Positions 1 through 64,000 of a stretch of DNA of 64,000 nt are shown here, one piece after another. The notes beneath the pieces were generated by a model. It was not told the DNA's origin and made no database searches. It was given only the letters and a program-made list of their open reading frames with translations. The stretch is taken from positions 62,001 to 126,000 of the forward strand of contig BPUI01000005.1 of the NCBI GenBank assembly GCA_019973575.1, read 5' to 3'. Positions within the stretch are counted from its first letter, which is position 1. Each line of letters starts with the position of its first letter. A program made the position numbers and the translations under genes. The stretch comes from Gemmatimonadetes bacterium T265. GTDB lineage: Bacteria > Gemmatimonadota > Gemmatimonadetes > Gemmatimonadales > Gemmatimonadaceae.

Positions 1-237
1 GCGCCACAGGTCGGCCGCGCGGCGCGCCGGCTGCTCAGCGACTCACTCGCCGCCACCCCCGGCCACCTACGCCGCTGGGCCGTCGCTCTCTCCGACGCGG
101 CCGTCCGCCTCGCCCCGCGGTTAGCCGCGGCGCTGCTCACCTTCGTCGTGTGTTACGCCGGCGCCGTCGAGGCGCTCGACTCGCTCGGCCTCAACCTAGG
201 CCGACGCGCCCGCGCCCGGCCCCGCCTTCCCCTATGA
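1..237 (+). CDS. 3' end of an unidentified gene (probable membrane protein)
   Basis: An open frame runs from the window edge to a TGA at 235-237. The last 78 residues contain a hydrophobic stretch (about residues 43-60, LAAALLTFVVCYAGAV) followed by a short basic tail rich in Arg and Pro, which suggests the C-terminal membrane segment of a protein whose main part lies outside the window. I do not recognise the family. The stop codon sits inside a perfect inverted repeat that begins the next intergenic space, which supports this being a true gene end. It could also be chance open frame in GC-rich DNA. Confidence 0.4.
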   Translation, partial: APQVGRAARRLLSDSLAATPGHLRRWAVALSDAAVRLAPRLAAALLTFVVCYAGAVEALDSLGLNLGRRARARPRLPL

Positions 238-260
238 TCGCGCCGCTGCGGCGCGATCAT
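234..260. terminator. Perfect hairpin at the end of the first gene
   Basis: The arms ATGATCGCGCCG and CGGCGCGATCAT are perfect 12-bp complements around a CTG loop. No T-run follows, so a factor-independent terminator is not proven. The position, overlapping the upstream stop codon and 19 bp before the DUF2254 start, fits termination or mRNA 3' end protection. Confidence 0.5.
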
Positions 261-278
261 AACAACGGTGAAGCGGGC

Positions 279-1596
279 ATGCTCAAGGTCGCCCTGGGTG
301 CCCCGCGCCGCGCGCGGGGCACGCTCACCGCCGCGCTCTGGACGCTGCCGATCGCTGTCGTCGGCGTCGCGCGAGTGGTGCTGTTCGTAGACTTCACGCC
401 GCGGCTGAGCGCCGACCTCCTCGCCCGCCACCGCGCGACCCCTCGGGGCCGGGGCGGACGACGCCCGCGGCATGCTCTCGACCATCGCAGGCTCGATGAT
501 CACCGTGTCCGGCGTGACGTTCTCGATCACCATCGCCGCGGTCGCGCAGGCGTCGGCCCAGTACACGCCGCGCGTGCTGCGCACCTTCATGGGCGACCGG
601 GCCAACCACGCGGTGCTCGGCGCCTACATCGGGATCTTCGCGTACTGCCTGATCGTGCTCCGCACCATCCGCGGCGGCTCGGAGGGCGTGTTCGTGCCGG
701 CAGCGGCGGCGCTCGGCGGGTTCCTGTTCGCGCTCACCGGGGCGGGCGTGCTCGTGTACTTCATCGTGCACATCAGTGAGTCGCTGCAGACCGCGTCGAT
801 CCTCGACCGCGTGCGTCGCGAGACCGACGCCGCCGTCGACCGCCTCGTCCCGGAACCGTTAGGCGCGGCCGAGGTCGGGGCGCTGGCCGGGGCCGCCTGG
901 CGCCCCGTCGCAGGCGGGTGCCCCGGGTACGTGCAGGCCGTCGATGACGGGCGGCGGCTGGCCTTCGCGCGCGAGCGGGGCGCGGTCGTGCGCATGCTCG
1001 CCGGCGTGGGCGACTTCGCCGTCGCGGGCGCGCCGCTCGCGGCGGTGACGGGGCGGGACCGCGGGGGCGGGGGGCTGGAACAGCTAGACGAATTGGCCGA
1101 CTGCTACGCCGTGCGCCCGTACCGCGTGGTCGCGCAGGACGCCGCATTCGGCGCGCAGGACGCCGCATTCGGGGTGCAGCAGCTCGTCGACGTCGCGCTC
1201 AAGGCGCTCTCGCCCGGGGTGAACGACACCACGACGGCGGTGACGTGCGTGGACCACCTGACGGCCGTGCTCGCGCGCGTGGCCGCACGGCACATGCCCG
1301 ACCTCGTGTGAACCGAGGGCGCCGCGGTGCGGGTGCTCGCCCGCGGGCGGACGTTCGACCGGCGCGTAGGGCGGGCGCTCGACGACGTGCGGCACCACGC
1401 CGCGGACAACGGCACCGTGCTCGGTCGACTGCTGGACGCGCTCGAGACGGTGGGCGGCGCCGCGCACGACCCGGTCCGGAGCCGGGTGCTGGCCGAATAC
1501 GGCGAGCGTGTAGCGGAGGCGGCCGCGCGCGCGGTCGCGGCACCCGACGACCGCGCGGCGCTCGCCGGGCGCGCCGGCCGTCCCAACCGTGTCTAA
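279..1596 (+). pseudogene. Decayed DUF2254 membrane protein
   Basis: The N-terminal part starts at ATG 279 with one hydrophobic segment (LTAALWTLPIAVVGVARVVLFV). The frame then shifts between about 440 and 470 into the frame that carries the family hallmark GMLSTIAGSMITVSGVTFSI and a second hydrophobic block. The frame is then broken by TGA at 1309-1311, but homologous sequence continues in the same frame to 1596 (RTFDRRVGRALDDVRHHA), matching the usual C-terminal domain. DUF2254 proteins are usually around 400-430 residues, close to the sum of these pieces. One frameshift plus one nonsense codon make a functional product unlikely. A 21-bp tandem duplication (AQDAAFG repeated) lies near 1135-1176, just before the conserved QQLVDVALKALSPG segment. 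Confidence 0.75.
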
Positions 1597-1602
1597 CGAC
1601 GC

Positions 1603-2574
1603 CTACCGGGACGGCGGGGACGGCGCCGCGGACCCGCCCGCCGCCCGCGCCCCGTTCCGCCCGCGCGCCGGCGCGTCGCCGGCCGCGTCGTCCGCACTGT
1701 TCCCGGTCTGGTCGTGGAAGAGCACCACGGTGTGCGGGAACGGCATGTCGATCTTGGCCGCGTCCAGCGCGTGCTTGATCCCCGTCGCCACGCGGTCGCG
1801 CACCGCGAGCACGTTGGCCTGGTGCGAGTCGGTCCAGAAGTACACGGCGAAGTTGACCGACGACCCCGCCAGCTCCTCGACGTACGCCGACGGCGCGGGG
1901 TCGGCGAGCACGCCCTCGGCCCCGCCGACCACGCGTAGGATCGCCGCGCGTGCCTCCTCGATCGAGTCGGGGTAGCCGACGCCGACCCCGAACTTGACGC
2001 GCCGCGTGGGATACGCGGTGCGTACGAGGATGCTGCTCGTGTACACGTCGCCATTCGGGAGGACGACGCGCTCGCCGTCGTAAGTCTTGAGCCGCGTCGA
2101 GCGGGTCGTAATCTCCTCGACCGTGCCCTCGAAGTCCTTGACGCGGATCTGGTCGCCGACGACGAACGGCTTGCGCAGGAGGATCAGGATGCCGGCGAAG
2201 AAGTTCTGCAGGATGTCCTTGAAGGCGAAGCCGACCGCGACCGACGTGACCCCCAGCCCCTGCACGAGCCCCGCGGGGGTGAACGATGGGAAAACGATGA
2301 CCGCCGCGACGAGCACGCCGAGCGCGGTGACGAGGATGACGGCGAGCTTGCCGAAGATGTCGGCCAGCTCGACGTCGAGCCGGGTGCGCTCGCCGGCCTC
2401 GTGCGCCACGCGGCGGACGAGGCGCCCGGCGACGTAGAAGAGCAGCAGGACGACCAGGCCGATGACGAAGTACGGGAGCCGCGCGAGGGAGCCGGCGACC
2501 ATGCCGCGCAGCGTCCGGGCGACGAGGCCGACGGCGTCGGTGGGGGACTGGAGTGGGGGGGCGGTCTGGAGCAT
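1603..2574 (-). CDS. Small-conductance mechanosensitive channel, MscS family
   Basis: MscS-type channels open under membrane tension and release osmolytes on osmotic downshock. From ATG 2574 the product is 323 residues, normal for the family: three N-terminal hydrophobic segments, with the pore-lining TM3 region near LGVTSVAVGFAFKDILQNFF, followed by the beta domain with the signature GDQIRVKDFEGTVEEI and VVLPNGDVY, then the alpha/beta cytosolic domain. The C-terminus ends in a low-complexity Ala/Gly/Arg tail. The frame is open further upstream, but that part is Arg-rich and lacks any channel features, so I use 2574. It is convergent with the DUF2254 remnant. The inner membrane is the expected location. 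Confidence 0.9.
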   Translation of the reverse strand: MLQTAPPLQSPTDAVGLVARTLRGMVAGSLARLPYFVIGLVVLLLFYVAGRLVRRVAHEAGERTRLDVELADIFGKLAVILVTALGVLVAAVIVFPSFTPAGLVQGLGVTSVAVGFAFKDILQNFFAGILILLRKPFVVGDQIRVKDFEGTVEEITTRSTRLKTYDGERVVLPNGDVYTSSILVRTAYPTRRVKFGVGVGYPDSIEEARAAILRVVGGAEGVLADPAPSAYVEELAGSSVNFAVYFWTDSHQANVLAVRDRVATGIKHALDAAKIDMPFPHTVVLFHDQTGNSADDAAGDAPARGRNGARAAGGSAAPSPPSR

Positions 2575-2669
2575 GGGGCGTGAGAGGACGATCCCGCGTG
2601 GACGGCGGCGACCGTGGTGCACAAACTGCGCGCGCCTCGCCCGCCGACCCTCACCATGACTCCCTGCTC

Positions 2670-3017
2670 GTGACCGCCCCCGCCACGGCTGCCCCCCCGG
2701 CCCCACGCCGCCCCCGCGCATCGAGCGCATCCTCGACGCGTTCGAGCGCGTCGCCGCGCGCGGCGTCTGGCGGCCCCGTGCTGCTCGCCGCCGGGGTCGC
2801 GGCGATGATCCGGGCCAACACCCCGCGGGCGGACGCCCACCCCCCTCGCTGGGCGGCAGAACCCGCGCTCCCCGTCGGGCCGATCGTCGCGCGCGGCACG
2901 CGGCACCACGTCGTCAACGACGCCCTAATGACCGCGTTTTGCTGTCGCGTCGCGATCAAGCGCGAAGTCCTCGTCGGCGAGCACGGCCGCCGGAAGGCCG
3001 GCGGCGCGGCGACGTGA
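2670..3017 (+). pseudogene. Truncated NhaA-type Na+/H+ antiporter, N-terminal fragment
   Basis: Starting at GTG 2670, one frame gives the initial residues, another gives RIERILDAFERVAARG (about 2719-2768), and a third segment to the TGA at 3015-3017 gives GGPVLLAAGVAAMIRANTP and VVNDALMTAFCC...AIKREVLVGE. These correspond in order to the N-terminus, TM1 and the H/TM2 'NDGLMAxFFFxVGLEIKRE' region of NhaA. The family is about 380-450 residues, so more than two thirds is missing and there is at least one frameshift. NhaA normally exchanges Na+ for H+ at the inner membrane; this copy cannot. Its last codon overlaps the likely GTG start of the DUF389 gene. Confidence 0.7.
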
Positions 3018-4789
3018 CCGCACCCACGGTTCGCCGCCGCCCCCGTCGGACGGGCTGGGCGCGCGCACGCCGCCGCGTGCGGCTCGCCGCGGTGTTGGCG
3101 CAGCGGCGCGCCGCCGCGGCGCTCGGCGTGTCGTGGGGCCGACGGACGGACACCGTCACGGCGATGCTCGAGGATAACGCCCGCCGCGCGCCGAGTTATT
3201 GGATTCAGCTCACGCTCGCAATGGGCATTGCGACGCTCGGCCTCGTGCTCAACAGCACGGCGGTCGTGATCGGCGCGATGCTCGTCTCGCCGCTCATGGG
3301 GCCCATCGTCGAGCTCGGGATGGGCTTCGCCGTTGGATCGCCATTGCTGACGCTCCGCGCGGCGGTCCGCGTGCTCCAGAGCGTGATCGCCGTGGTCGGG
3401 GGCGCCGCGGTGTTCACGCTCGCGCTGCCGTTCCACGACGTGACGGCCGAGATCGCGGGGCGCACGGCACCGACCGCGCTCGACCTGCTCGTCGCGGTGT
3501 GTTGTGCCCTCACGGCCGCGTACACCACGGTGCGCGCCGCGGCCGACACCACCGCGGCCGCGGCCGGCACCGCGATCGGCATCGCCCTCGTGCCACCGCT
3601 GTGCGTGATCGGGTACGGGCTCGGGACCGGCGGGCACGACATCGCCGCCGGCGCCACCCTGCTGTTCACGGCCAACTTCTCCGCGATCGTCGTCTTCTCC
3701 GTCCTCGTCTTCCTGGTGCTCGGCTACAACGGCGTGAACGCCGAGCACTTGGAGGCGCAGATGCGCGGGACCCCGCGCGCCCACCGCGAGCCGATCACGG
3801 ACTGGGCGCTTCGCGTGCCGGGCGCCCTGTTCGGATCACGCTACGGACTCGTCGTCCGCCTGGGCGTACCGGCGCTCGCGCTCGCCCTCGTCGCCGTTCC
3901 GCTCGCGCGCGCGCTCGACGAGGTCGCGTGGGAGGTGCGCGCCCGCACCGCGATCCGACAGCTGATCGCGGCGAACGCGCCAGAGGCCGTTCAGACGTCG
4001 GTCACGGTCGCGGACCACGCGGTGACCCTTCGCCTCGTCGTGCTCGCGTCCAGCACACAGGCGGCGCAGCTTGAACGGCGGCTTCAGGCCAGCATCGCGC
4101 GGGCGGTCGGCGGCGCGGCGCCCGACGTGACCGTCACGGCCGTCGCCGGCGCCGCGGCACTCGCCGCCGTCCTGCGCGACGTGCGGCTCACCCGTCGCGA
4201 CCCGGCTCCCCCACCGTCCCCGCCCACAGCGCCGCCCGCCGTGACCTTTCGCGACCGCGTAGCCGCCGTCCTCACCGCGCGCTGGCCCGCCACGACCGTG
4301 GGCCCACTCGTCAGTTGGGATGCCGCCGTCCTCGCGCCCGCGGCTGACTCGTCCGCCGTGGCGCGTCCTTCCACGCCGGCGGCCGCATTCGCCCTCCGGT
4401 CGACCGCCGCGCCCGCGCCGGTCGACGTGACGGTGCGGTACGTCGGCGCTCCCCTCGGAGCACCCGCGACCGCGATGCTGGCGTCGGCGCTGACCGAGGC
4501 ACTCGGTGCAGCGACGCGCGTGACCGTCGCATCCGTGCCGCCCGGTCCGATCGTCGCGCCACCCCAGCGACCGACGCGCTGGCTCGCGACCGTGTCCCCC
4601 GTACTCGCCGCGGTCGCGAGCACGCCGGGCGTGTGGGCGTGCGTCGACGAACCCGCCCGGCCGACCGCGCGTGTGGCCCGACGTGCCATCACGAGGAGCG
4701 CCGTCGCGGGTCTCGGACGCCTGCACGTCACGCGTGGGCCTCACTGGGCACTTCGCGTCGCGCTCGGCGGGTGCACGACAACGAAGTGA
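3014..4789 (+). CDS. DUF389 family membrane protein
   Basis: The DUF389 core lies at about residues 55-270: SYWIQLTLAMGIATLGLVLNSTAVVIGAMLVSPLMGPI, then several hydrophobic segments including a glycine-rich GTAIGIALVPPLCVIGYGL. The function of the family is not established; proteins are polytopic inner-membrane proteins. A C-terminal soluble region of about 250 residues, rich in Ala, Pro and Thr, follows. I chose GTG 3014 because it overlaps the end of the NhaA remnant in GTGA fashion; an upstream GTG/ATG start in the same frame adds only Arg-rich sequence. The gene looks intact, in contrast to its neighbours. Confidence 0.75.
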   Translation: MTAPTVRRRPRRTGWARARRRVRLAAVLAQRRAAAALGVSWGRRTDTVTAMLEDNARRAPSYWIQLTLAMGIATLGLVLNSTAVVIGAMLVSPLMGPIVELGMGFAVGSPLLTLRAAVRVLQSVIAVVGGAAVFTLALPFHDVTAEIAGRTAPTALDLLVAVCCALTAAYTTVRAAADTTAAAAGTAIGIALVPPLCVIGYGLGTGGHDIAAGATLLFTANFSAIVVFSVLVFLVLGYNGVNAEHLEAQMRGTPRAHREPITDWALRVPGALFGSRYGLVVRLGVPALALALVAVPLARALDEVAWEVRARTAIRQLIAANAPEAVQTSVTVADHAVTLRLVVLASSTQAAQLERRLQASIARAVGGAAPDVTVTAVAGAAALAAVLRDVRLTRRDPAPPPSPPTAPPAVTFRDRVAAVLTARWPATTVGPLVSWDAAVLAPAADSSAVARPSTPAAAFALRSTAAPAPVDVTVRYVGAPLGAPATAMLASALTEALGAATRVTVASVPPGPIVAPPQRPTRWLATVSPVLAAVASTPGVWACVDEPARPTARVARRAITRSAVAGLGRLHVTRGPHWALRVALGGCTTTK

Positions 4790-4880
4790 CGCGCGCGGAC
4801 GACGGGGCGAGCTGCCTTGCACGATGTCCGCAGCCGCTTGGTTTCCAGACGCGGGGTCCCGAATCCAATCCACCGCCGCG

Positions 4881-5608
4881 ATGCCACCGCACTGGCTGAC
4901 CGTGCTGTCCTGGGTGTCGTTGGGCGCCGCCGCGCTCTCGCCGGTCGCCATTCTCGCCGACAACTACGTCTTTGGGCATCGGCAGCGGATGCGCGTGATG
5001 GAAGCCGTGTGGCCGGTCACCGCGCTCTACTTCGGCCCCGTCGCGGTCTGGGCGTACTACCGGTGGGCGCGCGCCGCGGCGCCGCATACGGGCATGCACG
5101 GCGACCACCCACCCCATGCCAACGCTGGGCGTGCGAAGATGGCCATGCCGATGGCGTCGCTGGACCGCCCGTTCTGGTAGAGCATCGCCATCGGCGTCAG
5201 CCACTGCGGCGCGGGCTGCACGCTCGGCGACGTCGTCGGCGAGGTCTCGTCGTCTCGGCCGGCCTGACCCCGTTCGGCGTGCGACTCGGTGCCATGTACG
5301 CCGTCGACTTCGCGATCGCCTTTCTGCTCGGGATCGTCTTCCCGTACGTCGCCGCCGCGCCGATGCGCGGGCTCGGGTTCAAGGACGGCGTGGTCGCGGC
5401 GTTGTAGGCCGACACCCTGTCGGTGATCGCCGTCGAGGTCGGCATGTTCGGGTGGATGGCGTTGCTGTACTTTGTCGTCCGCCCGCGAGTCGAGGCCAAT
5501 CAGGTCGAGTACTGGTTTCTCATCCAGCTCGGCATGGTGCTCGGCTTCGCGACGAGCGATCCGGCGAACGGGTGGCTGATCAAGTGCGGCATCAAAGAAC
5601 GGATGTAG
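4881..5608 (+). pseudogene. Decayed DUF4396 membrane protein (second copy)
   Basis: The sequence reads as the same family as the intact gene at 17993-18700: EAVWPVTALYFGPVAVWAYYRW, then SHCGAGCTLGDVV, then PMRGLGFKDGV, ADTLSVIAVEVGMFGWMALLYFVV. It is broken by TAG at 5178-5180, a frameshift near 5240-5250 and TAG at 5405-5407. The first TAG replaces what is probably a Gln or similar after DRPFW, the second a Lys before ADTLS. The His/Cys motif SHCGAGC is conserved in both copies and may bind metal or heme (inference). The intact copy is in the same orientation about 13 kb away, so this is a redundant paralogue in decay. Confidence 0.8.
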
Positions 5609-5656
5609 GAACCGGGGCGGTGCGCCGGCGCCGCTCGGCGTCGGGCGCCGCCTCGG

Positions 5657-6739
5657 TCACGGCGTGACGAAGAAGAAGGCCAGCGCGAGGAGCGCGTAGC
5701 CCGCGATCAGCAGCACGCCTTCGAACCACGTCGTCTCGCCATCGGCCGCGATCGCGTTGACCGTGAACGCGGCGGCCGCGATCGCGACCAACTCGAGCGG
5801 GCGAAAGACGAGGTTCATCGGGTGCCTGGTGAAGCGAGACACGATGACCAGCGCCGGCGCCATGAAGAGCGCGACCTGCGTGGACGACCCGACGGTGATG
5901 CTCATGACGAGGCCCATCCGGTCCTGCCGCGCGAAGTAGCCCGCCGAGATGAACTCGGCCGCGTTGCCGAGGATGGCGAGTACGACCACGCCGAGGAAGA
6001 ACGGCGTGAGCCCGAGCTGCCCCGCCGTCGCTTCGAGCGCGTCCGAGACGAGCTTCGCCATCCACGCGATCGCGGCCGTGGCGCCGACGAGCACGGCGAT
6101 CGCGCGCCAGACGGGCCATGCGTTCTCGCCCCGGTCCGCCGCCTCGCCATCGTCGTCGCCGCGGATGGCGAACACGTCGCGGTGCGTGACGAGCGTGTAG
6201 GCGAGGTTGGCGGCGTAGACGAGGATCAGCACCACCGACGCGCCGAGACTCAGGCGCTCGTCGAGGCGGCCAGCGGTCGGGCTCCCGCGGAGGCCGCGCT
6301 CGGTGGAGTCGAACAGCGCCGGGACGAGGAGCGCGAACACGGAGAGCATGAGCAGGCTGGCGAGCAGTCCGGCGCGCTCGCGCGTGAACGTCTGGTGTTC
6401 GCGCCCCCAGCTGCCGATGACGATCGCGATCCCGAGCGCGAGCAGGCTGTTCCCGATGATCGAGCCCGTGATCTGCGCCTTGACGACGTCCTGGTGCCCG
6501 CCGGCGAGCACAAACAGCGCGAGGATCAGCTCCGCGGCGTTGCCGAACGTGATGTTCAGCAGGCCGCCGGTCGCGGCCCCGGCCACGCGCGCGAGCTGCT
6601 CGGTGGCGCGCCGGATCCACTCGGCCAGCGGCACGATGGCGAGCGCCGCGCCGGCGAACGTCCAGAGCGGCGGCGCGTGGACGAGGTACGCCAGCGCGAG
6701 CGCGGCCGGGACGAGGAGCAGGAGGAGAAGGAAGAGCAC
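5657..6739 (-). CDS. Calcium/proton antiporter, CaCA superfamily
   Basis: The protein shows the two alpha repeats of Ca2+/H+ exchangers: [21 protein letters not shown] in the first half (about residues 52-72) and [17 protein letters not shown] in the second, each with the essential GNAAE Glu. About eleven hydrophobic segments and an acidic loop ([12 protein letters not shown]) between the halves match the CAX/YfkE-like layout; 360 residues is the usual size. No ATG is available; GTG 6739 leaves 28 bp after the cytochrome gene. Family function is export of Ca2+ in exchange for protons at the cytoplasmic membrane. As the last gene of a run that encodes a metal-dependent dehydrogenase, a role in Ca2+ or lanthanide handling is possible, but that is inference. 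Confidence 0.85.
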
Positions 6740-6767
6740 CGGGCGCGGCGGCGGGCGGCGCGCCGCG

Positions 6768-7190
6768 TCAGCGCAGCGTGTACAGGTACGCCGCCATGTC
6801 GCGCGCGTCGCGCTCGGTGACACCGAGGTTAGGCATCGCCGTGCCGGGTTCGATGGACTGCGGATTCCGGAGCCACTGTACGAGCATGTCGGGCTCGTTG
6901 GGCGCCTCACCGCCGATGTTCGCCCGGCGCCCGAACGCCGTGAGCGGCGGGCCCACGGTGCCGACGGCCGCGCGGATGCCGGGGATCATGTGGCAGGCGC
7001 CGCAGCCGTACTTGCCGACCGCCGCCCGGCCCCGGTCGACGCGCCCACCCGCCACGGTGCGGTACGGCTCGCCCTCGGCGGCCGCGCCGTGGCACCCCGC
7101 GGCGCCGGCCGCCAGCACGCCGCCTAACGTCAGGGCCGCCGCCGCGCCCAGCGCGCGCCGCATCCCCCGCCCCGTCCTCCGGTCGCTCAT
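6768..7190 (-). CDS. Monoheme c-type cytochrome, probable lipoprotein
   Basis: One heme-binding site CGACH lies near residue 65, and the distal Met is probably in GTAMPNLGV near residue 120. The N-terminus has a hydrophobic signal that ends in AAGC, a plausible lipobox, so the protein is likely tethered on the outer face of the inner membrane. The start at ATG 7190 is supported by GGAGGAGGGC just upstream. Single-domain class I cytochromes of about 140 residues shuttle electrons between periplasmic dehydrogenases and oxidases. It follows ctaG and precedes the Ca2+/H+ antiporter in the same direction, so it probably belongs to the dehydrogenase/oxidase operon. Confidence 0.85.
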
Positions 7191-7231
7191 GCCCTCCTCC
7201 CGGTCCCGCGCGTCCGTCGTCCCACGCCGCC

Positions 7232-8200
7232 TCACGCCGCGCGCCCCCCGGCCGCGGCGAGTTCGATCGCGTCGGTGGCCGCGTCGTCGCGCAACCACTC
7301 GCGGCACATCACCAGCGCCGCCCCGAGGTAGACCACCCCCGCCGGCACCCACATGATCAGCCCGGCGAGCTGCTGGTCTGCGAGCGGCATCAGCCCCCAC
7401 GGCGCGGTCGTCGCCAGGTGCCCCTGGTACCACGGCCGCCGCGCGAAGGTCAGGATCGCGCCGAGCCCGCCCATCACCGCACTGGCCGCGGTCACGTAGA
7501 GCACCGCAGCCCCGTAGCCGAGCCGCCGCCGCCCGGTGCGCTGCAGCACCGCCCACCAGAACAGCACCCCCGTCGCCAGAAACGTCGCGTGCTCGGCCGC
7601 GTGCACGGCCGGGCGGCGGAGCGCCACGTCGTACGGGCCGGGCAGGTGCCAGACGAGCAGCGCCCCCACGTGCAGCACCCAGACCACCGCGGGCGCGGTG
7701 AGCGCCCCGGCCGCGGCCGGCAGGAGCGCGGCGCGGGCCCACCACCGGCCGATCCGCCGCCGGGTGGGCGCCGGGAAGGCCCAGAGGAGCGGCAGGAGCG
7801 CCTCGCCGAGCGCGAGCAGCGGCGCGGCGACGGTGATCAGCACGAGGTGCTGCACCATGTGCGCCGAAAACAGCGCCTCGGCGGCCGCGTCGAGCGGCGA
7901 GACGAGGGCGAGGAGCACGGCCGCGACGCCCGCCGCGAAGGCCGACGCGCGCGCGCGGCTCACCACGCGCCCGCCCCCCGCGCGCGCCCAGAGCCGCCGC
8001 ACCCCGGCCGCGTACCACGCCAGCAGGGCGAGCGAGCCGAGCACCGTGACCGGCTCCCAGCACCAGGCCGTCCAGAGGTCGTGCGGCGCGGGCGCGCGCC
8101 CGGGGTGCGCGAGCGCGGCGCGCGGGAGCGCCAGCGCGAGCCCGAACGCGGCCGCCCGCGCGGCCGCCGCCGTCCCGCCCGACGACACGCCTAACGCCAC
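7232..8200 (-). CDS. ctaG: Cytochrome c oxidase assembly factor, caa3_CtaG type
   Basis: Polytopic membrane protein of about 322 residues with the features of the caa3_CtaG family: HDLWTAWCWEP, LFSAHMVQHLVLITVAAPLLALGEALLPLLW, HHATF-like HAAEHATFLATGVLFWW, and the C-terminal PLADQQLAGLIMWVPAGVVYLGAALVM. The family (Bacillus CtaG) is needed for maturation of caa3 oxidase, probably in copper delivery to CuB. There is no ATG; GTG 8200 lies 2 bp after the upstream stop, while GTG 8212 or 8188 are alternatives. Located directly downstream of the oxidase structural genes, consistent with its role. Confidence 0.85.
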   Translation of the reverse strand: MALGVSSGGTAAAARAAAFGLALALPRAALAHPGRAPAPHDLWTAWCWEPVTVLGSLALLAWYAAGVRRLWARAGGGRVVSRARASAFAAGVAAVLLALVSPLDAAAEALFSAHMVQHLVLITVAAPLLALGEALLPLLWAFPAPTRRRIGRWWARAALLPAAAGALTAPAVVWVLHVGALLVWHLPGPYDVALRRPAVHAAEHATFLATGVLFWWAVLQRTGRRRLGYGAAVLYVTAASAVMGGLGAILTFARRPWYQGHLATTAPWGLMPLADQQLAGLIMWVPAGVVYLGAALVMCREWLRDDAATDAIELAAAGGRAA

Positions 8201-8202
8201 GC

Positions 8203-8727
8203 CTACCGACACGTCGGGACGACGAACAGCGGCACGCCGTTCAGGACCACGCCGAGCAGGAACAGCCCGCTGATCATCACCCCCGCGAAGGCCATGAACC
8301 GCGTGCGCCCCTCGCCCACCTCGCCGACCGACGTGGCCCGCGGCATCCCGCCGGGCGCGCCGTGCTGGTGCTCGTCGCGCGTCGCCCGCCAGCTCCGCAG
8401 GGCGACGGCCCCCACAGCGAGCGATCCGGCGAGCGCGACGAGGCTCACCACGAGCGCCGTCGTCCACACGCCGCCCGCCTCGGGGCGCGCGAGCGGGATA
8501 CGCTGCGGGTAGCAGAAGTGCGAGAGTACGGGGTAGTCGACCAGTGTCTGTAGCGACCAGAGCACCGGCACGCCGAACAGGCCGACCCACAGCGCCAAGG
8601 GGTGCACGCGGTCGCGATGCGGCGCGGGGTGGTCGGGCGGCGGGTTCCCGCCCGGCCGGTTCTCGCCCGGCCGGTTCTCGCCCCGCTGGTCATCCCGGCC
8701 AGCGTCCGGCGCGGCGGCACGCGTCAC
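8203..8727 (-). CDS. Oxidase-linked membrane protein, unidentified
   Basis: About 174 residues. The N-terminus carries a short repeat (GENRP twice, then GGNPP). Three hydrophobic segments follow: LALWVGLFGVPVLWSLQTLV, TALVVSLVALAGSLAVGAVAL and FMAFAGVMISGLFLLGVVLNG. Conserved-looking residues include CYPQRIP between the first two and a terminal PTCR. I do not recognise a named family, but the position between COX III and CtaG suggests an accessory or extra small subunit of the caa3-type oxidase. Start is either GTG 8727 or TTG 8736; the latter would overlap the COX III stop. Confidence 0.65.
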   Translation of the reverse strand: MTRAAAPDAGRDDQRGENRPGENRPGGNPPPDHPAPHRDRVHPLALWVGLFGVPVLWSLQTLVDYPVLSHFCYPQRIPLARPEAGGVWTTALVVSLVALAGSLAVGAVALRSWRATRDEHQHGAPGGMPRATSVGEVGEGRTRFMAFAGVMISGLFLLGVVLNGVPLFVVPTCR

Positions 8728-8728
8728 G

Positions 8729-9337
8729 TCAGACAAGGCGCGGCGCCAGGTAGAGGGACGAGAACACCACGAGCCACACCGCGTCGACGAAGTGCCAGTA
8801 GAGCGCCGTGTTGCTCACCGCGAGATGGTGCCGCGCGTCGAAGTGCCCGGCCAGCGCGCGCGCCTCCGCCACCGCGATCATCAGGAGCCCGGCGGCCACG
8901 TGCATCCCGTGGAAGCCCGTGATGAAGTAGAACGCGGACGAGTACACGCCGCGCGTGAGCCCGAACGCGCTCCGGCTCCACTCGACGCCCTGGAAGGCGA
9001 GGAACGTCGCGCCCATCGCGAACGTCAGCAGCAACCCGAGCCGGAGCGCACCCTGCGCTCCCCGGCGCGCCGACGCCTCGGCCCACCACATCGCCCCGCT
9101 GCTCGCCACGAGCAGCGCCGTGTTGGGGAGCGCGACCCGCAGCGGCGGCGGCCCGTCGGGGGGCCACCCGTTCGCCATCGACTGCAGGTAGAAATAGGCG
9201 AACAGCAGGTACGCGAAGAACGACGCCTCGGTGGCGATGACGAGGATCATCCCCCACCGCCCGGGCGAGCGCGACTCGCGCCCGCCGAAGGGCAGCCCGC
9301 GCGCGTCAATCGCCGTCGCGGGGCCGGCGGTCGTCAC
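8729..9337 (-). CDS. ctaE: Cytochrome c oxidase subunit III
   Basis: 202 residues with five hydrophobic segments. Family hallmarks are WGMILVIATEASFFAYLLFAYFYL with its conserved Glu, LAFQGVEW, and the C-terminal FITGFHGMHVAAGLLM ... HFDARHHLAVSNTALYWHFVDAVWLVVF. This matches the short five-helix form seen in caa3 and bo3 oxidases. GTG 9337 gives a GTGA overlap with the end of subunit I. Subunit III stabilises the catalytic subunit and contains no metal centres. Part of the ctaC-ctaD-ctaE block. Confidence 0.92.
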   Translation of the reverse strand: MTTAGPATAIDARGLPFGGRESRSPGRWGMILVIATEASFFAYLLFAYFYLQSMANGWPPDGPPPLRVALPNTALLVASSGAMWWAEASARRGAQGALRLGLLLTFAMGATFLAFQGVEWSRSAFGLTRGVYSSAFYFITGFHGMHVAAGLLMIAVAEARALAGHFDARHHLAVSNTALYWHFVDAVWLVVFSSLYLAPRLV

Positions 9338-11337
9338 GACCGGGCCTCCGCCGGCCGCCGGCCGTCGCTCCCACCCTCGCCCCCCGAGTTCGGCTCGGTG
9401 TTCACCAACTCCTCCGACCGCCGCGCCTCCAGCTCGGCGCGCGTCGGCCAGAACCAGCCGGCGATCGTCGCGAACACCAACGCGGCCGCGATTCCGGTAA
9501 CGGTCCAGTTCTGCGCGACGAGCCCGTAGAACGTCGCGAGCACCGCGAGCGCCAGGAGGAACGGCCAGAGTGAGTCCTCGGGCATCCGCAGCACGGCGCG
9601 CGCGTCGCCGTCGAGCCCCGAGGTGGCGAGCGTCTCGCGCCCCTCGTCGAGCACCGGTCCCTGCTCCAACGCTGAAATCGGGCGCTCGCGGAGCCGGTCC
9701 TCCCAGAGCGGGTACGGGCTCCTGACGGTGGGGAGCACCGCGAAGTTGTACGCCGGCGGCGGCGACGACACGCTCCACTCGAGCGTGGGCGCGTCCCACG
9801 GGTTGTCCCCCGCGGGCGGCCCCACGCGCCGCGAGCGCGCGTAGTCGACGAGGAAGAGCAGCACCCCGACCGCGAACAGGTACGCGCCGACCGTCGTGAC
9901 GAGGTTCGTCGTGTCCCACCCCGTCCCCTCGGGGTACGTGTAGATACGCCGCGGCATCCCGAGGATCCCCGAGATGTGCATCGGGAAGAAGCCGAGGTTG
10001 AAGCCGACGAACATGAGCCCGAACACCCAACGGCCTAACCGTTCGCTCAGCATGCGCCCCGTCATCTTGGGCAGCCAGTAGTAGAGCCCGGCGAACACCG
10101 CGAACACGTTCATCCCGATCAGCACGTAGTGCAGGTGCGCGACGACGAAGTACGTGTCGGTGAGCTGCCAGTCGAACGGGATCGACGCCGTCATCACGCC
10201 GCTCACGCCGCCGAGCACGAAGACCACGATAAAGCCCGCGACGAAGAGGAACGGCACCTTCCAGACCGGCCGGCCGTAAAAGATCGTCGCGATCCACGCG
10301 AACACGCTCACCGCGCTCGGGATCGTGATCACCATGCTGCCGGCCGAGAAGAAGTTCATCGAGAGCTGCGGCAGCCCGGTCGCGAACATGTGGTGCACCC
10401 ACACGCCGAAGCCGAGGATGGCGGTGGTGATCGTGGCGAGCACGAGGTAGGTGTAGCCGGCAATCGGGCGCCGGACGAACGTGGGCAGCAGGTCCGAGAC
10501 GATCCCCGTCGTCGGCAGCACGAGGATGTAGACGAACGGATGCCCGAACATCCAGAACAGGTGCTGCCAGAGCAGCGGGTTCCCCCCCTCGGCCGCGTCG
10601 TAGAAGTGCGTGTGCAGGTTGCGGTCGGCGTAGAGCAGGAGGCAGGCGACCGTGAGCGCCGGCAGCGCGAACACCGCGACGACCGACGTCGTGAGCGTCC
10701 CCCAGAGGATGATCGGGAGCCGGTTGAGGGACATCCCCGGCGCCCGCAGCTTGAAGAACGTCGTGATGAAGTTGACCGACCCGACCGTCTGCGAGACGCC
10801 GATGAAAATGAGGCCGAGCGCGTAGAAGTCGATGTTCAGCCCGGGGGAGTACGTGCGCCCGGTCATCGGCACGTAGCCGAACCACCCGCCGTCGGGCGCC
10901 TGGCCGATGAAGACGCTCGTGTAGAGGAACACGCCGGCGAAGAGGAAGAGCCAGTAGGAGAGCGCGTTGACCTTGGGGTAGGCCATGTCGCGCGCCCCGA
11001 TCATCAGCGGCCAGAGGAAGTTGCTGAACCCGGAGAGCACCGGCGCGGCGTAGAAGAACAGCATCGTCACGCCGTGCATCGTGAACAGCTGGTTGTACTG
11101 CTCGGGCGACAGCGTGTGCATGTTGGGCCGCGCGAGCTGCCAGCGGATGAGCGACGCCTCGAGCCCGGCGACCAGGAAGAAGGCGAACGCCGTCCAGAGG
11201 TAGCGCTTGCCGATCGTCTTGTGGTCGACGGTGGCGAGCACGCCGTAGAGGCCGGGCGCGGTCTCCCACGTCGCGGCGAGCCGGGGCGAGGGGGCCGGCG
11301 CCGGCTGCGGGGCGACGGGGACGGTGGTGGTGGCCAC
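9334..11337 (-). CDS. ctaD: Cytochrome c oxidase subunit I with fused C-terminal membrane extension
   Basis: The catalytic heme-copper subunit that reduces O2 and pumps protons. It shows TMHGVTMLFFYAAP (low-spin heme His), WMFGHPFVYILVLP with the His-Tyr cross-link pair for CuB, WVHHMFATGL with the two further CuB His, and VVAHLHYVLIG with the high-spin and low-spin heme His. At 667 residues it is longer than a bare subunit I (about 530-560): residues after about 590 add two more hydrophobic segments (SLWPFLLALAVLATFYGLVA, GIAAALVFATIAGWFW) like a subunit IV domain, as in other fused forms. The start is GTG 11337, 26 bp after the subunit II stop. Confidence 0.93.
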   Translation of the reverse strand: MATTTVPVAPQPAPAPSPRLAATWETAPGLYGVLATVDHKTIGKRYLWTAFAFFLVAGLEASLIRWQLARPNMHTLSPEQYNQLFTMHGVTMLFFYAAPVLSGFSNFLWPLMIGARDMAYPKVNALSYWLFLFAGVFLYTSVFIGQAPDGGWFGYVPMTGRTYSPGLNIDFYALGLIFIGVSQTVGSVNFITTFFKLRAPGMSLNRLPIILWGTLTTSVVAVFALPALTVACLLLYADRNLHTHFYDAAEGGNPLLWQHLFWMFGHPFVYILVLPTTGIVSDLLPTFVRRPIAGYTYLVLATITTAILGFGVWVHHMFATGLPQLSMNFFSAGSMVITIPSAVSVFAWIATIFYGRPVWKVPFLFVAGFIVVFVLGGVSGVMTASIPFDWQLTDTYFVVAHLHYVLIGMNVFAVFAGLYYWLPKMTGRMLSERLGRWVFGLMFVGFNLGFFPMHISGILGMPRRIYTYPEGTGWDTTNLVTTVGAYLFAVGVLLFLVDYARSRRVGPPAGDNPWDAPTLEWSVSSPPPAYNFAVLPTVRSPYPLWEDRLRERPISALEQGPVLDEGRETLATSGLDGDARAVLRMPEDSLWPFLLALAVLATFYGLVAQNWTVTGIAAALVFATIAGWFWPTRAELEARRSEELVNTEPNSGGEGGSDGRRPAEARS

Positions 11338-11363
11338 GGGCGGGCTTCGCGACTGGGGTGAGA

Positions 11364-12449
11364 CTACCGGAGCGTCTCGAGGTAGGCGAGGAGCGCCTGC
11401 AGGTCGGGGCCGCTCAGCGGGATGGTGGGCATCAGGTTGCCCGGCTTGATCGCCTGCGCGTTCGACACCCAGCCGCCGAGGTTGCCGCGCGTGTTGGGCA
11501 GCACCCCCGCGGCGATCGTGCGGCGGCTGGCGAGGTGCGTGAGGTCGGGCCCGACGCGGCCTAACGCGTTGGTGCCCCGCACCGCGTGGCACGCCGCGCA
11601 CTGCCGCGCGAGGAACACCTGCTGCCCGCGCGCGACCTGCATGCGCACCGCCGCCGGGTCCTGCAGCGCCACGTCGCGCAGCGTCGCCGCCGGCAGCGGC
11701 GCCGGGACCGACGGGTCGGTACCCGGCGGCGTGGGGCGCACGTACCCGGTCGGCACCGAGGTCAGCTGGTCGCTCACCGCCGGACGCTGCTGGTTGGCGA
11801 CCCAGGCCGCGTAGCGCTCCGGCGTCTCCGCGACCACCGAGAAGTACATCTGCGCGTGCTCCAGCCCGCAGTACTCGGCGCACTTGCCGAGGTACGTGCC
11901 CGGGCGGTCGGCCTGGAGCCACATCTCGTTGTTCTGCCCCGGCACCACGTCGGTCTTGCCGGCCAGCTGCGGCACCCAGAACGAATGGATCACGTCGGCC
12001 GAAGCGAGCCGGATGCGCACCGGGCGCCCGACCGGGACGTGCAGCTCGTTGGCGGTGGTGAACCCCTCGCTCGGCGGGGAGCCCCGGTACCGGATCTCCC
12101 ACCACCAGCGGTGGCCCAACACCTCGACCGTGACGGCCGGCGCGGTGGGCGGCGCGGCCACCCGGGCCTGCACCCCCATGCTGTAGGCGAACGAGGCGAC
12201 GAGGATCAGCGAGGGCACGAGAATCCCGCCAATCACGATCCAGCGGATCGCGCCCGGCGCGTTGCCGCGCTGCACGTCGCCGGACTGCCCGTGCCGCGGG
12301 TGGAACATCGCCCAGAGCAACAGCAGGGTGACCACCCCGGTGACCACGGCGCCGACCGTGGTGAGCGTGATCCCGAGCGCGGCGACCGGGTCGCCGGCGG
12401 GCCCGTGCGTGGCGAACATCGACGGCGCGGCGCTCGCGAAGGCGATCAT
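11364..12449 (-). CDS. ctaC: Cytochrome c oxidase subunit II fused to cytochrome c (caa3 type)
   Basis: 361 residues. Two N-terminal membrane segments (about 24-49 and 69-90) precede the cupredoxin domain with the CuA ligands: His155 in ADVIHSFWVPQ, then Cys190, Cys194, His198 and Met201 in KCAEYCGLEHAQM. A C-terminal cytochrome c domain has heme site CAACH at 284-288 and a likely axial Met in NLMPTIPL. This fused architecture defines caa3 oxidases, which accept electrons from small cytochromes c. It lies 10 bp downstream of the preceding cytochrome gene and starts at ATG 12449. The periplasmic domain is the electron entry point of the oxidase. Confidence 0.95.
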   Translation of the reverse strand: MIAFASAAPSMFATHGPAGDPVAALGITLTTVGAVVTGVVTLLLLWAMFHPRHGQSGDVQRGNAPGAIRWIVIGGILVPSLILVASFAYSMGVQARVAAPPTAPAVTVEVLGHRWWWEIRYRGSPPSEGFTTANELHVPVGRPVRIRLASADVIHSFWVPQLAGKTDVVPGQNNEMWLQADRPGTYLGKCAEYCGLEHAQMYFSVVAETPERYAAWVANQQRPAVSDQLTSVPTGYVRPTPPGTDPSVPAPLPAATLRDVALQDPAAVRMQVARGQQVFLARQCAACHAVRGTNALGRVGPDLTHLASRRTIAAGVLPNTRGNLGGWVSNAQAIKPGNLMPTIPLSGPDLQALLAYLETLR

Positions 12450-12459
12450 CGCCCGGCCC

Positions 12460-13242
12460 TCAGGGGAGGTAGACGTTCAGGTTCGGCATCGGCTCGCGCT
12501 GCTGGCGCGTCGGGGTCTGGTTGCCGCTGCTCTGCGCCCCCTGGTGGTGGCTGCCGCCGCCCTGCTGCATCCCGCTGCCGCTCAGCCCCTCGTTGCCGCC
12601 GGCCATGCCGCTGCGGCCCGCGCCGCTGCCGCCCAGGGTGCGGAGGTAGGCGATCACGCGCCAGATGTCGTCCGTGGTGAGCGCGGCGCGCCACGCGGGC
12701 ATCCCCTGCGGGCGCCCGTCCCAGAGCGTCTTGAAGAGGTCGGCGTCGTCGCCGCCGAAGCGCCAGTAGTTGTCGGCGAGGTTGGGCCCCATCCCACCGC
12801 CGCCGTCGAACCCGTGGCAGTAGACGCAGTTCATGTGAATGAAGAGGTACTTGCCGCGCGCGATGGCCGCGGGGTCGTCGGTATACGGGTTGCGCACCTC
12901 GGCGCGCGCCGCCCGCTCGGCGATTCCGCCGGCGAGCGGCCCCTGGGTGACCGCCTGCACCCCCGCGGGGAGCACGCTGCCGCCGACGCCGGTGGCGACC
13001 ACGGCGGGGAACCCGGTGGTGATCGCCCCGCTCCCGGTCGCCTGGTCGGCCTGGTAGGCGGCGTCGGGGAGGGTGGCCGTGGCCGCGCCCCCGGTGGCCG
13101 CGCCGCGCGCCGAAAGCTCGTCGCCCGCGCCGTCGGGCTCACCCTCGTTGTGGCAGGCCGCGGTCCCCACGGCGACGAGCACGCCGGCCAGCAGGGGGAG
13201 GGCGAGCGCAGCGGCGCCGTGTGCCCGGAGTGCGCGAGTCAT
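12460..13242 (-). CDS. Monoheme cytochrome c, probable electron acceptor of the XoxF dehydrogenase
   Basis: 260 residues. The heme site is CVYCH near residue 140 in a segment IARGKYLFIHMNCVYCHGFDGGGGMGPNL; the candidate axial Met is in PQGMPAW. The N-terminal hydrophobic stretch ends in GTAAC, a weak lipobox, and is followed by a long Ala/Gly/Thr-rich linker; the C-terminus is a Gly/Gln/Ser-rich tail of about 50 residues. Its position directly after xoxF and xoxJ is that of xoxG, whose product takes electrons from lanthanide methanol dehydrogenase. The sequence is too far from the model XoxG for me to assign the symbol. The ATG overlaps the xoxJ stop as ATGA. Confidence 0.8.
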   Translation of the reverse strand: MTRALRAHGAAALALPLLAGVLVAVGTAACHNEGEPDGAGDELSARGAATGGAATATLPDAAYQADQATGSGAITTGFPAVVATGVGGSVLPAGVQAVTQGPLAGGIAERAARAEVRNPYTDDPAAIARGKYLFIHMNCVYCHGFDGGGGMGPNLADNYWRFGGDDADLFKTLWDGRPQGMPAWRAALTTDDIWRVIAYLRTLGGSGAGRSGMAGGNEGLSGSGMQQGGGSHHQGAQSSGNQTPTRQQREPMPNLNVYLP

Positions 13243-14168
13243 TGGGTGCCAGCTCCGCTCGACGGGGTGGGGATCGGTGGGGAGGTCAGGGCCAGGCGCG
13301 GGACGGCGTACGCGTCGAGGATGCGCCCGATCGCCCCCGCGCGGCGGTCGAGCACCCGCTGCACGGCGGCGAGCAGGGCGGTGTCGCCCCGCCGCACGCC
13401 CGCAGCGACGGCGAACTCGAGCGGCTGCCCCGGCGCGCCGCTCCCGGGCGGAAGCGGCACGACGCGGAGCGCGACCGGCGAGCGCCGGGCAAGCGGGCCG
13501 GCGAGCGGGCCCCAGGCAATCGCGACGTCGACGTCGCCGCGGGCGACCGCGCGGATGAGTGCGGCCGGCGGGTCCGGGTCGGTGTAGTCGCCGAAAATGC
13601 TGTAGGAGACGACGTGCACCGGCACGTGCCGCGCGTTGAGCGCGACGACGGGCGGCGGCACGGCCTTGCCGCCCAGGTAGTGCACGCCCACCCGCAGCCG
13701 CGCGAGGCGCGGGTCGTCGAGCGCGCGCAGTCCGGGGTAGCGCTCCGCGCGCGTGACGAGGGCGTAGGTCGAGCGGTAGTACGGGCGCGTGTTGAGCGTG
13801 AAGCCGTACCCCGCGGGCACGCCGACCACGAGGTCGCAGCGCCCCGCGGAGACGGTGTTGCGCGCGAAGCCGCGCCGCTCGGGCCACCAGTAGTACGCCA
13901 GGCGCCGTCCCAGCCCGCGCGCCAGCTCGGCCGCGATGCGGTTCTCGAACCCCGCCCCGCGCCGGTCGGAGAAGGGGAGGTTGTTGGGGTCGGCGCAGAC
14001 GCGGAGCACCCCGGGGCCGGCCGCGGGCCCCGGCGGCGAGACCGGGGGCTGCGCGGCCGGGCGCTGGGCCGCGGCGACCCCGCCTAACGCCCAGGCCGCG
14101 GCGGCGAGCGCGCGGGCGACCCCGTTCGCGTTCGGCACGCGGCCCGTGCCGTCAGAGCGAGAAGACAT
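13239..14168 (-). CDS. xoxJ: XoxJ/MoxJ-like periplasmic binding protein
   Basis: 309 residues with an N-terminal signal region (ALAAAAWALGGVAAAQ) and a class of periplasmic binding fold. The start of the mature part, GVLRVCADPNNLPFS, and WWPERRGFARNTVSAGRCDLVVGVPAGY are typical of the quinoprotein-dehydrogenase-associated substrate-binding family. In XoxF systems the J protein is encoded next to the dehydrogenase and has been proposed to help assemble or activate it. It overlaps the xoxF end by 17 bp from ATG 14168; a GTG about 30 bp further in would remove the overlap. Gene order xoxF-xoxJ-cytochrome c mirrors the classic xoxFJG order apart from the J/G swap. Confidence 0.85.
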   Translation of the reverse strand: MSSRSDGTGRVPNANGVARALAAAAWALGGVAAAQRPAAQPPVSPPGPAAGPGVLRVCADPNNLPFSDRRGAGFENRIAAELARGLGRRLAYYWWPERRGFARNTVSAGRCDLVVGVPAGYGFTLNTRPYYRSTYALVTRAERYPGLRALDDPRLARLRVGVHYLGGKAVPPPVVALNARHVPVHVVSYSIFGDYTDPDPPAALIRAVARGDVDVAIAWGPLAGPLARRSPVALRVVPLPPGSGAPGQPLEFAVAAGVRRGDTALLAAVQRVLDRRAGAIGRILDAYAVPRLALTSPPIPTPSSGAGTQ

Positions 14169-15999
14169 ACAGCGTCCCGCCCCCGGCCGGGAAGCTCTCG
14201 ACGCTCCCCTTCGAGACGCGCGCCGCGCCGCCGACGCCGGTGAGCACGGCGACGTACTGCTTGCCGTCGGGGCCGCGGTAGGTCATCGGCGGGCCGCTCA
14301 CCCCCGAGCCCAGCTTCTGCTGCCAGAGGGGCTTGCCCGTGCGCGCGTCGACCGCCTTGAAGTACCCGTCCGTGGTACCGTAGAACACCACGTCGCCGGC
14401 CGTGACGAGCGCGCCGCTCCAGATCAGCGTGTGCTCCTTGAGCTGCCAGACGCGCCGCCCCGCGACCGGGTCCCAGGCGATGAACTCGCCCCAGTTGCCG
14501 TCGGCCCCGGGGTGCTCGGTGACGTGCGCGCCCCAGTAGGGCGTGCCGGCGATGAAGCTCGACTCGACGCCCTCGTAGTCCATGCACCCGGTGTTCACGG
14601 GCACGTACATGAGCCCCGTGCGCGGCGAGAACGCCGTCGGGTTCTGGTTCTTGCCGCCGATGTCGGACGGGCAGATGTTGGTGACGTTGACGCCCTGGTG
14701 CGTGTGCTTGGCCTCGACCGCGCGCGGCAGCCCGGTCGCGAGGTCGAAGCCGTCGGCCCAGTTGTAGGGCCCGAACATGTTGGCGACGAGCACCTCGCCG
14801 GTGGCGCGGTCGATCGTGTAGCCGAAGCCGTTGCGGTCGAAGTGCGTCATCACCTTGCGGGGCGTGCTCCCCGGTCCGTGCATCGGTAGGTCGATGAGCA
14901 CGTCCTCGTTCACCGCGTCGTAGTCGTGGTCGTCGTGCGGCCCCGTCTGCAGCGCCCACTTGGCCGCGCCAGTGTCGGGGTCGCGCGCGAAGATCGTCGC
15001 CGTCCACTTGTTGTCGCCCGGGCGCTGCTCCTGGTTCCAGGGGCTCGGGTTGCTCGTGCCGTAGTAGATGAGGTTGAGCTCGGGGTCGTACGAGATCCAC
15101 CCCCACGACGCGCCCGCGCCGTGGCGCCAGGCGTCGGCGGGCCACGACTTCACGCCGAGGTCGGTGCCGCGGTCGCGGGCGTAGAACGGCTTGAAGTCGG
15201 GGCCGATGAGCACGTCCTTGTCCGGCCCGGTGGCGTAGGCGCGCCAGGCGAGCTTGCCCGTGTGCACGTCGAGCGCGGCGAGGAAGCCGCGCACCCCCAT
15301 CTCCCCCCCCGAGTTGCCGACGAGGACCTTGTCCTTGACGACCAGGGGGGCCATGGTCATCGTCTGCCCGCTCGTGGGGTCGCCGAGCTTGGTCTGCCAC
15401 ACCGGCTGGCCGGTGGCGGTGTCGAGCGCGATGGTGCGGTTGTCGAGCAGGTTGTAGATGAGCTTCCCGTCGGCGAAGGCCCAGCCGCGGTTGACCACGT
15501 CGCAGCACGCCACGCCCACCGCCCACGGATCGGTGTTGGGCTGGTACTTCCACTTGATCGCGCCCTGCTTGGTGAGGTCGAGGGCGTAGGCGATGTCGGG
15601 GTAGGGCGTGACGAGGTACATCGTCTTGCCGACGACGAGGGGCGCGCCCTCGTGGCCGTAGAGCACCCCCGTCGAGAAGCTCCACGCCGTCTTGAGGTTG
15701 GCGACGTTGGCGGTGGTGATCTCGCTGAGGTCGCTGAAGCGCGTGAGCGCGAGGTCCTTGCCCTGGGTCACCCACTCGCCGGCGCCGCCCACGGCGACCC
15801 CCGCGGGGGGCGCGCCGCGCGCGTTCGGCGCGGGCGCCGTGCCATTCGCCTGCGGGGTAAGCGCCGTGTCGCGCGGGCCGGCGCAGGCCGCGAGCGCGGC
15901 GGCGAGCGCGGCGGCGCCAAGGGCCGCGCCGAGCGCCGCGCGGCGCGTGCCGGACGAGAGCCCGCGCGCGGCGCGCGGGGCGGGGGCGGAACGGGTCAC
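14152..15999 (-). CDS. xoxF: PQQ-dependent methanol/alcohol dehydrogenase, XoxF-type (lanthanide)
   Basis: Eight-bladed PQQ dehydrogenase that oxidises methanol or short alcohols in the periplasm and hands electrons to cytochrome c. Visible features: vicinal disulfide Cys165-Cys166 over PQQ, Glu233 (GGEMGVRG), Asn317 (YYGTSNPSPWN) and the Asp359-Tyr360-Asp361 motif in HDDHDYDAVN. The second Asp of this DYD motif is the known marker for rare-earth binding; calcium enzymes (MxaF) have Ala there. Length 615 fits. The N-terminus has a basic segment with twin Arg and then a hydrophobic run ending LAAC (Cys39), so the enzyme may be a lipoprotein, unusual for XoxF. GTG 15999 overlaps the preceding stop. 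Substrate may be methanol or ethanol; the sequence does not decide. Confidence 0.95.
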   Translation of the reverse strand: MTRSAPAPRAARGLSSGTRRAALGAALGAAALAAALAACAGPRDTALTPQANGTAPAPNARGAPPAGVAVGGAGEWVTQGKDLALTRFSDLSEITTANVANLKTAWSFSTGVLYGHEGAPLVVGKTMYLVTPYPDIAYALDLTKQGAIKWKYQPNTDPWAVGVACCDVVNRGWAFADGKLIYNLLDNRTIALDTATGQPVWQTKLGDPTSGQTMTMAPLVVKDKVLVGNSGGEMGVRGFLAALDVHTGKLAWRAYATGPDKDVLIGPDFKPFYARDRGTDLGVKSWPADAWRHGAGASWGWISYDPELNLIYYGTSNPSPWNQEQRPGDNKWTATIFARDPDTGAAKWALQTGPHDDHDYDAVNEDVLIDLPMHGPGSTPRKVMTHFDRNGFGYTIDRATGEVLVANMFGPYNWADGFDLATGLPRAVEAKHTHQGVNVTNICPSDIGGKNQNPTAFSPRTGLMYVPVNTGCMDYEGVESSFIAGTPYWGAHVTEHPGADGNWGEFIAWDPVAGRRVWQLKEHTLIWSGALVTAGDVVFYGTTDGYFKAVDARTGKPLWQQKLGSGVSGPPMTYRGPDGKQYVAVLTGVGGAARVSKGSVESFPAGGGTLYVFSL

Positions 16000-16991
16000 G
16001 GGCGGCGGGCGGGCGGAAGGGGGACGATGGTCACGGTGTTCTCTTGCATCGACGTCACGGCGAGGCGGTTGCGGCGCGTGTCGACGGCGACGCCGGCGGG
16101 CGAGGTGAGGCCGGTGAGCACCGGGAGCAGCGGCTCGCCGACGCGCCAGCGATAGACGGCCTTCGCGTCCCAGCTCGACACGAGCCAGCCGCCGCCGGGG
16201 GCGGGGCGCAGCCCGTCGACGCGGCCGCCGGGGAGGCGGGTAATGATGATCTTGCTACTATCGACCGGCCCGACGCGCTCGAGCACGCTGTCGCCGAAGG
16301 TGGTGACGAGGGCGCCGCCGCCCGGCCAGGGCGAGATGCCGTCGGGGCGCATGAGGTGCAGCCCGCGCGCGACCGTCACGACCCGCCCGCCGGGGCGGCC
16401 GGGGGTGACGTGGTAGACCGCATCCAGGTCGCGCGTGGTGTCGACCCGCAGACTGTCGTGGACGACGTGGCGGTCGGGGCCGACGTCGGTCACCCAGAGG
16501 GAGCCGTCGTCGGCGTAGGCGAGGTCGTTGAGCCGCAAGCCCGGGACCGCGACGGCGCCGAGCGGCCGACCCGTCCGGCGGTCGAAGAAGCGCACCGCAC
16601 CGAGGTCGGCGACGGCGAGCGTGTCGCCGCGGATCGCGATCCCCATCGGCCCGTCGAGCGTCGCCCCGCCGCGCCCGCCCGCGATCCACCGAAGCGCGCG
16701 CACGCGCCCGTCGGGCCCAACGCGGCTGACGTAGCCGTTGCCGTCGCGCGCCGTGGGTTGGCCGTTGACGTTGGCGACGTAGTAGCAATCGGCGACCGAG
16801 TCGTAGGCGAGGTTCTCGGGGCCGCGGAAGCCGGCGCCGCGCACGACGACGGTGTCGGACGCCCGCGCCGGCGCGTGCGCGCCGGGCCGGATCGGGGCCG
16901 GGCGCGCCGTCACGCTGCCGGCGAGCGCGAGCGCGGGGAGCGCCACCCACGCGGCCGCGCGGCGGGAGTGAAAACCGGGGCGGGAGGTCAT
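15996..16991 (-). CDS. SMP-30/NHL-type beta-propeller protein, secreted
   Basis: 331 residues with a signal peptide (AAAWVALPALALAGSVTARP) and repeated propeller motifs such as GPENLAYDSVADCYYVANVNG, GPMGIAIRGDTLAVADLG, LNDLAYADDGSLWVTDVG, and SPAGVAVDTRRNRLAVTS. This resembles SMP-30/gluconolactonase or NHL-repeat folds that bind small molecules or act as lactonases. The substrate is not deducible. The ATG overlaps the upstream stop (ATGA) and its stop overlaps the xoxF GTG, so it is translationally coupled to the dehydrogenase. It may hydrolyse a lactone product or serve a scaffolding role in the periplasm. Confidence 0.75.
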   Translation of the reverse strand: MTSRPGFHSRRAAAWVALPALALAGSVTARPAPIRPGAHAPARASDTVVVRGAGFRGPENLAYDSVADCYYVANVNGQPTARDGNGYVSRVGPDGRVRALRWIAGGRGGATLDGPMGIAIRGDTLAVADLGAVRFFDRRTGRPLGAVAVPGLRLNDLAYADDGSLWVTDVGPDRHVVHDSLRVDTTRDLDAVYHVTPGRPGGRVVTVARGLHLMRPDGISPWPGGGALVTTFGDSVLERVGPVDSSKIIITRLPGGRVDGLRPAPGGGWLVSSWDAKAVYRWRVGEPLLPVLTGLTSPAGVAVDTRRNRLAVTSMQENTVTIVPLPPARRP

Positions 16992-17713
16992 GGGGCCGCC
17001 GTGAGGGGGAGCGAGAGCCCCGCGAGCAGCGTCAGCGGGTGTGCCGCGTCGACGTAGCGCCGCTCCCCGCGCGGCACCTCGTCGCCCGCGTGCGGCAGCC
17101 CGGTGAGCACGCGGTCGAGCACCAGCGTCACCGCCGCGCCGTGCGCCCACGTCGCGCGCGGCAGGGCGGCGAATGGGTACGCGTCGGCGACGAGCTCGGC
17201 GTCGACCTTGTGCGTGTAGGAGCTGCGGTCGTTCGGCCGCTGCGCCGGGCCGTAGAGGTCGCCGGCGTAGAGGTTGAGGTCGGCCCACCCACCCGCATCG
17301 CGCCGCCGCACGAGCGCGCCGGTGGCGAGCAGCGACACGGTGGGCGAGTTGGCGCGGTCGTAGGTCGACCCGACCTCGCTCGCCGAGTAGCGCGTGAACG
17401 GGTTGCCCTGCTCGGTCGCGTAGGGCGTCCACTGCACGCTGCCGAGCAGGCCCAACCGCGGCAGCGCCGTCTGCAGGGTGCCGACGAGCGTGACCTGGAA
17501 GTTGCTCGTCGCCGCCAGGCGGTGGACGCTCCCGTCGCTCAGGCGCTGGACGCGCGGCGCCCCCGCAAGCGGCGACCGGTTGAGTGCGGGAAAGAGGACG
17601 AGCGCGGGCGAGCACAGCAGCTGACAGGACGGCGCGCCCGGCGCCTGCGCGGCGGCCGGTGGCGCGACCGGGACACCGCACGCCGCCGAGGCACACGCGA
17701 TCCGGACGACCAT
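16988..17713 (-). CDS. Secreted or outer-membrane-like protein, first gene of the dehydrogenase operon
   Basis: About 241 residues from ATG 17713, which gives a compact signal peptide (MVVRIACASAACGVPVAPPAAAQA); ATG 17761 is an alternative that adds a charged extension. Mature part has alternating hydrophobic strands with aromatic residues (NFQVTLVGTLQTALPRLGLLGSVQWTPY, DLNLYAGDLYG, AAVTLVLDRVLTGL), like a small outer-membrane barrel or lipid-binding barrel. I do not recognise a named family. It is the first gene of a run of about twelve genes ending at the Ca2+/H+ antiporter. A role in bringing alcohol, PQQ or a lanthanide across the outer membrane is conceivable but unproven. Confidence 0.6.
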   Translation of the reverse strand: MVVRIACASAACGVPVAPPAAAQAPGAPSCQLLCSPALVLFPALNRSPLAGAPRVQRLSDGSVHRLAATSNFQVTLVGTLQTALPRLGLLGSVQWTPYATEQGNPFTRYSASEVGSTYDRANSPTVSLLATGALVRRRDAGGWADLNLYAGDLYGPAQRPNDRSSYTHKVDAELVADAYPFAALPRATWAHGAAVTLVLDRVLTGLPHAGDEVPRGERRYVDAAHPLTLLAGLSLPLTAAP

Positions 17714-17834
17714 CCCCGCCCACCGTGTTCGGTCCCGGTCGTGTCGGTCTCGTTCGCGCATCGGCCCTCGCGCACGCCCCCCGGGACCGCCGTGGCGGCA
17801 CCGAGAACGGTCCTGGCCCTGTTTATGGATCACA

Positions 17835-17890
17835 ACGTGCAGAATGCACGTGCGATCGCGCTGTAGGTTTGGGCCCAAGCATTGTATGCC
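17835..17890 (-). promoter_or_regulatory. Candidate promoter/operator region of the dehydrogenase operon
   Basis: On the minus strand TACAAT (17886-17881) is a good -10 box, with a weak -35 (TGGTCC) 17 bp upstream. Just downstream are two perfect palindromes: TTGGGCCCAA (17869-17878) and ACGTGCA-GAA-TGCACGT (17835-17851). They fall between the putative start site and the first gene, where a repressor could act. The divergent DUF4396 gene starts at 17993. No regulator gene is adjacent, so the binder is unknown. Confidence 0.4.
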
Positions 17891-17992
17891 ATTACCGCCC
17901 GCGGACCAGTCCCTCGCGTCCTCCCGGCGGTCCGCGCCTGCGTCTTAGCGCCGACCTAACGCGACGGGCTTCGTGCCCCGACCTCGACCCTA

Positions 17993-18700
17993 ATGACTCT
18001 CGCCTGGATTTCGCTCGGCATCGCGTTCGCCTGCGCCGCCTGGATCGCGCTCGACGAGCTGCGTCACCCGCAGCGCATGTGGATCATGAACGTGGTCTGG
18101 CCCGTGACCGCGCTCTACTTCGGCCCGTTCGCGGTGTGGGGCTACTACCGGGTCGGGCGCCCGAAGATGTCGAAGGCGGCGATGGCCGGGATGAGCAGGG
18201 CCGAGATGGACCGGCACAAGGCGGAGCAGCAGCAGCAGGCGCGCACCGACCCGACCGTGTCGCAGACCGCGGTGTCGGACAGCCACTGCGGCGCGGGGTG
18301 CACGATCGGCGACGTCGCCGCCGCGTTCACGGTGGCCGCACTCGGGCTCACCATCGCCGGCGTGCCGCTCTTCGCGGAGTGGGTGGCCGACTTTCTCGCC
18401 GCCTGGACGCTCGGCGTCGCCTTCCAGTACTTCACGATCAAGCCGATGCGGGGGCTCTCGGCCCGCGAGGGGCTCAAGGCGGCGATGAAGGCCGACACGC
18501 TGTCCATCCTGACCTTCGAGGTCGGGATGTTCGTGTGGATGGGGCTCGTCTACTTCGTGTTCTTCAGGTCGCCACACCTGACGCCGTTCGACCCGCGCTA
18601 CTGGCTGATGATGCAGGTCGCGATGGTGATCGGCTTCTTCACCGCCTACCCGATGAACCGCTGGCTCGTGAAGAAGGGGTGGAAGGAAGCGATGGGGTGA
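17993..18700 (+). CDS. DUF4396 domain membrane protein
   Basis: 235 residues: N-terminal hydrophobic segment (AWISLGIAFACAAWIAL), a conserved NVVWPVTALYFGPFAVWGYY, a charged loop with a Gln run, SHCGAGCTIGDVAAAF, and then three to four membrane segments (FTVAALGLTIAGVPLF, FLAAWTLGVAFQYF, ILTFEVGMFVWMGLVYFVFF, YWLMMQVAMVIGFFTAYPMNRWLVKKGWKE). The family function is not known. The His-Cys-Gly-Ala-Gly-Cys motif suggests metal or thiol chemistry. It is divergent from the dehydrogenase operon with 230 bp between them. Start ATG 17993. A degraded paralogue lies at 4881-5608. Confidence 0.8.
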   Translation: MTLAWISLGIAFACAAWIALDELRHPQRMWIMNVVWPVTALYFGPFAVWGYYRVGRPKMSKAAMAGMSRAEMDRHKAEQQQQARTDPTVSQTAVSDSHCGAGCTIGDVAAAFTVAALGLTIAGVPLFAEWVADFLAAWTLGVAFQYFTIKPMRGLSAREGLKAAMKADTLSILTFEVGMFVWMGLVYFVFFRSPHLTPFDPRYWLMMQVAMVIGFFTAYPMNRWLVKKGWKEAMG

Positions 18701-18722
18701 GCCGACCGGCGCGCCACCCGTT

Positions 18723-20024
18723 TCACCGCGCGACTTCGAAGCGCAGCGACAGCGCGGTGGCGTTAGGCCGGCCGCGGACCGCCCCGGGGCTGCGCACGTA
18801 CTGCGCGTCCGGCTGCACGACGAGCCACGAGGTGACCTGCGCGAGATACGTGAGCTCGACGGCGACCTCGGCGCGGGCCGCGGGCGCCCCGGTGGCGCGC
18901 TGGACCGCGCGGAACGGCCCGCCGGTGAACGCGGCCGCGACGCCGAACCCCGCCACGTCCGCGTCGCGCCCGGCGAACGGCGCGGTGAGCGCCAGCCCGC
19001 CGCCGGCGTAGCGGCCTACTTTATTCTCCCGCGAGTCGCCGACGCCGGCCTGGCCGAAGACCGTCAGCGCGCGGGCCGAGTCGCGCGGAGCGTTCCAGAC
19101 GGTGCGCTCGCCGACCGCGTACACGCCGGTGCTCCCCTGGTGTCGAACGGGGGCACCGGTGGACAAGGTGTCGAGCAGGTCGTCGAAACGCGCCGTGTAG
19201 TGCCATACACCCACGGCCAGCTTGCCGTCGTACGGGAGCGGCGGGCGACCGCGCCCGATGCGGAACCGGGGGTTGAGCCGCGGCCCTTCGACCTCGGGGC
19301 GGGAGAGCAGCGCAGCTTCGGCGACGAGGAGTGCGCCGTCGCCGGGCGCGAACAGGCGCACCGAGCCGTCGGCGCGGTCGATCGGCACGCCGTCGAGCAC
19401 GGCCGCGCGCACGACCGAGTTGCGGGTAGGCTTGTACGCCAGGCGCGCTCCCACCGCGGTGCGGGGGTAGATCGACGGCCCGAGCCGGCCGCTCCCCGAA
19501 AACTCCGGCCCGATGCCGAACGAGCTGTTGAGCAGCACGGTCGCCGAGACCACACGGTAGAACTCGGTGTTGAGGTCGTAGCGGCCGGCGAGGATTGAGA
19601 GGTGGTCGCGGAAGAGGTTCTGCTGGAGCCACGCCTCCTCGAGCCGCAGCGCCGGCGGCGCGGTCAGGTTGTTGACGCCCTGCGCGTCGCCGACGAAGTC
19701 GCTCGGCTGCCCGCCGTGCGTGTCGAGCGCGTAGACGAACGCGCTCAGCCCGGGCACGCCGGCGAGCCGCGCCCCGTCGAACCGCGCGGTCACGCTGAGG
19801 GCGCCGACGTAGGCCGTACGACGGCGGAGGCCGCCCGACGCGTTGGCGGTGACCGCGCCGTCGTAGATGGGCAGGACCAGTACGGCCGGCGACCGCGGGC
19901 CGGCGGGGATCGAATCCTGGGCGCGCGCGCCCGGCGCGCGCGCGACGAGCCCGAGCGTTAGGCCGGCGGCGAGAAGGGCGGTCCGGCGGCGACCGCCGGC
20001 GCGGCGCGGGCAGGTGGGATCCAC
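18723..20024 (-). CDS. OprB-family carbohydrate-selective porin
   Basis: 433 residues from GTG 20024. A signal peptide (ALLAAGLTLGLVARAPGARAQ) precedes a beta-barrel with typical OprB segments: FVYALDTHGGQPSDFVGDAQGVNNL, LEEAWLQQNLFRDHLSILAGRYDLNTEFY, SSFGIGPEFSGSG, and a C-terminal aromatic/hydrophobic strand ending in an Arg (LSLRFEVAR). Such porins sit in the outer membrane and admit sugars or other small solutes. Here it may serve uptake of the alcohol substrate or something unrelated. It is convergent with the DUF4396 gene, 22 bp away. Confidence 0.8.
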   Translation of the reverse strand: MDPTCPRRAGGRRRTALLAAGLTLGLVARAPGARAQDSIPAGPRSPAVLVLPIYDGAVTANASGGLRRRTAYVGALSVTARFDGARLAGVPGLSAFVYALDTHGGQPSDFVGDAQGVNNLTAPPALRLEEAWLQQNLFRDHLSILAGRYDLNTEFYRVVSATVLLNSSFGIGPEFSGSGRLGPSIYPRTAVGARLAYKPTRNSVVRAAVLDGVPIDRADGSVRLFAPGDGALLVAEAALLSRPEVEGPRLNPRFRIGRGRPPLPYDGKLAVGVWHYTARFDDLLDTLSTGAPVRHQGSTGVYAVGERTVWNAPRDSARALTVFGQAGVGDSRENKVGRYAGGGLALTAPFAGRDADVAGFGVAAAFTGGPFRAVQRATGAPAARAEVAVELTYLAQVTSWLVVQPDAQYVRSPGAVRGRPNATALSLRFEVAR

Positions 20025-20209
20025 GGGCCAGTGGGGGACGCGGGGAGGGGCGGACGCGACACGCGCACGCCGCTACACCGTGCGAACGGTAATCACCCGA
20101 TCGCGCGGCAGCGGGCGCTCGTGCGCGGGCGAAGCTCGACCGCCTTACGCAGTTCCCACGCGCGACGCGGTACGCCGCATGCCGCGGCGGCGCGCGACCC
20201 CGGCCGTGC

Positions 20210-21083
20210 CTAACGCGGACCGCCGCCGCGGGCCGGGCGGCGGCCGGCCCGCGGCACTCGCAGCGCGTCGACGTTGAGCTCGGTCGTTAGCCGCTGCGCG
20301 ACCCCGTCGCTCACCCGGCCGTCGTTGCGCATCTCGAGCACCGCGTCGCGCTTGGCGACGAGCACCCCATGCAGGACGCGCCCGACCCGCCGCAACGTGG
20401 GCGACGTACGGCGTGGCGAGCGAGAGCGCGGTCTCGACCACCGGGTCGTGCAGGCGGCGGCGGACGGTCGCGGTCAGCCACGCCACCGCGAGCCCCACGC
20501 CGACCCCGATCGGCGTGGGGCGCAGGAACTCGAGCCCTGCGTGCCCCCACCCGAACTGCCCGGTCACCGCGGCCGCGACCGCGAGCTGGAAGGCGACGAG
20601 CGAGGTCGCGTCGTTCACCATCCCCTCGCCGTCGAGGATGGTGACGAGACGGTTGCGCAGCCCGAGCCGCCCGCCGACGCTCGTGGCCGCCACGGGATCG
20701 GGCGGGGCGAGCAGCGCGCCGAGCGCGAACGCCGCCGCCCACGGCAGGGCCGGATCGAGCGCGCGGGCGACGACCGCGACGAGCGCCGTCGTGGCGAACA
20801 CGAGCCCGAAGGCGAGCAGGACGATCCACTGCAGGTTGGCGTGGAAGGCACCGAGCGGGACCGTGAACGCGCCCCACGCGAGCACCGGGCGGAGGAACAG
20901 GGCCAGCGCCAGGTCCGGCGCGAGCCCCACCGCGCGCATCCCCGGGACGAGATGCCAGACGACCCCAAGGGCGTGTCCGCCGATGGCGAAGACGACCGGG
21001 CGCGGCGTGGTGAGACGCTCGGCCAGCATCCCGAGCGCCACCACGCCGATCAGTAACCCCACGACAAGATCCAGTCCGATCAC
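20210..21083 (-). pseudogene. Internally deleted CPA1-type Na+(K+)/H+ antiporter
   Basis: From GTG 21083 the first ~230 residues form a normal CPA1 N-terminal half: LVVGLLIGVVALGMLAERL, ALFLRPVLAWGAF, ALGALLAPPDPVAATSV and the strongly conserved LVTILDGEGMVNDATSLVAF with the ion-binding Asp. After TPYVAHVA the frame changes and jumps straight to the family's extreme C-terminus (VLVAKRDAVLEMRNDGRVSDGVAQRLTTELN). Full-length members are around 500-550 residues, so roughly 200-250 residues of membrane core are missing. The product cannot be a functional antiporter. It is the second decayed cation/proton antiporter in the window. Confidence 0.8.
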
Positions 21084-21193
21084 ACCACGTCCCGGGCGCA
21101 CGCCGCACGCCACGAGGCCCGCCCGCCGCGTCAGGCGCGGACCGGCCGGCTATGTTTGGCCGCCGACGTCGCCGTTCCGCACCCGCCCAACAC

Positions 21194-22282
21194 ATGTCCC
21201 GCACACTCGCCCTCGCGTCCGCGGCCGCCGCGGCGTGCTTCCTCCCGGGCGCCCGGCCGGCCCGCGCCCAGGCCCCCATCTCCCGGCCCGCCGCAATCCC
21301 GCCCGCACCGTCCGCGGAGCTCGCCTACGTGAGCAATGAGGCCGGGCGCACGCTGTCGGTGATCGACGTCGCCACCGACCGGGTGGTCGCGACCATCCCG
21401 GTTGGCACGCGCCCACGTGGGGTGCGCGCCGCGCCGGGCGGGCGGCTGGTGTACGTCGCGCTCTCGGGCTCGCCGCGCTGCCCGCCGACCATGCCCGACG
21501 CGGAGTGCGCGTCCCTGCAGAGCGACCGGTCGCTCGACGGCATCGCGGAGGTGGACGCGGCGGCCAGGCGCGTGCGGCGCGTGCTCCCGGGCGGCACCGA
21601 CCCGGAGCAGTTCGCGCTCGCCCCGGGCGCCGGCCGGTTAGTCGTTGCCAACGAGAACGCCGGCGCCGCGTCGGTGGTCGACGTTGCGCGCGGGCGCGTG
21701 CTGCACACGTCCCCCGTGGGGCGCGAGCCCGAGGGCGTGCGCGTGAGCCCCGACGGGCAGACGGCGTACGTGACCTCAGAAGCCGACAACGCCGTGGTCG
21801 CGCTCGACGTGCGCACCGGGCGCGTCCGCGGGCGCACGGTAGTTGACGCGCGCCCGCGCGACCTGGCCGTCTCCGGCGATGGGCGGCTGCTCTACGTCTC
21901 GGCGGAGGTTGGAGGCACGGTGGTGGTCGTGGACGCCGCCGCCGACTCCGTGCTCGGCCGCGTTGCGCTCCCGGCGGGATCGAGGCCGGTGGGGCTCGCC
22001 CTTTCGCCAGACGGCACGCGGCTGTACGTGGCCACCGGGCGGCATGGCACGGTCGAGGCGGTCGACACGCGCACAAGGGCCGTCGTGGGCTCGGTCAAGG
22101 TCGGCGCGCGCCCGTGGGGGATCGCGCTCGCCGCTGGCGGGCGCAAGCTGTACGTCGCCAACGGGCCGTCCAACGACGTCAGCGTAGTGGACACCGAGGC
22201 GCGGCGCGTGACGGCAACGATTGCGGTGGGGGCCCTGCCATGGGGGGTCGCCGTGGCGCTCGCGCCGGGGGCCGCGCGTTAG
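21194..22282 (+). CDS. YVTN-type beta-propeller, PQQ-dependent-catabolism associated
   Basis: 362 residues from ATG 21194: signal peptide (TLALASAAAAACFLPGARPARAQ) and seven or so repeats with YVSNEAGRTLSVIDVATDRVVATIPVG-type motifs (LVVANENAGAASVVD, AYVTSEADNAVVALD, YVSAEVGGTVVVVD, LYVATGRHGTVEAVD, LYVANGPSNDVSVVD). The segment GGTDPEQFALAPGAGRLVVANENAG matches the subgroup of periplasmic propellers found beside PQQ-dependent alcohol catabolism genes. It may bind a cofactor or a dehydrogenase partner. It is on the opposite strand from the xoxF operon but only about 4 kb away, so the same pathway is likely. Confidence 0.8.
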   Translation: MSRTLALASAAAAACFLPGARPARAQAPISRPAAIPPAPSAELAYVSNEAGRTLSVIDVATDRVVATIPVGTRPRGVRAAPGGRLVYVALSGSPRCPPTMPDAECASLQSDRSLDGIAEVDAAARRVRRVLPGGTDPEQFALAPGAGRLVVANENAGAASVVDVARGRVLHTSPVGREPEGVRVSPDGQTAYVTSEADNAVVALDVRTGRVRGRTVVDARPRDLAVSGDGRLLYVSAEVGGTVVVVDAAADSVLGRVALPAGSRPVGLALSPDGTRLYVATGRHGTVEAVDTRTRAVVGSVKVGARPWGIALAAGGRKLYVANGPSNDVSVVDTEARRVTATIAVGALPWGVAVALAPGAAR

Positions 22283-22375
22283 TCGTCGGCGGAGGCCTAA
22301 CGCACGGGGCAGCATCCCGCCGGTTCAGCCCGCGGGGCTCAGCCCGTCGCGGCGGTTCCGAGCCCTTGGAGTAGC

Positions 22376-23183
22376 GGACTTTGTCACGTCCGCGAGTCGG
22401 CCGGTAGGTTCGCCCGCATGACGGCAGAGCCGAGTGCGACCGGATCCGGAGCTCCGAACCCGTATCGCGGGCACCGCTTCCCGCGCGAGGCGATCGCCCA
22501 CGCGGTCCGGCGCTCCCTCCGGTTCGCGCGCAGCTGCCGCGCCGTCGAGGCGCTGCTCGCCGAGCGGGGCGTACCGGTGAGCTCTGAGACCGTCCGCCGC
22601 TGGGTGGCCAAGTGCGGCGCCCTCTACGCCGAGGAACTCCGGCGGCGGCCGGCCGCACTGGCGGTGGCGGGCCGTCGACGAGCACGGGCAGACGCTGGAC
22701 GTGCTCCTGCAGGCGCAGCGCGACACCGCGGCCGCCGCGCGGTTCTTCCGGCGCCTGCTGGACGTGACCGGTGGCGCGGCGCCCGCCCGGATCACGACCG
22801 ACCGGTTGGGGAGCTACGCGGCGGCCCTGCGGCAGATGCCGCCGCTGGCGGGCAGCGAGCACCTCCGGGTCCGCTCGGCGCAGCGGTGCAACAATCGCGT
22901 GGAGCAGGCCCACCAGCCGACGCGGATCCGCGAGCGCGTGATGCGCCGGTTCCGATCGTCCACGTCGGCCCAGCGGTTCCTCGACGCGTTCAGCCGCGTC
23001 GGTCACCTGCTCCGCCCGGGGCGTCACCTCCTGCGCGCCGATCAGTACTGCGCGGCGACGCGCGAGCGCGTGGTGACCTGGCAGGACGTGGCCGGCCTAC
23101 GCGCGGCCTAACACGACCAGCGGCTTCCCACAAGCACCGTCGCGCCCGCACGAGACGTCGGTCGCACTAACGTGACAGGGCCC
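22376..23183 (+). mobile_element. IS6-type insertion sequence remnant
   Basis: Imperfect terminal inverted repeats are GGACTTTGTCACGT (22376-22389) and, at the other end, the complement of GGGCCCTGTCACGT (23170-23183), 11 of 14 matching. They bracket one transposase gene as in IS6/IS240-like elements of about 800 bp. I see no matching 8-bp target duplication. The transposase is dead, so the element is a relic. Confidence 0.65.
22418..23111 (+). pseudogene. IS6-family transposase lacking the first catalytic Asp
   Basis: The N-terminus NPYRGHRFPREAIAHAVRRSLRF...VSSETVRRWVAKCGALYAEELRRR is that of IS6-family transposases. The alignment then breaks near 22650: the segment that normally carries 'WHLDEVFxxIxG' with the first catalytic Asp is gone and the frame shifts, resuming at HWRWRAVDEHGQTLDVLLQAQRD. 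The second Asp (ITTDRLGSY) and the Glu (RVEQAHQPTRIRER) are still present in the second frame. So a deletion of roughly 20 codons plus a frameshift inactivated a DDE enzyme. The stop is TAA inside GCCTAAC. Confidence 0.85.
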
Positions 23184-23197
23184 TACACGGTGCTCCG

Positions 23198-25333
23198 CTA
23201 TGCGGTGCGGGCGTCCATCCCTGGGTGGTCTTCCTCGGCGTCCTCGCGCCGGTCCTCGCCGTCGCGGCGGTCCTCCTCCGCCCGGCGCTCCTCGTGCGTG
23301 CGGCGGTCGAGGGGCGTGCCGTCGGGCGCCGCCACGCGGCAGAGCGCGACGGTGAACGTCGAGCCCTCGCCGGGGGTGCTCCGCACCCGCAGGTCGCCGC
23401 CCATGCCGCGCGCCAGGTCGCGACTGATCGCCAGCCCCAGCCCCGTACCCTCGCCCGTGCGCGCGTAGCCGGTCTGCACCTGCACGAACGGCTCGAAGAC
23501 CGCCGCCTGCTTGTCGGCCGGGATGCCGCGGCCGGTGTCGGCCACGCGCAGGAACACCGCGTCCTCGCGCGCGCCCCGCCGGGTCGCGACGTCCACGGTG
23601 ACCCGACCCGGGGCGCCGGTGGCCGGGTGCACGGGCTCGGTGAACTTGGTCGCGTTCGAGAGCAGGTTCACGAGGATCTGGCCCAGCTTGTCGCGGTCCG
23701 CCCACACCGGGCACGGGCCGTCGGGCAGGCGCACGTCGAAGGCGAGCCCCTTCGCCGCCAGCTGCGGCTCGACGAGCGGGGCGACGTCGCCGACCACGTC
23801 GCGCAGGTCCACCGCGGCCATCGCGTACTCGACGCGGCCGCCCTCGAGCTTGGCGTAGTTGAGCACGTCGTTGATGAGCGCGAGCAGCCGGCGCTGGGCG
23901 GCCTGCACGCGGCCGAACGCGTGCCGCTGGTCGTCGGTCACCGGGCCGTGGAGGCCGAGTTCGAGCAGCTGCGTGTAGCCGCCGATGGCGTTGAGCGGCG
24001 TCCGGAGCTCGTGGCTCATGTTGGCCAGGAACTGCGACTTGCCCGCGTTCGCCGCGTCCGCACGCGCGCGCTCGGCCTCCGCCACCGCGCGGGCAGTCTC
24101 GGCCTCGGCCTGCGCCGCCCGCGCCGCGGCGATCAGGCGCTCCCGCTCGGCCTCGGACGCCCGGCGTGCGCGGACGTCCTGGAACGACAGCACCGCGCCG
24201 ACGATCTGCCCGTGCTCGACGGCCGGCGTCGCCGTGTACTCGACCGGCACCGGCGTGCCGTCCTTGCGCCAGAACACCTCCGTGTCGACGCGGCACGAGA
24301 CCCCGTCGCGCAGCGCGCGGTAGATCGGGCAGTCGGCCAGGGGGTACGGCGTGCCGTCGGGGCGGTGGTGGTGGATGACGGCGTGCTGCAGTCCGCCGAC
24401 CAGCTCGGACTCCGCGTACCCCAGCAGCCGCGCCGCCGCCGGGTTGACGAACGTGGTCGTGCCGTCGGGCGCCAGGCCCAGGATGCCCTCGCCCGCGGCG
24501 GCCAGGATGCGCGCCGTCAGACGCTCCGCCGCTTCGGCCGCCTCGGTCCGCTCCTCGAGGTGGGCGGTCGTGGCCTGCAGCTCGTCCGCCTGCGCCTCCA
24601 GCTCGACCTGCTGCTCCTGCAGCTGCTGCGTGGTCAGCTCGAACTCGGCCTGCTGGTCGTGGAACTGCGCGTTGGCGCCGGCCAGCTCCGCGCGGTGGGC
24701 CTCGCTCGCCGCGAGGAGCCGCCCGCGCTCCGCCGCCGCCTCGCGGAGCGCCGCCTCCGCGCGCACGCGCCCGGTGGTCTCGGTAACCACGCTCAGCACC
24801 GCCACCACGGCCCCGTGGTCTGCCTCGGCGTCGCCCTCGGCGTCGGCCGGATCGGCGCGCACGGGACTGAGCGCGTAGTCGAACCACGCCGCCTCGCGCC
24901 CCCCCCCGTCCAGGCGCGCCAGCTCGAAGGGCACGTCGCGACGGTCCATGGCCCCGCCCGCGCGCACGGCGGCGTACTGCGGCCCGATCACGGCCCACAG
25001 CTCGGCCCACGCGTCGGCGGCCGGGCGGCCGAGCGCGGCCGGGTGCTTGGCGCCGAGCACGCGGCGGTACGCGTCGTTGTAGAGCGTGAGATAGGCCGGG
25101 CCGGCGTACAGGCTCATGGCCCCCGGCGCGTCGAGCACGAGGCGCACGGCCGCGCGGAGCGTCGCCGGCCAGGTGTCGACGGGGCCAAGGGGGGTGGCGG
25201 CCCAGTCGAGGGCGCGGCAGCGCCGGGCCATCTCAGAGTCGCCCGGGAACACGGCGACCGCGGGGTCGGGAGCGTCCGGGGCGGCGGCCGAGCCCGGGGC
25301 ACGCGGCGGCCGCGGGACGGCGGGCGAAGGCAT
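23198..25333 (-). CDS. PAS-domain sensor histidine kinase
   Basis: About 711 residues. N-terminal PAS-like sensor domain (residues ~30-190: YAGPAYLTLYNDAYRRVLGAKHP), a long coiled-coil rich in Glu/Ala/Gln, a second PAS domain (EGILGLAPDGTTTFVNPAAARLLGYAESELVG), another coiled coil, then HisKA with the phosphoacceptor in SQFLANMSHELRTPLNAIGGY, and HATPase_c with LVNLLSNATKFTEP, VADTGRGIPADK and GTGLGLAISRDLARGMGG. No transmembrane segment is visible, so it is probably a cytosolic sensor. ATG 25333 is preferred over TTG 25369. No receiver-domain partner is adjacent; the LytTR regulator at 54387 is far away. Confidence 0.9.
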   Translation of the reverse strand: MPSPAVPRPPRAPGSAAAPDAPDPAVAVFPGDSEMARRCRALDWAATPLGPVDTWPATLRAAVRLVLDAPGAMSLYAGPAYLTLYNDAYRRVLGAKHPAALGRPAADAWAELWAVIGPQYAAVRAGGAMDRRDVPFELARLDGGGREAAWFDYALSPVRADPADAEGDAEADHGAVVAVLSVVTETTGRVRAEAALREAAAERGRLLAASEAHRAELAGANAQFHDQQAEFELTTQQLQEQQVELEAQADELQATTAHLEERTEAAEAAERLTARILAAAGEGILGLAPDGTTTFVNPAAARLLGYAESELVGGLQHAVIHHHRPDGTPYPLADCPIYRALRDGVSCRVDTEVFWRKDGTPVPVEYTATPAVEHGQIVGAVLSFQDVRARRASEAERERLIAAARAAQAEAETARAVAEAERARADAANAGKSQFLANMSHELRTPLNAIGGYTQLLELGLHGPVTDDQRHAFGRVQAAQRRLLALINDVLNYAKLEGGRVEYAMAAVDLRDVVGDVAPLVEPQLAAKGLAFDVRLPDGPCPVWADRDKLGQILVNLLSNATKFTEPVHPATGAPGRVTVDVATRRGAREDAVFLRVADTGRGIPADKQAAVFEPFVQVQTGYARTGEGTGLGLAISRDLARGMGGDLRVRSTPGEGSTFTVALCRVAAPDGTPLDRRTHEERRAEEDRRDGEDRREDAEEDHPGMDARTA

Positions 25334-25397
25334 GCGCGCAAGCTCACGCGGGCGCGCGGGTTCGAGCAAGGCACGCGGGGCATCTGCGGCGCGGGGC

Positions 25398-25760
25398 TCA
25401 GCCGTCGCGCCGGGGCCGCGCGAGGAGCGCGAGCAGGGCGTCGTCGCTCAGCGCCGCCCAGCCGGGCGGCACGCCCCACACGCGCCGCACGATCTCGCCG
25501 GCGTCGCCCACCAGGCAGTCACCCGCGGGCGCGCCCGGCACCGCGGCGCACCCCGCCGCCCACACCCCCGACGTGCGGCCCACGTCCGAGCCGCCCGCGC
25601 CGACGGCCGGGTCGGGCACGAGGCGCACCGGCGTCCCGTCCGCCCGGCGGTCCCACACGCCGGCCCGGGGCGCCCCGCGCGCGTCCGGCCCGTGCACGGC
25701 CGCCGCGCGCGCGGGCACGGGCGCGCCCACGCCGTCGTCCACCACTGTCGCCGTCTCCAT
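25398..25760 (-). CDS. Small hypothetical protein upstream of the histidine kinase
   Basis: From ATG 25760 the frame encodes 120 residues, rich in Ala, Gly and Pro in its first half. The second half (GDAGEIVRRVWGVPPGWAALSDDALLALLARPRRDG) looks more like a folded alpha-helical segment. No family is recognised. It is 64 bp upstream of the kinase start, same strand, so could be co-transcribed. GC-rich DNA can hold chance frames of this size, so the call is weak. Confidence 0.35.
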   Translation of the reverse strand: METATVVDDGVGAPVPARAAAVHGPDARGAPRAGVWDRRADGTPVRLVPDPAVGAGGSDVGRTSGVWAAGCAAVPGAPAGDCLVGDAGEIVRRVWGVPPGWAALSDDALLALLARPRRDG

Positions 25761-25947
25761 TACCGGCGCCGCCGCGGCGGCCGCCCTGTGCGTCGTCCCG
25801 AGTGCCCGACCGCCCCACCCCGCCCACCGCACGCGGTCGGGTGCAGGAGCCCGGCCACACGGGGCAACGCCCCTCGACTCGCGCGAATGATGACGCGCCG
25901 CGACGCACGGAGGGTTTGTGCGACGATCGGCCTACTCCCGCGGTGAG

Positions 25948-26556
25948 CTACCGGGACGGGTTTCGCGACACGGCTGGTCCCGTTTCCCGTCCAGTCTCGC
26001 CCACCCAAACTGGGTACGTCAGCCCAACCCATCCGTCGGTTGGCACCGCGCCGAAGTACCGGCTGTCATAGCTGCGCATGCTGTAAGGCGACCAGAGCCA
26101 GGCCATCCCGACGTGCACCACGATTCGGCCCGGCGTGACCGCCGGAGCAGCTCGACCAGCAGCATCCCGCGCGAGCGCGCGACTGTTCGCCAACAGTCGC
26201 CCGTTCACATGCAGCCCGGACGCGTCGACGACGACCGTGTCGCCCGGTACGGCCGCGACGCGCTTCAGGACTGGCTCGGCGCCACCCGGACACGATCCGC
26301 GCATGACGTACCCGCGGCGTCGGGCCACAGCCCCGACGTCGGCCGGCAGACACCACACCACGACCGCGCCGCGCGGCGGAACGAGCCGCCCCTGAGCGAC
26401 CGCCCGTCGCTCGGAGGCGGTCAGACGCGCCACGCGGTAGATGCCGACCGGCATCGAGGCGCTGTGGTTTACGAGCAGCCCCGAGCGGTACCAGAGCGCG
26501 GCCGCCCCGAACACGATGGCGAGGGCAACGGCGAGCGCGCCCAGGTCACGCCACAT
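25948..26556 (-). CDS. traF: TraF-like conjugal transfer peptidase, S26 family
   Basis: 202 residues. One N-terminal membrane segment (LGALAVALAIVFGAAALWY), then the S26 signature NHSASMPVGIYRV with nucleophile Ser34 and the general-base Lys98 in EPVLKRVAAVPGD, followed by GLHVNGRLLANSRAL and PGRIVVHVGMAWLWSPYSMRSYDSRYFG. In RP4 and Ti-type systems TraF cuts and circularises the TrbC pilin. It is the last gene of the transfer operon, 59 bp after traG. ATG 26556 is the only start with a proper membrane anchor. Confidence 0.9.
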   Translation of the reverse strand: MWRDLGALAVALAIVFGAAALWYRSGLLVNHSASMPVGIYRVARLTASERRAVAQGRLVPPRGAVVVWCLPADVGAVARRRGYVMRGSCPGGAEPVLKRVAAVPGDTVVVDASGLHVNGRLLANSRALARDAAGRAAPAVTPGRIVVHVGMAWLWSPYSMRSYDSRYFGAVPTDGWVGLTYPVWVGETGRETGPAVSRNPSR

Positions 26557-26615
26557 GCGGCGGCGCCCAGTGACGGGGTCCGGCCGGCCCGGGACCGCGC
26601 CCACACGCCCCAACG

Positions 26616-28802
26616 TTAGGCCGCGTCGGCGCCCGCCGCGTCCGCGTCCGCCGCGGGTTGTTCGACCGTTGTTGCGCGATCCGCGCTGTCGTCTGTACCC
26701 TCTCTTACGGCTGCCGCGCGGTTGGGCGCGCCCGGGCGGTCGTACAGGCCCGCGAACGCCGCGTCGCGCGCGTAGTGCAGCTTCCGCACGCGCAGCGGCG
26801 CGCGGCTCCGCAGGAACACGAGCGCCTCGTCGGGCGGCAGCCGCCGCACCTCGTCCGGCGTGAGCAGCCGTCGTCCCTTCTCCGACAGCGACTGCGAGCT
26901 CCCCTCCTGCCGCGACCCCTGCCGCCCGTGCGACGTCGACGCCGACGCGCTCTCGCCCTCGACGAGGATTGTCGCTTCGCCCGTCAGCTCGGACACCAGC
27001 TTCGCCGTGTCCAAGTCGTTCGTACCGAACGTCTGCAGCACGTCCGCGTTCGCCAGGAAGGTGCCCCACGACTGCCGGTACTGCGCCTTGAGCTGCGCGA
27101 GGTCCTGCAGGAAGAGCCAGAACGTCACGCCGTACCCCGCCGCGATCGTGAACGCGTCCTCCACCGGCGCGAGCCGCTTCAGGTTCGCGAACTCGTCGAG
27201 CGCGAACAGCACGCGCGGCCGCTCCCCGTGTGCCTGTCCGACGAGCGCCTCACCCGCGCCCTGGTGCACCATCGTCCGCAGGCACACGCCGATCATCAGC
27301 CGCATCCACGCGCGGTACGTCGAAAGCCTTTCGGTCGGCAGCACGAGGTAGAGCGACAGCTGCCCGCGCCGCAGATAGTCGAGTGGCACCGTCGTGTGCG
27401 CGAGTACGGCGGCCATGCGCTCGGAGTCAAGGAAGTGCGTGCAGCGCTGCGCGGTCGAGATCACACCCGAGCGCTCCTTGTCCGCCTTCTGCTGCAGGCG
27501 GGCGGCCCCGCGCGCGATCAGCGTCCCCACGTGCCCGAGGTGCGCCGTCGAGCCCTCGGTCCCGCACGCGCGCATCTTCGCGAGCAGCTTTGTGAACTCG
27601 TCGGGGGGGAGCGTCACCAGCTCGCGCACGCGGAGTAGCGAACGCCGCCGCCCCCGCGGCTCGGTCGCCGCGACGTACAGGATCAGCGCGCTCAGGAGCG
27701 CGCGCCCCTCCGGCTCGAAGTGAGAGTCCCCGCCCGTGCCGCTCGCCGTCTCCTCCGGCAGTGTCAGCATGTCCGCGAGGATGGCGGCGTCGTCCGGCGC
27801 GTCGACCGCGCTCGCGTCCACGATGTCGAGCGGGTTGATCGCGCCCCGTACGCCGTGCGCGTGCGCCTCGGCGTCCGTGATCCCGAACGGGTCGAGCGCC
27901 CACACCTGCTGCTGCGCGTCACGCCGCCGCCGGTGCGTCAGCGTGTAGTTCTCCCCCTTCGGGTCGGTCACGACGACCGAGCCCGGGTAAACGAGCAGGT
28001 TGGGCACGATGACCGACACGCCCTTGCCGCTCCGCGTCGGCGCGATCGTGACGAGGTGGCCGTCACCCTGATAATGCAGCACCGGAGTTCCGGTCACGCG
28101 CCGTGCGCGCCGACGGGGCACGTGGAGCGTTAGATGTCCGCGGGCGTCCGCCGCGCGCCCGAGTAGCAGGCCTAACGATGCGCCCGTGGCGTTCCCGAGC
28201 CGCGGGCCGGGTACGAATGTCGCCCGCAGATCGTCTCCCGTCCCCCACGTTGCGGACCCGTGCGACGCGCTCGGCGCGCGCCGGCGGCGGCGCGGGTAGG
28301 CGACGAGCGCAAGGACGAGCAGGACGAGCAACGTGCTGCCGAACCCCCACCAGTACGCGCGCATGGCGGCGTCCGCGGCCTCGCGCGCGACGTCGCCGGC
28401 GGGCACGCGCCCGAGCCGCACCATCCACGTCACGCCCTGCAGCGGCCCGTACACGGGCGCCCGTGCCGCCACGGACGCCGTCACCGCCGCCACGAGGCAT
28501 CCGAGCGCCACGCTGGGGGCCGATGCGGGTCCCCGGCGCGCGCGGGTCAGCACCGCGGCGCCGACGCCCGCGAGGGTCACGGCGCCGACTCGTAAGAGCA
28601 CCGTGGCGCTTCCCGTGGCGGCGAACAGCGGCTGGCCGAGCGTCGGGGCGTAGCCGTACGCTGCGGCGGCGCGCTGCGCACCAGCCCACATCGCGTAGCC
28701 GACGCATGCGGCGAGCACCAGGAGCACCGGCGCCGGCGAAGTGCCGGCCGGCTTCGGCGGGGCGCCCCCGCCCGCCACCTGGGCGGTGTCGGCGCCGTTC
28801 AC
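26616..28802 (-). CDS. traG: Conjugative coupling protein TraG/VirD4 family (T4CP)
   Basis: About 728 residues. Several N-terminal membrane segments (VLLVLAACVGYAMWAG, VGAVTLAGVGAAVLT, WWGFGSTLLVLLVLALVAY), then the ATPase: Walker A APTRSGKGVSVIVPNLL near residue 250, KGENYTLT, FEPEGRALLSALILYVA, and the Walker B region PRVLFALDEFANLKRLAPVEDAF. C-terminal segment GEATILVEGESASAS, with acidic tail. It couples the relaxosome to the mating channel and powers DNA transfer. GTG 28802 forms a GTGA overlap with the upstream gene, so translation is probably coupled. Confidence 0.93.
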   Translation of the reverse strand: MNGADTAQVAGGGAPPKPAGTSPAPVLLVLAACVGYAMWAGAQRAAAAYGYAPTLGQPLFAATGSATVLLRVGAVTLAGVGAAVLTRARRGPASAPSVALGCLVAAVTASVAARAPVYGPLQGVTWMVRLGRVPAGDVAREAADAAMRAYWWGFGSTLLVLLVLALVAYPRRRRRAPSASHGSATWGTGDDLRATFVPGPRLGNATGASLGLLLGRAADARGHLTLHVPRRRARRVTGTPVLHYQGDGHLVTIAPTRSGKGVSVIVPNLLVYPGSVVVTDPKGENYTLTHRRRRDAQQQVWALDPFGITDAEAHAHGVRGAINPLDIVDASAVDAPDDAAILADMLTLPEETASGTGGDSHFEPEGRALLSALILYVAATEPRGRRRSLLRVRELVTLPPDEFTKLLAKMRACGTEGSTAHLGHVGTLIARGAARLQQKADKERSGVISTAQRCTHFLDSERMAAVLAHTTVPLDYLRRGQLSLYLVLPTERLSTYRAWMRLMIGVCLRTMVHQGAGEALVGQAHGERPRVLFALDEFANLKRLAPVEDAFTIAAGYGVTFWLFLQDLAQLKAQYRQSWGTFLANADVLQTFGTNDLDTAKLVSELTGEATILVEGESASASTSHGRQGSRQEGSSQSLSEKGRRLLTPDEVRRLPPDEALVFLRSRAPLRVRKLHYARDAAFAGLYDRPGAPNRAAAVREGTDDSADRATTVEQPAADADAAGADAA

Positions 28803-29245
28803 ACCCGTTCGCTCCTGCGGTGCGAATAGGTGACGACGCCGTAGTCGCGCGCGTGCTCGGCCTGCCGCACCATCGCCGACCCGCCGGCGAGCATGGGCAG
28901 TCCGACCACCGCCGCGAGTACCGCGGCGGTGCGCGCCCCAGCCGGCCACCCGTCCGCGACGTCCGACGCGGCGACCGCGCAGCACAGGACGCCCGCCGCG
29001 CCGCCGACGGCCGCCCCGATTCCCGCTCGGAGACGCCACGCCGGCGACGACGACCACGGCACTCGAAGCGCGAGTTCCGCCCCGCCGACGAGCAGGAGTA
29101 CGGCGAGCGCCGCGCCGAGTAGCGCGTCGGGGACGGCGGTCTCCGCCCGGAGTGTCGGCAGCGCGAGGATGAGCGCGGCCGCGCCGGCGAATAGGGCGGC
29201 CGGAAATCGCAGCGAGGCCGACCGCGCCTTCACGGCTCTGGTCAC
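28799..29245 (-). CDS. Conjugation-operon membrane protein, unidentified
   Basis: 148 residues from GTG 29245, which overlaps the trbI stop by GTGA; its own stop overlaps the traG GTG. Four hydrophobic segments: FPAALFAGAAALILALP, LLGAALAVLLLVGGAELAL, AGIGAAVGGAAGVLCCAVA, AAVLAAVVGLPMLAGG, then a basic tail (YSHRRSERV). No family recognised. Location between the VirB10 and VirD4 homologues suggests a channel-associated inner-membrane protein. The two overlaps indicate it is translated in proportion to its neighbours. Confidence 0.65.
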   Translation of the reverse strand: MTRAVKARSASLRFPAALFAGAAALILALPTLRAETAVPDALLGAALAVLLLVGGAELALRVPWSSSPAWRLRAGIGAAVGGAAGVLCCAVAASDVADGWPAGARTAAVLAAVVGLPMLAGGSAMVRQAEHARDYGVVTYSHRRSERV

Positions 29246-30729
29246 GGTGTCCCGGCCCCGCGCGCCACCGCGGCGGCCCGCCGGGCGTACCCGTTCCCCG
29301 CGCCGCCGTACGGACCCGGGAACACGAGGTCCGTGTTCAGGAACACGTTGAACTGCGTCCCCTGGCGGATGCGGATCGTCTGCTGGTTGTTCAGGTCGCG
29401 GCGCAGCATTTCGACCGCGACCGCGTTCAGCTGCTGTCCGAGCGCGCCCGCAGCGACCTGGCCCGCGCTCGGCGCCGCGAGCAGGTTGCCGTTCTGCGGT
29501 TGCGAGAGCTGCACGCCGGCCGACAGCAGCGAGAGCGCGCCGGCGGTGGCGAACGTGCGCCGCATGTGCCGGTCGACCTGGTCGGCCACGCCGCGCGCGC
29601 CGGCTTGGTCGGTCGCGGGGAGGCCCGGCAGCTGGACGCTGCGCCCGTCGGGGAGCAGGATGCGCGTCCACGCGACGAGCAGGCGCGACTGCCCGGCGCC
29701 GAGCTGGTCGTCGTAGCGGCACAGCAGCCGGGCGCCGCGCGGGATCAGCAGCACGTGCTGGGTGCGCGTGTCGAACACGTCGCGCGTGGTCTGCGCGAGG
29801 CACTCGCCCGGCAGGTCGCTGTTGATCTCGGTCATCAGCACGGCCGGGATCACGGTCCCCGCCTGCACCGCGAACGCGCCCGGCGCCGGATCGACGGTCA
29901 GCGTCTGCACCGTCCGCCGCGGCTGCGCGGCGTCGGCGAGGAAGGCCGTGTACCGGCCGGCCGCGGCGACGTTAGGCGCACCCAGGTCGCGCGGGTCGCC
30001 CTGCCCCGCCCCGTCAACGCCGGCCACCACCGGGTCGGGGCGCGCCGCCACGCGCGTTGGGGGACCGAACCCGGGCGCGAGCGCCGGGACGCTCGAGGCC
30101 GCGTTGTTAAGCGCCGTGTCGCTCTCGCGCGAGGCCGCCGCCTCGTCGTACGCCGCGGACGCGGTGAGCGCTTTCCGGTACGCCGCGCGGCGCAGTTCGG
30201 CCAGCGTCGGCGGGCGCGGAGGTTGTGGAGTGGCCGCCACCGCGTACACCGCGCCGCCAGTCGGCACGACGGTGTTCATGCCGGTGTCGCCGACCGCGGC
30301 GTACGCGGAGGCAGGAGAGGTGGAGGCGGCAGCGCCGGACGTTGCCGCGGTCTGCCCGGCCGCAGTCGGGTTGCCGAAGCCGGGCGCGAGGCCGATCCCC
30401 GCCCCGCTCGCGGCGGCCGACGGGCCGATCGGCGGGGTGCCGGCGGCGGCCGCGGCCGCGCGCTCGTTCCGCAGCGGCTGGTCCAGGTAGGTGCCCGGCG
30501 TCGCCGGCGGCGTCGGGGCCGCGTTCGCGCCGGGCTGCGGCGTTGGCTGGATCAGCACCACGACCGCAATCGCGAGCATGCCGGCCGCCGCCGCGGCGAT
30601 CGTGAGCGCGTTGCGGTTCATGCGCGGCGCGGTCGGCGGCGTCAGCGGCGCCGTAGGGTTCGGCGGCGCGGCGTTCGCGCGTGTCGAACTCCCGGGCAGG
30701 AGTCGGCGGAATCCGTCACGGAAGCTCAC
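29242..30729 (-). CDS. trbI: TrbI/VirB10 family outer-membrane core channel protein
   Basis: 495 residues. Short cytosolic N-terminus, one membrane segment (LTIAAAAAGMLAIAVVVLI) near residue 40, a Pro/Ala-rich periplasmic linker, and the conserved VirB10 C-terminal domain: FAVQAGTVIPAVLMTEINSDLPGECLAQTTRDVFDT, LLIPRGARLLCRYDDQLGAGQSRLLVAWTRILLPDGR, and TIRIRQGTQFNVFLNTDLVF. VirB10 spans both membranes and responds to ATP-driven signals from the coupling protein. GTG 30729 overlaps the trbG stop. The trb order otherwise places trbH between G and I; no trbH is seen here. Confidence 0.93.
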   Translation of the reverse strand: MSFRDGFRRLLPGSSTRANAAPPNPTAPLTPPTAPRMNRNALTIAAAAAGMLAIAVVVLIQPTPQPGANAAPTPPATPGTYLDQPLRNERAAAAAAGTPPIGPSAAASGAGIGLAPGFGNPTAAGQTAATSGAAASTSPASAYAAVGDTGMNTVVPTGGAVYAVAATPQPPRPPTLAELRRAAYRKALTASAAYDEAAASRESDTALNNAASSVPALAPGFGPPTRVAARPDPVVAGVDGAGQGDPRDLGAPNVAAAGRYTAFLADAAQPRRTVQTLTVDPAPGAFAVQAGTVIPAVLMTEINSDLPGECLAQTTRDVFDTRTQHVLLIPRGARLLCRYDDQLGAGQSRLLVAWTRILLPDGRSVQLPGLPATDQAGARGVADQVDRHMRRTFATAGALSLLSAGVQLSQPQNGNLLAAPSAGQVAAGALGQQLNAVAVEMLRRDLNNQQTIRIRQGTQFNVFLNTDLVFPGPYGGAGNGYARRAAAVARGAGTP

Positions 30730-31832
30730 GGCGACCTCCGCCCCGACACGGCCGTTGCCGGCGCGGGCGCGCGCCCGTACGCCCGGTTCTCGAGCTCGAA
30801 CCGCTGCTCCTGCTTGCCCTGCCCCACGACGAGCACCGCGCGCCGGAAGGTCCGGTCGGTGACGTAGAAGCCGTCGCGCACGACGTAGTTGAGTAGCGTC
30901 GTCCCGCCCCCGTCGTCGAGTTCGAAGAGCGCGGGCGCCGCGTATGCGTCGGCCTCGGGCGGGAGCTGGACGAACGTGTGCGCGCCGTCGTCGAACACCC
31001 GCGCGGGCGACCACGGGAAGCGGCGGTCGCGCCGGAGGTCGTACGAGAAGTTGAGCCGGAGCGCGTCCACCGGGATGCCGGCGAGCGCCTGGGCGTCGGC
31101 GCCTAACACTCCGGCACCCGCGGCCGCCGCGGCCGTCCGGAGCGTGCCTCCGTCGGTGCGCGTGCTGTCGTCGGGGTAGGCGAATCGCGCGCGGCTGACG
31201 TACCGGACGCGCGCGCCCGCTGCCCCGCACGGGCCCGAGTCGAGCGCGACGTGGTAGACGCGCCGGTCGGTGGGCAGGACGAGGTTCGTCGCGAGGTCGC
31301 AGTCGGTCGGCTTGACCCACACGATCGACGCGCCCCCGCCCGGCCCCGTCGGCGCCACCCCCGCGCGCCAGCGTACGGCGTCGCCGATGATCGGCGCCGG
31401 CACGAGCAGCCGCTCTCCCGGCTCGAGGTCGACCACGCACGCGCGCAACACCGCGCATGTGAGGACGGGCTCGCGCGCGCCGTCCGCACCGAGCGCGGCG
31501 AAGCGGAACGTGATGACCTGGCCGCCCGCTTCCGGTGCCGCCGCGACCTCGGGAGGCGGCGCGGCGGGGGTACGCATCGCGACTGCGTGACGACGCCGGT
31601 GGACGCGCGGCACGCCCGATCCCGCCGGCGGTGCGGCCGCGGCCGCGTGCGCCGCGGCAGTGTGGCGCGCCGCGGTATCTGCAGCGGCCGCGGTGGTCAC
31701 CGTGGAGCGCACACCGGACCCGCGCGCGCTGGTGGCGGGCACCGCAGGCACCGCGGTCTGCGCGCCGGCCGCGGCGAGCGGCGCGAGGCCGGCCACGATC
31801 ACCACGCGATTGGTGAGAAGTGAACACTTCAC
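30726..31832 (-). CDS. trbG: TrbG/VirB9 family outer-membrane core protein
   Basis: 368 residues from GTG 31832. Signal-like N-terminus (KCSLLTNRVVIVAGLAPLAAAGAQ), a long Ala/Thr-rich linker, then conserved VirB9 features: VITFRFAALG, ACVVDLEPGERLL, GDAVRW, WVKPTDCDLATNLVLPTDRRVYHVAL, RFPWSPARVFDDGAHTFVQLP and NYVVRDGFYVTDRTFRRAVLVVG. VirB9 forms the outer ring with VirB10. The 14-bp palindrome at 31817-31830 lies in codons 1-6 if GTG 31832 is used; a later GTG (31805) would put it 12 bp upstream of the start, like at trbD and trbJ. Confidence 0.92.
   Translation of the reverse strand: MKCSLLTNRVVIVAGLAPLAAAGAQTAVPAVPATSARGSGVRSTVTTAAAADTAARHTAAAHAAAAAPPAGSGVPRVHRRRHAVAMRTPAAPPPEVAAAPEAGGQVITFRFAALGADGAREPVLTCAVLRACVVDLEPGERLLVPAPIIGDAVRWRAGVAPTGPGGGASIVWVKPTDCDLATNLVLPTDRRVYHVALDSGPCGAAGARVRYVSRARFAYPDDSTRTDGGTLRTAAAAAGAGVLGADAQALAGIPVDALRLNFSYDLRRDRRFPWSPARVFDDGAHTFVQLPPEADAYAAPALFELDDGGGTTLLNYVVRDGFYVTDRTFRRAVLVVGQGKQEQRFELENRAYGRAPAPATAVSGRRSP
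31817..31830. promoter_or_regulatory. AAGTG-N2-CACTT palindrome at trbG start
   Basis: GAAGTGAACACTTC, a perfect 14-bp inverted repeat about an AA/TT centre. It overlaps the trbG GTG start region. One of six copies in the window (see 35201, 38414, 46842, 46886 and 46980). Confidence 0.75.
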
Positions 31833-32752
31833 GGGGTGCCTCCTGCCGTTGGTGCAATAGGCGCCGATGGCGACGCTGGGGCGGACCACGCCGGCGCTCC
31901 CGTCGCGCCCTGGTCTGCCGCCGGTCGAGGCGCGGTGACCTGGGTCCAGTTCACCGACGTGATGAAGAGGCCGAGCGGGTTCGCCTCCATGCGGTCGCTC
32001 GTCGTCGGCGCGACCTGGCGCGTGGTCAGGTAGCCCTCCCACGCCGCCGTCGTGGACGGCCCGCCGCCGCGGGGGTAGTCGGTTTCGAGCCACGCGACCT
32101 TCCACGTCGCGGGCGCGTTCGGACCGGGCCGGCTCGCGCCCGGTGCGGCGGGCAGCGGGAGCACGCTCGTTACCTCGACGGTGCGCGAGAGCGTGGCGGC
32201 GAGCACCCGCGGATCGCGCGCGGGGTCGGTGAAGTACGCGTCGAGCCACCCGGCGGCGCCCTGGTCGACGAAGGCGTACGCGCGACGCACCATGTCCTGC
32301 TGCGCCACCGCGTCCGCCACCACGGTGCGGATGTCGCGCACCCAGCCCGCGACCGCGCTCGTCACGACGCGCTGGTCGGCGGGCGCGATCCGCTCGGCGG
32401 GGGCGAACGCCCGCGCGCGGCCGAGCCGGTCGACCTCGACAACGTACGGTGTGATGCGCGACTGCGTGGCGAGCGTGACGAAACCGACGCTCAGCACGTT
32501 GGCGACGCCGAGCGCACCGAAGGCCGCGAGCTGCCAGTTGCGGCGGGACCGCGCGAGGTCACCGAACGCGCCCGCGAACTCGGCGCGCCCGCGCGCCACT
32601 GCCTCGATCCACGGGTTCGTCCCCGGAGCGTGGTCGAGCGGAATGGAGCGGAGCACGGCCGCGTGCGGACGCTCGCCGCGGCCGTTCGCACCGGCGGGCG
32701 TCGCAGGCGCAACCGAGTCCGCCGCCGTGGATGTGGTCGAGAAGAGGCGCAT
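31829..32752 (-). CDS. trbF: TrbF/VirB8 family inner-membrane assembly factor
   Basis: 307 residues, N-terminal cytosolic part with GTNPWIEAVARGRAEFAGAFGDLARSRRNW, one membrane segment (QLAAFGALGVANVLSVGFVTLA), and a periplasmic VirB8-like domain: ITPYVVEVDRLGRARAFAPAERIAPADQRVVTSAVAGWVRDIRTVV, AYAFVDQGAAGWLDAYF, WKVAWLETDYPRGG, WEGYLTTRQVAP. VirB8 nucleates the channel in the inner membrane. The ATG 32752 is 1 bp after the trbL stop. The C-terminus is Pro/Ala-rich and overlaps the trbG GTG. Confidence 0.92.
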   Translation of the reverse strand: MRLFSTTSTAADSVAPATPAGANGRGERPHAAVLRSIPLDHAPGTNPWIEAVARGRAEFAGAFGDLARSRRNWQLAAFGALGVANVLSVGFVTLATQSRITPYVVEVDRLGRARAFAPAERIAPADQRVVTSAVAGWVRDIRTVVADAVAQQDMVRRAYAFVDQGAAGWLDAYFTDPARDPRVLAATLSRTVEVTSVLPLPAAPGASRPGPNAPATWKVAWLETDYPRGGGPSTTAAWEGYLTTRQVAPTTSDRMEANPLGLFITSVNWTQVTAPRPAADQGATGAPAWSAPASPSAPIAPTAGGTP

Positions 32753-32753
32753 G

Positions 32754-33803
32754 TCAGAGCCCGCGCAGCGCGTGGCCGATGCCGAGGTGTCCGCCGCCCG
32801 CGACCCGCGCGGCCGCGCTCGATGGGATGCGGAGCGAGAGCAGCGCGAACACGACGGAGAGCGCCAACATGTTCGCCGCGACGCGGATGTCGAACGTGAC
32901 GTTGCTGTGGAAGACCGCGCGCGCCTGCTGGACGATGGCGACGCCGAGCGCGACGACGAGGTAGAACGCGAAGAGCTTCACCCCGCAGTAGACGAGGTAG
33001 TTGAGGTAGTTCTCCGCGTACGCCGCCGTCGCGCGGAAGCCGGCGAAGCCGAGGAAGAGCACCCCGCCGCCGAGCGCGATGTACGCCTCGACCCACACGA
33101 GCAGGAGCTGGGCGGCGACCGAGGTGAAGCACACGACCACGATCACCTGCGCGATCAACTTGAAGAGCACCGCGCCTAACGCCTCGAACGACCACGGGAT
33201 GTTCATGGTGCCGAGGTCGTCGAACGCGAACTGCATCCCGATGTCGAGGATGCCCGTCGGGCCCGTCGGGAGCGGGAGCACGCTTCCGCGCTGCGCTGCG
33301 ACGGCGAAGCTGTTCACGAGCGGCGGTAGCCAGTACGACGCGCCGGTGATCAACATGAGCAGAAACGAGATGAGGATGAACTTGAGCAGGAACCGCCGCG
33401 CGATCTCGGTCAGGTCCTCGCTGCGCCCGAGCCACAGGAACGAGCTGATGGTGAACTCGATCCCGGCGAGCGTGACGAACAGACGCCGCCCGATCGCCGA
33501 CATCGGCGCGATCCACGCGCGGGTCATCGCCGCGTACTGGTTCCGCACCTGGTCGAGCACGCCGGGCTGCGCGTGCGCGTCGGGTGGGGCGACCACCGCC
33601 GCCGCGACCGCGAGCACCAGCGCCGTTCCGGCGAGCACGCGCACCGTCGTCCGCCACGACTCACCGCCCCGGTCGGCGGGCGCGGGCTCCCACGTGTCCG
33701 TCGGCACTCGCGGCCGTGCCCGGGTCGGGAGTGCGGCGAGGGTGCGGCGGGCGGCCCGGCGGGCGCGCGGCAGCGCGCGATCGAGGACGGCGGACGACGG
33801 CAC
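32754..33803 (-). CDS. trbL: TrbL/VirB6 family polytopic channel protein
   Basis: 349 residues from GTG 33803. One N-terminal hydrophobic stretch (TVRVLAGTALVLAVAAAVV), then six or so membrane spans including FVTLAGIEFTISSFLWLG, FLLKFILISFLLMLITGASYWLP, LLLVWVEAYIALGGGVLFLGFAGF, FAFYLVVALGVAIV and MLALSVVFALLSLRIP. TrbL/VirB6 is the polytopic inner-membrane part of the mating channel. The order trbJ-(K)-L-F-G is preserved here. The start at GTG gives a 10-bp gap to the preceding gene. Confidence 0.9.
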   Translation of the reverse strand: MPSSAVLDRALPRARRAARRTLAALPTRARPRVPTDTWEPAPADRGGESWRTTVRVLAGTALVLAVAAAVVAPPDAHAQPGVLDQVRNQYAAMTRAWIAPMSAIGRRLFVTLAGIEFTISSFLWLGRSEDLTEIARRFLLKFILISFLLMLITGASYWLPPLVNSFAVAAQRGSVLPLPTGPTGILDIGMQFAFDDLGTMNIPWSFEALGAVLFKLIAQVIVVVCFTSVAAQLLLVWVEAYIALGGGVLFLGFAGFRATAAYAENYLNYLVYCGVKLFAFYLVVALGVAIVQQARAVFHSNVTFDIRVAANMLALSVVFALLSLRIPSSAAARVAGGGHLGIGHALRGL

Positions 33804-33813
33804 GGCGGCTCCG

Positions 33814-34317
33814 CTACGGTTTGAAGAGTTGCGAGTCGAACGCCGCCTTCCGCTGGCCGGGCGTCATCCCGCGCTGCTGCGCCTCGCGCGCCCGCACGCG
33901 GGCGTTGAGGTCGCGCACCTGCTGCTCCTGCGCGTGGCGGAAGTGCGCGGACCAGACGGCCCGGCAGTTCGGCCGCGCGCCGTCGGCCTCGAGCCCCGGC
34001 GGCGCCTGCGACTCGCCGCAGTACGCGGTTGCCTGGCGCCACCGCCCGGCAGAATCGGCACCCGCCTGCTCGTACCAGTAGCCCGCGTTGTAGCGCGTGC
34101 TCGGCGCCGTCGAGCGGAGCGCTGCGAGCGGGTCGTCGCCGTTCGCGAGCGCGTCAGGCGAGGGCGCGCACGCCGCGGCCGCGGCGAGCAGGGTCGCGAG
34201 GGCGCCGGGCCGCAGCCGACGGCGCGCACCGGCAACCGTCCGAAGAGCGGTCGCGCGCGGGCGCAATGTCGCCACGGGCAACGGCGAGACGCGGTGGGCA
34301 GGCCGGGGGTTCTCCAT
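33814..34317 (-). CDS. EexN/TrbK-like entry-exclusion lipoprotein
   Basis: About 168 residues from ATG 34317 (34344 is an alternative). A hydrophobic stretch ends in the lipobox ATLLAAAAAC. The mature region YNAGYWYEQAGADSAGRWRQATAYCGESQ...PNCRAVWSAHF follows the pattern of EexN-family entry-exclusion lipoproteins: Tyr-rich start, Arg-rich helix, one Cys and then NC. It sits in the trbK position, between trbJ and trbL, where RP4 and Ti systems encode their exclusion lipoprotein. It would stop redundant mating between plasmid-bearing cells. It is longer than TrbK (about 70 residues). Confidence 0.65.
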   Translation of the reverse strand: MENPRPAHRVSPLPVATLRPRATALRTVAGARRRLRPGALATLLAAAAACAPSPDALANGDDPLAALRSTAPSTRYNAGYWYEQAGADSAGRWRQATAYCGESQAPPGLEADGARPNCRAVWSAHFRHAQEQQVRDLNARVRAREAQQRGMTPGQRKAAFDSQLFKP

Positions 34318-34393
34318 GAGCAACGAGGGATACGCGGTGGGCATCGGCGTGGGCGTTGGGGGTGGCCGCGGCCCAGGCCGAGTGGCCGAGCCG

Positions 34394-35191
34394 CTAGAAG
34401 GCGTACGCCGCGGGATCCATGCGCGGGCGCACGGGCGGGTTCGTCGTGAGCGCCCGCGCCGGCCCGGTGATCAGCGCCTGCACGGCCGCCGTCCCCTGCA
34501 GCTCGCGGTTCGCCTCGTCGGCCGCGCGGACGGCCTCGGCGCTCGCCTGCGCCAGAAGTTGCTGCCGGAGCAGCGCCGCCTCCTCGGCCTGCGTCACCAA
34601 CGCCGTCGCGCTGATCTCGGCCGCCTGCTGCGCACTCGTTGCAGCCGCGAGCTGGCGCTTCATCGTCCCGAGCTGGGCCATGCTCTGCCCGATCTGGAGC
34701 CCGGTCGCCTGCCCCGCCACGAGCGCGCCCTTGAACGTCGCGAGCGCCGCCTCGTGCCTCGCTCGGACGTCGGCCGCGACGGTGGCCGGGTTGTACGCGT
34801 AGCCCGGGAACGTCGCCGCCAAGCGACCGGGGAGCGCGCCCGCGCTGTAGCCGAGCGCCTGGCCGCTCGCCATCAGGCCGTCCACCGTGGCCACGGCGGT
34901 GTTGATGTTCCGCCACGCGTATGACGAGGTGAGCTTCCGCGTGTTGGCGACGAACGCGGCCGCATTCGCCCGCGCGACCGTGAGCTGGTTTTGCAGCTGG
35001 TTGATTTGCGCAATCAGCTTCGCCACTGCGGTGGGGTCGAACACGATCGACGGCAGGCCGAAGAGTGCGTGGGCGCGGGCGGGCAGGAGCCCCGCCGCGA
35101 GCCCGGTCAGGGCGAGCAGCGTCAGCCCGCGCCGCGCGACCGTGCTGCGCCGGGCCGCCCGCCGGCTCCCCACGCCGGAATAGTCGTCCAT
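34394..35191 (-). CDS. trbJ: TrbJ/VirB5 family minor pilus protein
   Basis: 265 residues from ATG 35191. Signal peptide with a basic front (RRAARRSTVARRGLTLLALTGLAAGLLPARAHA) cleaved before LFGLPSIVFDPTAVAKLIAQINQL, which is the TrbJ hallmark. The rest is long amphipathic helix (TVARANAAAFVANTRKLTSS, LATFKGALVAGQATGLQIGQSMAQLGTMKRQL). An upstream ATG at 35335 would overlap trbE and add an acidic extension. The palindrome at 35201-35214 is 10 bp upstream of the ATG, where it would cover the ribosome binding site. Confidence 0.88.
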   Translation of the reverse strand: MDDYSGVGSRRAARRSTVARRGLTLLALTGLAAGLLPARAHALFGLPSIVFDPTAVAKLIAQINQLQNQLTVARANAAAFVANTRKLTSSYAWRNINTAVATVDGLMASGQALGYSAGALPGRLAATFPGYAYNPATVAADVRARHEAALATFKGALVAGQATGLQIGQSMAQLGTMKRQLAAATSAQQAAEISATALVTQAEEAALLRQQLLAQASAEAVRAADEANRELQGTAAVQALITGPARALTTNPPVRPRMDPAAYAF

Positions 35192-35200
35192 GGCCGCCGG

Positions 35201-35214
35201 GAAGTGTTCACTTT
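35201..35214. promoter_or_regulatory. AAGTG-N2-CACTT palindrome at trbJ start
   Basis: GAAGTGTTCACTTT, one mismatch in the outermost position from the GAAGTG-TT-CACTTC consensus. Lies 10-23 bp upstream of the trbJ ATG. A further CCCCACTTCCC follows, extending partial symmetry. Confidence 0.72.
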
Positions 35215-35303
35215 CCCCACTTCCCGCCCGCTCCAACCCGAGATCGAGCTGCGCGGCGTCCCGCATCGGCAGCGGGGCAGCTGCATCGGCGTCGTCGGGC
35301 AGG

Positions 35304-38036
35304 TCAAACGGCAGCGAGGGTGTCGTCGTCCACATGGGCCGGCTCCTGAGTCGGATGCTGGGGAGGGGTGGAGCGCCGCAGCGCCCCGGGTATAGAGTCG
35401 ATCGAGAGGCGCGCCGCATTGGACGCCCTCGTGTCGGGGGCCGCGATCGCAGCGCCGGGCGGGGGCGCGAAGCCGAGCCGCGCGAGCCAGGTGCGCGGCC
35501 ACTCCGGGCCGTGGACGCGTTCGAGGTCGTCGACCTCACGGCGCACGGCGTCGGGCCCGAGCCCGGCGGGGAGCCCAACGAAGGCGCGCGCGACCGGGCC
35601 GAGTTGCAGCTTCACCACGCGCGAGCCGAGCGGACTGCGGACGTAGTAGTCACGCTTGGGGACTGCGGCCGCGACGAGCGCGATCTCCGGGTCCGTGAGG
35701 CCCAGTTCGCGGTAGCAGCGCGCGTTCGACTCGGTACCCGCCTCGGCGTTGGGCAGCAGGATGCGCGTCGGGCAGCTCTCGACGATCACCGCCTTGGCCG
35801 GGAGCTGGTCGAGCTGCGCCGGCGTGTGCAGCACGAGTACGACCGCCCCGTTCCGCTTCCGCTGCGTGAGCAGCCACGTGCGGAGCAGCTCGGGGAAGCC
35901 GGCCTTGAGCAGCGCGTGTACCTCCTCGACCACTGTGAGCGTCGGGCGTCCGTCGAGCCGGCGCTCGACGCGATGCGCGAGGTAGAGGAACGCGGGCGCG
36001 ATGACCCGGTCGCCTAACGCCAGCAGGTGTTTGAGCTCGAAGACCTGGAACTGCGCGTCGCCGACGGGGTCGGCCGTCGCGTCGAAGAGCTGGCCGTAGG
36101 TGCCGCCCGCGAGGTACGGCGCGAACGCCTCGCGCAGCGCTGTGTCCTGCACCTGCGTCACGAACTCCGTCAGCGTGCGGTGCGCCCGCGGCTGCTCGCC
36201 CAAGAGCGCGAGCGCCCGCGCGAGGCGCCCGCGCTGCTCCGGCGTGACGCGCAGGCCCTGCAGCTCGAGCAGCACCTCGAGCCAGCCGCCCGCCCACGCA
36301 CGCTCGTCGGCGCGGTCCACGTCGGCCAGGGGCTGGAACGCCACGGCGTCGGGCCGCCCGGCGCACAGGTCGTAGTGTTGCGCCCCGCACGCGCGCGCGA
36401 GCAGCCAGTGCGAGTAGTCGTAGTCGAAGACGACCGTCTGCGCGCCCAGCTCGGCGGCGTACCGCTGCCACTGCGCCTGCACGAGGCCGAGCAGGGTGCT
36501 CTTCCCCGCCCCGGTCGCGCCCACGACGACGGCATGTCCCACGTCGCCGACGTGCAGGTTGAGCCGGAACGGCGTCGACCCGTCCGTGGCGACGTGCATC
36601 AGCGGCGGCGACCCCGCCGGGAAGTACGGGCTCGGGTTGTGGGGCAGCCCCGGCCACACGCTCGTGAGCGGCCACAGGTCGGCCAGGTTCTTCGAGTGCA
36701 GTAGCGGCCGGCGCAGGTTCTGGTACCCGTGCCCGGGGAGCGAGCCGAAGAAGGCCTCCGGCGCGTTCACCGTCTCGGTCCGCGCCGTGAAACCGTGGTC
36801 GTGGAGCGCTCGCACCACCTCGGCCGCGTGCGCGGCCGACACCGCGGGGTCCTCGTCGGCCACGAGCACGACCTGGGTCGAGTAGCCGAACCGCACCGTG
36901 CCCGACGCGTTCGCCGCCTGCGCCGTGTTCAGATCGCGCAGCATCGCCGTCGCGTCCTGGTTGCCGAACAGCTCGTCCTCGCGCTGCCGCTCGTAGCCCG
37001 AGTGCTCGCGGTTGCTCGCCATCTCGCGGACGAATGTCCCGAAGTCTTTCCGCTTGGAGAACCACGCCTGCCGGTGCCGCCGGATCAGCCGGTCGGCCGT
37101 GCGCTGCCCGACGGGGATGAAGCGCGACGACCAGCGGTACGGCACCGGGAGCGCGTGCAGGAAGTCGAGTCGCCCGCCGCCGTGGTCCTCTGGGTAGCCC
37201 TCGACCGCGACGACATGCACGTGCCGGCCACCCACGCGCGGGACGAAGCCGGGCACGAACGCCTCGCTCGCGAGCACGCTGTTGAGGTAGGCGCCTAACG
37301 GCAGCGGCGTGACGGGGTGCTCCTGCGCCGTGAGGCAGCGGTGCAGGTGCGCGACGAGCGTCGCCGCGTCGAGTCGGTCCAGGTGGAAGCGCCCGCCGAG
37401 CCGCTGTTCGAGGAGCGCCGCCTGGCGCTGGAAGTGGTCGACCTCGCGCGCGCAGGCCGCGGCCGCGCTGTCGACGGCCCGCGGCCCGCCGGCGACGAAC
37501 ACCCGCGCCGCGCGCGACTGCGTCGCCGGCGGCGGCAGGTAAGTGACGGTGAGCGTGTACTCGCTCACGAACTGTCCCGGCCGCGTGTCCCCCGCCCGCC
37601 GGTGCCCCGCCCCGCCCGCGAACGCCGCCCGCCGCTCGGCGTCGATCCACGCCGGCACCGACACGTCGGGCACGTCGGAGGCGAGCGGCGGGAACGCGCT
37701 CGCCGGGTACGGCTCCGCCGGACGGCGGACGGCGTCGACGTGCCACATCCACCCGTCCGCGAACGGCAGCAGCGCGTCGTTCACCTGGCGCGCGAGCGCA
37801 TCGAGGGCGGCGCCGCTCGCGGTCGCCGTGTCGGGGCCGGTGTATCGCCAGCCGCCGAGCAGCGCGCCGTCCTTGTTGAGCACCACGGCGCGCGGTGGGC
37901 CCGCGACGAGGAAGCCCCACTGCAGCACGTCGGCGAGTCCCTCGGGCAGCACCCGGTGCTCGCGCGCGCGACCCACCACCGCGGCGAGCCCGGCGCCGGA
38001 CACGCCGCCGCACAGGATCGAGAGCGCGTCGAGCAT
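35304..38036 (-). CDS. trbE: TrbE/VirB4 family conjugation ATPase
   Basis: 910 residues, the largest T4SS protein. N-terminal CagE/TrbE domain (LQWGFLVAGPPRAVVLNKDGALLGGWRYTGPD), middle region RWSSRFIPVGQRTADRLIRRHRQAWFSKRKDF, then the ATPase: Walker A GATGAGKSTLLGLV near residue 505, and Walker B LTVVEEVHALL near 700, followed by LLTQRKRNGAVVLVLHTPAQL. It powers pilus assembly and substrate transfer at the inner membrane. ATG 38036 is 7 bp after the trbD stop. Its C-terminal 30 residues look variable and Pro/Ala-rich. Confidence 0.94.
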   Translation of the reverse strand: MLDALSILCGGVSGAGLAAVVGRAREHRVLPEGLADVLQWGFLVAGPPRAVVLNKDGALLGGWRYTGPDTATASGAALDALARQVNDALLPFADGWMWHVDAVRRPAEPYPASAFPPLASDVPDVSVPAWIDAERRAAFAGGAGHRRAGDTRPGQFVSEYTLTVTYLPPPATQSRAARVFVAGGPRAVDSAAAACAREVDHFQRQAALLEQRLGGRFHLDRLDAATLVAHLHRCLTAQEHPVTPLPLGAYLNSVLASEAFVPGFVPRVGGRHVHVVAVEGYPEDHGGGRLDFLHALPVPYRWSSRFIPVGQRTADRLIRRHRQAWFSKRKDFGTFVREMASNREHSGYERQREDELFGNQDATAMLRDLNTAQAANASGTVRFGYSTQVVLVADEDPAVSAAHAAEVVRALHDHGFTARTETVNAPEAFFGSLPGHGYQNLRRPLLHSKNLADLWPLTSVWPGLPHNPSPYFPAGSPPLMHVATDGSTPFRLNLHVGDVGHAVVVGATGAGKSTLLGLVQAQWQRYAAELGAQTVVFDYDYSHWLLARACGAQHYDLCAGRPDAVAFQPLADVDRADERAWAGGWLEVLLELQGLRVTPEQRGRLARALALLGEQPRAHRTLTEFVTQVQDTALREAFAPYLAGGTYGQLFDATADPVGDAQFQVFELKHLLALGDRVIAPAFLYLAHRVERRLDGRPTLTVVEEVHALLKAGFPELLRTWLLTQRKRNGAVVLVLHTPAQLDQLPAKAVIVESCPTRILLPNAEAGTESNARCYRELGLTDPEIALVAAAVPKRDYYVRSPLGSRVVKLQLGPVARAFVGLPAGLGPDAVRREVDDLERVHGPEWPRTWLARLGFAPPPGAAIAAPDTRASNAARLSIDSIPGALRRSTPPQHPTQEPAHVDDDTLAAV

Positions 38037-38043
38037 TGCGGCC

Positions 38044-38406
38044 TCAGGCGAGCGGCGGGAGCGACGCGCGTGCGCGGCTCGCGCGCCGGAGCGCGGCCCG
38101 CGGGTCGGCGTGCGACGGGTAGTACGCGCGCCAGCGGAGGCTTCGCACGTAGACCGCGGTGGCCATCGGGTCGCGCGCGGTGAGCCACGCCATCGTGGGG
38201 TGAATCACGCCAACGACGAGCGCCACGATCCCGAGCGTGATCAGGTGCGGCCCGACGCTCATCAGCAGCCCGGCCGCGACGGTCACCTCAAGCGCGAGCA
38301 CCGGGCGTTCGACGCCAGCGAGCAGTACGGGACGGACGAGCGCCGGGTGGACGCGGCGTGCGGGGGCGCCGGACTCGGCCCCCGCATTCTCACCCGTTCG
38401 TACCAT
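38044..38406 (-). CDS. trbD: TrbD/VirB3 family membrane protein
   Basis: 120 residues with one or two hydrophobic segments (LLAGVERPVLALEVTVAAGLLMSVGPHLITLGIVALVVGVIHP) and the VirB3 feature RPVLLAGVERP. It then has a hydrophilic C-terminal part (YVRSLRWRAYYPSHADPRA). VirB3 works with VirB4 and VirB6 at the channel base. ATG 38406 is preferred over GTG 38433, because the latter would place the palindrome 38414-38427 within the coding sequence. Between trbC and trbE as in other trb operons. Confidence 0.87.
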   Translation of the reverse strand: MVRTGENAGAESGAPARRVHPALVRPVLLAGVERPVLALEVTVAAGLLMSVGPHLITLGIVALVVGVIHPTMAWLTARDPMATAVYVRSLRWRAYYPSHADPRAALRRASRARASLPPLA

Positions 38407-38413
38407 CGCCCCG

Positions 38414-38427
38414 GAAGTGTTCACTTC
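38414..38427. promoter_or_regulatory. AAGTG-N2-CACTT palindrome at trbD start
   Basis: GAAGTGTTCACTTC, perfect; with flanking G and C the symmetry extends to 16 bp (38413-38428). It lies 8-21 bp upstream of the trbD ATG and 24 bp after the trbC stop. Confidence 0.78.
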
Positions 38428-38450
38428 CTGCACAACGCCTCACTGCAGCG

Positions 38451-38807
38451 TCAGAGGGTCGCCCCGGCGACGATGCCGAGGTTGGCGAGGAGCGTCACTG
38501 AACCGAGGGCGATGGCGCCGCCGAACGCGATCTGGCCGAGCTTCTTGAGGCCCTCCTCATTGCGGGTGAACGCCCACAGGATCCCGCACCCGACGACTGC
38601 CAGCAGAACGAGGACGCGCGCCGTCGTGGTGGACAGGTTGCTCAGGATGTTGGTGAGCGGCGTGTCCCACGGCATCGCGGCGCCGCCGGCGGCCCACGCG
38701 GGCGCGGCGGCGAGCATCAGGCCGGCAAACAGCGCGGCGCCGCGCGCCGCGTGCGGGACGGCAGCGCGGGCGCGGAGGGCGACGCGGGGGAGCTGGCGAC
38801 GGGACAT
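38451..38807 (-). CDS. trbC: TrbC/VirB2 family pilin precursor
   Basis: 118 residues. A long signal sequence (VPHAARGAALFAGLMLAAAPAWAAGGAA) leads into a two-helix pilin: LTNILSNLSTTTARVLVLLAVVGCGILWAF and KKLGQIAFGGAIALGSVTLLANLGI, with a basic loop TRNEEGLKK between. This is the classic VirB2/TrbC layout; TraF (25948) would process and possibly cyclise it. Start ATG 38807 has GGAGGTTCCGCCC just upstream. Confidence 0.9.
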   Translation of the reverse strand: MSRRQLPRVALRARAAVPHAARGAALFAGLMLAAAPAWAAGGAAMPWDTPLTNILSNLSTTTARVLVLLAVVGCGILWAFTRNEEGLKKLGQIAFGGAIALGSVTLLANLGIVAGATL

Positions 38808-38862
38808 GGGCGGAACCTCCTGTGGCGTTAGGCGGCCGGCGTCGGGGTGGGCCGGCGGGGCG

Positions 38863-38881
38863 CCGGGGCCGGATGCCCCGG
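38863..38881 (-). terminator. Hairpin between trbB and trbC
   Basis: CCGGGGC and GCCCCGG arms (7 bp, perfect) with a CGGAT loop in the 98-bp gap between trbB and trbC. It could attenuate readthrough or protect the pilin mRNA end. No T-run follows, so function is uncertain. Confidence 0.3.
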
Positions 38882-38905
38882 TCCGGCGGGCAGGCGCGGG
38901 CGCGC

Positions 38906-39892
38906 TCAGACGGGCAGCCACGCGCCGTGCTCGGAGCAGCGGCGCAGCGCGAACCCGCCCGCCGCCGAGTAGCCGTCGACGCGCACGAGGTCCGTGACGC
39001 GCCGGTTCTGGTTGTTGCCGCTGAGCACCATGACCAGCCCGACCGCCTCCCCGACGAGGTCGAGCTGCGGGGGCACGTTGGCGCGCTGGGCGAGTCGGTC
39101 GAGGCGGTGGAGCGCGCCTAACGCGCTCTCCGCGTGCGTCGTGCAGAAGCCGCCAGGGTGGCCGGTGGCGGACGCGTCCAGGAAGTCGAGCGCAGCCTCG
39201 TCGCGCACCTCGCCGAGCACGATGCGAGTGGGCGAGGCGCGGAGCGTCGCCTTGAGCAGCGCTGCGAAGGACAGCTCCGGCGTGGTCCGGAGCGCGAGAT
39301 GATTTTCGAGCGGGCACGCCAGCTCGGGCGTGTCCTCGAGAATGACGAGGCGGTCGTCGGGGCACCACCGGCCGATCTCGGCCAGCAGCGAGCGGCCGAG
39401 CGTCGTCTTGCCGGAGCCCGTGCCGCCGCAGATGACGAGGGTGCGGCGGTCCTCCACGGCGCAGCGGAGCGCGGTGAGAAACGCCTGAGGCATGCGGCCG
39501 CGCGCGACGTACTCGTCGAGCGTCGGTGTGTACGTCGGCCGCTTGCGGATCACGAGCCCGTAGCCGGCGGCTGCGGGCGGCACGAACGCCTGCAGGCGCG
39601 CGCCGCCGTACGGGGCCGCGTCGGGGAGCTGCGCGGCGAGCACCGGGCGCGCGGGCCCGAGGGCGACGGCGTGCGCGGTGGCGACGACGTGGAGCCACGA
39701 CTCGAGGCGCTCGGGCGGCAAGAACACGTCGGTCGCCACCGGCCCCCGCGACCACGTGTCGAGGCGGAGGCGCCCGTCCTGCGGGTTCACCACCCCCTCG
39801 GTCACGTCGTCGTCGGCCAGCACGGACGTCGCGAACTCCCGGCACAACCGGGTCAGCCGCTCCGCACCAGCGTCGTCGTCACGCCACGGCAT
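38906..39892 (-). CDS. trbB: TrbB/VirB11 family secretion ATPase
   Basis: 328 residues from ATG 39892. N-terminal domain, then YGLVIRKRPTYTPTLDEYVARG, Walker A ICGGTGSGKTTLGRSL near residue 155, LVILEDTPELACPLENHLALRTTPELSFAALLKATLRASPTRIVLGEVRDEAALDFLDA (Asp box and Walker B) and the His box GHPGGFCTTHAESALGALHRLDRL. It is a hexameric ATPase that drives pilus assembly at the inner-membrane face. First gene of the trb operon; GGGGGCAGG precedes the ATG. Confidence 0.94.
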   Translation of the reverse strand: MPWRDDDAGAERLTRLCREFATSVLADDDVTEGVVNPQDGRLRLDTWSRGPVATDVFLPPERLESWLHVVATAHAVALGPARPVLAAQLPDAAPYGGARLQAFVPPAAAGYGLVIRKRPTYTPTLDEYVARGRMPQAFLTALRCAVEDRRTLVICGGTGSGKTTLGRSLLAEIGRWCPDDRLVILEDTPELACPLENHLALRTTPELSFAALLKATLRASPTRIVLGEVRDEAALDFLDASATGHPGGFCTTHAESALGALHRLDRLAQRANVPPQLDLVGEAVGLVMVLSGNNQNRRVTDLVRVDGYSAAGGFALRRCSEHGAWLPV

Positions 39893-40348
39893 CCTGCCCC
39901 CTGCTTGCTGCTGGCGTGCTGCGCGCGGGCCACGGGCGGCGCTCGCGACGGCAGACACGCGTGTGCAGCCATCATCGCGCGGGGACGACCGAGGGCGCTA
40001 CGCTCCGTTTGGTTCCGGGGCGGCTGGTTCGGGACGGTGCGGTTCCGTACCGAGCGGTACCGGCGTGCCTAACCGTCGTGGCGCGACATCGCCGGCTGGA
40101 CGACACCGGAGACCCGTGTCACAACTCATCCCGGGACCTAGCTGCGCTCTGCAGTCGGGCTGTTTCAGTCCGAGGGGTTTCGAGGGAGGCTCGTCGGCGA
40201 GGGTCGGACACCCCCCCCGAGCTGCGCGGGAGCAGCTCGACGGGCGGCGCGCCGTTAGGGCCGGCGCCGGGGTGGCGAGGCGAGCCCAAGCATTCCGGCC
40301 GTCCGGGGTCGCCTAGGTGCGACCGAGCGCACGTCGGCGGCCGGCCCG
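39893..40348. other. Gene-free region upstream of the trb operon
   Basis: No convincing gene on either strand. It must contain the trb operon promoter (minus strand), but I cannot pick clear -35/-10 boxes. One perfect inverted repeat GTACCG-AG-CGGTAC lies at 40047-40060 about 155 bp upstream of trbB. The AAGTG palindrome found inside the trb operon is absent here. Confidence 0.6.
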
Positions 40349-40392
40349 TTGACCTTGCTCAGCAAGGCATAGTACCTTGCCGAACAAGGTAC
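40349..40392 (+). promoter_or_regulatory. padR promoter with two palindromic operators
   Basis: CCTTGC-TCA-GCAAGG (40353-40367) and GTACCTTG-CCGAA-CAAGGTAC (40372-40392) are perfect inverted repeats that share ACCTTG/CAAGG arms and are spaced about 22 bp (two turns) centre to centre. A -35 TTGACC begins at 40349 and overlaps the first. PadR regulators typically bind their own promoter, so autoregulation is likely. Confidence 0.65.
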
Positions 40393-40417
40393 CCCGTCCG
40401 CCCCGCGCCTGCACCGC

Positions 40418-40792
40418 ATGGATTACGACCGCGAGTTCCTGACCGGCACCGTCGGCCTCCTCATCCTCTCGCTCCTGGGCGAGCGGGCGATGTACGGTTA
40501 CGAGCTGGTACAGGAGGCGGAGCGCCGGAGTGCGCAGCAGTTCCAGCTCAAGGAGGGCACCATCTACCCGGCCCTCCACCAGATGGAGCGGGCCGGGCTC
40601 CTCGTCGCCGAGTGGCGCGAGGGCGAGACGGGGCGCGCGCGGAAGTACTACGCGCTGACGCCCAAGGGCCGGCGCACGGCGGCGTCCAAGCGGCGGCAGT
40701 GGGCGGCCCTCGCCGCGGCCGTGGGCGCCATCCTCGCGGTGCCACGCGCGGCCACCCCGGCCGCGGGGGACGCCGATGCCTCACGTGTCTGA
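40418..40792 (+). CDS. PadR-family transcriptional regulator
   Basis: 124 residues: winged helix LLILSLLGERAMYGYELVQEAERRSAQQFQLKEGTIYPALHQMERAGLLVAEWREGETGRARKYYALTPKGRR, the typical PadR N-terminal domain, with a short hydrophobic C-terminus. This subgroup commonly sits before permease-prefix and ADOP-type permease genes in Gemmatimonadota and Acidobacteriota (general knowledge). ATG 40418 is 26 bp after the second operator. Its end overlaps the next gene by 17 bp. Confidence 0.9.
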   Translation: MDYDREFLTGTVGLLILSLLGERAMYGYELVQEAERRSAQQFQLKEGTIYPALHQMERAGLLVAEWREGETGRARKYYALTPKGRRTAASKRRQWAALAAAVGAILAVPRAATPAAGDADASRV

Positions 40793-41474
40793 CGTGCCTA
40801 ACGATCCGGGCGAGGCGCCCGCCGGGACGCCGGTCGAGACCCTCGTCGAGCGGCTGGTGCGCGACGCGCGCCTGCCGAGCGCGCCGGCGCGCGCCGACCT
40901 CCGGCGCGAGCTGACCGCGCACTTCGAGGACGCGCTCGCGTCCGCGGAGGCGCGCGGCATCGCGCCGGCCGAGGCCCTTGAGGCGGCGCTGGCGCGGTTC
41001 GGCGACGTCCCGGCCGTCGCCGCCGGGCTGCGCCGCGCCCACCGGCCGGGGCGGGCCGCGCTCTACGCGGCCAAGGTGCTCGCCTCGGGCGCGGCGTCGC
41101 TGGCCGCCGCGGTGGCGCTCCAGGCGCTCGCGCACCCCGGCCTTGCGTTCGGCCCCGACGGCCCGCGCCTGCCGCCGTGGCACGCGCCCGCGGTCCGCGC
41201 CGCGGTCGGCCTCGTCCTCGTCGCCGTCGCCGCCTGGGAGCTCGACGTCGCCCCGCTCTGCGTGCGGCTCGACCGCCGGCCGGCCCGGCTGCTGGCCACG
41301 TTCGCGGCGCTCCTCGCGGCGGTCACCGTCACGCACACGGCCCTCCACGACGTGCTGGCGCCCGCGCAGGTGCTCCTCCGCACCGCGGCGACGGTCGCGG
41401 CGTGGGTGGCGGCCGTGGCCATCGTCGCGCGGGTCGACCTCGCCTTCGTCCGCCGGTTCGGGTCGGCGGTGTAG
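40776..41474 (+). CDS. Permease prefix domain membrane protein
   Basis: 232 residues. N-terminal soluble domain: RLVRDARLPSAPARADLRRELTAHFEDALASAEARGIAPAEALEAALARFGD, a permease-prefix signature. Then four hydrophobic segments (AAKVLASGAASLAAAVALQAL, VRAAVGLVLVAVAAWELDV, LLATFAALLAAVTVTHTAL, LRTAATVAAWVAAVAIVARV). It is translationally coupled to padR and precedes the interrupted permease, forming a padR/prefix/ADOP unit. It is probably a small accessory subunit of the MacB-like exporter. Confidence 0.75.
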   Translation: MPHVSDVPNDPGEAPAGTPVETLVERLVRDARLPSAPARADLRRELTAHFEDALASAEARGIAPAEALEAALARFGDVPAVAAGLRRAHRPGRAALYAAKVLASGAASLAAAVALQALAHPGLAFGPDGPRLPPWHAPAVRAAVGLVLVAVAAWELDVAPLCVRLDRRPARLLATFAALLAAVTVTHTALHDVLAPAQVLLRTAATVAAWVAAVAIVARVDLAFVRRFGSAV

Positions 41475-41535
41475 CGCGGGCGTCGCGCCGTCGCACCACA
41501 GGCCTGCCGTCGTCGTCTCACCTGTGCCCGGGGGC

Positions 41536-41765
41536 ATGCGCATGTCGCGGTTCGAGCAGAGGGTCGCGCAGGGGTTCGGTCGCGCGTTCGAGACGGCCCG
41601 CCGCGAGGTCCGCCACGCGTGGCGCGCCGTCCGGCGGATCCCGGGGCTCGCGCTCGTCGTCGTCCTGTCGTTAGGCGTCGGCGTCGGGGTCAACACGGCG
41701 GTCTTCTCGTGGCTGGAGGCCGTGGTGCTCCGGCCGCTGCCGGGCGTGCGCGGCGGCGCGGACTT
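41536..41765 (+). pseudogene. 5' fragment of an ADOP-type (MacB/FtsX-like) permease
   Basis: From ATG 41536: cytosolic RREVRHAWRAVRRIPGLALVVVLSLGVGVGVNTAVFSWLEAVVLRPLPGV, the typical N-terminus of ADOP permeases with '[23 protein letters not shown]'. The reading frame is split after GGAD by an IS3-family element whose left end is at 41766. Continues at 43076. Confidence 0.82.
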
Positions 41766-41830
41766 TGGAGTTGCCCCGCTGAAACGGACGCCTCGATAAG
41801 CTCTGCTATGCTGCAGGGCGGAGGTGGACG

Positions 41831-42157
41831 ATGGCGGGAGAGCCGAAGACGCGGCGCGCGTTCAGTGCCGAATTCAAGATCGAAGCGTTGCGCCGGATGG
41901 CGGAGCGGCGCGCAGCCGGGGTGTCGCTGAAGCAGATCGGCCGCGAGCTGGATGTACGAGACGACCTGCTGCGGAAGTGGCAGCGCCAAGCCAAGGAGCG
42001 CGCCGGGGCGCCGCCCGCCGACGTGTTCCCCGGGCAGGGGCGGTTGCCGGCGGACGAGGCCGAGTTGAAGCGCCTGGAACGGGAGAACGCGCGGCTGAAG
42101 CAGGAGGTCGCGTTTCTAAAAACCGCGGCGGTGTACTTCGCGAGGGAGTCGCGGTGA
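41831..42157 (+). CDS. IS3-family OrfA (transposase subunit)
   Basis: 108 residues: helix-turn-helix RRAFSAEFKIEALRRMAERRAAGVSLKQIGRELDVRDDLLRKWQRQ, then a leucine zipper-like ELKRLERENARLKQEVAFLKTAAVYFA. OrfA binds the inverted repeats and, by programmed -1 frameshift, is fused to OrfB. A run CTAAAAAC at 42117-42124 lies just before the overlap and may be the slippery site. The stop overlaps the orfB GTG. Confidence 0.88.
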   Translation: MAGEPKTRRAFSAEFKIEALRRMAERRAAGVSLKQIGRELDVRDDLLRKWQRQAKERAGAPPADVFPGQGRLPADEAELKRLERENARLKQEVAFLKTAAVYFARESR

Positions 42158-43044
42158 GCGACAAGTACGCCGTGATCGCGGCCGAGCGCGGGACGTACCC
42201 CGTGCGATGGATGTGCGCGCTGTTGGGCGTGAGCGTGGCCGGCTTCTACGGCGCACAGCGCCGGCCGCCGGGCACGCGCGCCGCCGCGGACGAGCGGGTG
42301 CGGGTGGAGGTGCGCGCCGCACACGCGAAGAGTCACCGGCGCTACGGGGCGCCGCGAGTGCATCGCGAGCTGCGCGCGGCCGGCGTACGCGTCGCCAAGA
42401 AGCGCGTCGCGCGGCTCATGCGCGAGGACGGCCTCGTGGCGCGCCGCGCGCAGCGCCGCGTACGCACGACCGACTCGGCGCATGCGCACCCGGTCGCGCC
42501 GAACGTGGTGGCGCGCGACTTCGCGGTCGCGGACCAGCCCGGGCTCGACCGCGTTTGGGTCGCCGATTTCACGTACATCCCCACGCGCGAGGGCTGGCTG
42601 TTCCTGGCGGTCGTGCTCGACCTGGCGAGCCGCCGCGTGGTGGGGTGGGCGGTGCGCGAGACGATGGAGACCGAGCTCGTGCTCGCGGCCCTGCATGCGG
42701 CGCTCGCCGACCGGCGCCCCGCGCCCGGGCTCGTGTGTCACTCGGATCGTGGGTCGCAATACGCGAGCGCGGCCTACCAGGTGCTGCTCGCTGCGTCTGG
42801 CGCGGTGCCGAGCATGAGCGCAAAAGGCGATTGCTACGATAATGCTGTTGCCGAGGCCTTCTTCGCGACGCTCGAACACGAGCTACTGGCTGATGTCACC
42901 TTCGTGTCGCGCGCGGCGGCGCGGCCCGCGATCTTCGACTTCCTCTTCTGGTACAACGGCGAGCGGCGCCACTCGAGCCTCGACTACGTGAGTCCCGTCG
43001 CCTATGAGCAGCACCTGACCGCGCGCCCCGCGCGAGCAGCCTAA
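42154..43044 (+). CDS. IS3-family OrfB transposase (DDE, rve domain)
   Basis: 296 residues from GTG 42154. N-terminal HTH_21 region (RRYGAPRVHRELRAAGVRVAKKRVARLMREDGLVAR), then the DDE core: VWVADFTYIPTREGWLFLAVVLDLASRRVVGWAV (first Asp), [12 protein letters not shown] (second Asp) and YDNAVAEAFFATLEHE (Glu). All catalytic residues are intact. It lies in the -1 frame relative to orfA, which is open across the overlap, so a fused OrfAB is likely. Confidence 0.9.
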   Translation: MSDKYAVIAAERGTYPVRWMCALLGVSVAGFYGAQRRPPGTRAAADERVRVEVRAAHAKSHRRYGAPRVHRELRAAGVRVAKKRVARLMREDGLVARRAQRRVRTTDSAHAHPVAPNVVARDFAVADQPGLDRVWVADFTYIPTREGWLFLAVVLDLASRRVVGWAVRETMETELVLAALHAALADRRPAPGLVCHSDRGSQYASAAYQVLLAASGAVPSMSAKGDCYDNAVAEAFFATLEHELLADVTFVSRAAARPAIFDFLFWYNGERRHSSLDYVSPVAYEQHLTARPARAA

Positions 43045-43075
43045 ACTCCGCGTCCGTTCCTCGGGGTCAGCTCCA

Positions 43076-43685
43076 CTTCCACTTCGTCGAGCCCCGCGGC
43101 GCGGCCGACGGGTCGTACCCGCGCGTCTCGTGGCCCGAGTACCAGGACCAGCGCGGGCGGCTGCGCACGTTCCGCGACCTGGTCGCGTTCCGCATGACGC
43201 CGCTCAACGTCGGCGCCCCCGACCGCGCCGAGCGCACGTACGGGCGGCTCGCCTCCGCCAACTTCTTCGGGGCGCTCGGCCTCACGCCGGCCCGCGGCCG
43301 CTTCTTCGCGCCCGTCTTCGCCGTGCTCGGCCCCCTGCGGCTCGCGCTCGCGGCGGTCGACATCTACGCGGTGGTCGCGTACGCGGTCGCGCGGCGCGCC
43401 GGGGAGCTCGGCCTGCGGCTCGCGCTCGGCGCGACGCCGCGGCGGCTCGTGCGGCTCGTGCGGCAGATCGTGCGCGAGACGCTCGGCGTGGCCGGGCGCG
43501 GCGCCGGCGCGGGGTGGGGCCTGGCGCTCCTCGTCCAGCTGCACCTGGCGCGCGGCCGCGCGCCCGACGCCGTCGTCTTCCTCGGGGTGCCGGCGCTGCT
43601 CCTGGACGTCGCCGCCGTCGCGAGCTGGCGGCCGGCGCGCCGCGCGGCGCGCGCGGACCCGCTCGTCGCGTTGCGCCTGGAATAG
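43076..43685 (+). pseudogene. 3' part of the interrupted ADOP-type permease, with internal deletion
   Basis: Continues the frame of 41536: HFVEPRGAADGSYPRVSWPEYQDQRGRLRTFRDLVAFRMTPLNVG ... NFFGALGLTPARGRFFAP. At about 43312 it jumps directly to the C-terminal FtsX-like segment VFAVLGPLRLALAAVDIYAVVAYAVARRAGELGLRLALGATPRRLVRLV and RPARRAARADPLVALRLE. ADOP permeases are around 800-900 residues, so several hundred residues are missing. Even without the IS the exporter would be defective, which means the deletion is independent of the insertion. Confidence 0.8.
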
Positions 43686-43721
43686 CACGGCCTTCCTCCC
43701 ACCGTCTGCACCTCACGCACG

Positions 43722-44105
43722 ATGCCTTCGCCGACGCACGGTAAGATCTGTTACGTCGAGCTGCCGGCCGGCGACACCGACGCCGACGTCGCGCGCTCGG
43801 CCGCGTTCTACGCCGCGGTGTTTGGGTGGCGGACGCGCCGCCGCGGCGACGGCCGCCTGGCCTTCGACGACGCCACGGGGCAGGTGAGCGGCGCCTTCGT
43901 GCCCGGCCGCCGCCCCGCCGAGGTCGGGCTGTTGCTCTACGTCATGGTCGACGACGTCGCGGCCGCCGTGGACGCCGCGGTGGCGCAGGGCGCCGGGGTC
44001 GTCCAGCCGTTAGGCGCCGACGCGCCCGAGCTCACCGTGCGGATCGCCGACCCCGCGGGGAACGTGATCGGCCTCTACCAGGAGCCGCCGCCGGCCGCTC
44101 CCTGA
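43722..44105 (+). CDS. VOC (glyoxalase-like) family protein
   Basis: 127 residues with a beta-alpha-beta-beta-beta fold pattern: KICYVELPAGDTDADVARSAAFYAAVFGWRTRRR, LLLYVMVDDVAAAVDAAVAQGAGVV, VRIADPAGNVIGLYQEP. VOC proteins bind a metal and act as glyoxalases, dioxygenases or antibiotic binders; the substrate is unknown. ATG 43722. First of three VOC genes in tandem (43722, 44150, 44857), which may come from a duplication, though they are not closely similar. Confidence 0.78.
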   Translation: MPSPTHGKICYVELPAGDTDADVARSAAFYAAVFGWRTRRRGDGRLAFDDATGQVSGAFVPGRRPAEVGLLLYVMVDDVAAAVDAAVAQGAGVVQPLGADAPELTVRIADPAGNVIGLYQEPPPAAP

Positions 44106-44149
44106 CCGCCGCGGTCCCCCCACCGTTCCGCCGCCGCCCGCTTCCCGCC

Positions 44150-44554
44150 ATGCCGCCCGTCGCCACGCCGCCCGCCGCCGCCCTCGCGATCCCGACGCTG
44201 CCCAGCCGCTCGCTCGCGTCCACGCTCGCCTTCTACCGCCGGCTCGGCTTCGACGGCGCGGTGCACCCGGCCAGTGACGACGGGTACGCGATCCTCACGC
44301 GCGGCGACGTCGAGCTGCACTTCTTCGCGCACCCCGCCCTGCGGCCCGCCGAGTCGCACGCCGGCTGCTACATAAGAGTGGGCGACGCGGACGCGTGGTT
44401 CACCGCGGCCTCCGACGCCGGGCTCCCGCGGGCCGGGATCCCGCGGCTGGACCCGATCGGCGACGCGCCGTGGGGCATGCGCGAGTTCGCCGTCGTCGAC
44501 GAGGACGGCAACCTGCTGCGCATCGGCCAGGCGGTCAGCCCCCCGCGGGGCTGA
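44150..44554 (+). CDS. VOC family, bleomycin-resistance-like protein
   Basis: 134 residues: PTLPSRSLASTLAFYRRLGFDGAVHPASDDGYAILTRGDVELHFFAHPAL, AGCYIRVGDADAWFTAASDAGLPRAG, GMREFAVVDEDGNLLRIGQ. The Glu and His pattern (VELHFF, MREFAV) is that of bleomycin-binding or fosfomycin-type VOC proteins. No metal is provable. ATG 44150; 44-bp gap to the previous gene. Confidence 0.78.
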   Translation: MPPVATPPAAALAIPTLPSRSLASTLAFYRRLGFDGAVHPASDDGYAILTRGDVELHFFAHPALRPAESHAGCYIRVGDADAWFTAASDAGLPRAGIPRLDPIGDAPWGMREFAVVDEDGNLLRIGQAVSPPRG

Positions 44555-44621
44555 GCCGCCCCGCGGGCGACGTCGGCCGACCCGCCCTGAGAATCGCCAC
44601 CGTCCCCAACGCGACGCGCCC

Positions 44622-44864
44622 ATGCCCTCCGCCCCGGACTCCGCCTCGAACGCCACGCGCGTGTACACGCGTGCGTACCTGCTGACCACCTGCGTGGTCT
44701 TCGCCCTGCTCACCGCCGCCCATCTCTGGCGCATCGTCGCCGAAACCCCGGCGTTGGCGCGCGACCCGTGGTTCGTGCTGATCACCGCCGCCTCCCCGAC
44801 GTTGAGCGTGTGGGCGGGCGTGGTCGTGCGGCGGACGGCGCGCGCCCGGACGACCCGTGAGTGA
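44622..44864 (+). CDS. Small two-helix membrane protein
   Basis: 80 residues: YLLTTCVVFALLTAAHLWRIV and PWFVLITAASPTLSVWAGVVV are two membrane segments. No family recognised. Its stop overlaps the start of the next VOC gene (GTGA-like), which suggests translational coupling. It may be an accessory of the VOC protein. Confidence 0.65.
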   Translation: MPSAPDSASNATRVYTRAYLLTTCVVFALLTAAHLWRIVAETPALARDPWFVLITAASPTLSVWAGVVVRRTARARTTRE

Positions 44865-45297
44865 TCCGGTGTTAGGCAGCATACCGGTCGGCACCTCGCT
44901 CGCCCCGCTGCTCGCCGTACGCGGCGGCGCACGGGCGGTCGCCTTCTACCGGGCCGCGCTCGGCGCGCGCGCGGTGTACCGCGTGGACGCGCCCGACGGC
45001 GCGGTGGTGGCCCGCCTCGCCGTCGGGGACGCCGCCGGTGGGGCGGAGTTCTGGGTGGCGGACGAGGCACCGGAGCACGGTGCTGCCAGCCCGGAGACGT
45101 TAGGCGGCGCCTCGGCGCGTCTGGTGCTCACGGTGTCGGACCCGGATGCGGCGGTCGCGCGGGCGGTCGCGGCGGGCGCGCGCGAGGTCGCCCCGGTCGA
45201 GGAGGCGCACGGCTGGCGCCTCGGCCGCGTCGTGGACCCCTTTGGGCACACGTGGGAGATCGGCCGCCCGCTCCCGGACACCGCGGCGGCGCGCTGA
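44857..45297 (+). CDS. VOC family protein (PhnB-like)
   Basis: 146 residues from GTG 44857: LAPLLAVRGGARAVAFYRAALGARAVYRVDAPDGAVVARLAVGDA, then VLTVSDPDAAVARAVAAGAREVAPVEEAHGWRLGRVVDPFGHTWEIGRP. The GRVVDPFGHTWEIG end is the YhfJ/PhnB-like VOC pattern. Metal and substrate unknown. Coupled to the small membrane protein in front of it. Confidence 0.8.
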   Translation: MSDPVLGSIPVGTSLAPLLAVRGGARAVAFYRAALGARAVYRVDAPDGAVVARLAVGDAAGGAEFWVADEAPEHGAASPETLGGASARLVLTVSDPDAAVARAVAAGAREVAPVEEAHGWRLGRVVDPFGHTWEIGRPLPDTAAAR

Positions 45298-45322
45298 GGC
45301 ACGGCGCCAGGCGGCCCCCCCG

Positions 45323-46090
45323 GTGAACGGCTCGGCGGACACGCGCTCCCCTGACGGCTGGTTCGAGGCACTCCACGCGGGCCATCACCTGCCGGGGCGT
45401 GCGGCAGACGCGCTCCACGAGGCGGGCTTCGTGGTCCTCCCCGGGCCGCTCGCGCCGGAGGGGCTGCCGCCCCTGTCCGCGGCGTACGATGCGGTGATGG
45501 CGGCGGGGGAGGGCTCGGCCGACTTCAAGGCCGGCGGAACGACGGCGCGCCTGTACGACCTCGTCAACCGCGGCGCCGCGTTCGACACCCTGTACGTCTA
45601 CCCGCCCCTCCTCGCGGCCGCGGCGCACGTGATCGGCCGGCCGTTCCGGCTCAGCGCGACGCTCGCGCGCACGCTCCGGCCGGGCGCCGCGGCGCAGGCG
45701 CTCCACGCTGACCTCGGCCGCGACGACCCGGCGCGGCCGATGGCCGGCTTCATCTACATGGTCGACGCGTTCCGCCCGGACACCGGCGCCACCCGGTTCG
45801 TGCCGGGCTCGCACCGGTGGCCGCACCTGCCGGAGGACGACGTCATCCCCGACCGCCTGGCCGCGTACCCGGGCGAGGTGCTCGCGTGCGGGCCGGCCGG
45901 GTCGCTCGTCGTCTTCGACGCGTCCGCGTGGCACGGGCACACCGCGAATCCGTCGGGTGCGCCGCGGCGCTCGGTGCAGGGCTACTTCGTCGCGCGCGAC
46001 GTCCCGTCCGGGTTCGACCTGGGGGCGCGGATGCGACCGGAGACGGTGGCGCGCCTCGGCCCCCTCGCACGCCACCTGGTGGCGCTGTGA
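45323..46090 (+). CDS. Phytanoyl-CoA dioxygenase (PhyH) family protein
   Basis: About 255 residues from GTG 45323. An Fe(II)/2-oxoglutarate oxygenase: the HxD pair His128-Asp130 in QALHADLGRDD, the distal His (His204 or 206) in DASAWHGHTANPSG and Arg215/216 after it for 2-oxoglutarate. GFIYMVDAFRPDTGATRFVPGSHRWPH is typical for PhyH. It hydroxylates an organic substrate; which one is unknown. It closes the VOC run and is convergent with hxlR. Confidence 0.85.
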   Translation: MNGSADTRSPDGWFEALHAGHHLPGRAADALHEAGFVVLPGPLAPEGLPPLSAAYDAVMAAGEGSADFKAGGTTARLYDLVNRGAAFDTLYVYPPLLAAAAHVIGRPFRLSATLARTLRPGAAAQALHADLGRDDPARPMAGFIYMVDAFRPDTGATRFVPGSHRWPHLPEDDVIPDRLAAYPGEVLACGPAGSLVVFDASAWHGHTANPSGAPRRSVQGYFVARDVPSGFDLGARMRPETVARLGPLARHLVAL

Positions 46091-46181
46091 CGGTCGGCTT
46101 TGATGCACTCCGTTTGAGCATCCTGCGCGTGGGCCGTCCGAACCGGGCCGGCGTCTCGATGGTCGGTGCCGAAATCAGCAT

Positions 46182-46208
46182 CTTCCGTCCGCCCGTGCGG
46201 ACGGGAAG
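46182..46208. terminator. Hairpin between convergent phyH-type gene and hxlR
   Basis: CTTCCGTCCGC and GCGGACGGGAAG form a stem with one bulged G around a CCGT loop. It lies in the 198-bp gap between two converging genes, where a bidirectional terminator is expected. Confidence 0.5.
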
Positions 46209-46288
46209 CGAGACGACCGCGAATCGGCGGCACATGACACGACGGTTCGGCTGATCCTACTGGCAGCCGTGCGCACCCCCGCCGGTCA

Positions 46289-46762
46289 TCACACCCCGCC
46301 AGCGTCATCCGGGAAGAAGCGTCGACGACGGCCCGCGCCGACGCCGTGGTCGACGGCCCACTGCGCGAGGCTCGCTACCGCCGGGGCGAGCGCCTGCCCG
46401 AGGTCGGTGAGCGAGTACGTCACGTGGCGGCCGTGCCCCGCCGGGGTGCGGTCGACGCGCCGGACGATACCGTCGGCCTCGAGAGCGCGGAGCTGCTCGG
46501 TCAGCACTTTCGCGCTGACGCCGCGCGGTAGGTGCTGTTCGAGGTCGCGACGCCGGCGTGGGCCGGCTGCCAGGCAGAGTACGACCGCGGGCTTCCAGCG
46601 CTGCGCGACGAGTTGGACGGCCGCTTCGAGCGCGAGGACGACGCGCCCGGGGTTGACGTCGGTTGTCGATCCCTGCCCCGCCCCGTCACTGGCGGTCCAG
46701 AAGCGCGGCCCCTCGCGCACCGTGAGACAGCTGCCACTCGTGACGAGTTGGTAGGCGAACAT
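46289..46762 (-). CDS. HxlR-family transcriptional regulator (1)
   Basis: 157 residues from ATG 46762 (GTG 46837 is an upstream alternative). Winged helix: AVQLVAQRWKPAVVLCLAAGPRRRRDLEQHLPRGVSAKVLTEQLRALEADGIVRRVDRTPAGHGRHVTYSLTDLGQALAPAVASLAQW, matching HxlR. It is the closest paralogue of the gene at 55568. Divergent from parA with three AAGTG palindromes between. A TATAAG box on the minus strand is overlapped by the first palindrome, so autoregulation through that site is plausible. Confidence 0.85.
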   Translation of the reverse strand: MFAYQLVTSGSCLTVREGPRFWTASDGAGQGSTTDVNPGRVVLALEAAVQLVAQRWKPAVVLCLAAGPRRRRDLEQHLPRGVSAKVLTEQLRALEADGIVRRVDRTPAGHGRHVTYSLTDLGQALAPAVASLAQWAVDHGVGAGRRRRFFPDDAGGV

Positions 46763-46841
46763 AGCCGGACAGACCTCGCAGAGACTCGATACCGGTGCAC
46801 CGCTGCGTTCCCACACATGAAGCACCTGAACTAACACTCAA

Positions 46842-46855
46842 CAAGTGAACACTTA
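46842..46855. promoter_or_regulatory. AAGTG-N2-CACTT palindrome 1, hxlR side
   Basis: CAAGTGAACACTTA, core AAGTGAACACTT perfect (46843-46854). On the minus strand it follows TATAAG directly, so it overlaps the likely hxlR -10 and start site. Confidence 0.78.
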
Positions 46856-46885
46856 TACAACATTGCCGCAAGTCGGTCCGTTCGG

Positions 46886-46899
46886 GATGTGTTCACTTC
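46886..46899. promoter_or_regulatory. AAGTG-N2-CACTT palindrome 2, parA -35
   Basis: GATGTGTTCACTTC, one mismatch. It directly abuts the TTGACG -35 box of the parA promoter (46900-46905). Centre to centre 44 bp from palindrome 1, about four helical turns. Confidence 0.72.
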
Positions 46900-46927
46900 T
46901 TGACGATGTGCGCGAACATCGTACAAT
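46900..46927 (+). promoter_or_regulatory. parA promoter
   Basis: TTGACG (46900-46905), 16-bp spacer, TACAAT (46922-46927): a good sigma70-type promoter on the plus strand, reading into parA. Expected start near 46934, leaving a leader of about 125 bp to the parA GTG that contains palindrome 3. Confidence 0.7.
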
Positions 46928-46979
46928 GCTCGACCAAGCCGGATCATCTCACATCCGGTAGAAGTGCGCAGCTAAATAG

Positions 46980-46993
46980 AAAGTGTTCACTTC
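46980..46993. promoter_or_regulatory. AAGTG-N2-CACTT palindrome 3, parA leader
   Basis: AAAGTGTTCACTTC, one mismatch at the outer base. It lies downstream of the promoter start and 66 bp before parA. A half-site GAAGTG also occurs at 46961. Confidence 0.72.
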
Positions 46994-47059
46994 CACGCGA
47001 ACGCCGCCATACACCGCGAATGGCAGCGTTCTCACACGTTCTAGCCAAACCGGCCCATC

Positions 47060-47866
47060 GTGCACCGGATCGCCGTCGTGAACTTCAAGGGCGGGGTAGG
47101 GAAGACCACCACCGCCGTCAACCTCGCCGCTGGCCTGGCCCGCTCGGGCCGACGCGTGCTGCTGGTCGACCTCGACGGCCAGGCCAACGCCAGCCTGGGC
47201 CTCGGCATCGCGCGCGACGACCTGACCCCGTCCATCGCCGCAGTCGTGTTGGAAGGTCGGCCCATGAGCGACGTCCTCCGGTCGACTGACGTCGACAGTC
47301 TCTCGCTCGTGACGGCCGACCCGGCGCTCTACGGCGCGGACGCGACGCTCGCGTCGAAGATGGGCCGCGAAACCCGCCTCGCGAAGGCGCTCCGGGGCGT
47401 TGAAGACCGCTTCGACGTCGCCGTCTTCGACTGCTCGCCGGCGCTGTCCGTGATCACCGCCAACGCGCTCCTGGCGTGCGACACGGCCGTCGTACCCGTC
47501 GTGCCCGAGTACTACGCGGTCGAGGGCCTCGCCACCCTCGAGGCGACGCTCGACGAGCTGCGCGAGGCAGTAGAGCGCCCGATCCCGGTGCTCGGCGTCG
47601 TCCTGAGCCGCGTGACGACCGGCGAGCGTGCGACGGCGGAGCTGGCCGCGGCGATTCGCGCCCATTACGGGCCCGTGGTGTTCGACACACCGGTGCGCAA
47701 GAACATCCGGCTCGCCGAGGCGCCGAGCCACGGCCGGGACATCATCGGCTACGCGCCGGACTCGCCGGGCGCGAAGGACTTCCGCGCCCTCACGGCCGAG
47801 GTGCTCGCGCGCGTCGAGCGGTTCGCGGCGGGGCAGGGCGTGCCGCGCGCGACGGCCGCGGCCTGA
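47060..47866 (+). CDS. parA: ParA-family plasmid partition ATPase
   Basis: 268 residues from GTG 47060: deviant Walker A VVNFKGGVGKTTTAVNLA at residues 7-24, LLVDLDGQANASLGLG, FDVAVFDCSPALSVITANALLACDTAVVPVVPEYYAVEGLATL and the C-terminal NIRLAEAPSHGRDIIGYAPDSPGA. This last signature is of the chromosomal Soj type without an N-terminal HTH, so it needs a separate DNA-binding regulator. It positions plasmid copies via a gradient on the nucleoid. The likely partner is the RHH protein 14 bp downstream. Confidence 0.93.
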   Translation: MHRIAVVNFKGGVGKTTTAVNLAAGLARSGRRVLLVDLDGQANASLGLGIARDDLTPSIAAVVLEGRPMSDVLRSTDVDSLSLVTADPALYGADATLASKMGRETRLAKALRGVEDRFDVAVFDCSPALSVITANALLACDTAVVPVVPEYYAVEGLATLEATLDELREAVERPIPVLGVVLSRVTTGERATAELAAAIRAHYGPVVFDTPVRKNIRLAEAPSHGRDIIGYAPDSPGAKDFRALTAEVLARVERFAAGQGVPRATAAA

Positions 47867-47880
47867 GCGGCGGGCGCAAC

Positions 47881-48489
47881 ATGGCGAAGGCACGCACACC
47901 CAACCCGTCGCGGATCGGGAAGACGCTCGGCGCCATCCTTAGCGTGCCGCGCCGGAGCGCGACCGACGAGTCCAGCGAGGCGGACGCGAGCGAACCGGAG
48001 GACCCCAACGTTCCGGGGACGCCGGACGCCCCGGCATCCGACGCCGATAGCGAGCCCGCGCAGCCTCACGCCCCCCCGGAAACGCGAGTCGACGACGCGC
48101 GAGCGGCGACCCGTACTGCGGCCGACCCTGCGCCCCCCACGACAGCCCCCGAGCCGCTGACGACGATCGCACCTGCGCCGACGCCGACGAGCGCCACGCC
48201 GCGCGGCATCACCCCAGACGCGATCGTCGACGAGGCCGACGTCGATACCGACGTCGGCGCCGGAACGCGGCGGAAGAAGCGCGAGACGTTCCTCCTCCCC
48301 GAGGAGCTCGCGGACGCGATGCGGAACGCGATCGTGCACCTATCCGGGCCGCCGCTCTACTACACGCTCGCCGAGTTCGGCGAGCACGCGATCCGCAGCT
48401 ACATCGCCGAACTCGAACGCGAGCACAACAGTGGCCGACCGTTCCCGCGGCGGCCGCGGGCGGTGCGGCAGGGTCGCCCGCTGCGGTGA
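47881..48489 (+). CDS. Putative partition partner with a C-terminal DNA-binding segment (ribbon-helix-helix-like)
   Basis: 202 residues from ATG 47881. A basic N-terminus (KARTPNPSRIGKTLGAILS), a long acidic Pro/Asp/Ala-rich linker, then RRKKRETFLLPEELADAMRNAIVHLSGPPLYYTLAEFGEHAIRSYIAELEREHNSG, where KRETFLLPEELADAMRNA looks like the beta strand and first helix of a ribbon-helix-helix fold. It follows parA immediately, so it is probably the centromere-binding partner. It is not a ParB with a CTPase domain. Assignment rests on context and a short motif. Confidence 0.6.
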   Translation: MAKARTPNPSRIGKTLGAILSVPRRSATDESSEADASEPEDPNVPGTPDAPASDADSEPAQPHAPPETRVDDARAATRTAADPAPPTTAPEPLTTIAPAPTPTSATPRGITPDAIVDEADVDTDVGAGTRRKKRETFLLPEELADAMRNAIVHLSGPPLYYTLAEFGEHAIRSYIAELEREHNSGRPFPRRPRAVRQGRPLR

Positions 48490-48690
48490 ACCCGCCCGAG
48501 CCGTTAGGCACCTGCTCGTTCCGAACCTGCGGTTCCCCTGACTCCTGACGTCGCCGGCCGCCGTCGGCGGCGGCGCGCAACGTCCGCGTACCGATTGCCG
48601 TGCCTTGCAGCGCCCCCGAGCGCAGCCGCACGCGCCGACTCATGCGAGCCCGCACACAGAATTCCGGACAGGCCCCGATGCGTGATGCGC

Positions 48691-49020
48691 TCCGCGCTTG
48701 AGCCCACCCTGCTCCGCGTTTGAACCACCCTTGCGCCGCGTTCGAACCCACCCTGCGCCGGGTTTGAACCACCCCTCTGCCGCGTTCGAGCCACCCCTGC
48801 TCCGCTTTTGAACCACCCTTGCGGTTCGGTAGCGAGTTTTCCGGGGTCTGGAGGGCGCGGGCGACGCTCCGCGTTTGAGACACCCCTGGCCGTCGTCGGT
48901 GGTCGCGTCCCGACGCGCGCGGCACCCATTCTCCGCGTTTGAACCACCCTTGGGTTGCTGTTCGGCTCGGAACGGATGTCGGCCCGCTATACCCCTCTTC
49001 CGCGTTTGAACCACCCTTGC
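48691..49020. repeat. Nine iterons, candidate plasmid origin of replication
   Basis: Consensus TCCGCGTTTGAACCACCCTT plus GC, 22 bp. Six copies start at 48691, 48713, 48735, 48757, 48779 and 48801, i.e. an exact 22-bp (two-turn) period. Three more at about 48868, 48932 and 48999 are spaced by 64-67 bp. Copies 2, 8 and 9 match best; others vary at a few positions. The array ends about 100 bp before the rep start codon, as in iteron plasmids where Rep binds the repeats. Confidence 0.9.
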
Positions 49021-49044
49021 TGTCCGCCCGCCCGCGGGTACGTG

Positions 49045-49072
49045 TTGTACCTGGGTATGTGGGTAGTACAGA
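49045..49072 (+). promoter_or_regulatory. Candidate rep promoter
   Basis: TTGTAC (49045-49050), 16-bp spacer, TACAGA (49067-49072), between the last iteron and rep. A perfect hairpin GGCGCC-TGC-GGCGCC follows at 49082-49096 in the leader. Weak boxes, so moderate certainty. Confidence 0.4.
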
Positions 49073-49118
49073 TGCGGTACCGGCGCCTGCGGCGCCCAGG
49101 GCATCGGAGGATCACGAC

Positions 49119-50654
49119 GTGAGCAAAAAACGGCAGGCGACCGCCACCGCCGGACGCGCCAAGGGCGCGCGCCGGCGCGTCCGCACCGCTCCGATTGCCC
49201 CGCCCGATACCCTCGACCTGCTCCCGCCCGACGGCACCGTCTCAGTCGCGCAGGAGGCGGCGAACGGGCCCGACGGCGACGGCCGCCGCACGCGCGCGCG
49301 CATGGCCGTCGCCGTCGAGGCACACGGGATCGGCCGCCACGCGCGCCGGTTCGACCCGGACGACGAGGGGCAGTTCGCCTTCGAGCTGCGCTACCCGCGG
49401 GGAGACGGTGGGGAGGCACACTGGCGCGTCACGGCCGACAACAACACCGCCGTCGTCCTCGACGCCGGGACGGCCGAGGTGCTCGGCGCCGGCTCGGGCG
49501 TCTCGGCCCTTCAGCACGTCCACAAGCTCCCCGGCCCCCTCGCCCACGACCTCCTGGTCGTCGTCGGCGAGGACGTCAACCAGCGCACGCGACGCCGCTC
49601 CTGGAACGCGCGCGACATCGCCGACCGCACGTTCGAGTGGAGCATGACGGAACTCCTCACGCGCATGGGGAAGGGCGACCACGGGACGGCGTACCAGTCC
49701 CTTCGCGAGACGCTGATCCGGATGGCGCGCCTTCGCATTCAGGCCGCCGGCGGCGCGGGCCGGGAGGGAAAGCGGTGGACCAAGCGAACGGTCGTGTTCG
49801 GCCTCATCGACCGGCTCGAGATCCTCGAGGAGCCGGGCGAGACGCGCGTCCAGCTCACCATCTCGCACGATCTCGCGCAGACGCTGACCGAAGACTTCCG
49901 GCTGCTCCCGACGGACACGTACTGGGACATCCGCAACGGGCCGGCGCGCCGCCTGTACCAGGTACTCGACCTCGCGCGCTACGCGCACGACCACCGTGGC
50001 ACGGCGCAGCTCCGGGTGCCTGTGCACTACCTGCGCGACCGCGTCCCGGTCGACGAGCAGAAGACCACGCACCTCGTGCGCAAGCTCGACGCGATGCACG
50101 AAGAGCTGGTGCGCGTGCGGTACCTCGCGGCCATGCCGACCTACGCCGAAGCGACGGGCGACGACCTGCGCCGCTTCCCGACGTACCCGGGCAAGCGAGC
50201 CAAGATGCTCTCGGCCGTTTACGAGATCGTGCCGGCGCCGGCGGGGCAGGCGGTCTTGCCCGCGTCGACAGGGAACGGCGGGACGACGCTCGGCGACACG
50301 GGCGGCGCGCGTGGCGGCGAGTCGACCGGGGGTATGGCGGCCGAGAAGGCGGCCCTCCTGGCATCGCTCGGCGTCGTCCGCCCGGAGCGCTCGGATCTGC
50401 ACGGCCGCGTGCTGGAGGTGCAACAGCTCTGCGGAGACGGCAGCAACGTCGGGTTGTACACGGCGTTGTGTAAGGCCCTGCCGGACGAGGTGTACCGGCG
50501 CGTCGTGGCCACGGTGCGCGCCGACCGGCCGCAGGTCCCACGCGCCGCCTTCGTGCGCCTCGCGCGGGACGAGCTGCAGCGGTACGGGATCGAGATACCC
50601 GCCGCGGCGACGGACCGTCGCGTGCTCGCCGAGTTGCTACGGGAACCCGGTTGA
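49119..50654 (+). CDS. Replication initiator protein (RepA/RPA-like)
   Basis: 511 residues from GTG 49119, with GGAGG nine bases before. Central part: WNARDIADRTFEWSMTELLTRMGKGDHGTAYQSLRETLIRMARLRIQ, a winged-helix replication-initiator pattern, and VIFGLIDRLEILEEPGETRVQLTISHDLAQTLTEDFRLLPTDTYWDIRNGPARRLYQVLDLARYAH, as in the replication initiator protein A family. The C-terminus carries an Arg-rich segment. Next to the iterons it is expected to bind them and open the origin. The start is chosen over upstream in-frame codons, which would run into the iterons. Confidence 0.85.
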   Translation: MSKKRQATATAGRAKGARRRVRTAPIAPPDTLDLLPPDGTVSVAQEAANGPDGDGRRTRARMAVAVEAHGIGRHARRFDPDDEGQFAFELRYPRGDGGEAHWRVTADNNTAVVLDAGTAEVLGAGSGVSALQHVHKLPGPLAHDLLVVVGEDVNQRTRRRSWNARDIADRTFEWSMTELLTRMGKGDHGTAYQSLRETLIRMARLRIQAAGGAGREGKRWTKRTVVFGLIDRLEILEEPGETRVQLTISHDLAQTLTEDFRLLPTDTYWDIRNGPARRLYQVLDLARYAHDHRGTAQLRVPVHYLRDRVPVDEQKTTHLVRKLDAMHEELVRVRYLAAMPTYAEATGDDLRRFPTYPGKRAKMLSAVYEIVPAPAGQAVLPASTGNGGTTLGDTGGARGGESTGGMAAEKAALLASLGVVRPERSDLHGRVLEVQQLCGDGSNVGLYTALCKALPDEVYRRVVATVRADRPQVPRAAFVRLARDELQRYGIEIPAAATDRRVLAELLREPG

Positions 50655-50656
50655 CG

Positions 50657-50989
50657 CTACGCCTCGCCGTCGGCGTGCGGACGCGTGCCGTTCCCGGTCG
50701 GGCCCGTGGGGGGGACCTTCGCGTCCCGCGGCGCCGCACCGTCTCGGATCCCGAAGAGGTGGCGGTCGCGAGGTACGACGGCCGGGGTGAGCGCCGCAAG
50801 GATCGCCGGACCGTGTGGCCCCGCGAGGTACGACACCAGAAGTTGCCCGCGTAGCCGGTGCTCTTCTCGCTCCGCCTCCCGGCGGCGCTCGTAGAGCCGC
50901 GCGATCTCGGCGTCGCGAGCGGCCTGTAGCTCGGCTATCTGCGCGTCCAGTTCGGCGGTGGATGCGTGCGGGCGTGACGTACGGGCCAC
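50657..50989 (-). CDS. TraD-like conjugal transfer protein
   Basis: 110 residues from GTG 50989. An amphipathic coiled coil (TAELDAQIAELQAARDAEIARLYERRREAEREEHRLRGQLLVSYL) followed by AALTPAVVPRDRHLFGI resembles the TraD family of Ti-type plasmids, which have an N-terminal coiled coil and end near 'DRALFGL'. TraD helps relaxosome formation at oriT. It is divergent from mobC and the relaxase, with the oriT candidate between, which matches traCDG/traAFB organisation. Similarity is modest. Confidence 0.55.
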   Translation of the reverse strand: MARTSRPHASTAELDAQIAELQAARDAEIARLYERRREAEREEHRLRGQLLVSYLAGPHGPAILAALTPAVVPRDRHLFGIRDGAAPRDAKVPPTGPTGNGTRPHADGEA

Positions 50990-51050
50990 GGCGAGAACCT
51001 CGGGTAGGGCGCGACATCGCGCGTGTGACGGGGCGGGGCGCGGAGGCGCG

Positions 51051-51161
51051 TGGTGGCGAGGTCCACCATCCCGCACGCGCCCACGCTGGACGCCGTAGAG
51101 GTTCGTAACGCGGCAGGGCAGAGAGCTACGCACCACGCGGTACGGTACTAGGTGGTGCGTA
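51051..51161. other. Candidate oriT region
   Basis: Two inverted repeats: TGGTGG-N6-CCACCA (51051-51068) and TACGCACCAC (51127-51136) with its complement GTGGTGCGTA (51152-51161), a perfect 10-bp pair with a 15-bp spacer. It lies between a TraD-like gene and the MobC/relaxase genes, the classic oriT position. No standard nic sequence can be pointed to with certainty. Confidence 0.55.
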
Positions 51162-51383
51162 TCGCGCCGCGGCAGGACGCCGTACACTGTCGGGCGTCGA
51201 TGCGTTAGGCGGTGCAAGCAATAGGTGATGGCCATCGAAACTCCGCCCGCGCCCGCAGGCTCCGTTTCGTCGGCCATCATCTGCGCCGCACTCGACGCGT
51301 CTCGACCGCCCCCATTCGCCCCCGCGCGCGAGGCGCGGGCGCTCAAGGGACGACCTGTCACGCCCGCCGTCCAAGGAGTGCCG

Positions 51384-51671
51384 ATGCGCCCTCCACTCCC
51401 CGCCGCCGATCGGCGGACGCGCCGCAAGGTGCTGCTGTTCTCACCCGCCGAGTGGCTGCTCGTCGAGCAGCGCGCGCGCGAGTGTCAGCGGACGCCGAAC
51501 GCGTTCATCCGCGAGTGCGCCGTGGGCGCCGTCCCGAGGACTGCCGCGGGCGCGTCGCACGCGCCGCTCGTGCGGCAGCTCGCACGCTTGGGGATGCTAC
51601 TGCGGAGGTCGTCCGCGTCCGAACACGCCGCGCTCCTCGACGAGGTGCGGACGGTGCTCGCGCGGGTCTGA
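51384..51671 (+). CDS. MobC-like relaxosome accessory protein
   Basis: 95 residues from ATG 51384, which has AAGGAG eight bases before. RRTRRKVLLFSPAEWLLVEQRARECQRTPNAFIRECAVGAVPR looks like a ribbon-helix-helix/MobC segment ('FSPEEWxxVExRAxxxGxSxSxFIREAAL'). The C-terminus LARLGMLLRRSSASEHAALLDEVRTVLARV is helical. It probably binds oriT and helps the relaxase 15 bp downstream. An upstream in-frame start would overlap the oriT candidate. Confidence 0.75.
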   Translation: MRPPLPAADRRTRRKVLLFSPAEWLLVEQRARECQRTPNAFIRECAVGAVPRTAAGASHAPLVRQLARLGMLLRRSSASEHAALLDEVRTVLARV

Positions 51672-51686
51672 ACGGCCACGACGCGG

Positions 51687-53999
51687 GTGATTGCCGCCGT
51701 GTCCAACGGCCGCCGCTTCGCCGGCCTCGCGCGCTACCTCACGCTCACGCGCGGGGGCGAGCCGACGCGCGCGGCGTGGATCGTCGGGCGCAACCTGCCC
51801 GTCGACGACGCGCTGCTCGCCGCGAAGGTGATGCAGGCGACCGCGGCCGCGAACGCGCGCGTGCGCGACCCCGTGTACCACGTCGCGCTCGCGTTCGACC
51901 CAGCCGACCCGGTGACGCGCGGCGGGACGGAGCGCGTCGCCGACCGCGTGCTCCGCGACGTCGGGCTCGCGGGCCACCAGGTGCTGCTCGTCGCACACGA
52001 GGACCGGGCGCACCCGCACGTGCACCTCATGGTCAACCGCGTGCACCCCGAGACCGGGCGCGCGTGGGACCGCGCGCACGACTACCGACGGCTCGAAGCG
52101 TCGCTCCGTGCGGTCGAGCAGGAACTCGGGCTACGCCTCGTCCCCGGGCGCCACGCGCCCGCCCTCGACGTCGCCGTGCAGGTGCCCGCGCGTGACGACG
52201 GCCGGCTCCACCGGCATGCCGATCAGGCACTCGCGCTGGCGAGCGCGGCGGGACGCAATGACGGCCTTGATGCGCGCACGCATGGCGAGCGGCGGCGCGA
52301 GATGCGAACCGCCGAGGTCGCCCTCATCGCGCAGGCCGCCGCACTGCGCCACGTGTTCGCCGCGAGCACGGCCTGGGACGACCTCACGCGCGCGTTGGAG
52401 GCGGCCGGCGTGCACCTGGAGCGCCGCGGCCAGGGACTCGTGGTCACCGACGGTCGCACGGCCGTGAAGGCGTCCCGCGTGGCCCGGGAGTGCGCCACGG
52501 CGCGGCTCGAGGCGCGGTTTGGCGAAGCGTACGACACGTGGGCGGCCCGTCGCGCGCCGTCCACCGAGCGCACGTCCATCGCGGGTCGGGGAGCGCGACG
52601 CCGGCCCGCAGCAACGGAGCATCCCATGGCAACGACGGTCACTCCCGTTCCCGACGAACTCGCCGAGCGCGCGGCGCGGCGCGGGCCCGTGCAGGCGGCT
52701 GAACTGGCGGACGCGGTGCGCGCCGCGGACTACGCCAGCCGCCAGCTCGTCGACCCCCACCGGGCGAACCCGGAACTCGCGCGTCCGATCGCCGAACAGT
52801 CGGTCGGCGCGCGACACGTCGTCGCGAGAATGGCGCAGTACGAATCGGTGCTCCAGGCCGGCATGGAGGCCGCGCGGGCGCGCGAGACGGTGGCGGTCGC
52901 GCGCGACGCGGTGAGCGACGGCGTGCACCTGACACGGGTCGCGCAGGGGGCGGAGCGGGAGGTGGTGAGCGCGGTCGAGAAGGCCTACCAGGACCCCGCC
53001 AAGGTCCGGCGCGAGGTCGACACCGCCGTGCAGCAGATCGGGTACGAGAAGACGGCCGAGCTGCTCCGGAAGACGCCCGAGGTGTTCGGCGCGCTGCGTG
53101 TGGCGGACGCGGAGATGCGGAAGGCGTGGGGCGTCGACGAGAAGCATGCCGACCGTCCCGCGCGGGCCGAGGCGTCGCACGCGGCGCTATTGCTGGACCG
53201 CGGCGAGCGGACACGCGCGGAGGCGCCGACGCCGGAGCAGATGACACGGCTCATGCAGGCCGCCGACCGGGCCGAGGTCGCCGCGGTGACGGCCGAGGCG
53301 ACGCTCGCGCGGTCACCGTCCGGGGACGCGCTCGCGCGGAGCATCGCGCGCGGCGTGGCGCGCCTCGACGACCGCGCGTTCGGCGAACTGAAGGCCGCGC
53401 TGCCGGTCGCGCGCGCGGAGCTGGCAGAGACGTTTCGGGAGGGCGCGGTGCAGGCGCTCGCGCGCGAGTCGGCCGGGCGCGTCCAGCACCTGCGCGAACA
53501 GGTCGGCGAGCGGCTGGGCGCGTCCGCGGGCGGCGGGGCGGCGCAGACCGGGGCGCAACTGGAGAGCGCCGCAGCGCTGCACGAGCGCGCGGCGCGGTCG
53601 CTCAACGACGGCCGCGAGCTGGCCCGCGTGCTCGGCCCGCGCGGGGCCGCCGAGCTGCCGGGGACGGCCGGACCCGAGCGCGGAGTCGCGCGTGAGGGCG
53701 CTCCGGCGGGGCGGGATGCCGCCACGGTCGGTGGGGATCGGGGCGGGGCGGGGCAGGGCGGGGTTGCCACGCCGCGCGAGCGGGTCGCGGCCGCAGACGT
53801 GGTTGCGCGCGCCGTGCACCAGGCCGTCCAGGCGCTCACGCCCGAGGAGCTGCAGGGGCTCGTCGCGGCGGTGCGCGCCGGCGTCGAGATCGTGAAGGCG
53901 ATTGGGCGGGCCGGCCCCGCCGCGCCCGCGATCGCGGCGCACCAGGCCGTGCGCGCGGGCGTCGCGCGCATGCTCACCGGGCCGGAGGTGGAGCGGTGA
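51687..53999 (+). CDS. MOBP-type relaxase (TraI/VirD2 family)
   Basis: 770 residues from GTG 51687. N-terminal relaxase domain: catalytic Tyr candidate Tyr17 in ARYLT, and the metal motif HEDRAHPHVHLMVNRVHPETGRAWD (His104, Asp106, His109, His111, His113) as in MOBP. The second half is long, Ala/Arg/Glu-rich and mostly helical, with no primase or helicase domain. It nicks oriT and leads the strand through the channel. The stop overlaps the next gene (GTGA). Confidence 0.92.
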   Translation: MIAAVSNGRRFAGLARYLTLTRGGEPTRAAWIVGRNLPVDDALLAAKVMQATAAANARVRDPVYHVALAFDPADPVTRGGTERVADRVLRDVGLAGHQVLLVAHEDRAHPHVHLMVNRVHPETGRAWDRAHDYRRLEASLRAVEQELGLRLVPGRHAPALDVAVQVPARDDGRLHRHADQALALASAAGRNDGLDARTHGERRREMRTAEVALIAQAAALRHVFAASTAWDDLTRALEAAGVHLERRGQGLVVTDGRTAVKASRVARECATARLEARFGEAYDTWAARRAPSTERTSIAGRGARRRPAATEHPMATTVTPVPDELAERAARRGPVQAAELADAVRAADYASRQLVDPHRANPELARPIAEQSVGARHVVARMAQYESVLQAGMEAARARETVAVARDAVSDGVHLTRVAQGAEREVVSAVEKAYQDPAKVRREVDTAVQQIGYEKTAELLRKTPEVFGALRVADAEMRKAWGVDEKHADRPARAEASHAALLLDRGERTRAEAPTPEQMTRLMQAADRAEVAAVTAEATLARSPSGDALARSIARGVARLDDRAFGELKAALPVARAELAETFREGAVQALARESAGRVQHLREQVGERLGASAGGGAAQTGAQLESAAALHERAARSLNDGRELARVLGPRGAAELPGTAGPERGVAREGAPAGRDAATVGGDRGGAGQGGVATPRERVAAADVVARAVHQAVQALTPEELQGLVAAVRAGVEIVKAIGRAGPAAPAIAAHQAVRAGVARMLTGPEVER

Positions 54000-54298
54000 T
54001 CACACTCGTCATCGCACTGCTCTGCGCGCGACTGATCGCGGCCGCATTCGGTGCGGTGCTCGGCATCGCGCTCGCCGCCGTCGGACTCGCGGTCGAGGTG
54101 GCGTGGGCGGCCGCACGGTGGGTGCTCTGGCCCGCGCTCGTGTTCGGCGCCCGCGTGGTGCGGGCGCTCACGGTCGGGCGCGGGTCCGTCCCCTACACTC
54201 CGGCTACAAGGCGGTGGGCGCCGCGTCCGGCGCGCGGCGGTCGAGCACTCGCCCGACAGGCGGCACTGCTCGCCGGCACTCGCGCCGCGCGCGCCTGA
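53996..54298 (+). CDS. Small membrane protein after the relaxase
   Basis: 100 residues from GTG 53996. Strongly hydrophobic N-terminus: LVIALLCARLIAAAFGAVLGIALAAVGLAVEVAWAAARWVLWPALVFGARVV, two or three helices, with a basic tail. No family recognised. Coupled to the relaxase by GTGA overlap, so perhaps a mobilization accessory. Confidence 0.55.
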   Translation: MITLVIALLCARLIAAAFGAVLGIALAAVGLAVEVAWAAARWVLWPALVFGARVVRALTVGRGSVPYTPATRRWAPRPARGGRALARQAALLAGTRAARA

Positions 54299-54386
54299 CC
54301 ACCCCCGAAGAGCTGGAGGCGGCGCGCCGGCGGGTGCGCCAAGTCACCGCTCAAACCGCAGAACCGGCCCGGCCGGCCCCGCCACG

Positions 54387-55214
54387 ATGTCCGCTGCACC
54401 GCACCCCGAACGCCCCATGACCGTGCTGGTCGTCGACGACGAACCGCTCGGCCGGCAGCGCCTGTTGAGCCTCCTCGAGCGAGAGGCGGACGTCACAATC
54501 ATTGGCGAGTGCGAGGGCGGCATGGATGCGTTGAACGCAATCACGCGCGACGGTCCGGAACTCGTCTTCCTTGACGTCCGCATGCCCGACCTGAGTGGCG
54601 TGGGAGTGATCGAGGCCCTGGACGAGGCGAGCCGCCCGGAGGTGGTCTTCGTCACCGCGTTCGACGAGTACATGGAGCGGGCGTTTCACCTGCACGCGGT
54701 CGACTACCTGCGGAAGCCGTTTACGGACGACGACTTCGCCTCGGCGTTGGCGCGCGCCCGCCGGCTCGTGGCCGGGCGCCGAGCCGTCGCGGAAGGCGCG
54801 ACGGACGCCCGCGTCGTGGAGCGGCGCCAGGCGGTCGCAGCCGCCGTGGAACAGGCCGTCCCATGCACCGGGCGACACCTGCCGGTCCGTGCGCGGGCGG
54901 ACGGGCGCTGGAAGCTGCTCGACCCCGACACCGTGGTCGCCGTTGAAGCGGATGCTGGCGTGGCCGTGCGCCTGTACGTCGGCACCGAGGCGCACACCTG
55001 GGATGCGACGATGACGCGGGCGGAGCAGGCCACGGCGCGGTTCGGGTTCGTCCGCGTGCACCGGCGCTGGGTCATCAACCCCGACCACGTCGTCGAGATC
55101 GTGCCGCGGCACCGCGGCGAGTACACGCTCGTGCTGACCAACGCGACTGAAGTACCCACCGGCCGGAGCTACCGGGAGAACGTCGAGCGGGCGCTCGGGC
55201 TCGCGGACTGTTAG
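54387..55214 (+). CDS. LytTR-family response regulator
   Basis: About 275 residues. Receiver domain TVLVVDDEPLGRQRLLSLLEREADVTIIGECEGGMDALNAI with phosphoacceptor Asp in LVFLDVRMPDLSGV and Lys in DYLRKPFTDDDF; C-terminal LytTR DNA-binding domain: LLDPDTVVAVEADAGVAVRLYVG, FGFVRVHRRWVINPDHVVEIVPRHRGEYTLVLTNATEVPTGRSYRENVE. ATG 54387 (MSAAPHPERP) or 54417. No histidine kinase is adjacent; the one at 23198 is far away and of a different kind. It may react to a cell-density or surface cue. Confidence 0.9.
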   Translation: MSAAPHPERPMTVLVVDDEPLGRQRLLSLLEREADVTIIGECEGGMDALNAITRDGPELVFLDVRMPDLSGVGVIEALDEASRPEVVFVTAFDEYMERAFHLHAVDYLRKPFTDDDFASALARARRLVAGRRAVAEGATDARVVERRQAVAAAVEQAVPCTGRHLPVRARADGRWKLLDPDTVVAVEADAGVAVRLYVGTEAHTWDATMTRAEQATARFGFVRVHRRWVINPDHVVEIVPRHRGEYTLVLTNATEVPTGRSYRENVERALGLADC

Positions 55215-55567
55215 TCCAGTCCCCACAATCTGCGCCCGCGCGTGACGCCGGCCACGGGTCCGCCGGGCACGTCGGCGGTATTCGCGGGCGGTTTCGGCCG
55301 GCTCGGAGGCGCGCGCGTCCCGTTCGCGATGCGCATTGACCAGTTCGCCCGGGCCGGTGGCGGCGTACTCCCCCTGCTACGCGCACCGCGTGTAGCGTGG
55401 CTCATGGGCAACGCACCCAGCCGTACGGCGCAGTGCCGAGACGGCGGGGCGTCCAGCAGAGCAGGGGGCAGCACATGCGGGGCGGATGGGAAGCACGCGC
55501 CGGGCTGGGTCGGGGGGGAGATGTCGAGGCGGTAAGTGGTCGCGGGTCTGACGCCGACGGTGAGGCA
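55215..55567. other. Gene-free region before hxlR-2
   Basis: No supportable gene. The reading frame of the HxlR gene is open upstream, but the extra residues (Arg/Gly-rich) are not typical. No clear promoter seen and none of the AAGTG palindromes. Confidence 0.5.
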
Positions 55568-56041
55568 ATGACACCGGAGTCGGCGCGAATGGCGGCTGCC
55601 TCGCCGGCGCTCGAGCGCGCTGCGGCCATACTGTTCGCGCGATGGAAGCCGACCCTTGTTCTGTTGCTCGCGGCCGGCGCGCGGCGAAGGGGCGACCTCG
55701 ACCGGTGCTTACCAAGTGAGGTGAGCACGAAAGTGTTGACCGAGCAGCTGCGCGGGCTGGAGGCGGATGGCATCGTGGAGCGCGTCGACTACCGCGCGAT
55801 CCGGCACGCCGGACAGCGGCACGTGACGTACGCGCTGACGCCGGCGGGGCAGGAGCTATCGCGCGTGGTGCAGTCGCTCGCTCAGTGGGGCGTCGAGCAA
55901 ACATTGTACGACCGTGGGACACGGGCGCGGGCGGTGCAGGAGCAGGAGCAGGAGGGTAACGCGCCCGTGCCGCGTAACCGCGTTGCCGATGCGGATGACC
56001 CCCGCCTACCTACCCTGATTCCGTTCAGACCTGGCGCCTAA
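55568..56041 (+). CDS. HxlR-family transcriptional regulator (2)
   Basis: 157 residues from ATG 55568: ALERAAAILFARWKPTLVLLLAAGARRRGDLDRCLPSEVSTKVLTEQLRGLEADGIVERVDYRAIRHAGQRHVTYALTPAGQELSRVVQSLAQWGVEQ. It is clearly paralogous to the regulator at 46289 (same VSxKVLTEQLRxLEADGIVxRVD and SLAQW motifs). Its C-terminus is a variable tail rich in Glu and Arg. No known ligand. The two may bind the same or overlapping operators. Confidence 0.83.
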   Translation: MTPESARMAAASPALERAAAILFARWKPTLVLLLAAGARRRGDLDRCLPSEVSTKVLTEQLRGLEADGIVERVDYRAIRHAGQRHVTYALTPAGQELSRVVQSLAQWGVEQTLYDRGTRARAVQEQEQEGNAPVPRNRVADADDPRLPTLIPFRPGA

Positions 56042-56118
56042 CAGTCAATCGCGCACCGGTCCCGGGCTGCTGACGCGTCGATCCGACATCGCGACAGCGC
56101 CGGTCGGAAGCGACCGAC

Positions 56119-56240
56119 TTACAGGCCGAGCTTCGCGGCCGCGCTCGCGCGGATCGCCCGGGCGTTGCGGACGTAGCGCCTCACGGTCTTCACGTCCGCG
56201 TGGTGGGTCTGGTCCATGATCTCGTCGAGGCGCGCGACGT
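56119..56240 (-). pseudogene. 3' remnant of a tyrosine recombinase
   Basis: The frame ending at 56119 encodes HVARLDEIMDQTHHADVKTVRRYVRNARAIRASAAAKLGL, which is the last ~40 residues of a phage-type or Xer-like integrase, including the 'QTGHxxxxTVRRYxR' catalytic His-Tyr neighbourhood. Upstream on the minus strand, the catalytic domain is absent. It is on the opposite strand from the intact recombinase at 56620. Confidence 0.6.
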
Positions 56241-56619
56241 GCGCGCCGCGACGGGACCTCGCGGTCGGGACGGCCCCCGGGCGCCCGCGATGCGGCGAGG
56301 GTGCCCCGTCCGTCGCCCGCCGAACACGGCCCCGCCGCACGGGGGCGGGCAACACGGCACAGGCGCTGGGGCGTGGCGCGCCGGCTCGACGGCACGCAGG
56401 GAATCGTTCACTCCGAAAGGGATCCTTCTGTCGCGGCGGGGTGCGCCCCGCGCCCGGGGCGGCGCCGCGCGGCGCAGGGCGCGGGCCGCCATCCTGCGGT
56501 CAGCAGGCCGGCGCCGTACCTTTCCAACCGCACGCGGTCCGGCCCGTCGCCCTGCGAGCTCGGGTGCCCGGCCGCGCTGCCCCTCGCTGCCGTCTGACGC
56601 GCCTCCGGTCGAATCCCGC
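56241..56619. other. Gene-free stretch between integrase remnant and recombinase
   Basis: No convincing gene. The recombinase frame is open through much of it, but the residues are a low-complexity mix of Arg, Ala, Gly and Pro. I see no clear attachment-site core. Confidence 0.45.
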
Positions 56620-57681
56620 GTGCCCCTCGCCCCAGCCGCGCCCGGCGCCGGCCCGCTCGCGGCGGTCGCGGACGCGCTCTACCTGCCCCCGGCGGTGGCC
56701 GCACGCCTCGCCGCCACGGCCCAGCGCGTGGCCGGTGCGCGCGCGGCCAACACGCTCCGCGCGCTCCGGGCCGACCTGGCCCTCTGGACGCGCTGGTGCC
56801 GGGCCGGGCGCCGGCTGCCGCTCCCCGCGCGGTCGGCGGACGTCGCGGCGTTCGTCGACGCGCACGCGACCGGCCGCGCGCCGGCCACGCTCCGACGCTA
56901 CCTCGCGTCGGTGGCCGCGCTGCACCGCGCGGCGGGCATCCCGGACCCGACGAAGGCCGAAGAGGTCCGCCTCGCGCTCACGGCCGCGAGCCGCGCGTGG
57001 GCGGCGACACGGGTCGCGGCGGGGCAGGGGACGCGGCCGCGGCAGGCCGCGGGGCTCACCGAGCGCGCGGTCGTCCACATCCTGGCGAGCTACGGCGCGG
57101 ACGGGCCGACGCGCCTGATCGACCGCCGGGACGTCGCCCTGCTCCTGGTCGCGCGCGACCTGCTGGCGCGCCGGAGCGAGCTCGTCGCGCTCCGCGTCGA
57201 CGACGTGCACGCCGCGGCGGACGGGGGGGCGACCGTCACGATCCGCCGCAGCAAGACGGACCAGCTCGGCGAAGGGGCGACGGCGTATGTCGGCCCCGAG
57301 GCGCACGCGGCGCTCACGGCGTGGCTGCACGCGGCCGAGCTCACGTCGGGGCCCGTGTTCCGGGCGGTGAGCGCGCACGGGCGGGTCGGGCCGACGGCGC
57401 TGCACGCGCAGAAGGTGCCGGCGGTCCTGAAGAAGCTGGCCGGGCGCGCCGCGCCGCAGCTCCGGCACCTGGGCCTGGAGCCCGCGCAGGTGAGCGGACA
57501 CTCGGGCCGGGTGGGGATGGCGCAGGACCTGGTGGGCGCCGGGCTGGAGCTGCCCGCGATCATGCAGGCGGGCCGCTGGAAGACGAGCGCGATGGTGGCG
57601 CGCTACGCCGAGCGGCTCCTCGCGGAACGCGGCGCGGTCGCGCAGTACCACGCCCGCAAGCGGCGGGACCGCCGCGCCTAA
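56620..57681 (+). CDS. Tyrosine recombinase (integrase)
   Basis: About 353 residues. N-terminal SAM-like domain (AANTLRALRADLALWTRWCRAGRRLPLPARSADVAAFVDAHATGRAPATLRRYLASVAALHRAAG) and catalytic domain with Arg near 184 in DLLARRSELVALRVDD, Lys in RRSKTDQLGE, His294 and Arg297 in VSGHSGRVGM, Trp/His near GRWKT and nucleophile Tyr329 in VARYAERL. All catalytic residues are present. Start is taken as GTG 56620. It may integrate the replicon or resolve dimers. Its stop lies in GCCTAACG. Confidence 0.88.
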   Translation: MPLAPAAPGAGPLAAVADALYLPPAVAARLAATAQRVAGARAANTLRALRADLALWTRWCRAGRRLPLPARSADVAAFVDAHATGRAPATLRRYLASVAALHRAAGIPDPTKAEEVRLALTAASRAWAATRVAAGQGTRPRQAAGLTERAVVHILASYGADGPTRLIDRRDVALLLVARDLLARRSELVALRVDDVHAAADGGATVTIRRSKTDQLGEGATAYVGPEAHAALTAWLHAAELTSGPVFRAVSAHGRVGPTALHAQKVPAVLKKLAGRAAPQLRHLGLEPAQVSGHSGRVGMAQDLVGAGLELPAIMQAGRWKTSAMVARYAERLLAERGAVAQYHARKRRDRRA

Positions 57682-57699
57682 CGCTCGTCTCACGCGGAC

Positions 57700-58602
57700 C
57701 TACCGCGCGTGGACCGGGCCCGGGGCGCGCGGCTCGGGGGGCGGCGCATCGGCGGCCGACCCGCCGAGTGCGGGCACGCCGGCCAGGGCGGCTCCGACGG
57801 CGGCGAACGTGGCCAGGGCCTGCTGCTCCGCCGGGGGCGGCCCGCCGTCTCCGCCGGCTTCCGGGGCGAGTTGCGCCAGCCGGCGGGTGAGGCTCCGCTG
57901 CAGCCCGCGCAGGCTCTGCCCGGCGTCGGTGTCCCGGGCGAGGGCCGCGGCCCGACGGGCGCGGACCGCCTGGGTGGCGCGCGCGGCGACGACGCGGTGG
58001 AGGTGGGTGAGGTAGGCGAGGTGGGCGGCGGCGTAGCCCGCGGGGTCGCGGGCGAACCAGGCCGCGTCCCAGCCCCACGCGACCCCCGCCGCCGCGGTCG
58101 CCGGGTCGGTCGACGACGCCACGGCGACCGGCGCCGTGCGCCGGCGCCGCCGGTCGACGGTGTGGGTGCTGAACCCGCCGACGGCGGCGCGGAGTTGCCG
58201 GCGCAGGCTGCCCGGGTCGACGTCGATGCGCACGAGCCGCTGGACGAGGCGCCAGGTGACGCGCGGGTGGCGGAGGGCCGCGCGCTCGTCGGCCGGGACG
58301 TCGGCCAGGGCGCGCCCGAGGCGAAGGAGGATCGAGACGTGGCCCGCCGACTTGCGGCGGCGGCGGGCGATCTGGGCGACCGTGAGCCCCCGGTCGGCGA
58401 GGCGCACGTATTCGGCTGCGCGGTCCAGCACGTGGGCGCGGCGGCCGTCGAGCCGCGGGCCGGCGAGGGACGTGGGGGCGTCTGCGTCGTCGGGCACCGC
58501 CGCGTGGGCGGCCGTGGCTGCGCGCGCGGCCCGCACCGGCGTCGACCGGGTACGAGGCGACCCAGCAGGGGCCGGAGCCGACGACGGGCGACGCGCGGAC
58601 AT
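57700..58602 (-). CDS. KorB/ParB-like HTH DNA-binding protein
   Basis: About 300 residues from ATG 58602. HVLDRAAEYVRLADRGLTVAQIARRRRKSAGHVSILLRLGRALADVPADERAALRHPRVTWRLVQRLVRID has the ParB/KorB HTH pattern ('GxSQxEIAxxxGxSxxxVSxLLRL'). No N-terminal ParB nuclease/CTPase motif (GERR) is seen. The C-terminal part has an amphipathic helix region (YAAAHLAYLTHLHRVVAARATQAVRARRAAALARD). It could be a regulator of plasmid genes. It is convergent with the recombinase, 18 bp away. Confidence 0.65.
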   Translation of the reverse strand: MSARRPSSAPAPAGSPRTRSTPVRAARAATAAHAAVPDDADAPTSLAGPRLDGRRAHVLDRAAEYVRLADRGLTVAQIARRRRKSAGHVSILLRLGRALADVPADERAALRHPRVTWRLVQRLVRIDVDPGSLRRQLRAAVGGFSTHTVDRRRRRTAPVAVASSTDPATAAAGVAWGWDAAWFARDPAGYAAAHLAYLTHLHRVVAARATQAVRARRAAALARDTDAGQSLRGLQRSLTRRLAQLAPEAGGDGGPPPAEQQALATFAAVGAALAGVPALGGSAADAPPPEPRAPGPVHAR

Positions 58603-58634
58603 GCGCGGGAAGCTAGGTGACGTCCGGGGATTGT

Positions 58635-58649
58635 GTTTACCCAGTAAAC
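58635..58649 (-). promoter_or_regulatory. Palindrome upstream of the KorB-like gene
   Basis: GTTTAC-CCA-GTAAAC, a perfect 6-bp inverted repeat 33-47 bp upstream of the ATG of the HTH gene on the minus strand. In GC-rich DNA such an AT-rich palindrome stands out; an autoregulatory operator is the simplest reading. Confidence 0.5.
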
Positions 58650-58820
58650 GCACCGCGCATCCGAGCGTACGGTTGATAACTGGTCTTATCGGCCGTTCAG
58701 CGTGCCGGGACGAGGTAATCTCAACATCGGTATTACGCGCTGCCATGCTTCCGACGGTCAGCTGACCGAGTTCCACAACGCGTGTCGAAGGTCGCACGCC
58801 CTAACAGGGCCGATGATTGA

Positions 58821-58839
58821 GCCTGAGGATTCCTCAGGC
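58821..58839. other. Perfect hairpin A in the gap before the IS3 element
   Basis: GCCTGAGG-ATT-CCTCAGGC, perfect 8-bp arms, 3-nt loop. It lies in the 387-bp gene-free stretch between the KorB-like gene and the IS. No T-run follows it. Function unknown. Confidence 0.5.
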
Positions 58840-58867
58840 GTAGATCGCGAGGGTAGCGGCGTGCGGT

Positions 58868-58898
58868 GGCCACGCGCGGTCCGAGGCCGCGCGTGGCC
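58868..58898. other. Perfect hairpin B in the gap before the IS3 element
   Basis: GGCCACGCGCGG and CCGCGCGTGGCC, perfect 12-bp arms around a TCCGAGG loop. 29 bp after hairpin A. The rest of the 58603-58989 stretch holds no gene I can support. Confidence 0.55.
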
Positions 58899-59019
58899 GG
58901 GTGAAGCGGTATGCTGCCGCGGATGTCACCGACACGCCCGGCCGGGCGCCTGAGCATTGACGAGGCCTGCGCAGAGCCGTATTAGACATTGAATCGCACC
59001 AGGTTTCGAGGAGGCTCGG

Positions 59020-60278
<1,259 letters not shown>

Positions 60279-60328
60279 GCTCCCAATCTCTCAAGGCTGG
60301 GAGCCTCCTCCAAACCCGGCGCGATTCA

Positions 60329-60674
60329 GTATGGCAGGTCGAACGGTGTGCGGACGTGTAACGAGGGTCATCCCACGATCGCCCCCCGTTCGAGTGCGAC
60401 CGTCCCTCTCCCGCCCACCCCGACCCTCCGTTCCGGCTCGATTACTCCCCGCGGCCGCTCGTGTCAGCCGGTGCGGGTGGCGGCGATGCCGATCGGGCCT
60501 GTTGCCCAAGGCCGATCACCACGGTCGGGCCTGAGCGGACCCCCTTTCCGTCGCGCCGGTCCGTGCGGGCGGCCCACCGCTCGGAGCGACTGGCGTTCCA
60601 CGCGGCAATCGCTTCACCCAACCGCGGTCACGCCAGTTCCCGAGCGTGTTTGCGTTCCGCCGGCGCCGACCACT
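60329..60674. other. Gene-free region between the IS and the serine hydrolase
   Basis: No supportable gene. The sequence is GC-rich without visible repeats or clear promoter. It is presumably what is left of the DNA flanking the IS. Confidence 0.45.
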
Positions 60675-61826
60675 TCAGGGCCCCGGGGCCGTCACGCTCG
60701 CGCGCACCGCGCTCGTGATCGTCGGGCCGTGGCGCAGGAGCCACGCGCAGTCCGCCGTCCGCGACCCGAGGAGCGCCCACGAGACATTTGCGACCGGGTC
60801 ACTCCAGACGACACATCCGCTCAGCCCGACGTGCCCGAACGACTCCGGCGCGGCGGGCCCTGCGGCCCAGTGCGGCCGTTTGCTGCCGCGCATCTCCGGG
60901 CCAAGCCCCCAGCCACACGCCGGCCACCACATCGGCTTGGCCACCGCAAATCCGTGAAACGCCTCGCCCCCTGGGAAGCCGCCCGGCCGCCCGAGCCCCT
61001 GATCGGTGACGGCCGCCTGGGTCAGATCGGTGGGGACGAAACGCGGGCGTTGCCCCGAAGCGTCAGCCGCCACGGGCGGCGGCGCGAAACACGCGAGGAG
61101 GGAGAGGACGCCGTGCGAGTTCGTGAGCAGACCGAGCGTCGGCAGGCCCAGTGACCGCCAGAACGTCGAGTTGAGCGGCTCGAGCGCGGTGTCGCGAAAC
61201 GGGCTCCGCACGTCGGCCACGGTCACCGCTCGGTCGCGGTCGTCCGCGCCGAACACGGCGTCGATGCCGAGCGGATCGAGCACCAGTGTCCGCAACGCGG
61301 TCGCGAACGGCGCGCGCGTGACGCGTTCCACGAGAGCAGCGAGGACCGCGTACCCCATGTTGCTGTACGAGACGCACTCGCCGATCGGCTGGACGGGGGC
61401 GATCTGGACGCATGCGTCTCGCATGGCCGGCCACGTCAGGTCCGCGTCGTAGGGCAACACGTGCTCGGGCACGTCGAGTGGGAGCCCCGCCTGGTGGGAC
61501 ATCAACTGTCGCACCGTCGCCGGCGCAAGTGCCGCGCCGACCCCGGCGAGGATGTCGCCGAGGCGGTCGTCCAGCGCGAGGTCGCCCGCCGCGACGAGCC
61601 GCAGCACGACGAGCGCGAGCGCGAGCTTCGTCAGCGACGCGACGGGGAAGAGCGATCGGTCGGTGAGCGGCCGCCCCCTGGCGTCTTCGCCGAGTATCAC
61701 ACGCGCGTGCCGCCCATCCGCGCCATACATCACGTGGAGGACGACACCCGGAACCGAGAATGGGCCCGCCGGCGGGTCGAGTACGCGCCGGACGGCGGCG
61801 GTCAGTATCTCGACGCGCGATGTCAC
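60675..61826 (-). CDS. Serine hydrolase, beta-lactamase/transpeptidase-like fold
   Basis: About 383 residues from GTG 61826 (the frame is open further upstream, start uncertain). Class C-like motifs: Ser64-x-x-Lys67 in VASLTKLAL, Tyr154-Ser-Asn in CVSYSNMGYAVLAALVE, and HVGLSG near the C-terminus. The SxxK/YSN/HxG triad is that of the beta-lactamase family, whose members hydrolyse esters, peptides or lactams. No signal peptide visible from this start. It follows KAS III in the same direction, so it may act as an esterase/acyltransferase on the cluster product. Confidence 0.8.
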   Translation of the reverse strand: MTSRVEILTAAVRRVLDPPAGPFSVPGVVLHVMYGADGRHARVILGEDARGRPLTDRSLFPVASLTKLALALVVLRLVAAGDLALDDRLGDILAGVGAALAPATVRQLMSHQAGLPLDVPEHVLPYDADLTWPAMRDACVQIAPVQPIGECVSYSNMGYAVLAALVERVTRAPFATALRTLVLDPLGIDAVFGADDRDRAVTVADVRSPFRDTALEPLNSTFWRSLGLPTLGLLTNSHGVLSLLACFAPPPVAADASGQRPRFVPTDLTQAAVTDQGLGRPGGFPGGEAFHGFAVAKPMWWPACGWGLGPEMRGSKRPHWAAGPAAPESFGHVGLSGCVVWSDPVANVSWALLGSRTADCAWLLRHGPTITSAVRASVTAPGP

Positions 61827-61945
61827 GAGGCTGCGCGTCTGGCGGACGTCGGTGTGTGGACGCGGCGCCGGGGGGACGCCGACCACGCCGATCGCTCGCG
61901 CCGGATACGGGGACCGTACCCGGTCAGGTACACGCTCGGCACGCC

Positions 61946-62977
61946 TTAGACGAGGGCGACGTCGCCCCACGTCAGCAGCGCCGCCCCCCACGAGTAGCCG
62001 ACCCCGAACCCGACCGCCGCGACCGCATCGCCCACCGCGAACCGGCCTGCCGTCTCGCGCAGGAGCACGGGGATCGTGCTGCTGACCGTGTTACCGACGC
62101 ATTCGAGGTATGTGGGCACCTTCTGCGTCGGGAGTCGCAGCCGGGCGCGCAGCCGCTCATTCATGAACGCGTTCGCTTGGTGGAACGCAAACCACGCGAC
62201 GTCCTCGGCGGTCACGCCCGCCTTCGCGTACAAGTCGTGTAGTACGGTCGGCACACGCTCCATCGCGAAGGCCGTGATCGACGGACCGTCCATGAACAGG
62301 TGCTCCGCCGTCCGCGTACACCCGATCGCGTCCGAGGACTCCACACCCGTGTCGGCATTACGCGGCGTTCTGAGCCCGCCGGCGGGCACGATGAGGTTCG
62401 CCGCACCCGTGCCGTCCGTTCCGAGCACGAACGGTCCGATGCGCGCGCCCCCCGGGGTCGCGGTCACGAGCGTTGCGCTCCCGGCGTCGCCGAAGAGCAC
62501 GCGGACCGTCCGATCGCGCGGGTGGATGAGTTTGGAGTAGGTCTCGCCCGTCACGAAGAGGACGGTGCGCGCGATCCCGGCCGAGATGAGGCCCTTCGCG
62601 ATCGCGAGGCCGTACACGTAGCCGGAGCACCCCTGGTTGACGTCGAACGCCGCCACCTGAGTGCCCAGGCCGAGCCGGTGTTGGAGCAGGCACGCGGACG
62701 CCGGCAGCAGGTGGTCGGGCGTCTGAGTGCAGAAGATCAGCGCGTCGATCGCGGCCGGCGCGATCCCGGTGCGATCGAGCATCTGTCGCGCCGCGGCGTA
62801 CGCGAGGTCGGCCGAGGTCTCGTGCGGTGCCGCGACGTGCCGGCTCCGGATGCCGACCTTGCCGCCGATCCGCTCCATGTCCCAGTCGGGATGCTCGCGC
62901 GCGAGGTCGTCGTTGGTGACGACTCGCTCCGGAAGCACGTAGCCGATCGCCGACACGAACGCCTCCGCGGGGCTCAC
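61946..62977 (-). CDS. 3-oxoacyl-ACP synthase III-like (KAS III)
   Basis: 343 residues: catalytic Cys117 in FDVNQGCSGYVYGLAIA, His266 in FAFHQANAFM, Asn296 in YLECVGNTVSSTIPVLL, all of the FabH triad. KAS III condenses an acyl-CoA or acyl-ACP starter with malonyl-ACP. The GTG 62977 overlaps the ACP stop, so it is coupled to a dedicated ACP. This points to a special acyl chain, not housekeeping fatty-acid synthesis. Confidence 0.92.
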   Translation of the reverse strand: MSPAEAFVSAIGYVLPERVVTNDDLAREHPDWDMERIGGKVGIRSRHVAAPHETSADLAYAAARQMLDRTGIAPAAIDALIFCTQTPDHLLPASACLLQHRLGLGTQVAAFDVNQGCSGYVYGLAIAKGLISAGIARTVLFVTGETYSKLIHPRDRTVRVLFGDAGSATLVTATPGGARIGPFVLGTDGTGAANLIVPAGGLRTPRNADTGVESSDAIGCTRTAEHLFMDGPSITAFAMERVPTVLHDLYAKAGVTAEDVAWFAFHQANAFMNERLRARLRLPTQKVPTYLECVGNTVSSTIPVLLRETAGRFAVGDAVAAVGFGVGYSWGAALLTWGDVALV

Positions 62978-63201
62978 GGCGCGGCTCGGTCGACGAGCGC
63001 GGTGACCGCGCGCGCGGTCCGCGCCGCCACGAACTGCTCGTCGGGCACCGCGACGCCGAACTCACGCTCGAGGTCCATGACCACGTCGATCGCCCCCATC
63101 GAGTCGACGCCCGCCGCGTAGAAGTCGTCGTCCGGGCCTAACGCGTCGAGCTTGCCCACGCGCGCGATGATGTCGATGACGCGTGCTAGTCGCGTATGCA
63201 T
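62974..63201 (-). CDS. Acyl carrier protein
   Basis: 75 residues, ATG 63201. DDDFYAAGVDSMGAIDVVMDLEREFGVAVPDEQF with phosphopantetheine Ser34 in the DSM motif. Carries the growing acyl chain as thioester. Small and acidic as usual. Its stop overlaps the KAS III GTG. Confidence 0.9.
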   Translation of the reverse strand: MHTRLARVIDIIARVGKLDALGPDDDFYAAGVDSMGAIDVVMDLEREFGVAVPDEQFVAARTARAVTALVDRAAP

Positions 63202-63233
63202 CTGGAATTGTTGAGATCGGAAGGGGACCGCGG

Positions 63234-63932
63234 CTACACCGCGGCCATGCGCCGCGCCGGGTTCCCGAGCATCAGGCTGTTCGGCGGGACCGACGCCACC
63301 ACGACCGCGCCGGCGCTGATCACGGAGTTCTCGCCCACGGTGACGCCCGGGAAGATCACGGCGCCGGTCCCGATCCAGACGTTGCGCTCGATCACGATCG
63401 GGCGCACGCTCGCGGCCGCTGCCGGCGCGTCCGCGAGCCGCAGGGCCGGGTCCGACGGGTGCCCGCTCGCGTCGAACATCGAGACGAACGTGCCGATACG
63501 GCAGTGGTCGGCGATCGTGATCGCGCTACCGACGGTGAACGAGCAGCCGTGCCCGATGCCGGTGTGCGACCCGATGCGCAACGTCGGCTCCGCCGTGTAC
63601 CGCGCGGCGAACAGGATCGAACACTTCCCGTCGACGATGACGTCGTCGCCGACCTCGATCCGGCCGTGCCCCTGGATCCAGTGGAGAAACACTCCGGTCC
63701 GGACGCCCCGTCCGTAGGACGCGCAGTACGACTTGAAGAACGGCTCACAGAGGAGCACGCGGACGAGCACGAAGTACGTCGCGCGTAGGGCGAGGAAGAC
63801 CGCGACGACTGGACGCACGAACAACCGCGGAGCCGGGAGCGTGAACCGTCGCATCGCTCGGTAGGCGCGCACGAGCCGCCGCGCAAGCGGGTGCTCCGAG
63901 TGCACGAGCTCGTGCCGCGAGAGGGTGAACAT
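63234..63932 (-). CDS. Hexapeptide-repeat acyltransferase (LbH)
   Basis: 232 residues. N-terminal helical part with one hydrophobic segment (PVVAVFLALRATYFVLVRVLL), then left-handed beta-helix hexad repeats: GRIEVGDDVIVDGKCSILFAARY, PTLRIGSHTGIGHGCSFTVGSAITIADHCRIG, RNVWIGTGAVIFPGVTVGENSVISAGAVVV and PPNSLMLGNPARRM. These are O- or N-acetyl/acyltransferases using CoA or ACP donors. The membrane segment suggests it works at the inner membrane. ATG 63932. Confidence 0.87.
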   Translation of the reverse strand: MFTLSRHELVHSEHPLARRLVRAYRAMRRFTLPAPRLFVRPVVAVFLALRATYFVLVRVLLCEPFFKSYCASYGRGVRTGVFLHWIQGHGRIEVGDDVIVDGKCSILFAARYTAEPTLRIGSHTGIGHGCSFTVGSAITIADHCRIGTFVSMFDASGHPSDPALRLADAPAAAASVRPIVIERNVWIGTGAVIFPGVTVGENSVISAGAVVVASVPPNSLMLGNPARRMAAV

Positions 63933-63935
63933 CGC

Positions 63936-64000
63936 TCAGCCCACGGCGCCCACGCCAGTCGTGCCGAGCAGGGCCGAGAGGCGCGCGCGATCGATCTTGC
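63936..64000 (-). CDS. 3' end of an acyl-activating enzyme (AMP-binding family)
   Basis: Only the last 20 codons are in the window: KIDRARLSALLGTTGVGAVG, matching the 'GKIDRxxLxxLL' C-terminal motif of ANL-superfamily adenylate-forming enzymes, in which the Lys contacts the adenylate. The stop lies 3 bp before the acyltransferase ATG. It would load the acyl substrate on the ACP or CoA. The short fragment limits certainty. Confidence 0.55.
   Translation of the reverse strand, partial: KIDRARLSALLGTTGVGAVG

Follow-up and report, generated by a model that had tools for sequence, protein, structure and literature searches.

Six copies of an exclusive palindrome tentatively link partition and mating-pore genes to an HxlR-family repressor on a conjugative plasmid of Gemmatimonadetes bacterium T265

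The window analyzed here is a stretch of 64,000 nucleotides from contig BPUI01000005.1 of Gemmatimonadetes bacterium T265, and it carries a partition locus, a replication region and a trb conjugation operon (Table 1). At the partition locus, hxlR-1 faces parA across a short control region (46838-47059), for which a first-pass annotation had proposed three palindromic operator copies. All three are present: palindrome 2 ends one base ahead of the -35 element of parA, and palindrome 3 lies between the -10 element and the GTG start codon, that is, in the parA leader as had been described. The proposed parA promoter was likewise found in the sequence, with TTGACG at 46900-46905, a spacer of 16 bases and TACAAT at 46922-46927, and it is the sole sigma-70-like site detected by a scan of 46200-47400 (shuffled mean 0.0). 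The hxlR promoter has weaker evidence, since the same scan listed none at the minus-strand TATAAG; the hexamer itself is present at 46857 to 46852, but its last three bases fall inside site 1, which the annotation had placed just after it. The 44-bp spacing of sites 1 and 2 holds when measured from center to center and corresponds to 4.19 turns at 10.5 bp per turn, and the other two spacings among sites 1 to 3 are 94 and 138 bp (8.95 and 13.14 turns). Two other dyads in this region may be further operators, namely CGATGT-N6-ACATCG, a perfect dyad at 46904-46921 that spans the spacer of the parA promoter, and CGGAT-N8-ATCCG at 46940-46957.

Downstream of parA, the next gene encodes a 202-residue ParB-like protein without any Pfam match, whose C-terminal part resembles plasmid proteins, mostly from Rhodococcus and also from Streptomyces (21 records). 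In each of the three plasmid records opened (two from Streptomyces, one from Rhodococcus), the gene for the homologue comes directly after that for a ParA. A profile built from four sequences matched 3no7, a plasmid protein that we take to be the ribbon-helix-helix ParB of pCXC100, with an E value of 4.9e-6; as judged from these matches, parA and its neighbor are a type Ib partition pair. A search of 395 genomes with P0001 (Table 1) gave matches in its own genome only. Upstream of parA there are three scattered palindromes and no tandem array, whereas an array of 22-bp repeats (CCGCGTTTGAACCACCCTTG-like; window 48689-49021) lies downstream, ahead of the replication initiator; the repeats are probably iterons and possibly a centromere. 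The array is followed by the replication initiator and by a MobP relaxase. Around positions 31506 and 65799, the contig carries words that are almost the same and protein genes that are close to duplicates, which points to a large duplication within it.

Table 1. Genes, promoter elements and palindromic sites of the analyzed window
Feature	Position in window	Strand	Basis or remark
trb operon: traG/virD4, trbI, trbG, trbF, trbL, small orf, trbJ, trbE, trbD, trbC, trbB	26616..39892	-	Pfam
Putative operator site 6 (exact)	31818..31829	-	trbG codons 2-5
Putative operator site 5 (exact)	35202..35213	+	upstream of likely trbJ ATG at 35191
Putative operator site 4 (exact)	38415..38426	+	upstream of trbD ATG at 38406
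hxlR-1	46289..46837	-	PF01638, E 2.8e-19; start GTG 46837 or, more likely, ATG 46762
Putative operator site 1 (exact), AAGTGAACACTT	46843..46854	-	overlaps -10 and predicted start of hxlR
Candidate hxlR -10, TATAAG	46852..46857	-	without recognizable -35
Putative operator site 2 (one mismatch), ATGTGTTCACTT	46887..46898	+	abuts parA -35
parA promoter, TTGACG-16-TACAAT	46900..46927	+	sigma-70 scan
Putative operator site 3 (exact), AAGTGTTCACTT	46981..46992	+	in parA leader
parA, Walker-type partition ATPase, 268 aa	47060..47866	+	GTG start
Ribbon-helix-helix ParB-like protein, putative type Ib centromere-binding partner	47881..48489	+	P0001 without first residue

The repeated motif is AAGTGTTCACTT, which reads as GAAGTG-TT-CACTTC when taken as an extended palindrome. 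Allowing up to one mismatch, it occurs six times in the window (shuffled mean 0.01; none of 100 shuffles reached six), three times at hxlR/parA and three times in the trb operon. At this tolerance the six contigs of the genome (5,629,403 bases) contain no match beyond these six, and a reversed control pattern has none at all. When the contig of 208,826 bases was scored against GAAGTGnnCACTTC, exactly six places reached at least 10 of 12 positions, five of them at least 11 and two all 12, and every other place scored 9 or less; first-order shuffles of the contig gave on average 4.6 places at 10 or more, 0.2 at 11 or more and 0 at 12. We also counted exact copies on the contig for 320 dyads of the same 5-2-5 shape and like composition: there are five of AAGTG-nn-CACTT and two of the runner-up, and 314 of the dyads are absent. 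Taken together, the shuffles, the genome scan, the contig scoring and the comparison of dyads rule out a chance origin of the repeats.

The exact 12-mer was found at 25 sites in 20 of 395 genomes, five of these sites belonging to T265 itself, and since a reversed control gave 12 matches in the same scan, the remaining 20 are for the most part close to background. Furthermore, tblastn detected no relative of HxlR-1 inside the 20 loci that carry the 12-mer elsewhere. A phylum-wide regulon is ruled out by these near-background counts and by the HxlR-1-free loci.

The three remaining copies lie in an operon that Pfam assigns to P-type conjugation, with a trbJ match under the curated cut-off. Their centers are 14.5 nt (trbD), 16.5 nt (trbJ) and 8.5 nt (trbG) from the start codons, and the chance that three random positions in the operon would all fall within 16.5 nt of starts is about 1e-5; as the trbJ start was chosen for its signal peptide, we also considered the looser requirement of just two of the three sites within 16 nt, for which the chance is about 0.002. 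This nearness need not mean translational control, because gene junctions tolerate extra sequence. The trbG copy sits inside the gene, downstream of a clear AGGAGG, and is written in codons that are rare in 15 backbone genes: TGT (2 of 37 Cys codons, 5.4%), TCA (5 of 243 Ser codons, 2.1%) and CTT (13 of 600 Leu codons, 2.2%). The use of these three codons indicates that the site has been selected or kept as DNA, and it rules out coding constraint as the cause of the site in trbG. The first trb promoter region (39893-40417) carries no operator site, and a simple sigma-70 scan of 28000-41000 found no minus-strand promoter. A PadR gene (window 40300-40420) is divergent from trbB, and repeated AAGGTACC/CCTTGC-like words just upstream of it may be its own operator. 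The stretch from the trb operon to hxlR (window 41831-46090) holds a PF01527 transposase, a second transposase-like orf and cargo that includes a PhyH dioxygenase.

On the strength of their sequence and placement, the six sites are probably operators of one plasmid-encoded regulator common to partition and conjugation. As the exclusive palindrome is found at both loci, one protein would probably govern how the plasmid is inherited as well as how it is transferred. The first-pass annotation had envisaged autorepression of hxlR together with control of parA; shared operators for these two genes are well supported by the sequence, but the circuit was drawn too narrowly, because three of the six sites belong to the trb operon.

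We then considered which protein may recognize these sites. Site 1 covers the -10 element of the hxlR gene, which makes HxlR-1 the most likely binder, although the case that it is the regulator of all six sites is evenly poised. Its match to PF01638 scores 69.2 bits against a curated cut-off of 20.8, and it thus shares a family with YodB, HypR and HxlR of the HxlR/DUF24 group, among them relatives with solved structures. In families such as HxlR/DUF24, regulator genes often face their own operators, and HxlR proteins are known from other settings for responding to redox state and metabolites. The binding of HxlR-1 to the palindromes, as the annotation had suggested, remains plausible given the position of site 1, but the motif AAGTG-N2-CACTT was present in none of 59 regions upstream of HxlR homologues. 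These 59 were kept from 66 regions after removal of near-duplicates, and the survey left out loci L009, L010, L035, L046, L078 and L081, which are the same genes again, as well as L013, L038, L099 and L103.

The strongest dyads of this set that are not GC-rich are GTTAC-N6-GTAAC, in 13 of the 59 regions (shuffled mean 0.0), and TTACT-N3-AGTAA, in 8 (shuffled mean 0.2); the main dyads of the homologues, TTAC-N5/6-GTAA, therefore differ in geometry from the T265 operator. A related 5-2-5 dyad, AAGTA-N2-TACTT, was found in 7 of the 59 regions (shuffled mean 0.0), and its support for HxlR is weakened because TTAC-N5/6-GTAA dyads overlap with or border on most of the seven copies. In an earlier survey by best match, none of 40 loci scored above 8 of 10. 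The paralogue HxlR-2 (window 55568-56041) is 57% identical to HxlR-1 and has no operator copy upstream; the two proteins have in common one extra residue ahead of the recognition helix, and it is a matter of speculation that this residue could alter the operator.

At E<=1e-12 HxlR-1 matched 11 of 298 genomes, all those outside T265 being distant, and at 1e-15 among 179 genomes of the family it matched its own genome only, with no orthologue. The plasmid collection gave distant HxlR matches alone (340 records, all below 60% identity), and a near-DNA search recovered only short parA pieces in 8 records. In genome_contigs a first scan gave no relative and a profile scan gave 25 loci; viral_contigs gave none. 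The available portions of the open-licence literature on HxlR together with conjugation, type IV secretion or conjugative plasmids report no HxlR control of transfer.

The main competitor is the ParB-like protein encoded downstream of parA, which could bind the palindrome so that sites 1 to 3 would form the par operator and centromere, with control of conjugation through the trb sites. We regard this as a serious possibility and as the less probable of the two assignments. Its profile match to 3no7 and its position after parA in the three plasmid records fit a type Ib centromere-binding protein, and, according to the accessible part of one source, such proteins double as repressors, with centromeres upstream of the operon (PMC5016525). 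Moreover, RK2 offers the precedent of a ParB-family protein, KorB, that regulates conjugation, and apparent integrative elements of Gemmatimonadota with element-wide palindromes, described below, encode KorB-domain proteins. Site 1, in turn, lies over the hxlR start, so that part of the evidence suits HxlR as well, and the regions upstream of parA in the three relatives carry other dyads. The same partial source describes type Ib centromeres as direct and inverted repeats (PMC5016525), whereas here three copies are scattered. The locus resembles type Ib partition, as in pCXC100, in that a small ribbon-helix-helix protein is encoded right after ParA; before parA, the search for an array of short repeats turned up only the scattered palindromes, and three more sites lie in the trb operon.

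That the binder is a protein other than HxlR-1 and ParB, or that there is none, appears unlikely, and a common repressor drawn from the remaining DNA-binding proteins encoded on the contig, such as the PadR protein by trbB or one of Xre/Cro type, is a little more doubtful still. Inspection by eye revealed several helix-turn-helix regulators among the contig proteins, the PadR gene has the divergent position with respect to trbB noted above, and the operator size of 14 bp suits several regulator families. Nevertheless, no site is found in the PadR-trbB region, although self-control would be expected, and the GntR and ParB_N models match nothing on this contig. An action of the repeats as RNA, through hairpins or antisense pairing that would set translation of trbD, trbJ, trbG and parA, is very improbable: three sites are at start codons and a six-pair hairpin is possible in the trbD leader, but the case is a weak one, given that site 2 is upstream of the predicted starts of hxlR and parA alike and would fall in neither leader, and that the copies are identical and do not covary, and among the five leaders folded those of hxlR, trbG and trbD have z scores of about -1.1 or higher, while those of parA (-2.39) and trbJ (-2.02) are lower but have minimum-energy folds that omit the hairpin of the site itself.

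Returning to HxlR-1 and operator binding at the DNA level, we infer the following circuit. The regulator on sites 1 to 3 would shut the hxlR and parA promoters, and the near-integral helical phasing of these sites may allow cooperation or looping. Bound where trbD, trbJ and trbG begin, it would prevent internal initiation or serve as a roadblock, and less of the mating pore would be produced. The expected outcome is that expression of partition and conjugation genes is coupled and kept low at steady state, as with KorA/KorB/TrbA in RK2; with HxlR-1 as the binder, the protein would also repress itself. We hold the full operator model, with HxlR-1 as binder and partition coupled to conjugation, to be about as probable as not on present sequence evidence. 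Somewhat more tentatively, the conjugative plasmid may have HxlR-1 as its master repressor, which would tie together partition, mating-pore assembly and the amount of HxlR-1 itself through the six operators.

Such a design recalls the KorA/KorB network of RK2 (IncP-1), where a short operator is repeated at the partition operon and at conjugation functions of a conjugative plasmid. In the accessible parts of the sources, the consensus KorA operator is a 12-bp palindrome (PMC4889941) and KorB operators are promoter-proximal or distal (PMC11790492). The KorA operator given there, GTTTAGCTAAAC (PMC4889941), differs in sequence from AAGTGTTCACTT, no ParB_N protein is encoded on the T265 contig (three ParB_N matches in the genome, none there), and the candidate binders here are HxlR or a ribbon-helix-helix ParB. 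Because of the missing KorB/ParB_N protein and the different operator, the T265 system resembles this network and is not a member of it. Similarly, KorC/KorB of RA3 (IncU) join stability and conjugative-transfer modules by few operator copies, KorB binding three operators according to the excerpt consulted (PMC7414963), but protein families and operator sequences differ. In SetCD/AcaCD of SXT/R391 and IncA/C, one regulator ties segregation genes to conjugative transfer, according to the part of the source available (PMC4489591); there the link works through activators of the transfer genes, in contrast to the repression proposed here.

Most known cases of global coupling between partition and conjugation come from IncP/IncU and IncA/C-type elements of Proteobacteria. 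If the present reading is true, such coupling would extend to Gemmatimonadota, with an unrelated regulator replacing KorA/KorB, and element-wide repeated operators in trb operons would seem to have arisen more than once; the set of six sites would then be open to direct testing.

We also looked at other trb loci of the phylum. TrbE relatives are present in 15 of 395 Gemmatimonadota genomes, T265 included, and twelve trb loci (L129-L140) were screened for repeated palindromes, L119 being too short. Three of the twelve have a clear palindrome of their own, CATTCCG-nn-CGGAATG in L137 and L136 and GATTCCA-nn-TGGAATC in L139, with 22, 17 and 5 sites, respectively, on the full contigs; the five screened loci from the family of T265 have no repeated palindrome. 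Element-wide operators thus appear to be a recurrent design in the phylum, with differing sequences. A search of the open-licence literature joining Gemmatimonadota, KorB and integrative elements likewise showed no paper on control of transfer by HxlR.

All 22 copies of the first locus (G379:C122, with L142, L143 and L137) fall within 33872-74244, and as they adjoin a tyrosine integrase and take in a relaxase and trb genes, this region is probably an integrative conjugative element. The second locus (G224:C198, 2629-44966, with L146, L145 and L136) is an apparent integrative conjugative element with its 17 copies. Several copies occupy corresponding positions within genes of these two elements (relaxase, trbE, trbI), and both encode large ParB-like proteins with KorB and ParB HTH domains. 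At the third locus (L139/L141, G346:C594), the copies are at 2232, 3127, 7226, 9449 and 13958, and three of the five lie at junctions or starts of trb genes.

Follow-up and report, generated by a model that had tools for sequence, protein, structure and literature searches.

The locus lies on a 208,826-bp contig (C5), which forms a separate replicon in the six-contig, 5.63-Mb genome of strain T265; the window covers 64,000 nucleotides of this contig. The genes follow the order parA, small protein, iteron array, rep and MOBP-type relaxase, all on the plus strand. The parA-like partition ATPase (47060-47866; AAA_31, E 1e-50) is directly followed by the gene for a 202-aa protein without a family match (47881-48489), which is, from its position and appearance, a candidate ParB-like centromere-binding partner. 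Next come the array, the rep gene (49119-50654; 511 aa), which likely starts at the GTG at 49119, and the gene for a MOBP/VirD2-type relaxase (51687-53999; PF03432, E 5e-28); a response regulator with a LytTR DNA-binding domain is encoded beside the latter (54051-55214). The parA gene, the small par-like gene and the relaxase are plasmid-like traits. No overlap was found between the contig ends, but joining them completes a DUF998 gene, whose last ~14 codons lie on the other side; this is consistent with a circular C5 but no proof of it. The 7-mer GTTAGGC/GCCTAAC occurs 110 times on C5, on both strands, compared with ~17 expected from base composition (sites in the window include 48503 and 51204); it was not among the top C5 words in a higher-order Markov test.

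Rep belongs to the RPA family (PF10134, replication initiator protein A), which it matches with E 9.8e-11 and 42.1 bits (gathering score, 27 bits); the match spans Rep residues 165-307 and covers only profile positions 64-199 of 228. NCBIfam, PHROGs and PADLOC gave no match for Rep and no closer named family than RPA, and peptide-pattern searches of genome contigs and viral contigs returned no relatives. RepE, pi and TrfA have two winged-helix domains, and a winged-helix fold is expected for Rep. When a nine-sequence profile was compared with solved Rep structures, RepE of the F plasmid ranked best at a non-significant E of 0.35-1.3; a single-sequence structure model of Rep (mean pLDDT 40.5) was discarded.

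Layout and statistics of the repeat array

Nine copies of a ~19-bp repeat lie upstream of rep, all on the plus strand, starting (at CCGCG) at 48692, 48714, 48736, 48758, 48780, 48802, 48869, 48933 and 49000. The first six form the main cluster (48692-48823; consensus CCGCGTTTGAACCACCC[T/C]T) with five intervals of exactly 22 bp, and three outlying copies follow: one 67 bp after copy six (48869-48887; CCGCGTTTGAGACACCCCT), one 64 bp further on (48933-48951; CCGCGTTTGAACCACCCTT) and one after another 67 bp (49000-49018; CCGCGTTTGAACCACCCTT), which ends ~100 bp 5' of rep. The copies are not identical: the exact 13-mer GTTTGAACCACCC is present in only four of the nine, and an additional C is present in copies 1 (GAGCCCACCC) and 3 (GAACCCACCC). 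Self-identity at lag 22 reaches 0.75 for 48690-48824, compared with a maximum of 0.51 in 2000 shuffles (lags 10-45), and this is the top lag-22 stretch of the whole window, with no other coming near. A weight matrix derived from the array recovered exactly its nine copies on the 209-kb contig, at 23-35 bits; the next match scored 9 bits. Copy mapping, shuffles and weight matrix thus bear out the original prediction of nine repeats, six at 22 bp and three at 64-67 bp. Across the 5.63-Mb genome the core GTTTGAACCACCC occurs five times, four times in the array and once on contig C4, and the reversed pattern, used as a control, does not occur.

The core had also been described as being of an unfamiliar type. 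For the exact sequence this holds, as a search of the array DNA against plasmids at distant sensitivity returned no match; iteron sequences are usually plasmid-specific, however, and unfamiliarity alone does not make the core novel. Among 395 genomes of the phylum, multiple matches to the 22-bp-spaced core were confined to the T265 genome, with one isolated pair in each of six others; viral contigs held one lone, chance-like copy of the 17-mer, and Rfam had no match near the array. From these searches, the repeat sequence appears to be lineage-specific and private to the plasmids of this strain.

Between the last iteron and the gene lies the rep leader (49021-49118, plus strand), which shares GTAGTAC[A/T]GAT with the rep leader of contig C6, discussed below. 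It holds the lowest GC content near the array (53% at 49035-49079, with 49% in the C6 leader and ~74% for the contig). We consider the leader a candidate rep promoter or operator and a possible unwinding region; a sigma-70 promoter search of it gave no match. The most AT-rich stretch of the window (46820-47013; 36-49% GC in 45-bp windows) is found just upstream of parA and is a candidate unwinding element, centromere or promoter.

A related array on contig C6

The genome encodes a second Rep, 43% identical to that of C5, on the 94,926-bp contig C6. In the orientation of rep, the C6 array consists of TCGTCCG[C/T]GAACCACCC copies with five intervals of 22 bp followed by 69, 66 and 68 bp, and it resembles the C5 array in its six 22-bp-spaced and three outlying copies, its GAACCACCC half and its rep leader. 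The two differ in the 5' half of the iteron (CCGCGTTT in C5, TCGTCCGC in C6) and in a tenth, upstream C6 copy, which is cut off by an insertion sequence. This 1380-bp IS256-family element (L008:9809-11188), accompanied by an 8-bp duplication (CGCGACGG), is located at the first C6 copy, and in its absence the tenth copy would be placed 70 bp upstream. In C5, a solo IS256-family terminal inverted repeat (48651-48679, plus strand) is located 12 bp before the first iteron, and IS256-family insertions are found at nearly the same place, the upstream edge of the array, in both origins.

The outlying copies are separated by spacers of 46, 43 and 46 bp in C5 and 48, 45 and 47 bp in C6, which have no sequence similarity between the two contigs (shuffle p 0.95, 0.58 and 0.67). 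In contrast, the stretch from the last iteron to rep is similar beyond all shuffles (0/500). Selection appears to act on the spacing itself, since only the lengths of the spacers agree between the two contigs whereas the rep leader is conserved in sequence. This conservation, from the comparison of a single pair of origins, is the best evidence suggesting that the outlying copies function. Their spacings (64-70 bp over both arrays) correspond to 6.1-6.7 helical turns, or about three iteron units, and exact helical phasing is therefore not a constraint on the outliers.

Assignment as a probable replication origin

Searching PLSDB with tblastn, we found RPA relatives of the C5 and C6 Reps only in Rubrobacter and Thermaceae plasmids. 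In all six of these RPA plasmids (from Rubrobacter, Meiothermus, Allomeiothermus and Thermus) an iteron array adjoins rep, and most of the six also carry separate copies. The plasmids of Rubrobacter radiotolerans (NZ_CP007515 and NZ_CP007516) and R. indicoceani (NZ_CP031117) are among the closest to C5: an RPA rep of similar length is preceded by an iteron cluster with a pitch of 22 bp (NZ_CP007515) or 23 bp (NZ_CP007516, NZ_CP031117), separate outlying copies are present, and two of the three (L083, L118) share with C5 the order parA, small gene, array and rep. However, their iteron reads TA[C/T]CGGGC..., their Rep shows just ~26% identity along part of its length, and their separate copies precede the cluster by ~350-410 bp on the side away from rep, whereas those of C5 are between cluster and rep. 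The Thermaceae plasmids pMtWR-220, pMESIL01 and pTHEOS01 also carry an array beside the RPA gene with a pitch near multiples of the helical turn, but differ in that pitch (33 bp in pMESIL01 and pMtWR-220, mixed 22/23/33 bp in pTHEOS01 of Thermus), in their iteron (TATCGGAA[T/G]ACTTGG) and, in Thermus, in an array downstream of rep. One Rubrobacter RPA Rep (L083:2872-4278) has both RPA and TrfA matches and, at its C-terminus, a weak DnaA_N-like match just below the cut-off (E 3e-5); it is possibly a helicase-recruiting fusion. Iteron sequences differ group by group among these plasmids, as expected of iteron plasmids. Among the papers searched, nothing on point was found on PF10134 or on iterons in Gemmatimonadota.

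Seen against the six RPA plasmids, the C5 array appears to be an ordinary iteron origin in a plasmid of the RPA type, known in kind and lineage-specific in its repeat. We consider it highly probable (about 0.88), from sequence comparison, that the array and rep form the origin from which a ~209-kb plasmid of a soil-type bacterium replicates, relying on its own RPA-family initiator. That an iteron origin precedes a Rep gene, as originally predicted, is supported by the PF10134 match, the paralogous C6 origin and the arrays of the six other RPA plasmids. Direct repeats of 17-22 bp are likewise found in R6K, pPS10 and RK2, where they are bound by Rep monomers; 22-bp iterons occur in R6K and pPS10 (PMC4980987). 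The initiators of these plasmids (Rep_3/TrfA) belong to other Pfam families, and no exact DnaA boxes were recognised at the C5 origin, a further difference from those systems. Near the array, the search for exact boxes (TTWTNCACA) returned none, with one single-mismatch site inside the start of rep, and the host consensus may differ. DnaA boxes are not needed in all iteron origins.

Among other readings, the one that survives best, although we regard it as unlikely, holds that the array mainly regulates rep, as an operator or incompatibility locus, and that replication truly starts elsewhere, for example in the AT-rich stretch before parA. The AT-richest stretch of the window is indeed found there (46820-47013), ~1.7 kb from the array; no clear AT-rich unwinding element adjoins the array itself, where GC content has its local minimum of 53%; and the GC skew minimum of C5 is away from the array, in an origin signal that is not significant (shuffle p 0.13). 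The joined contig used for the skew carried one duplicated base at position 200000, which does not affect this outcome. However, a dense cluster with a 22-bp pitch adjoins the RPA rep on C6 as well, the six other RPA plasmids have a comparable arrangement, and for an operator alone six phased copies at 300 bp from the gene would be superfluous. Somewhat less likely still, the repeats could serve partition, as a centromere to which the ParB-like protein of 47881-48489 binds instead of Rep. They sit directly between the par genes and rep, and in some plasmids the partition site consists of direct repeats at short spacing; yet C6 keeps the layout with no parA-like gene upstream of its array (the only ParA-like match in the examined stretch lies beyond rep), and in Meiothermus the iterons are beside rep although the par genes are on its opposite side. 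Least credible is a decayed origin, damaged by IS insertion or deletion at its upstream edge, on a contig replicated by another system or within a larger replicon: the solo IS end before the first C5 copy, the full element at the C6 edge and the extra C in copies 1 and 3 would fit, but the array retains its six clustered and three outlying copies, the rep frame is intact over 511 aa and no second rep of the RPA family was found on C5.

For an origin driven by Rep, a mechanism can be proposed from characterised systems. Rep monomers bind iterons cooperatively in the required helical register, with half-turn shifts abolishing cooperativity, and dimers exist in solution, the monomer being the replication-active form (PMC4980987). 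The six-copy cluster, tandem direct repeats beside rep, has a near-integral pitch (22 bp, or 2.1 helical turns). It would serve as the replicator, with Rep monomers bound cooperatively at intervals of about two helical turns and to nearly the same side of the helix; Rep would then melt an adjacent AT-richer stretch, either the rep leader or the stretch before parA, and the host helicase would load. Binding of the repeats by the cognate Rep is something we infer from their conservation with C6 only. The outlying copies would provide extra Rep sites between the replicator and the rep promoter, where they would most likely titrate Rep, allow looping or handcuffing and help to repress rep. The original prediction that they are copy-number or handcuffing sites is plausible, and it is strengthened by the conserved C6 spacing. 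Outlying copies also occur in the relatives.

The half-conservation of the iteron suggests that one Rep domain changed its target, giving two compatible plasmids in one cell: the domain contacting the shared GAACCACCC may have kept its site and the other followed the replaced 5' half. With such a change each Rep would be specific for its own origin, allowing the C5 and C6 plasmids to coexist. Two co-resident, related origins with iterons differing in one half offer a natural test of divergence into compatible groups, as well as of why outlying iterons keep their distance. The C5 locus also provides an origin and a Rep that can be cloned, in a phylum for which plasmid tools are scarce.

RPA-like genes and a lone iteron elsewhere in Gemmatimonadaceae

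The single core occurrence outside the array belongs to a lone perfect iteron (17/17) at C4:33558-33574 (L009:7559), ~60 bp past a serine recombinase gene. By chance, the genome would be expected to hold about 0.001 such sites, and this one may be a relic or a trans-acting site. A bolder reading, to which we give very little weight, would set apart a sub-class of RPA origins within Gemmatimonadaceae. Its outliers would have an architectural role that depends on fixed distances (about three units, with sequence-free spacers), and the C4 iteron would be a trans-acting site for titration or timing. If true, it would link the replication of two plasmids.

C4 encodes a distant RPA-like Rep of its own. 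No iteron array was found within ~5 kb of the large RPA-like Reps of C4 and two other Gemmatimonadaceae replicons, and iterons are therefore not universal for RPA-like genes in this family. In addition, 24 of the 25 Gemmatimonadaceae members searched carry a single-copy RPA-like (PF10134) gene of ~280-350 aa (for example L065:1279-2136, L027:1432-2274, L117:3966-4802 and L116:3176-4219), which is also present in one-contig genomes and is thus chromosomal. No iterons were seen near this gene, where the repeats are short coding repeats in multiples of 12-15 bp. By its sequence, it appears to be a relative of the plasmid initiators that has been kept as a conserved gene.
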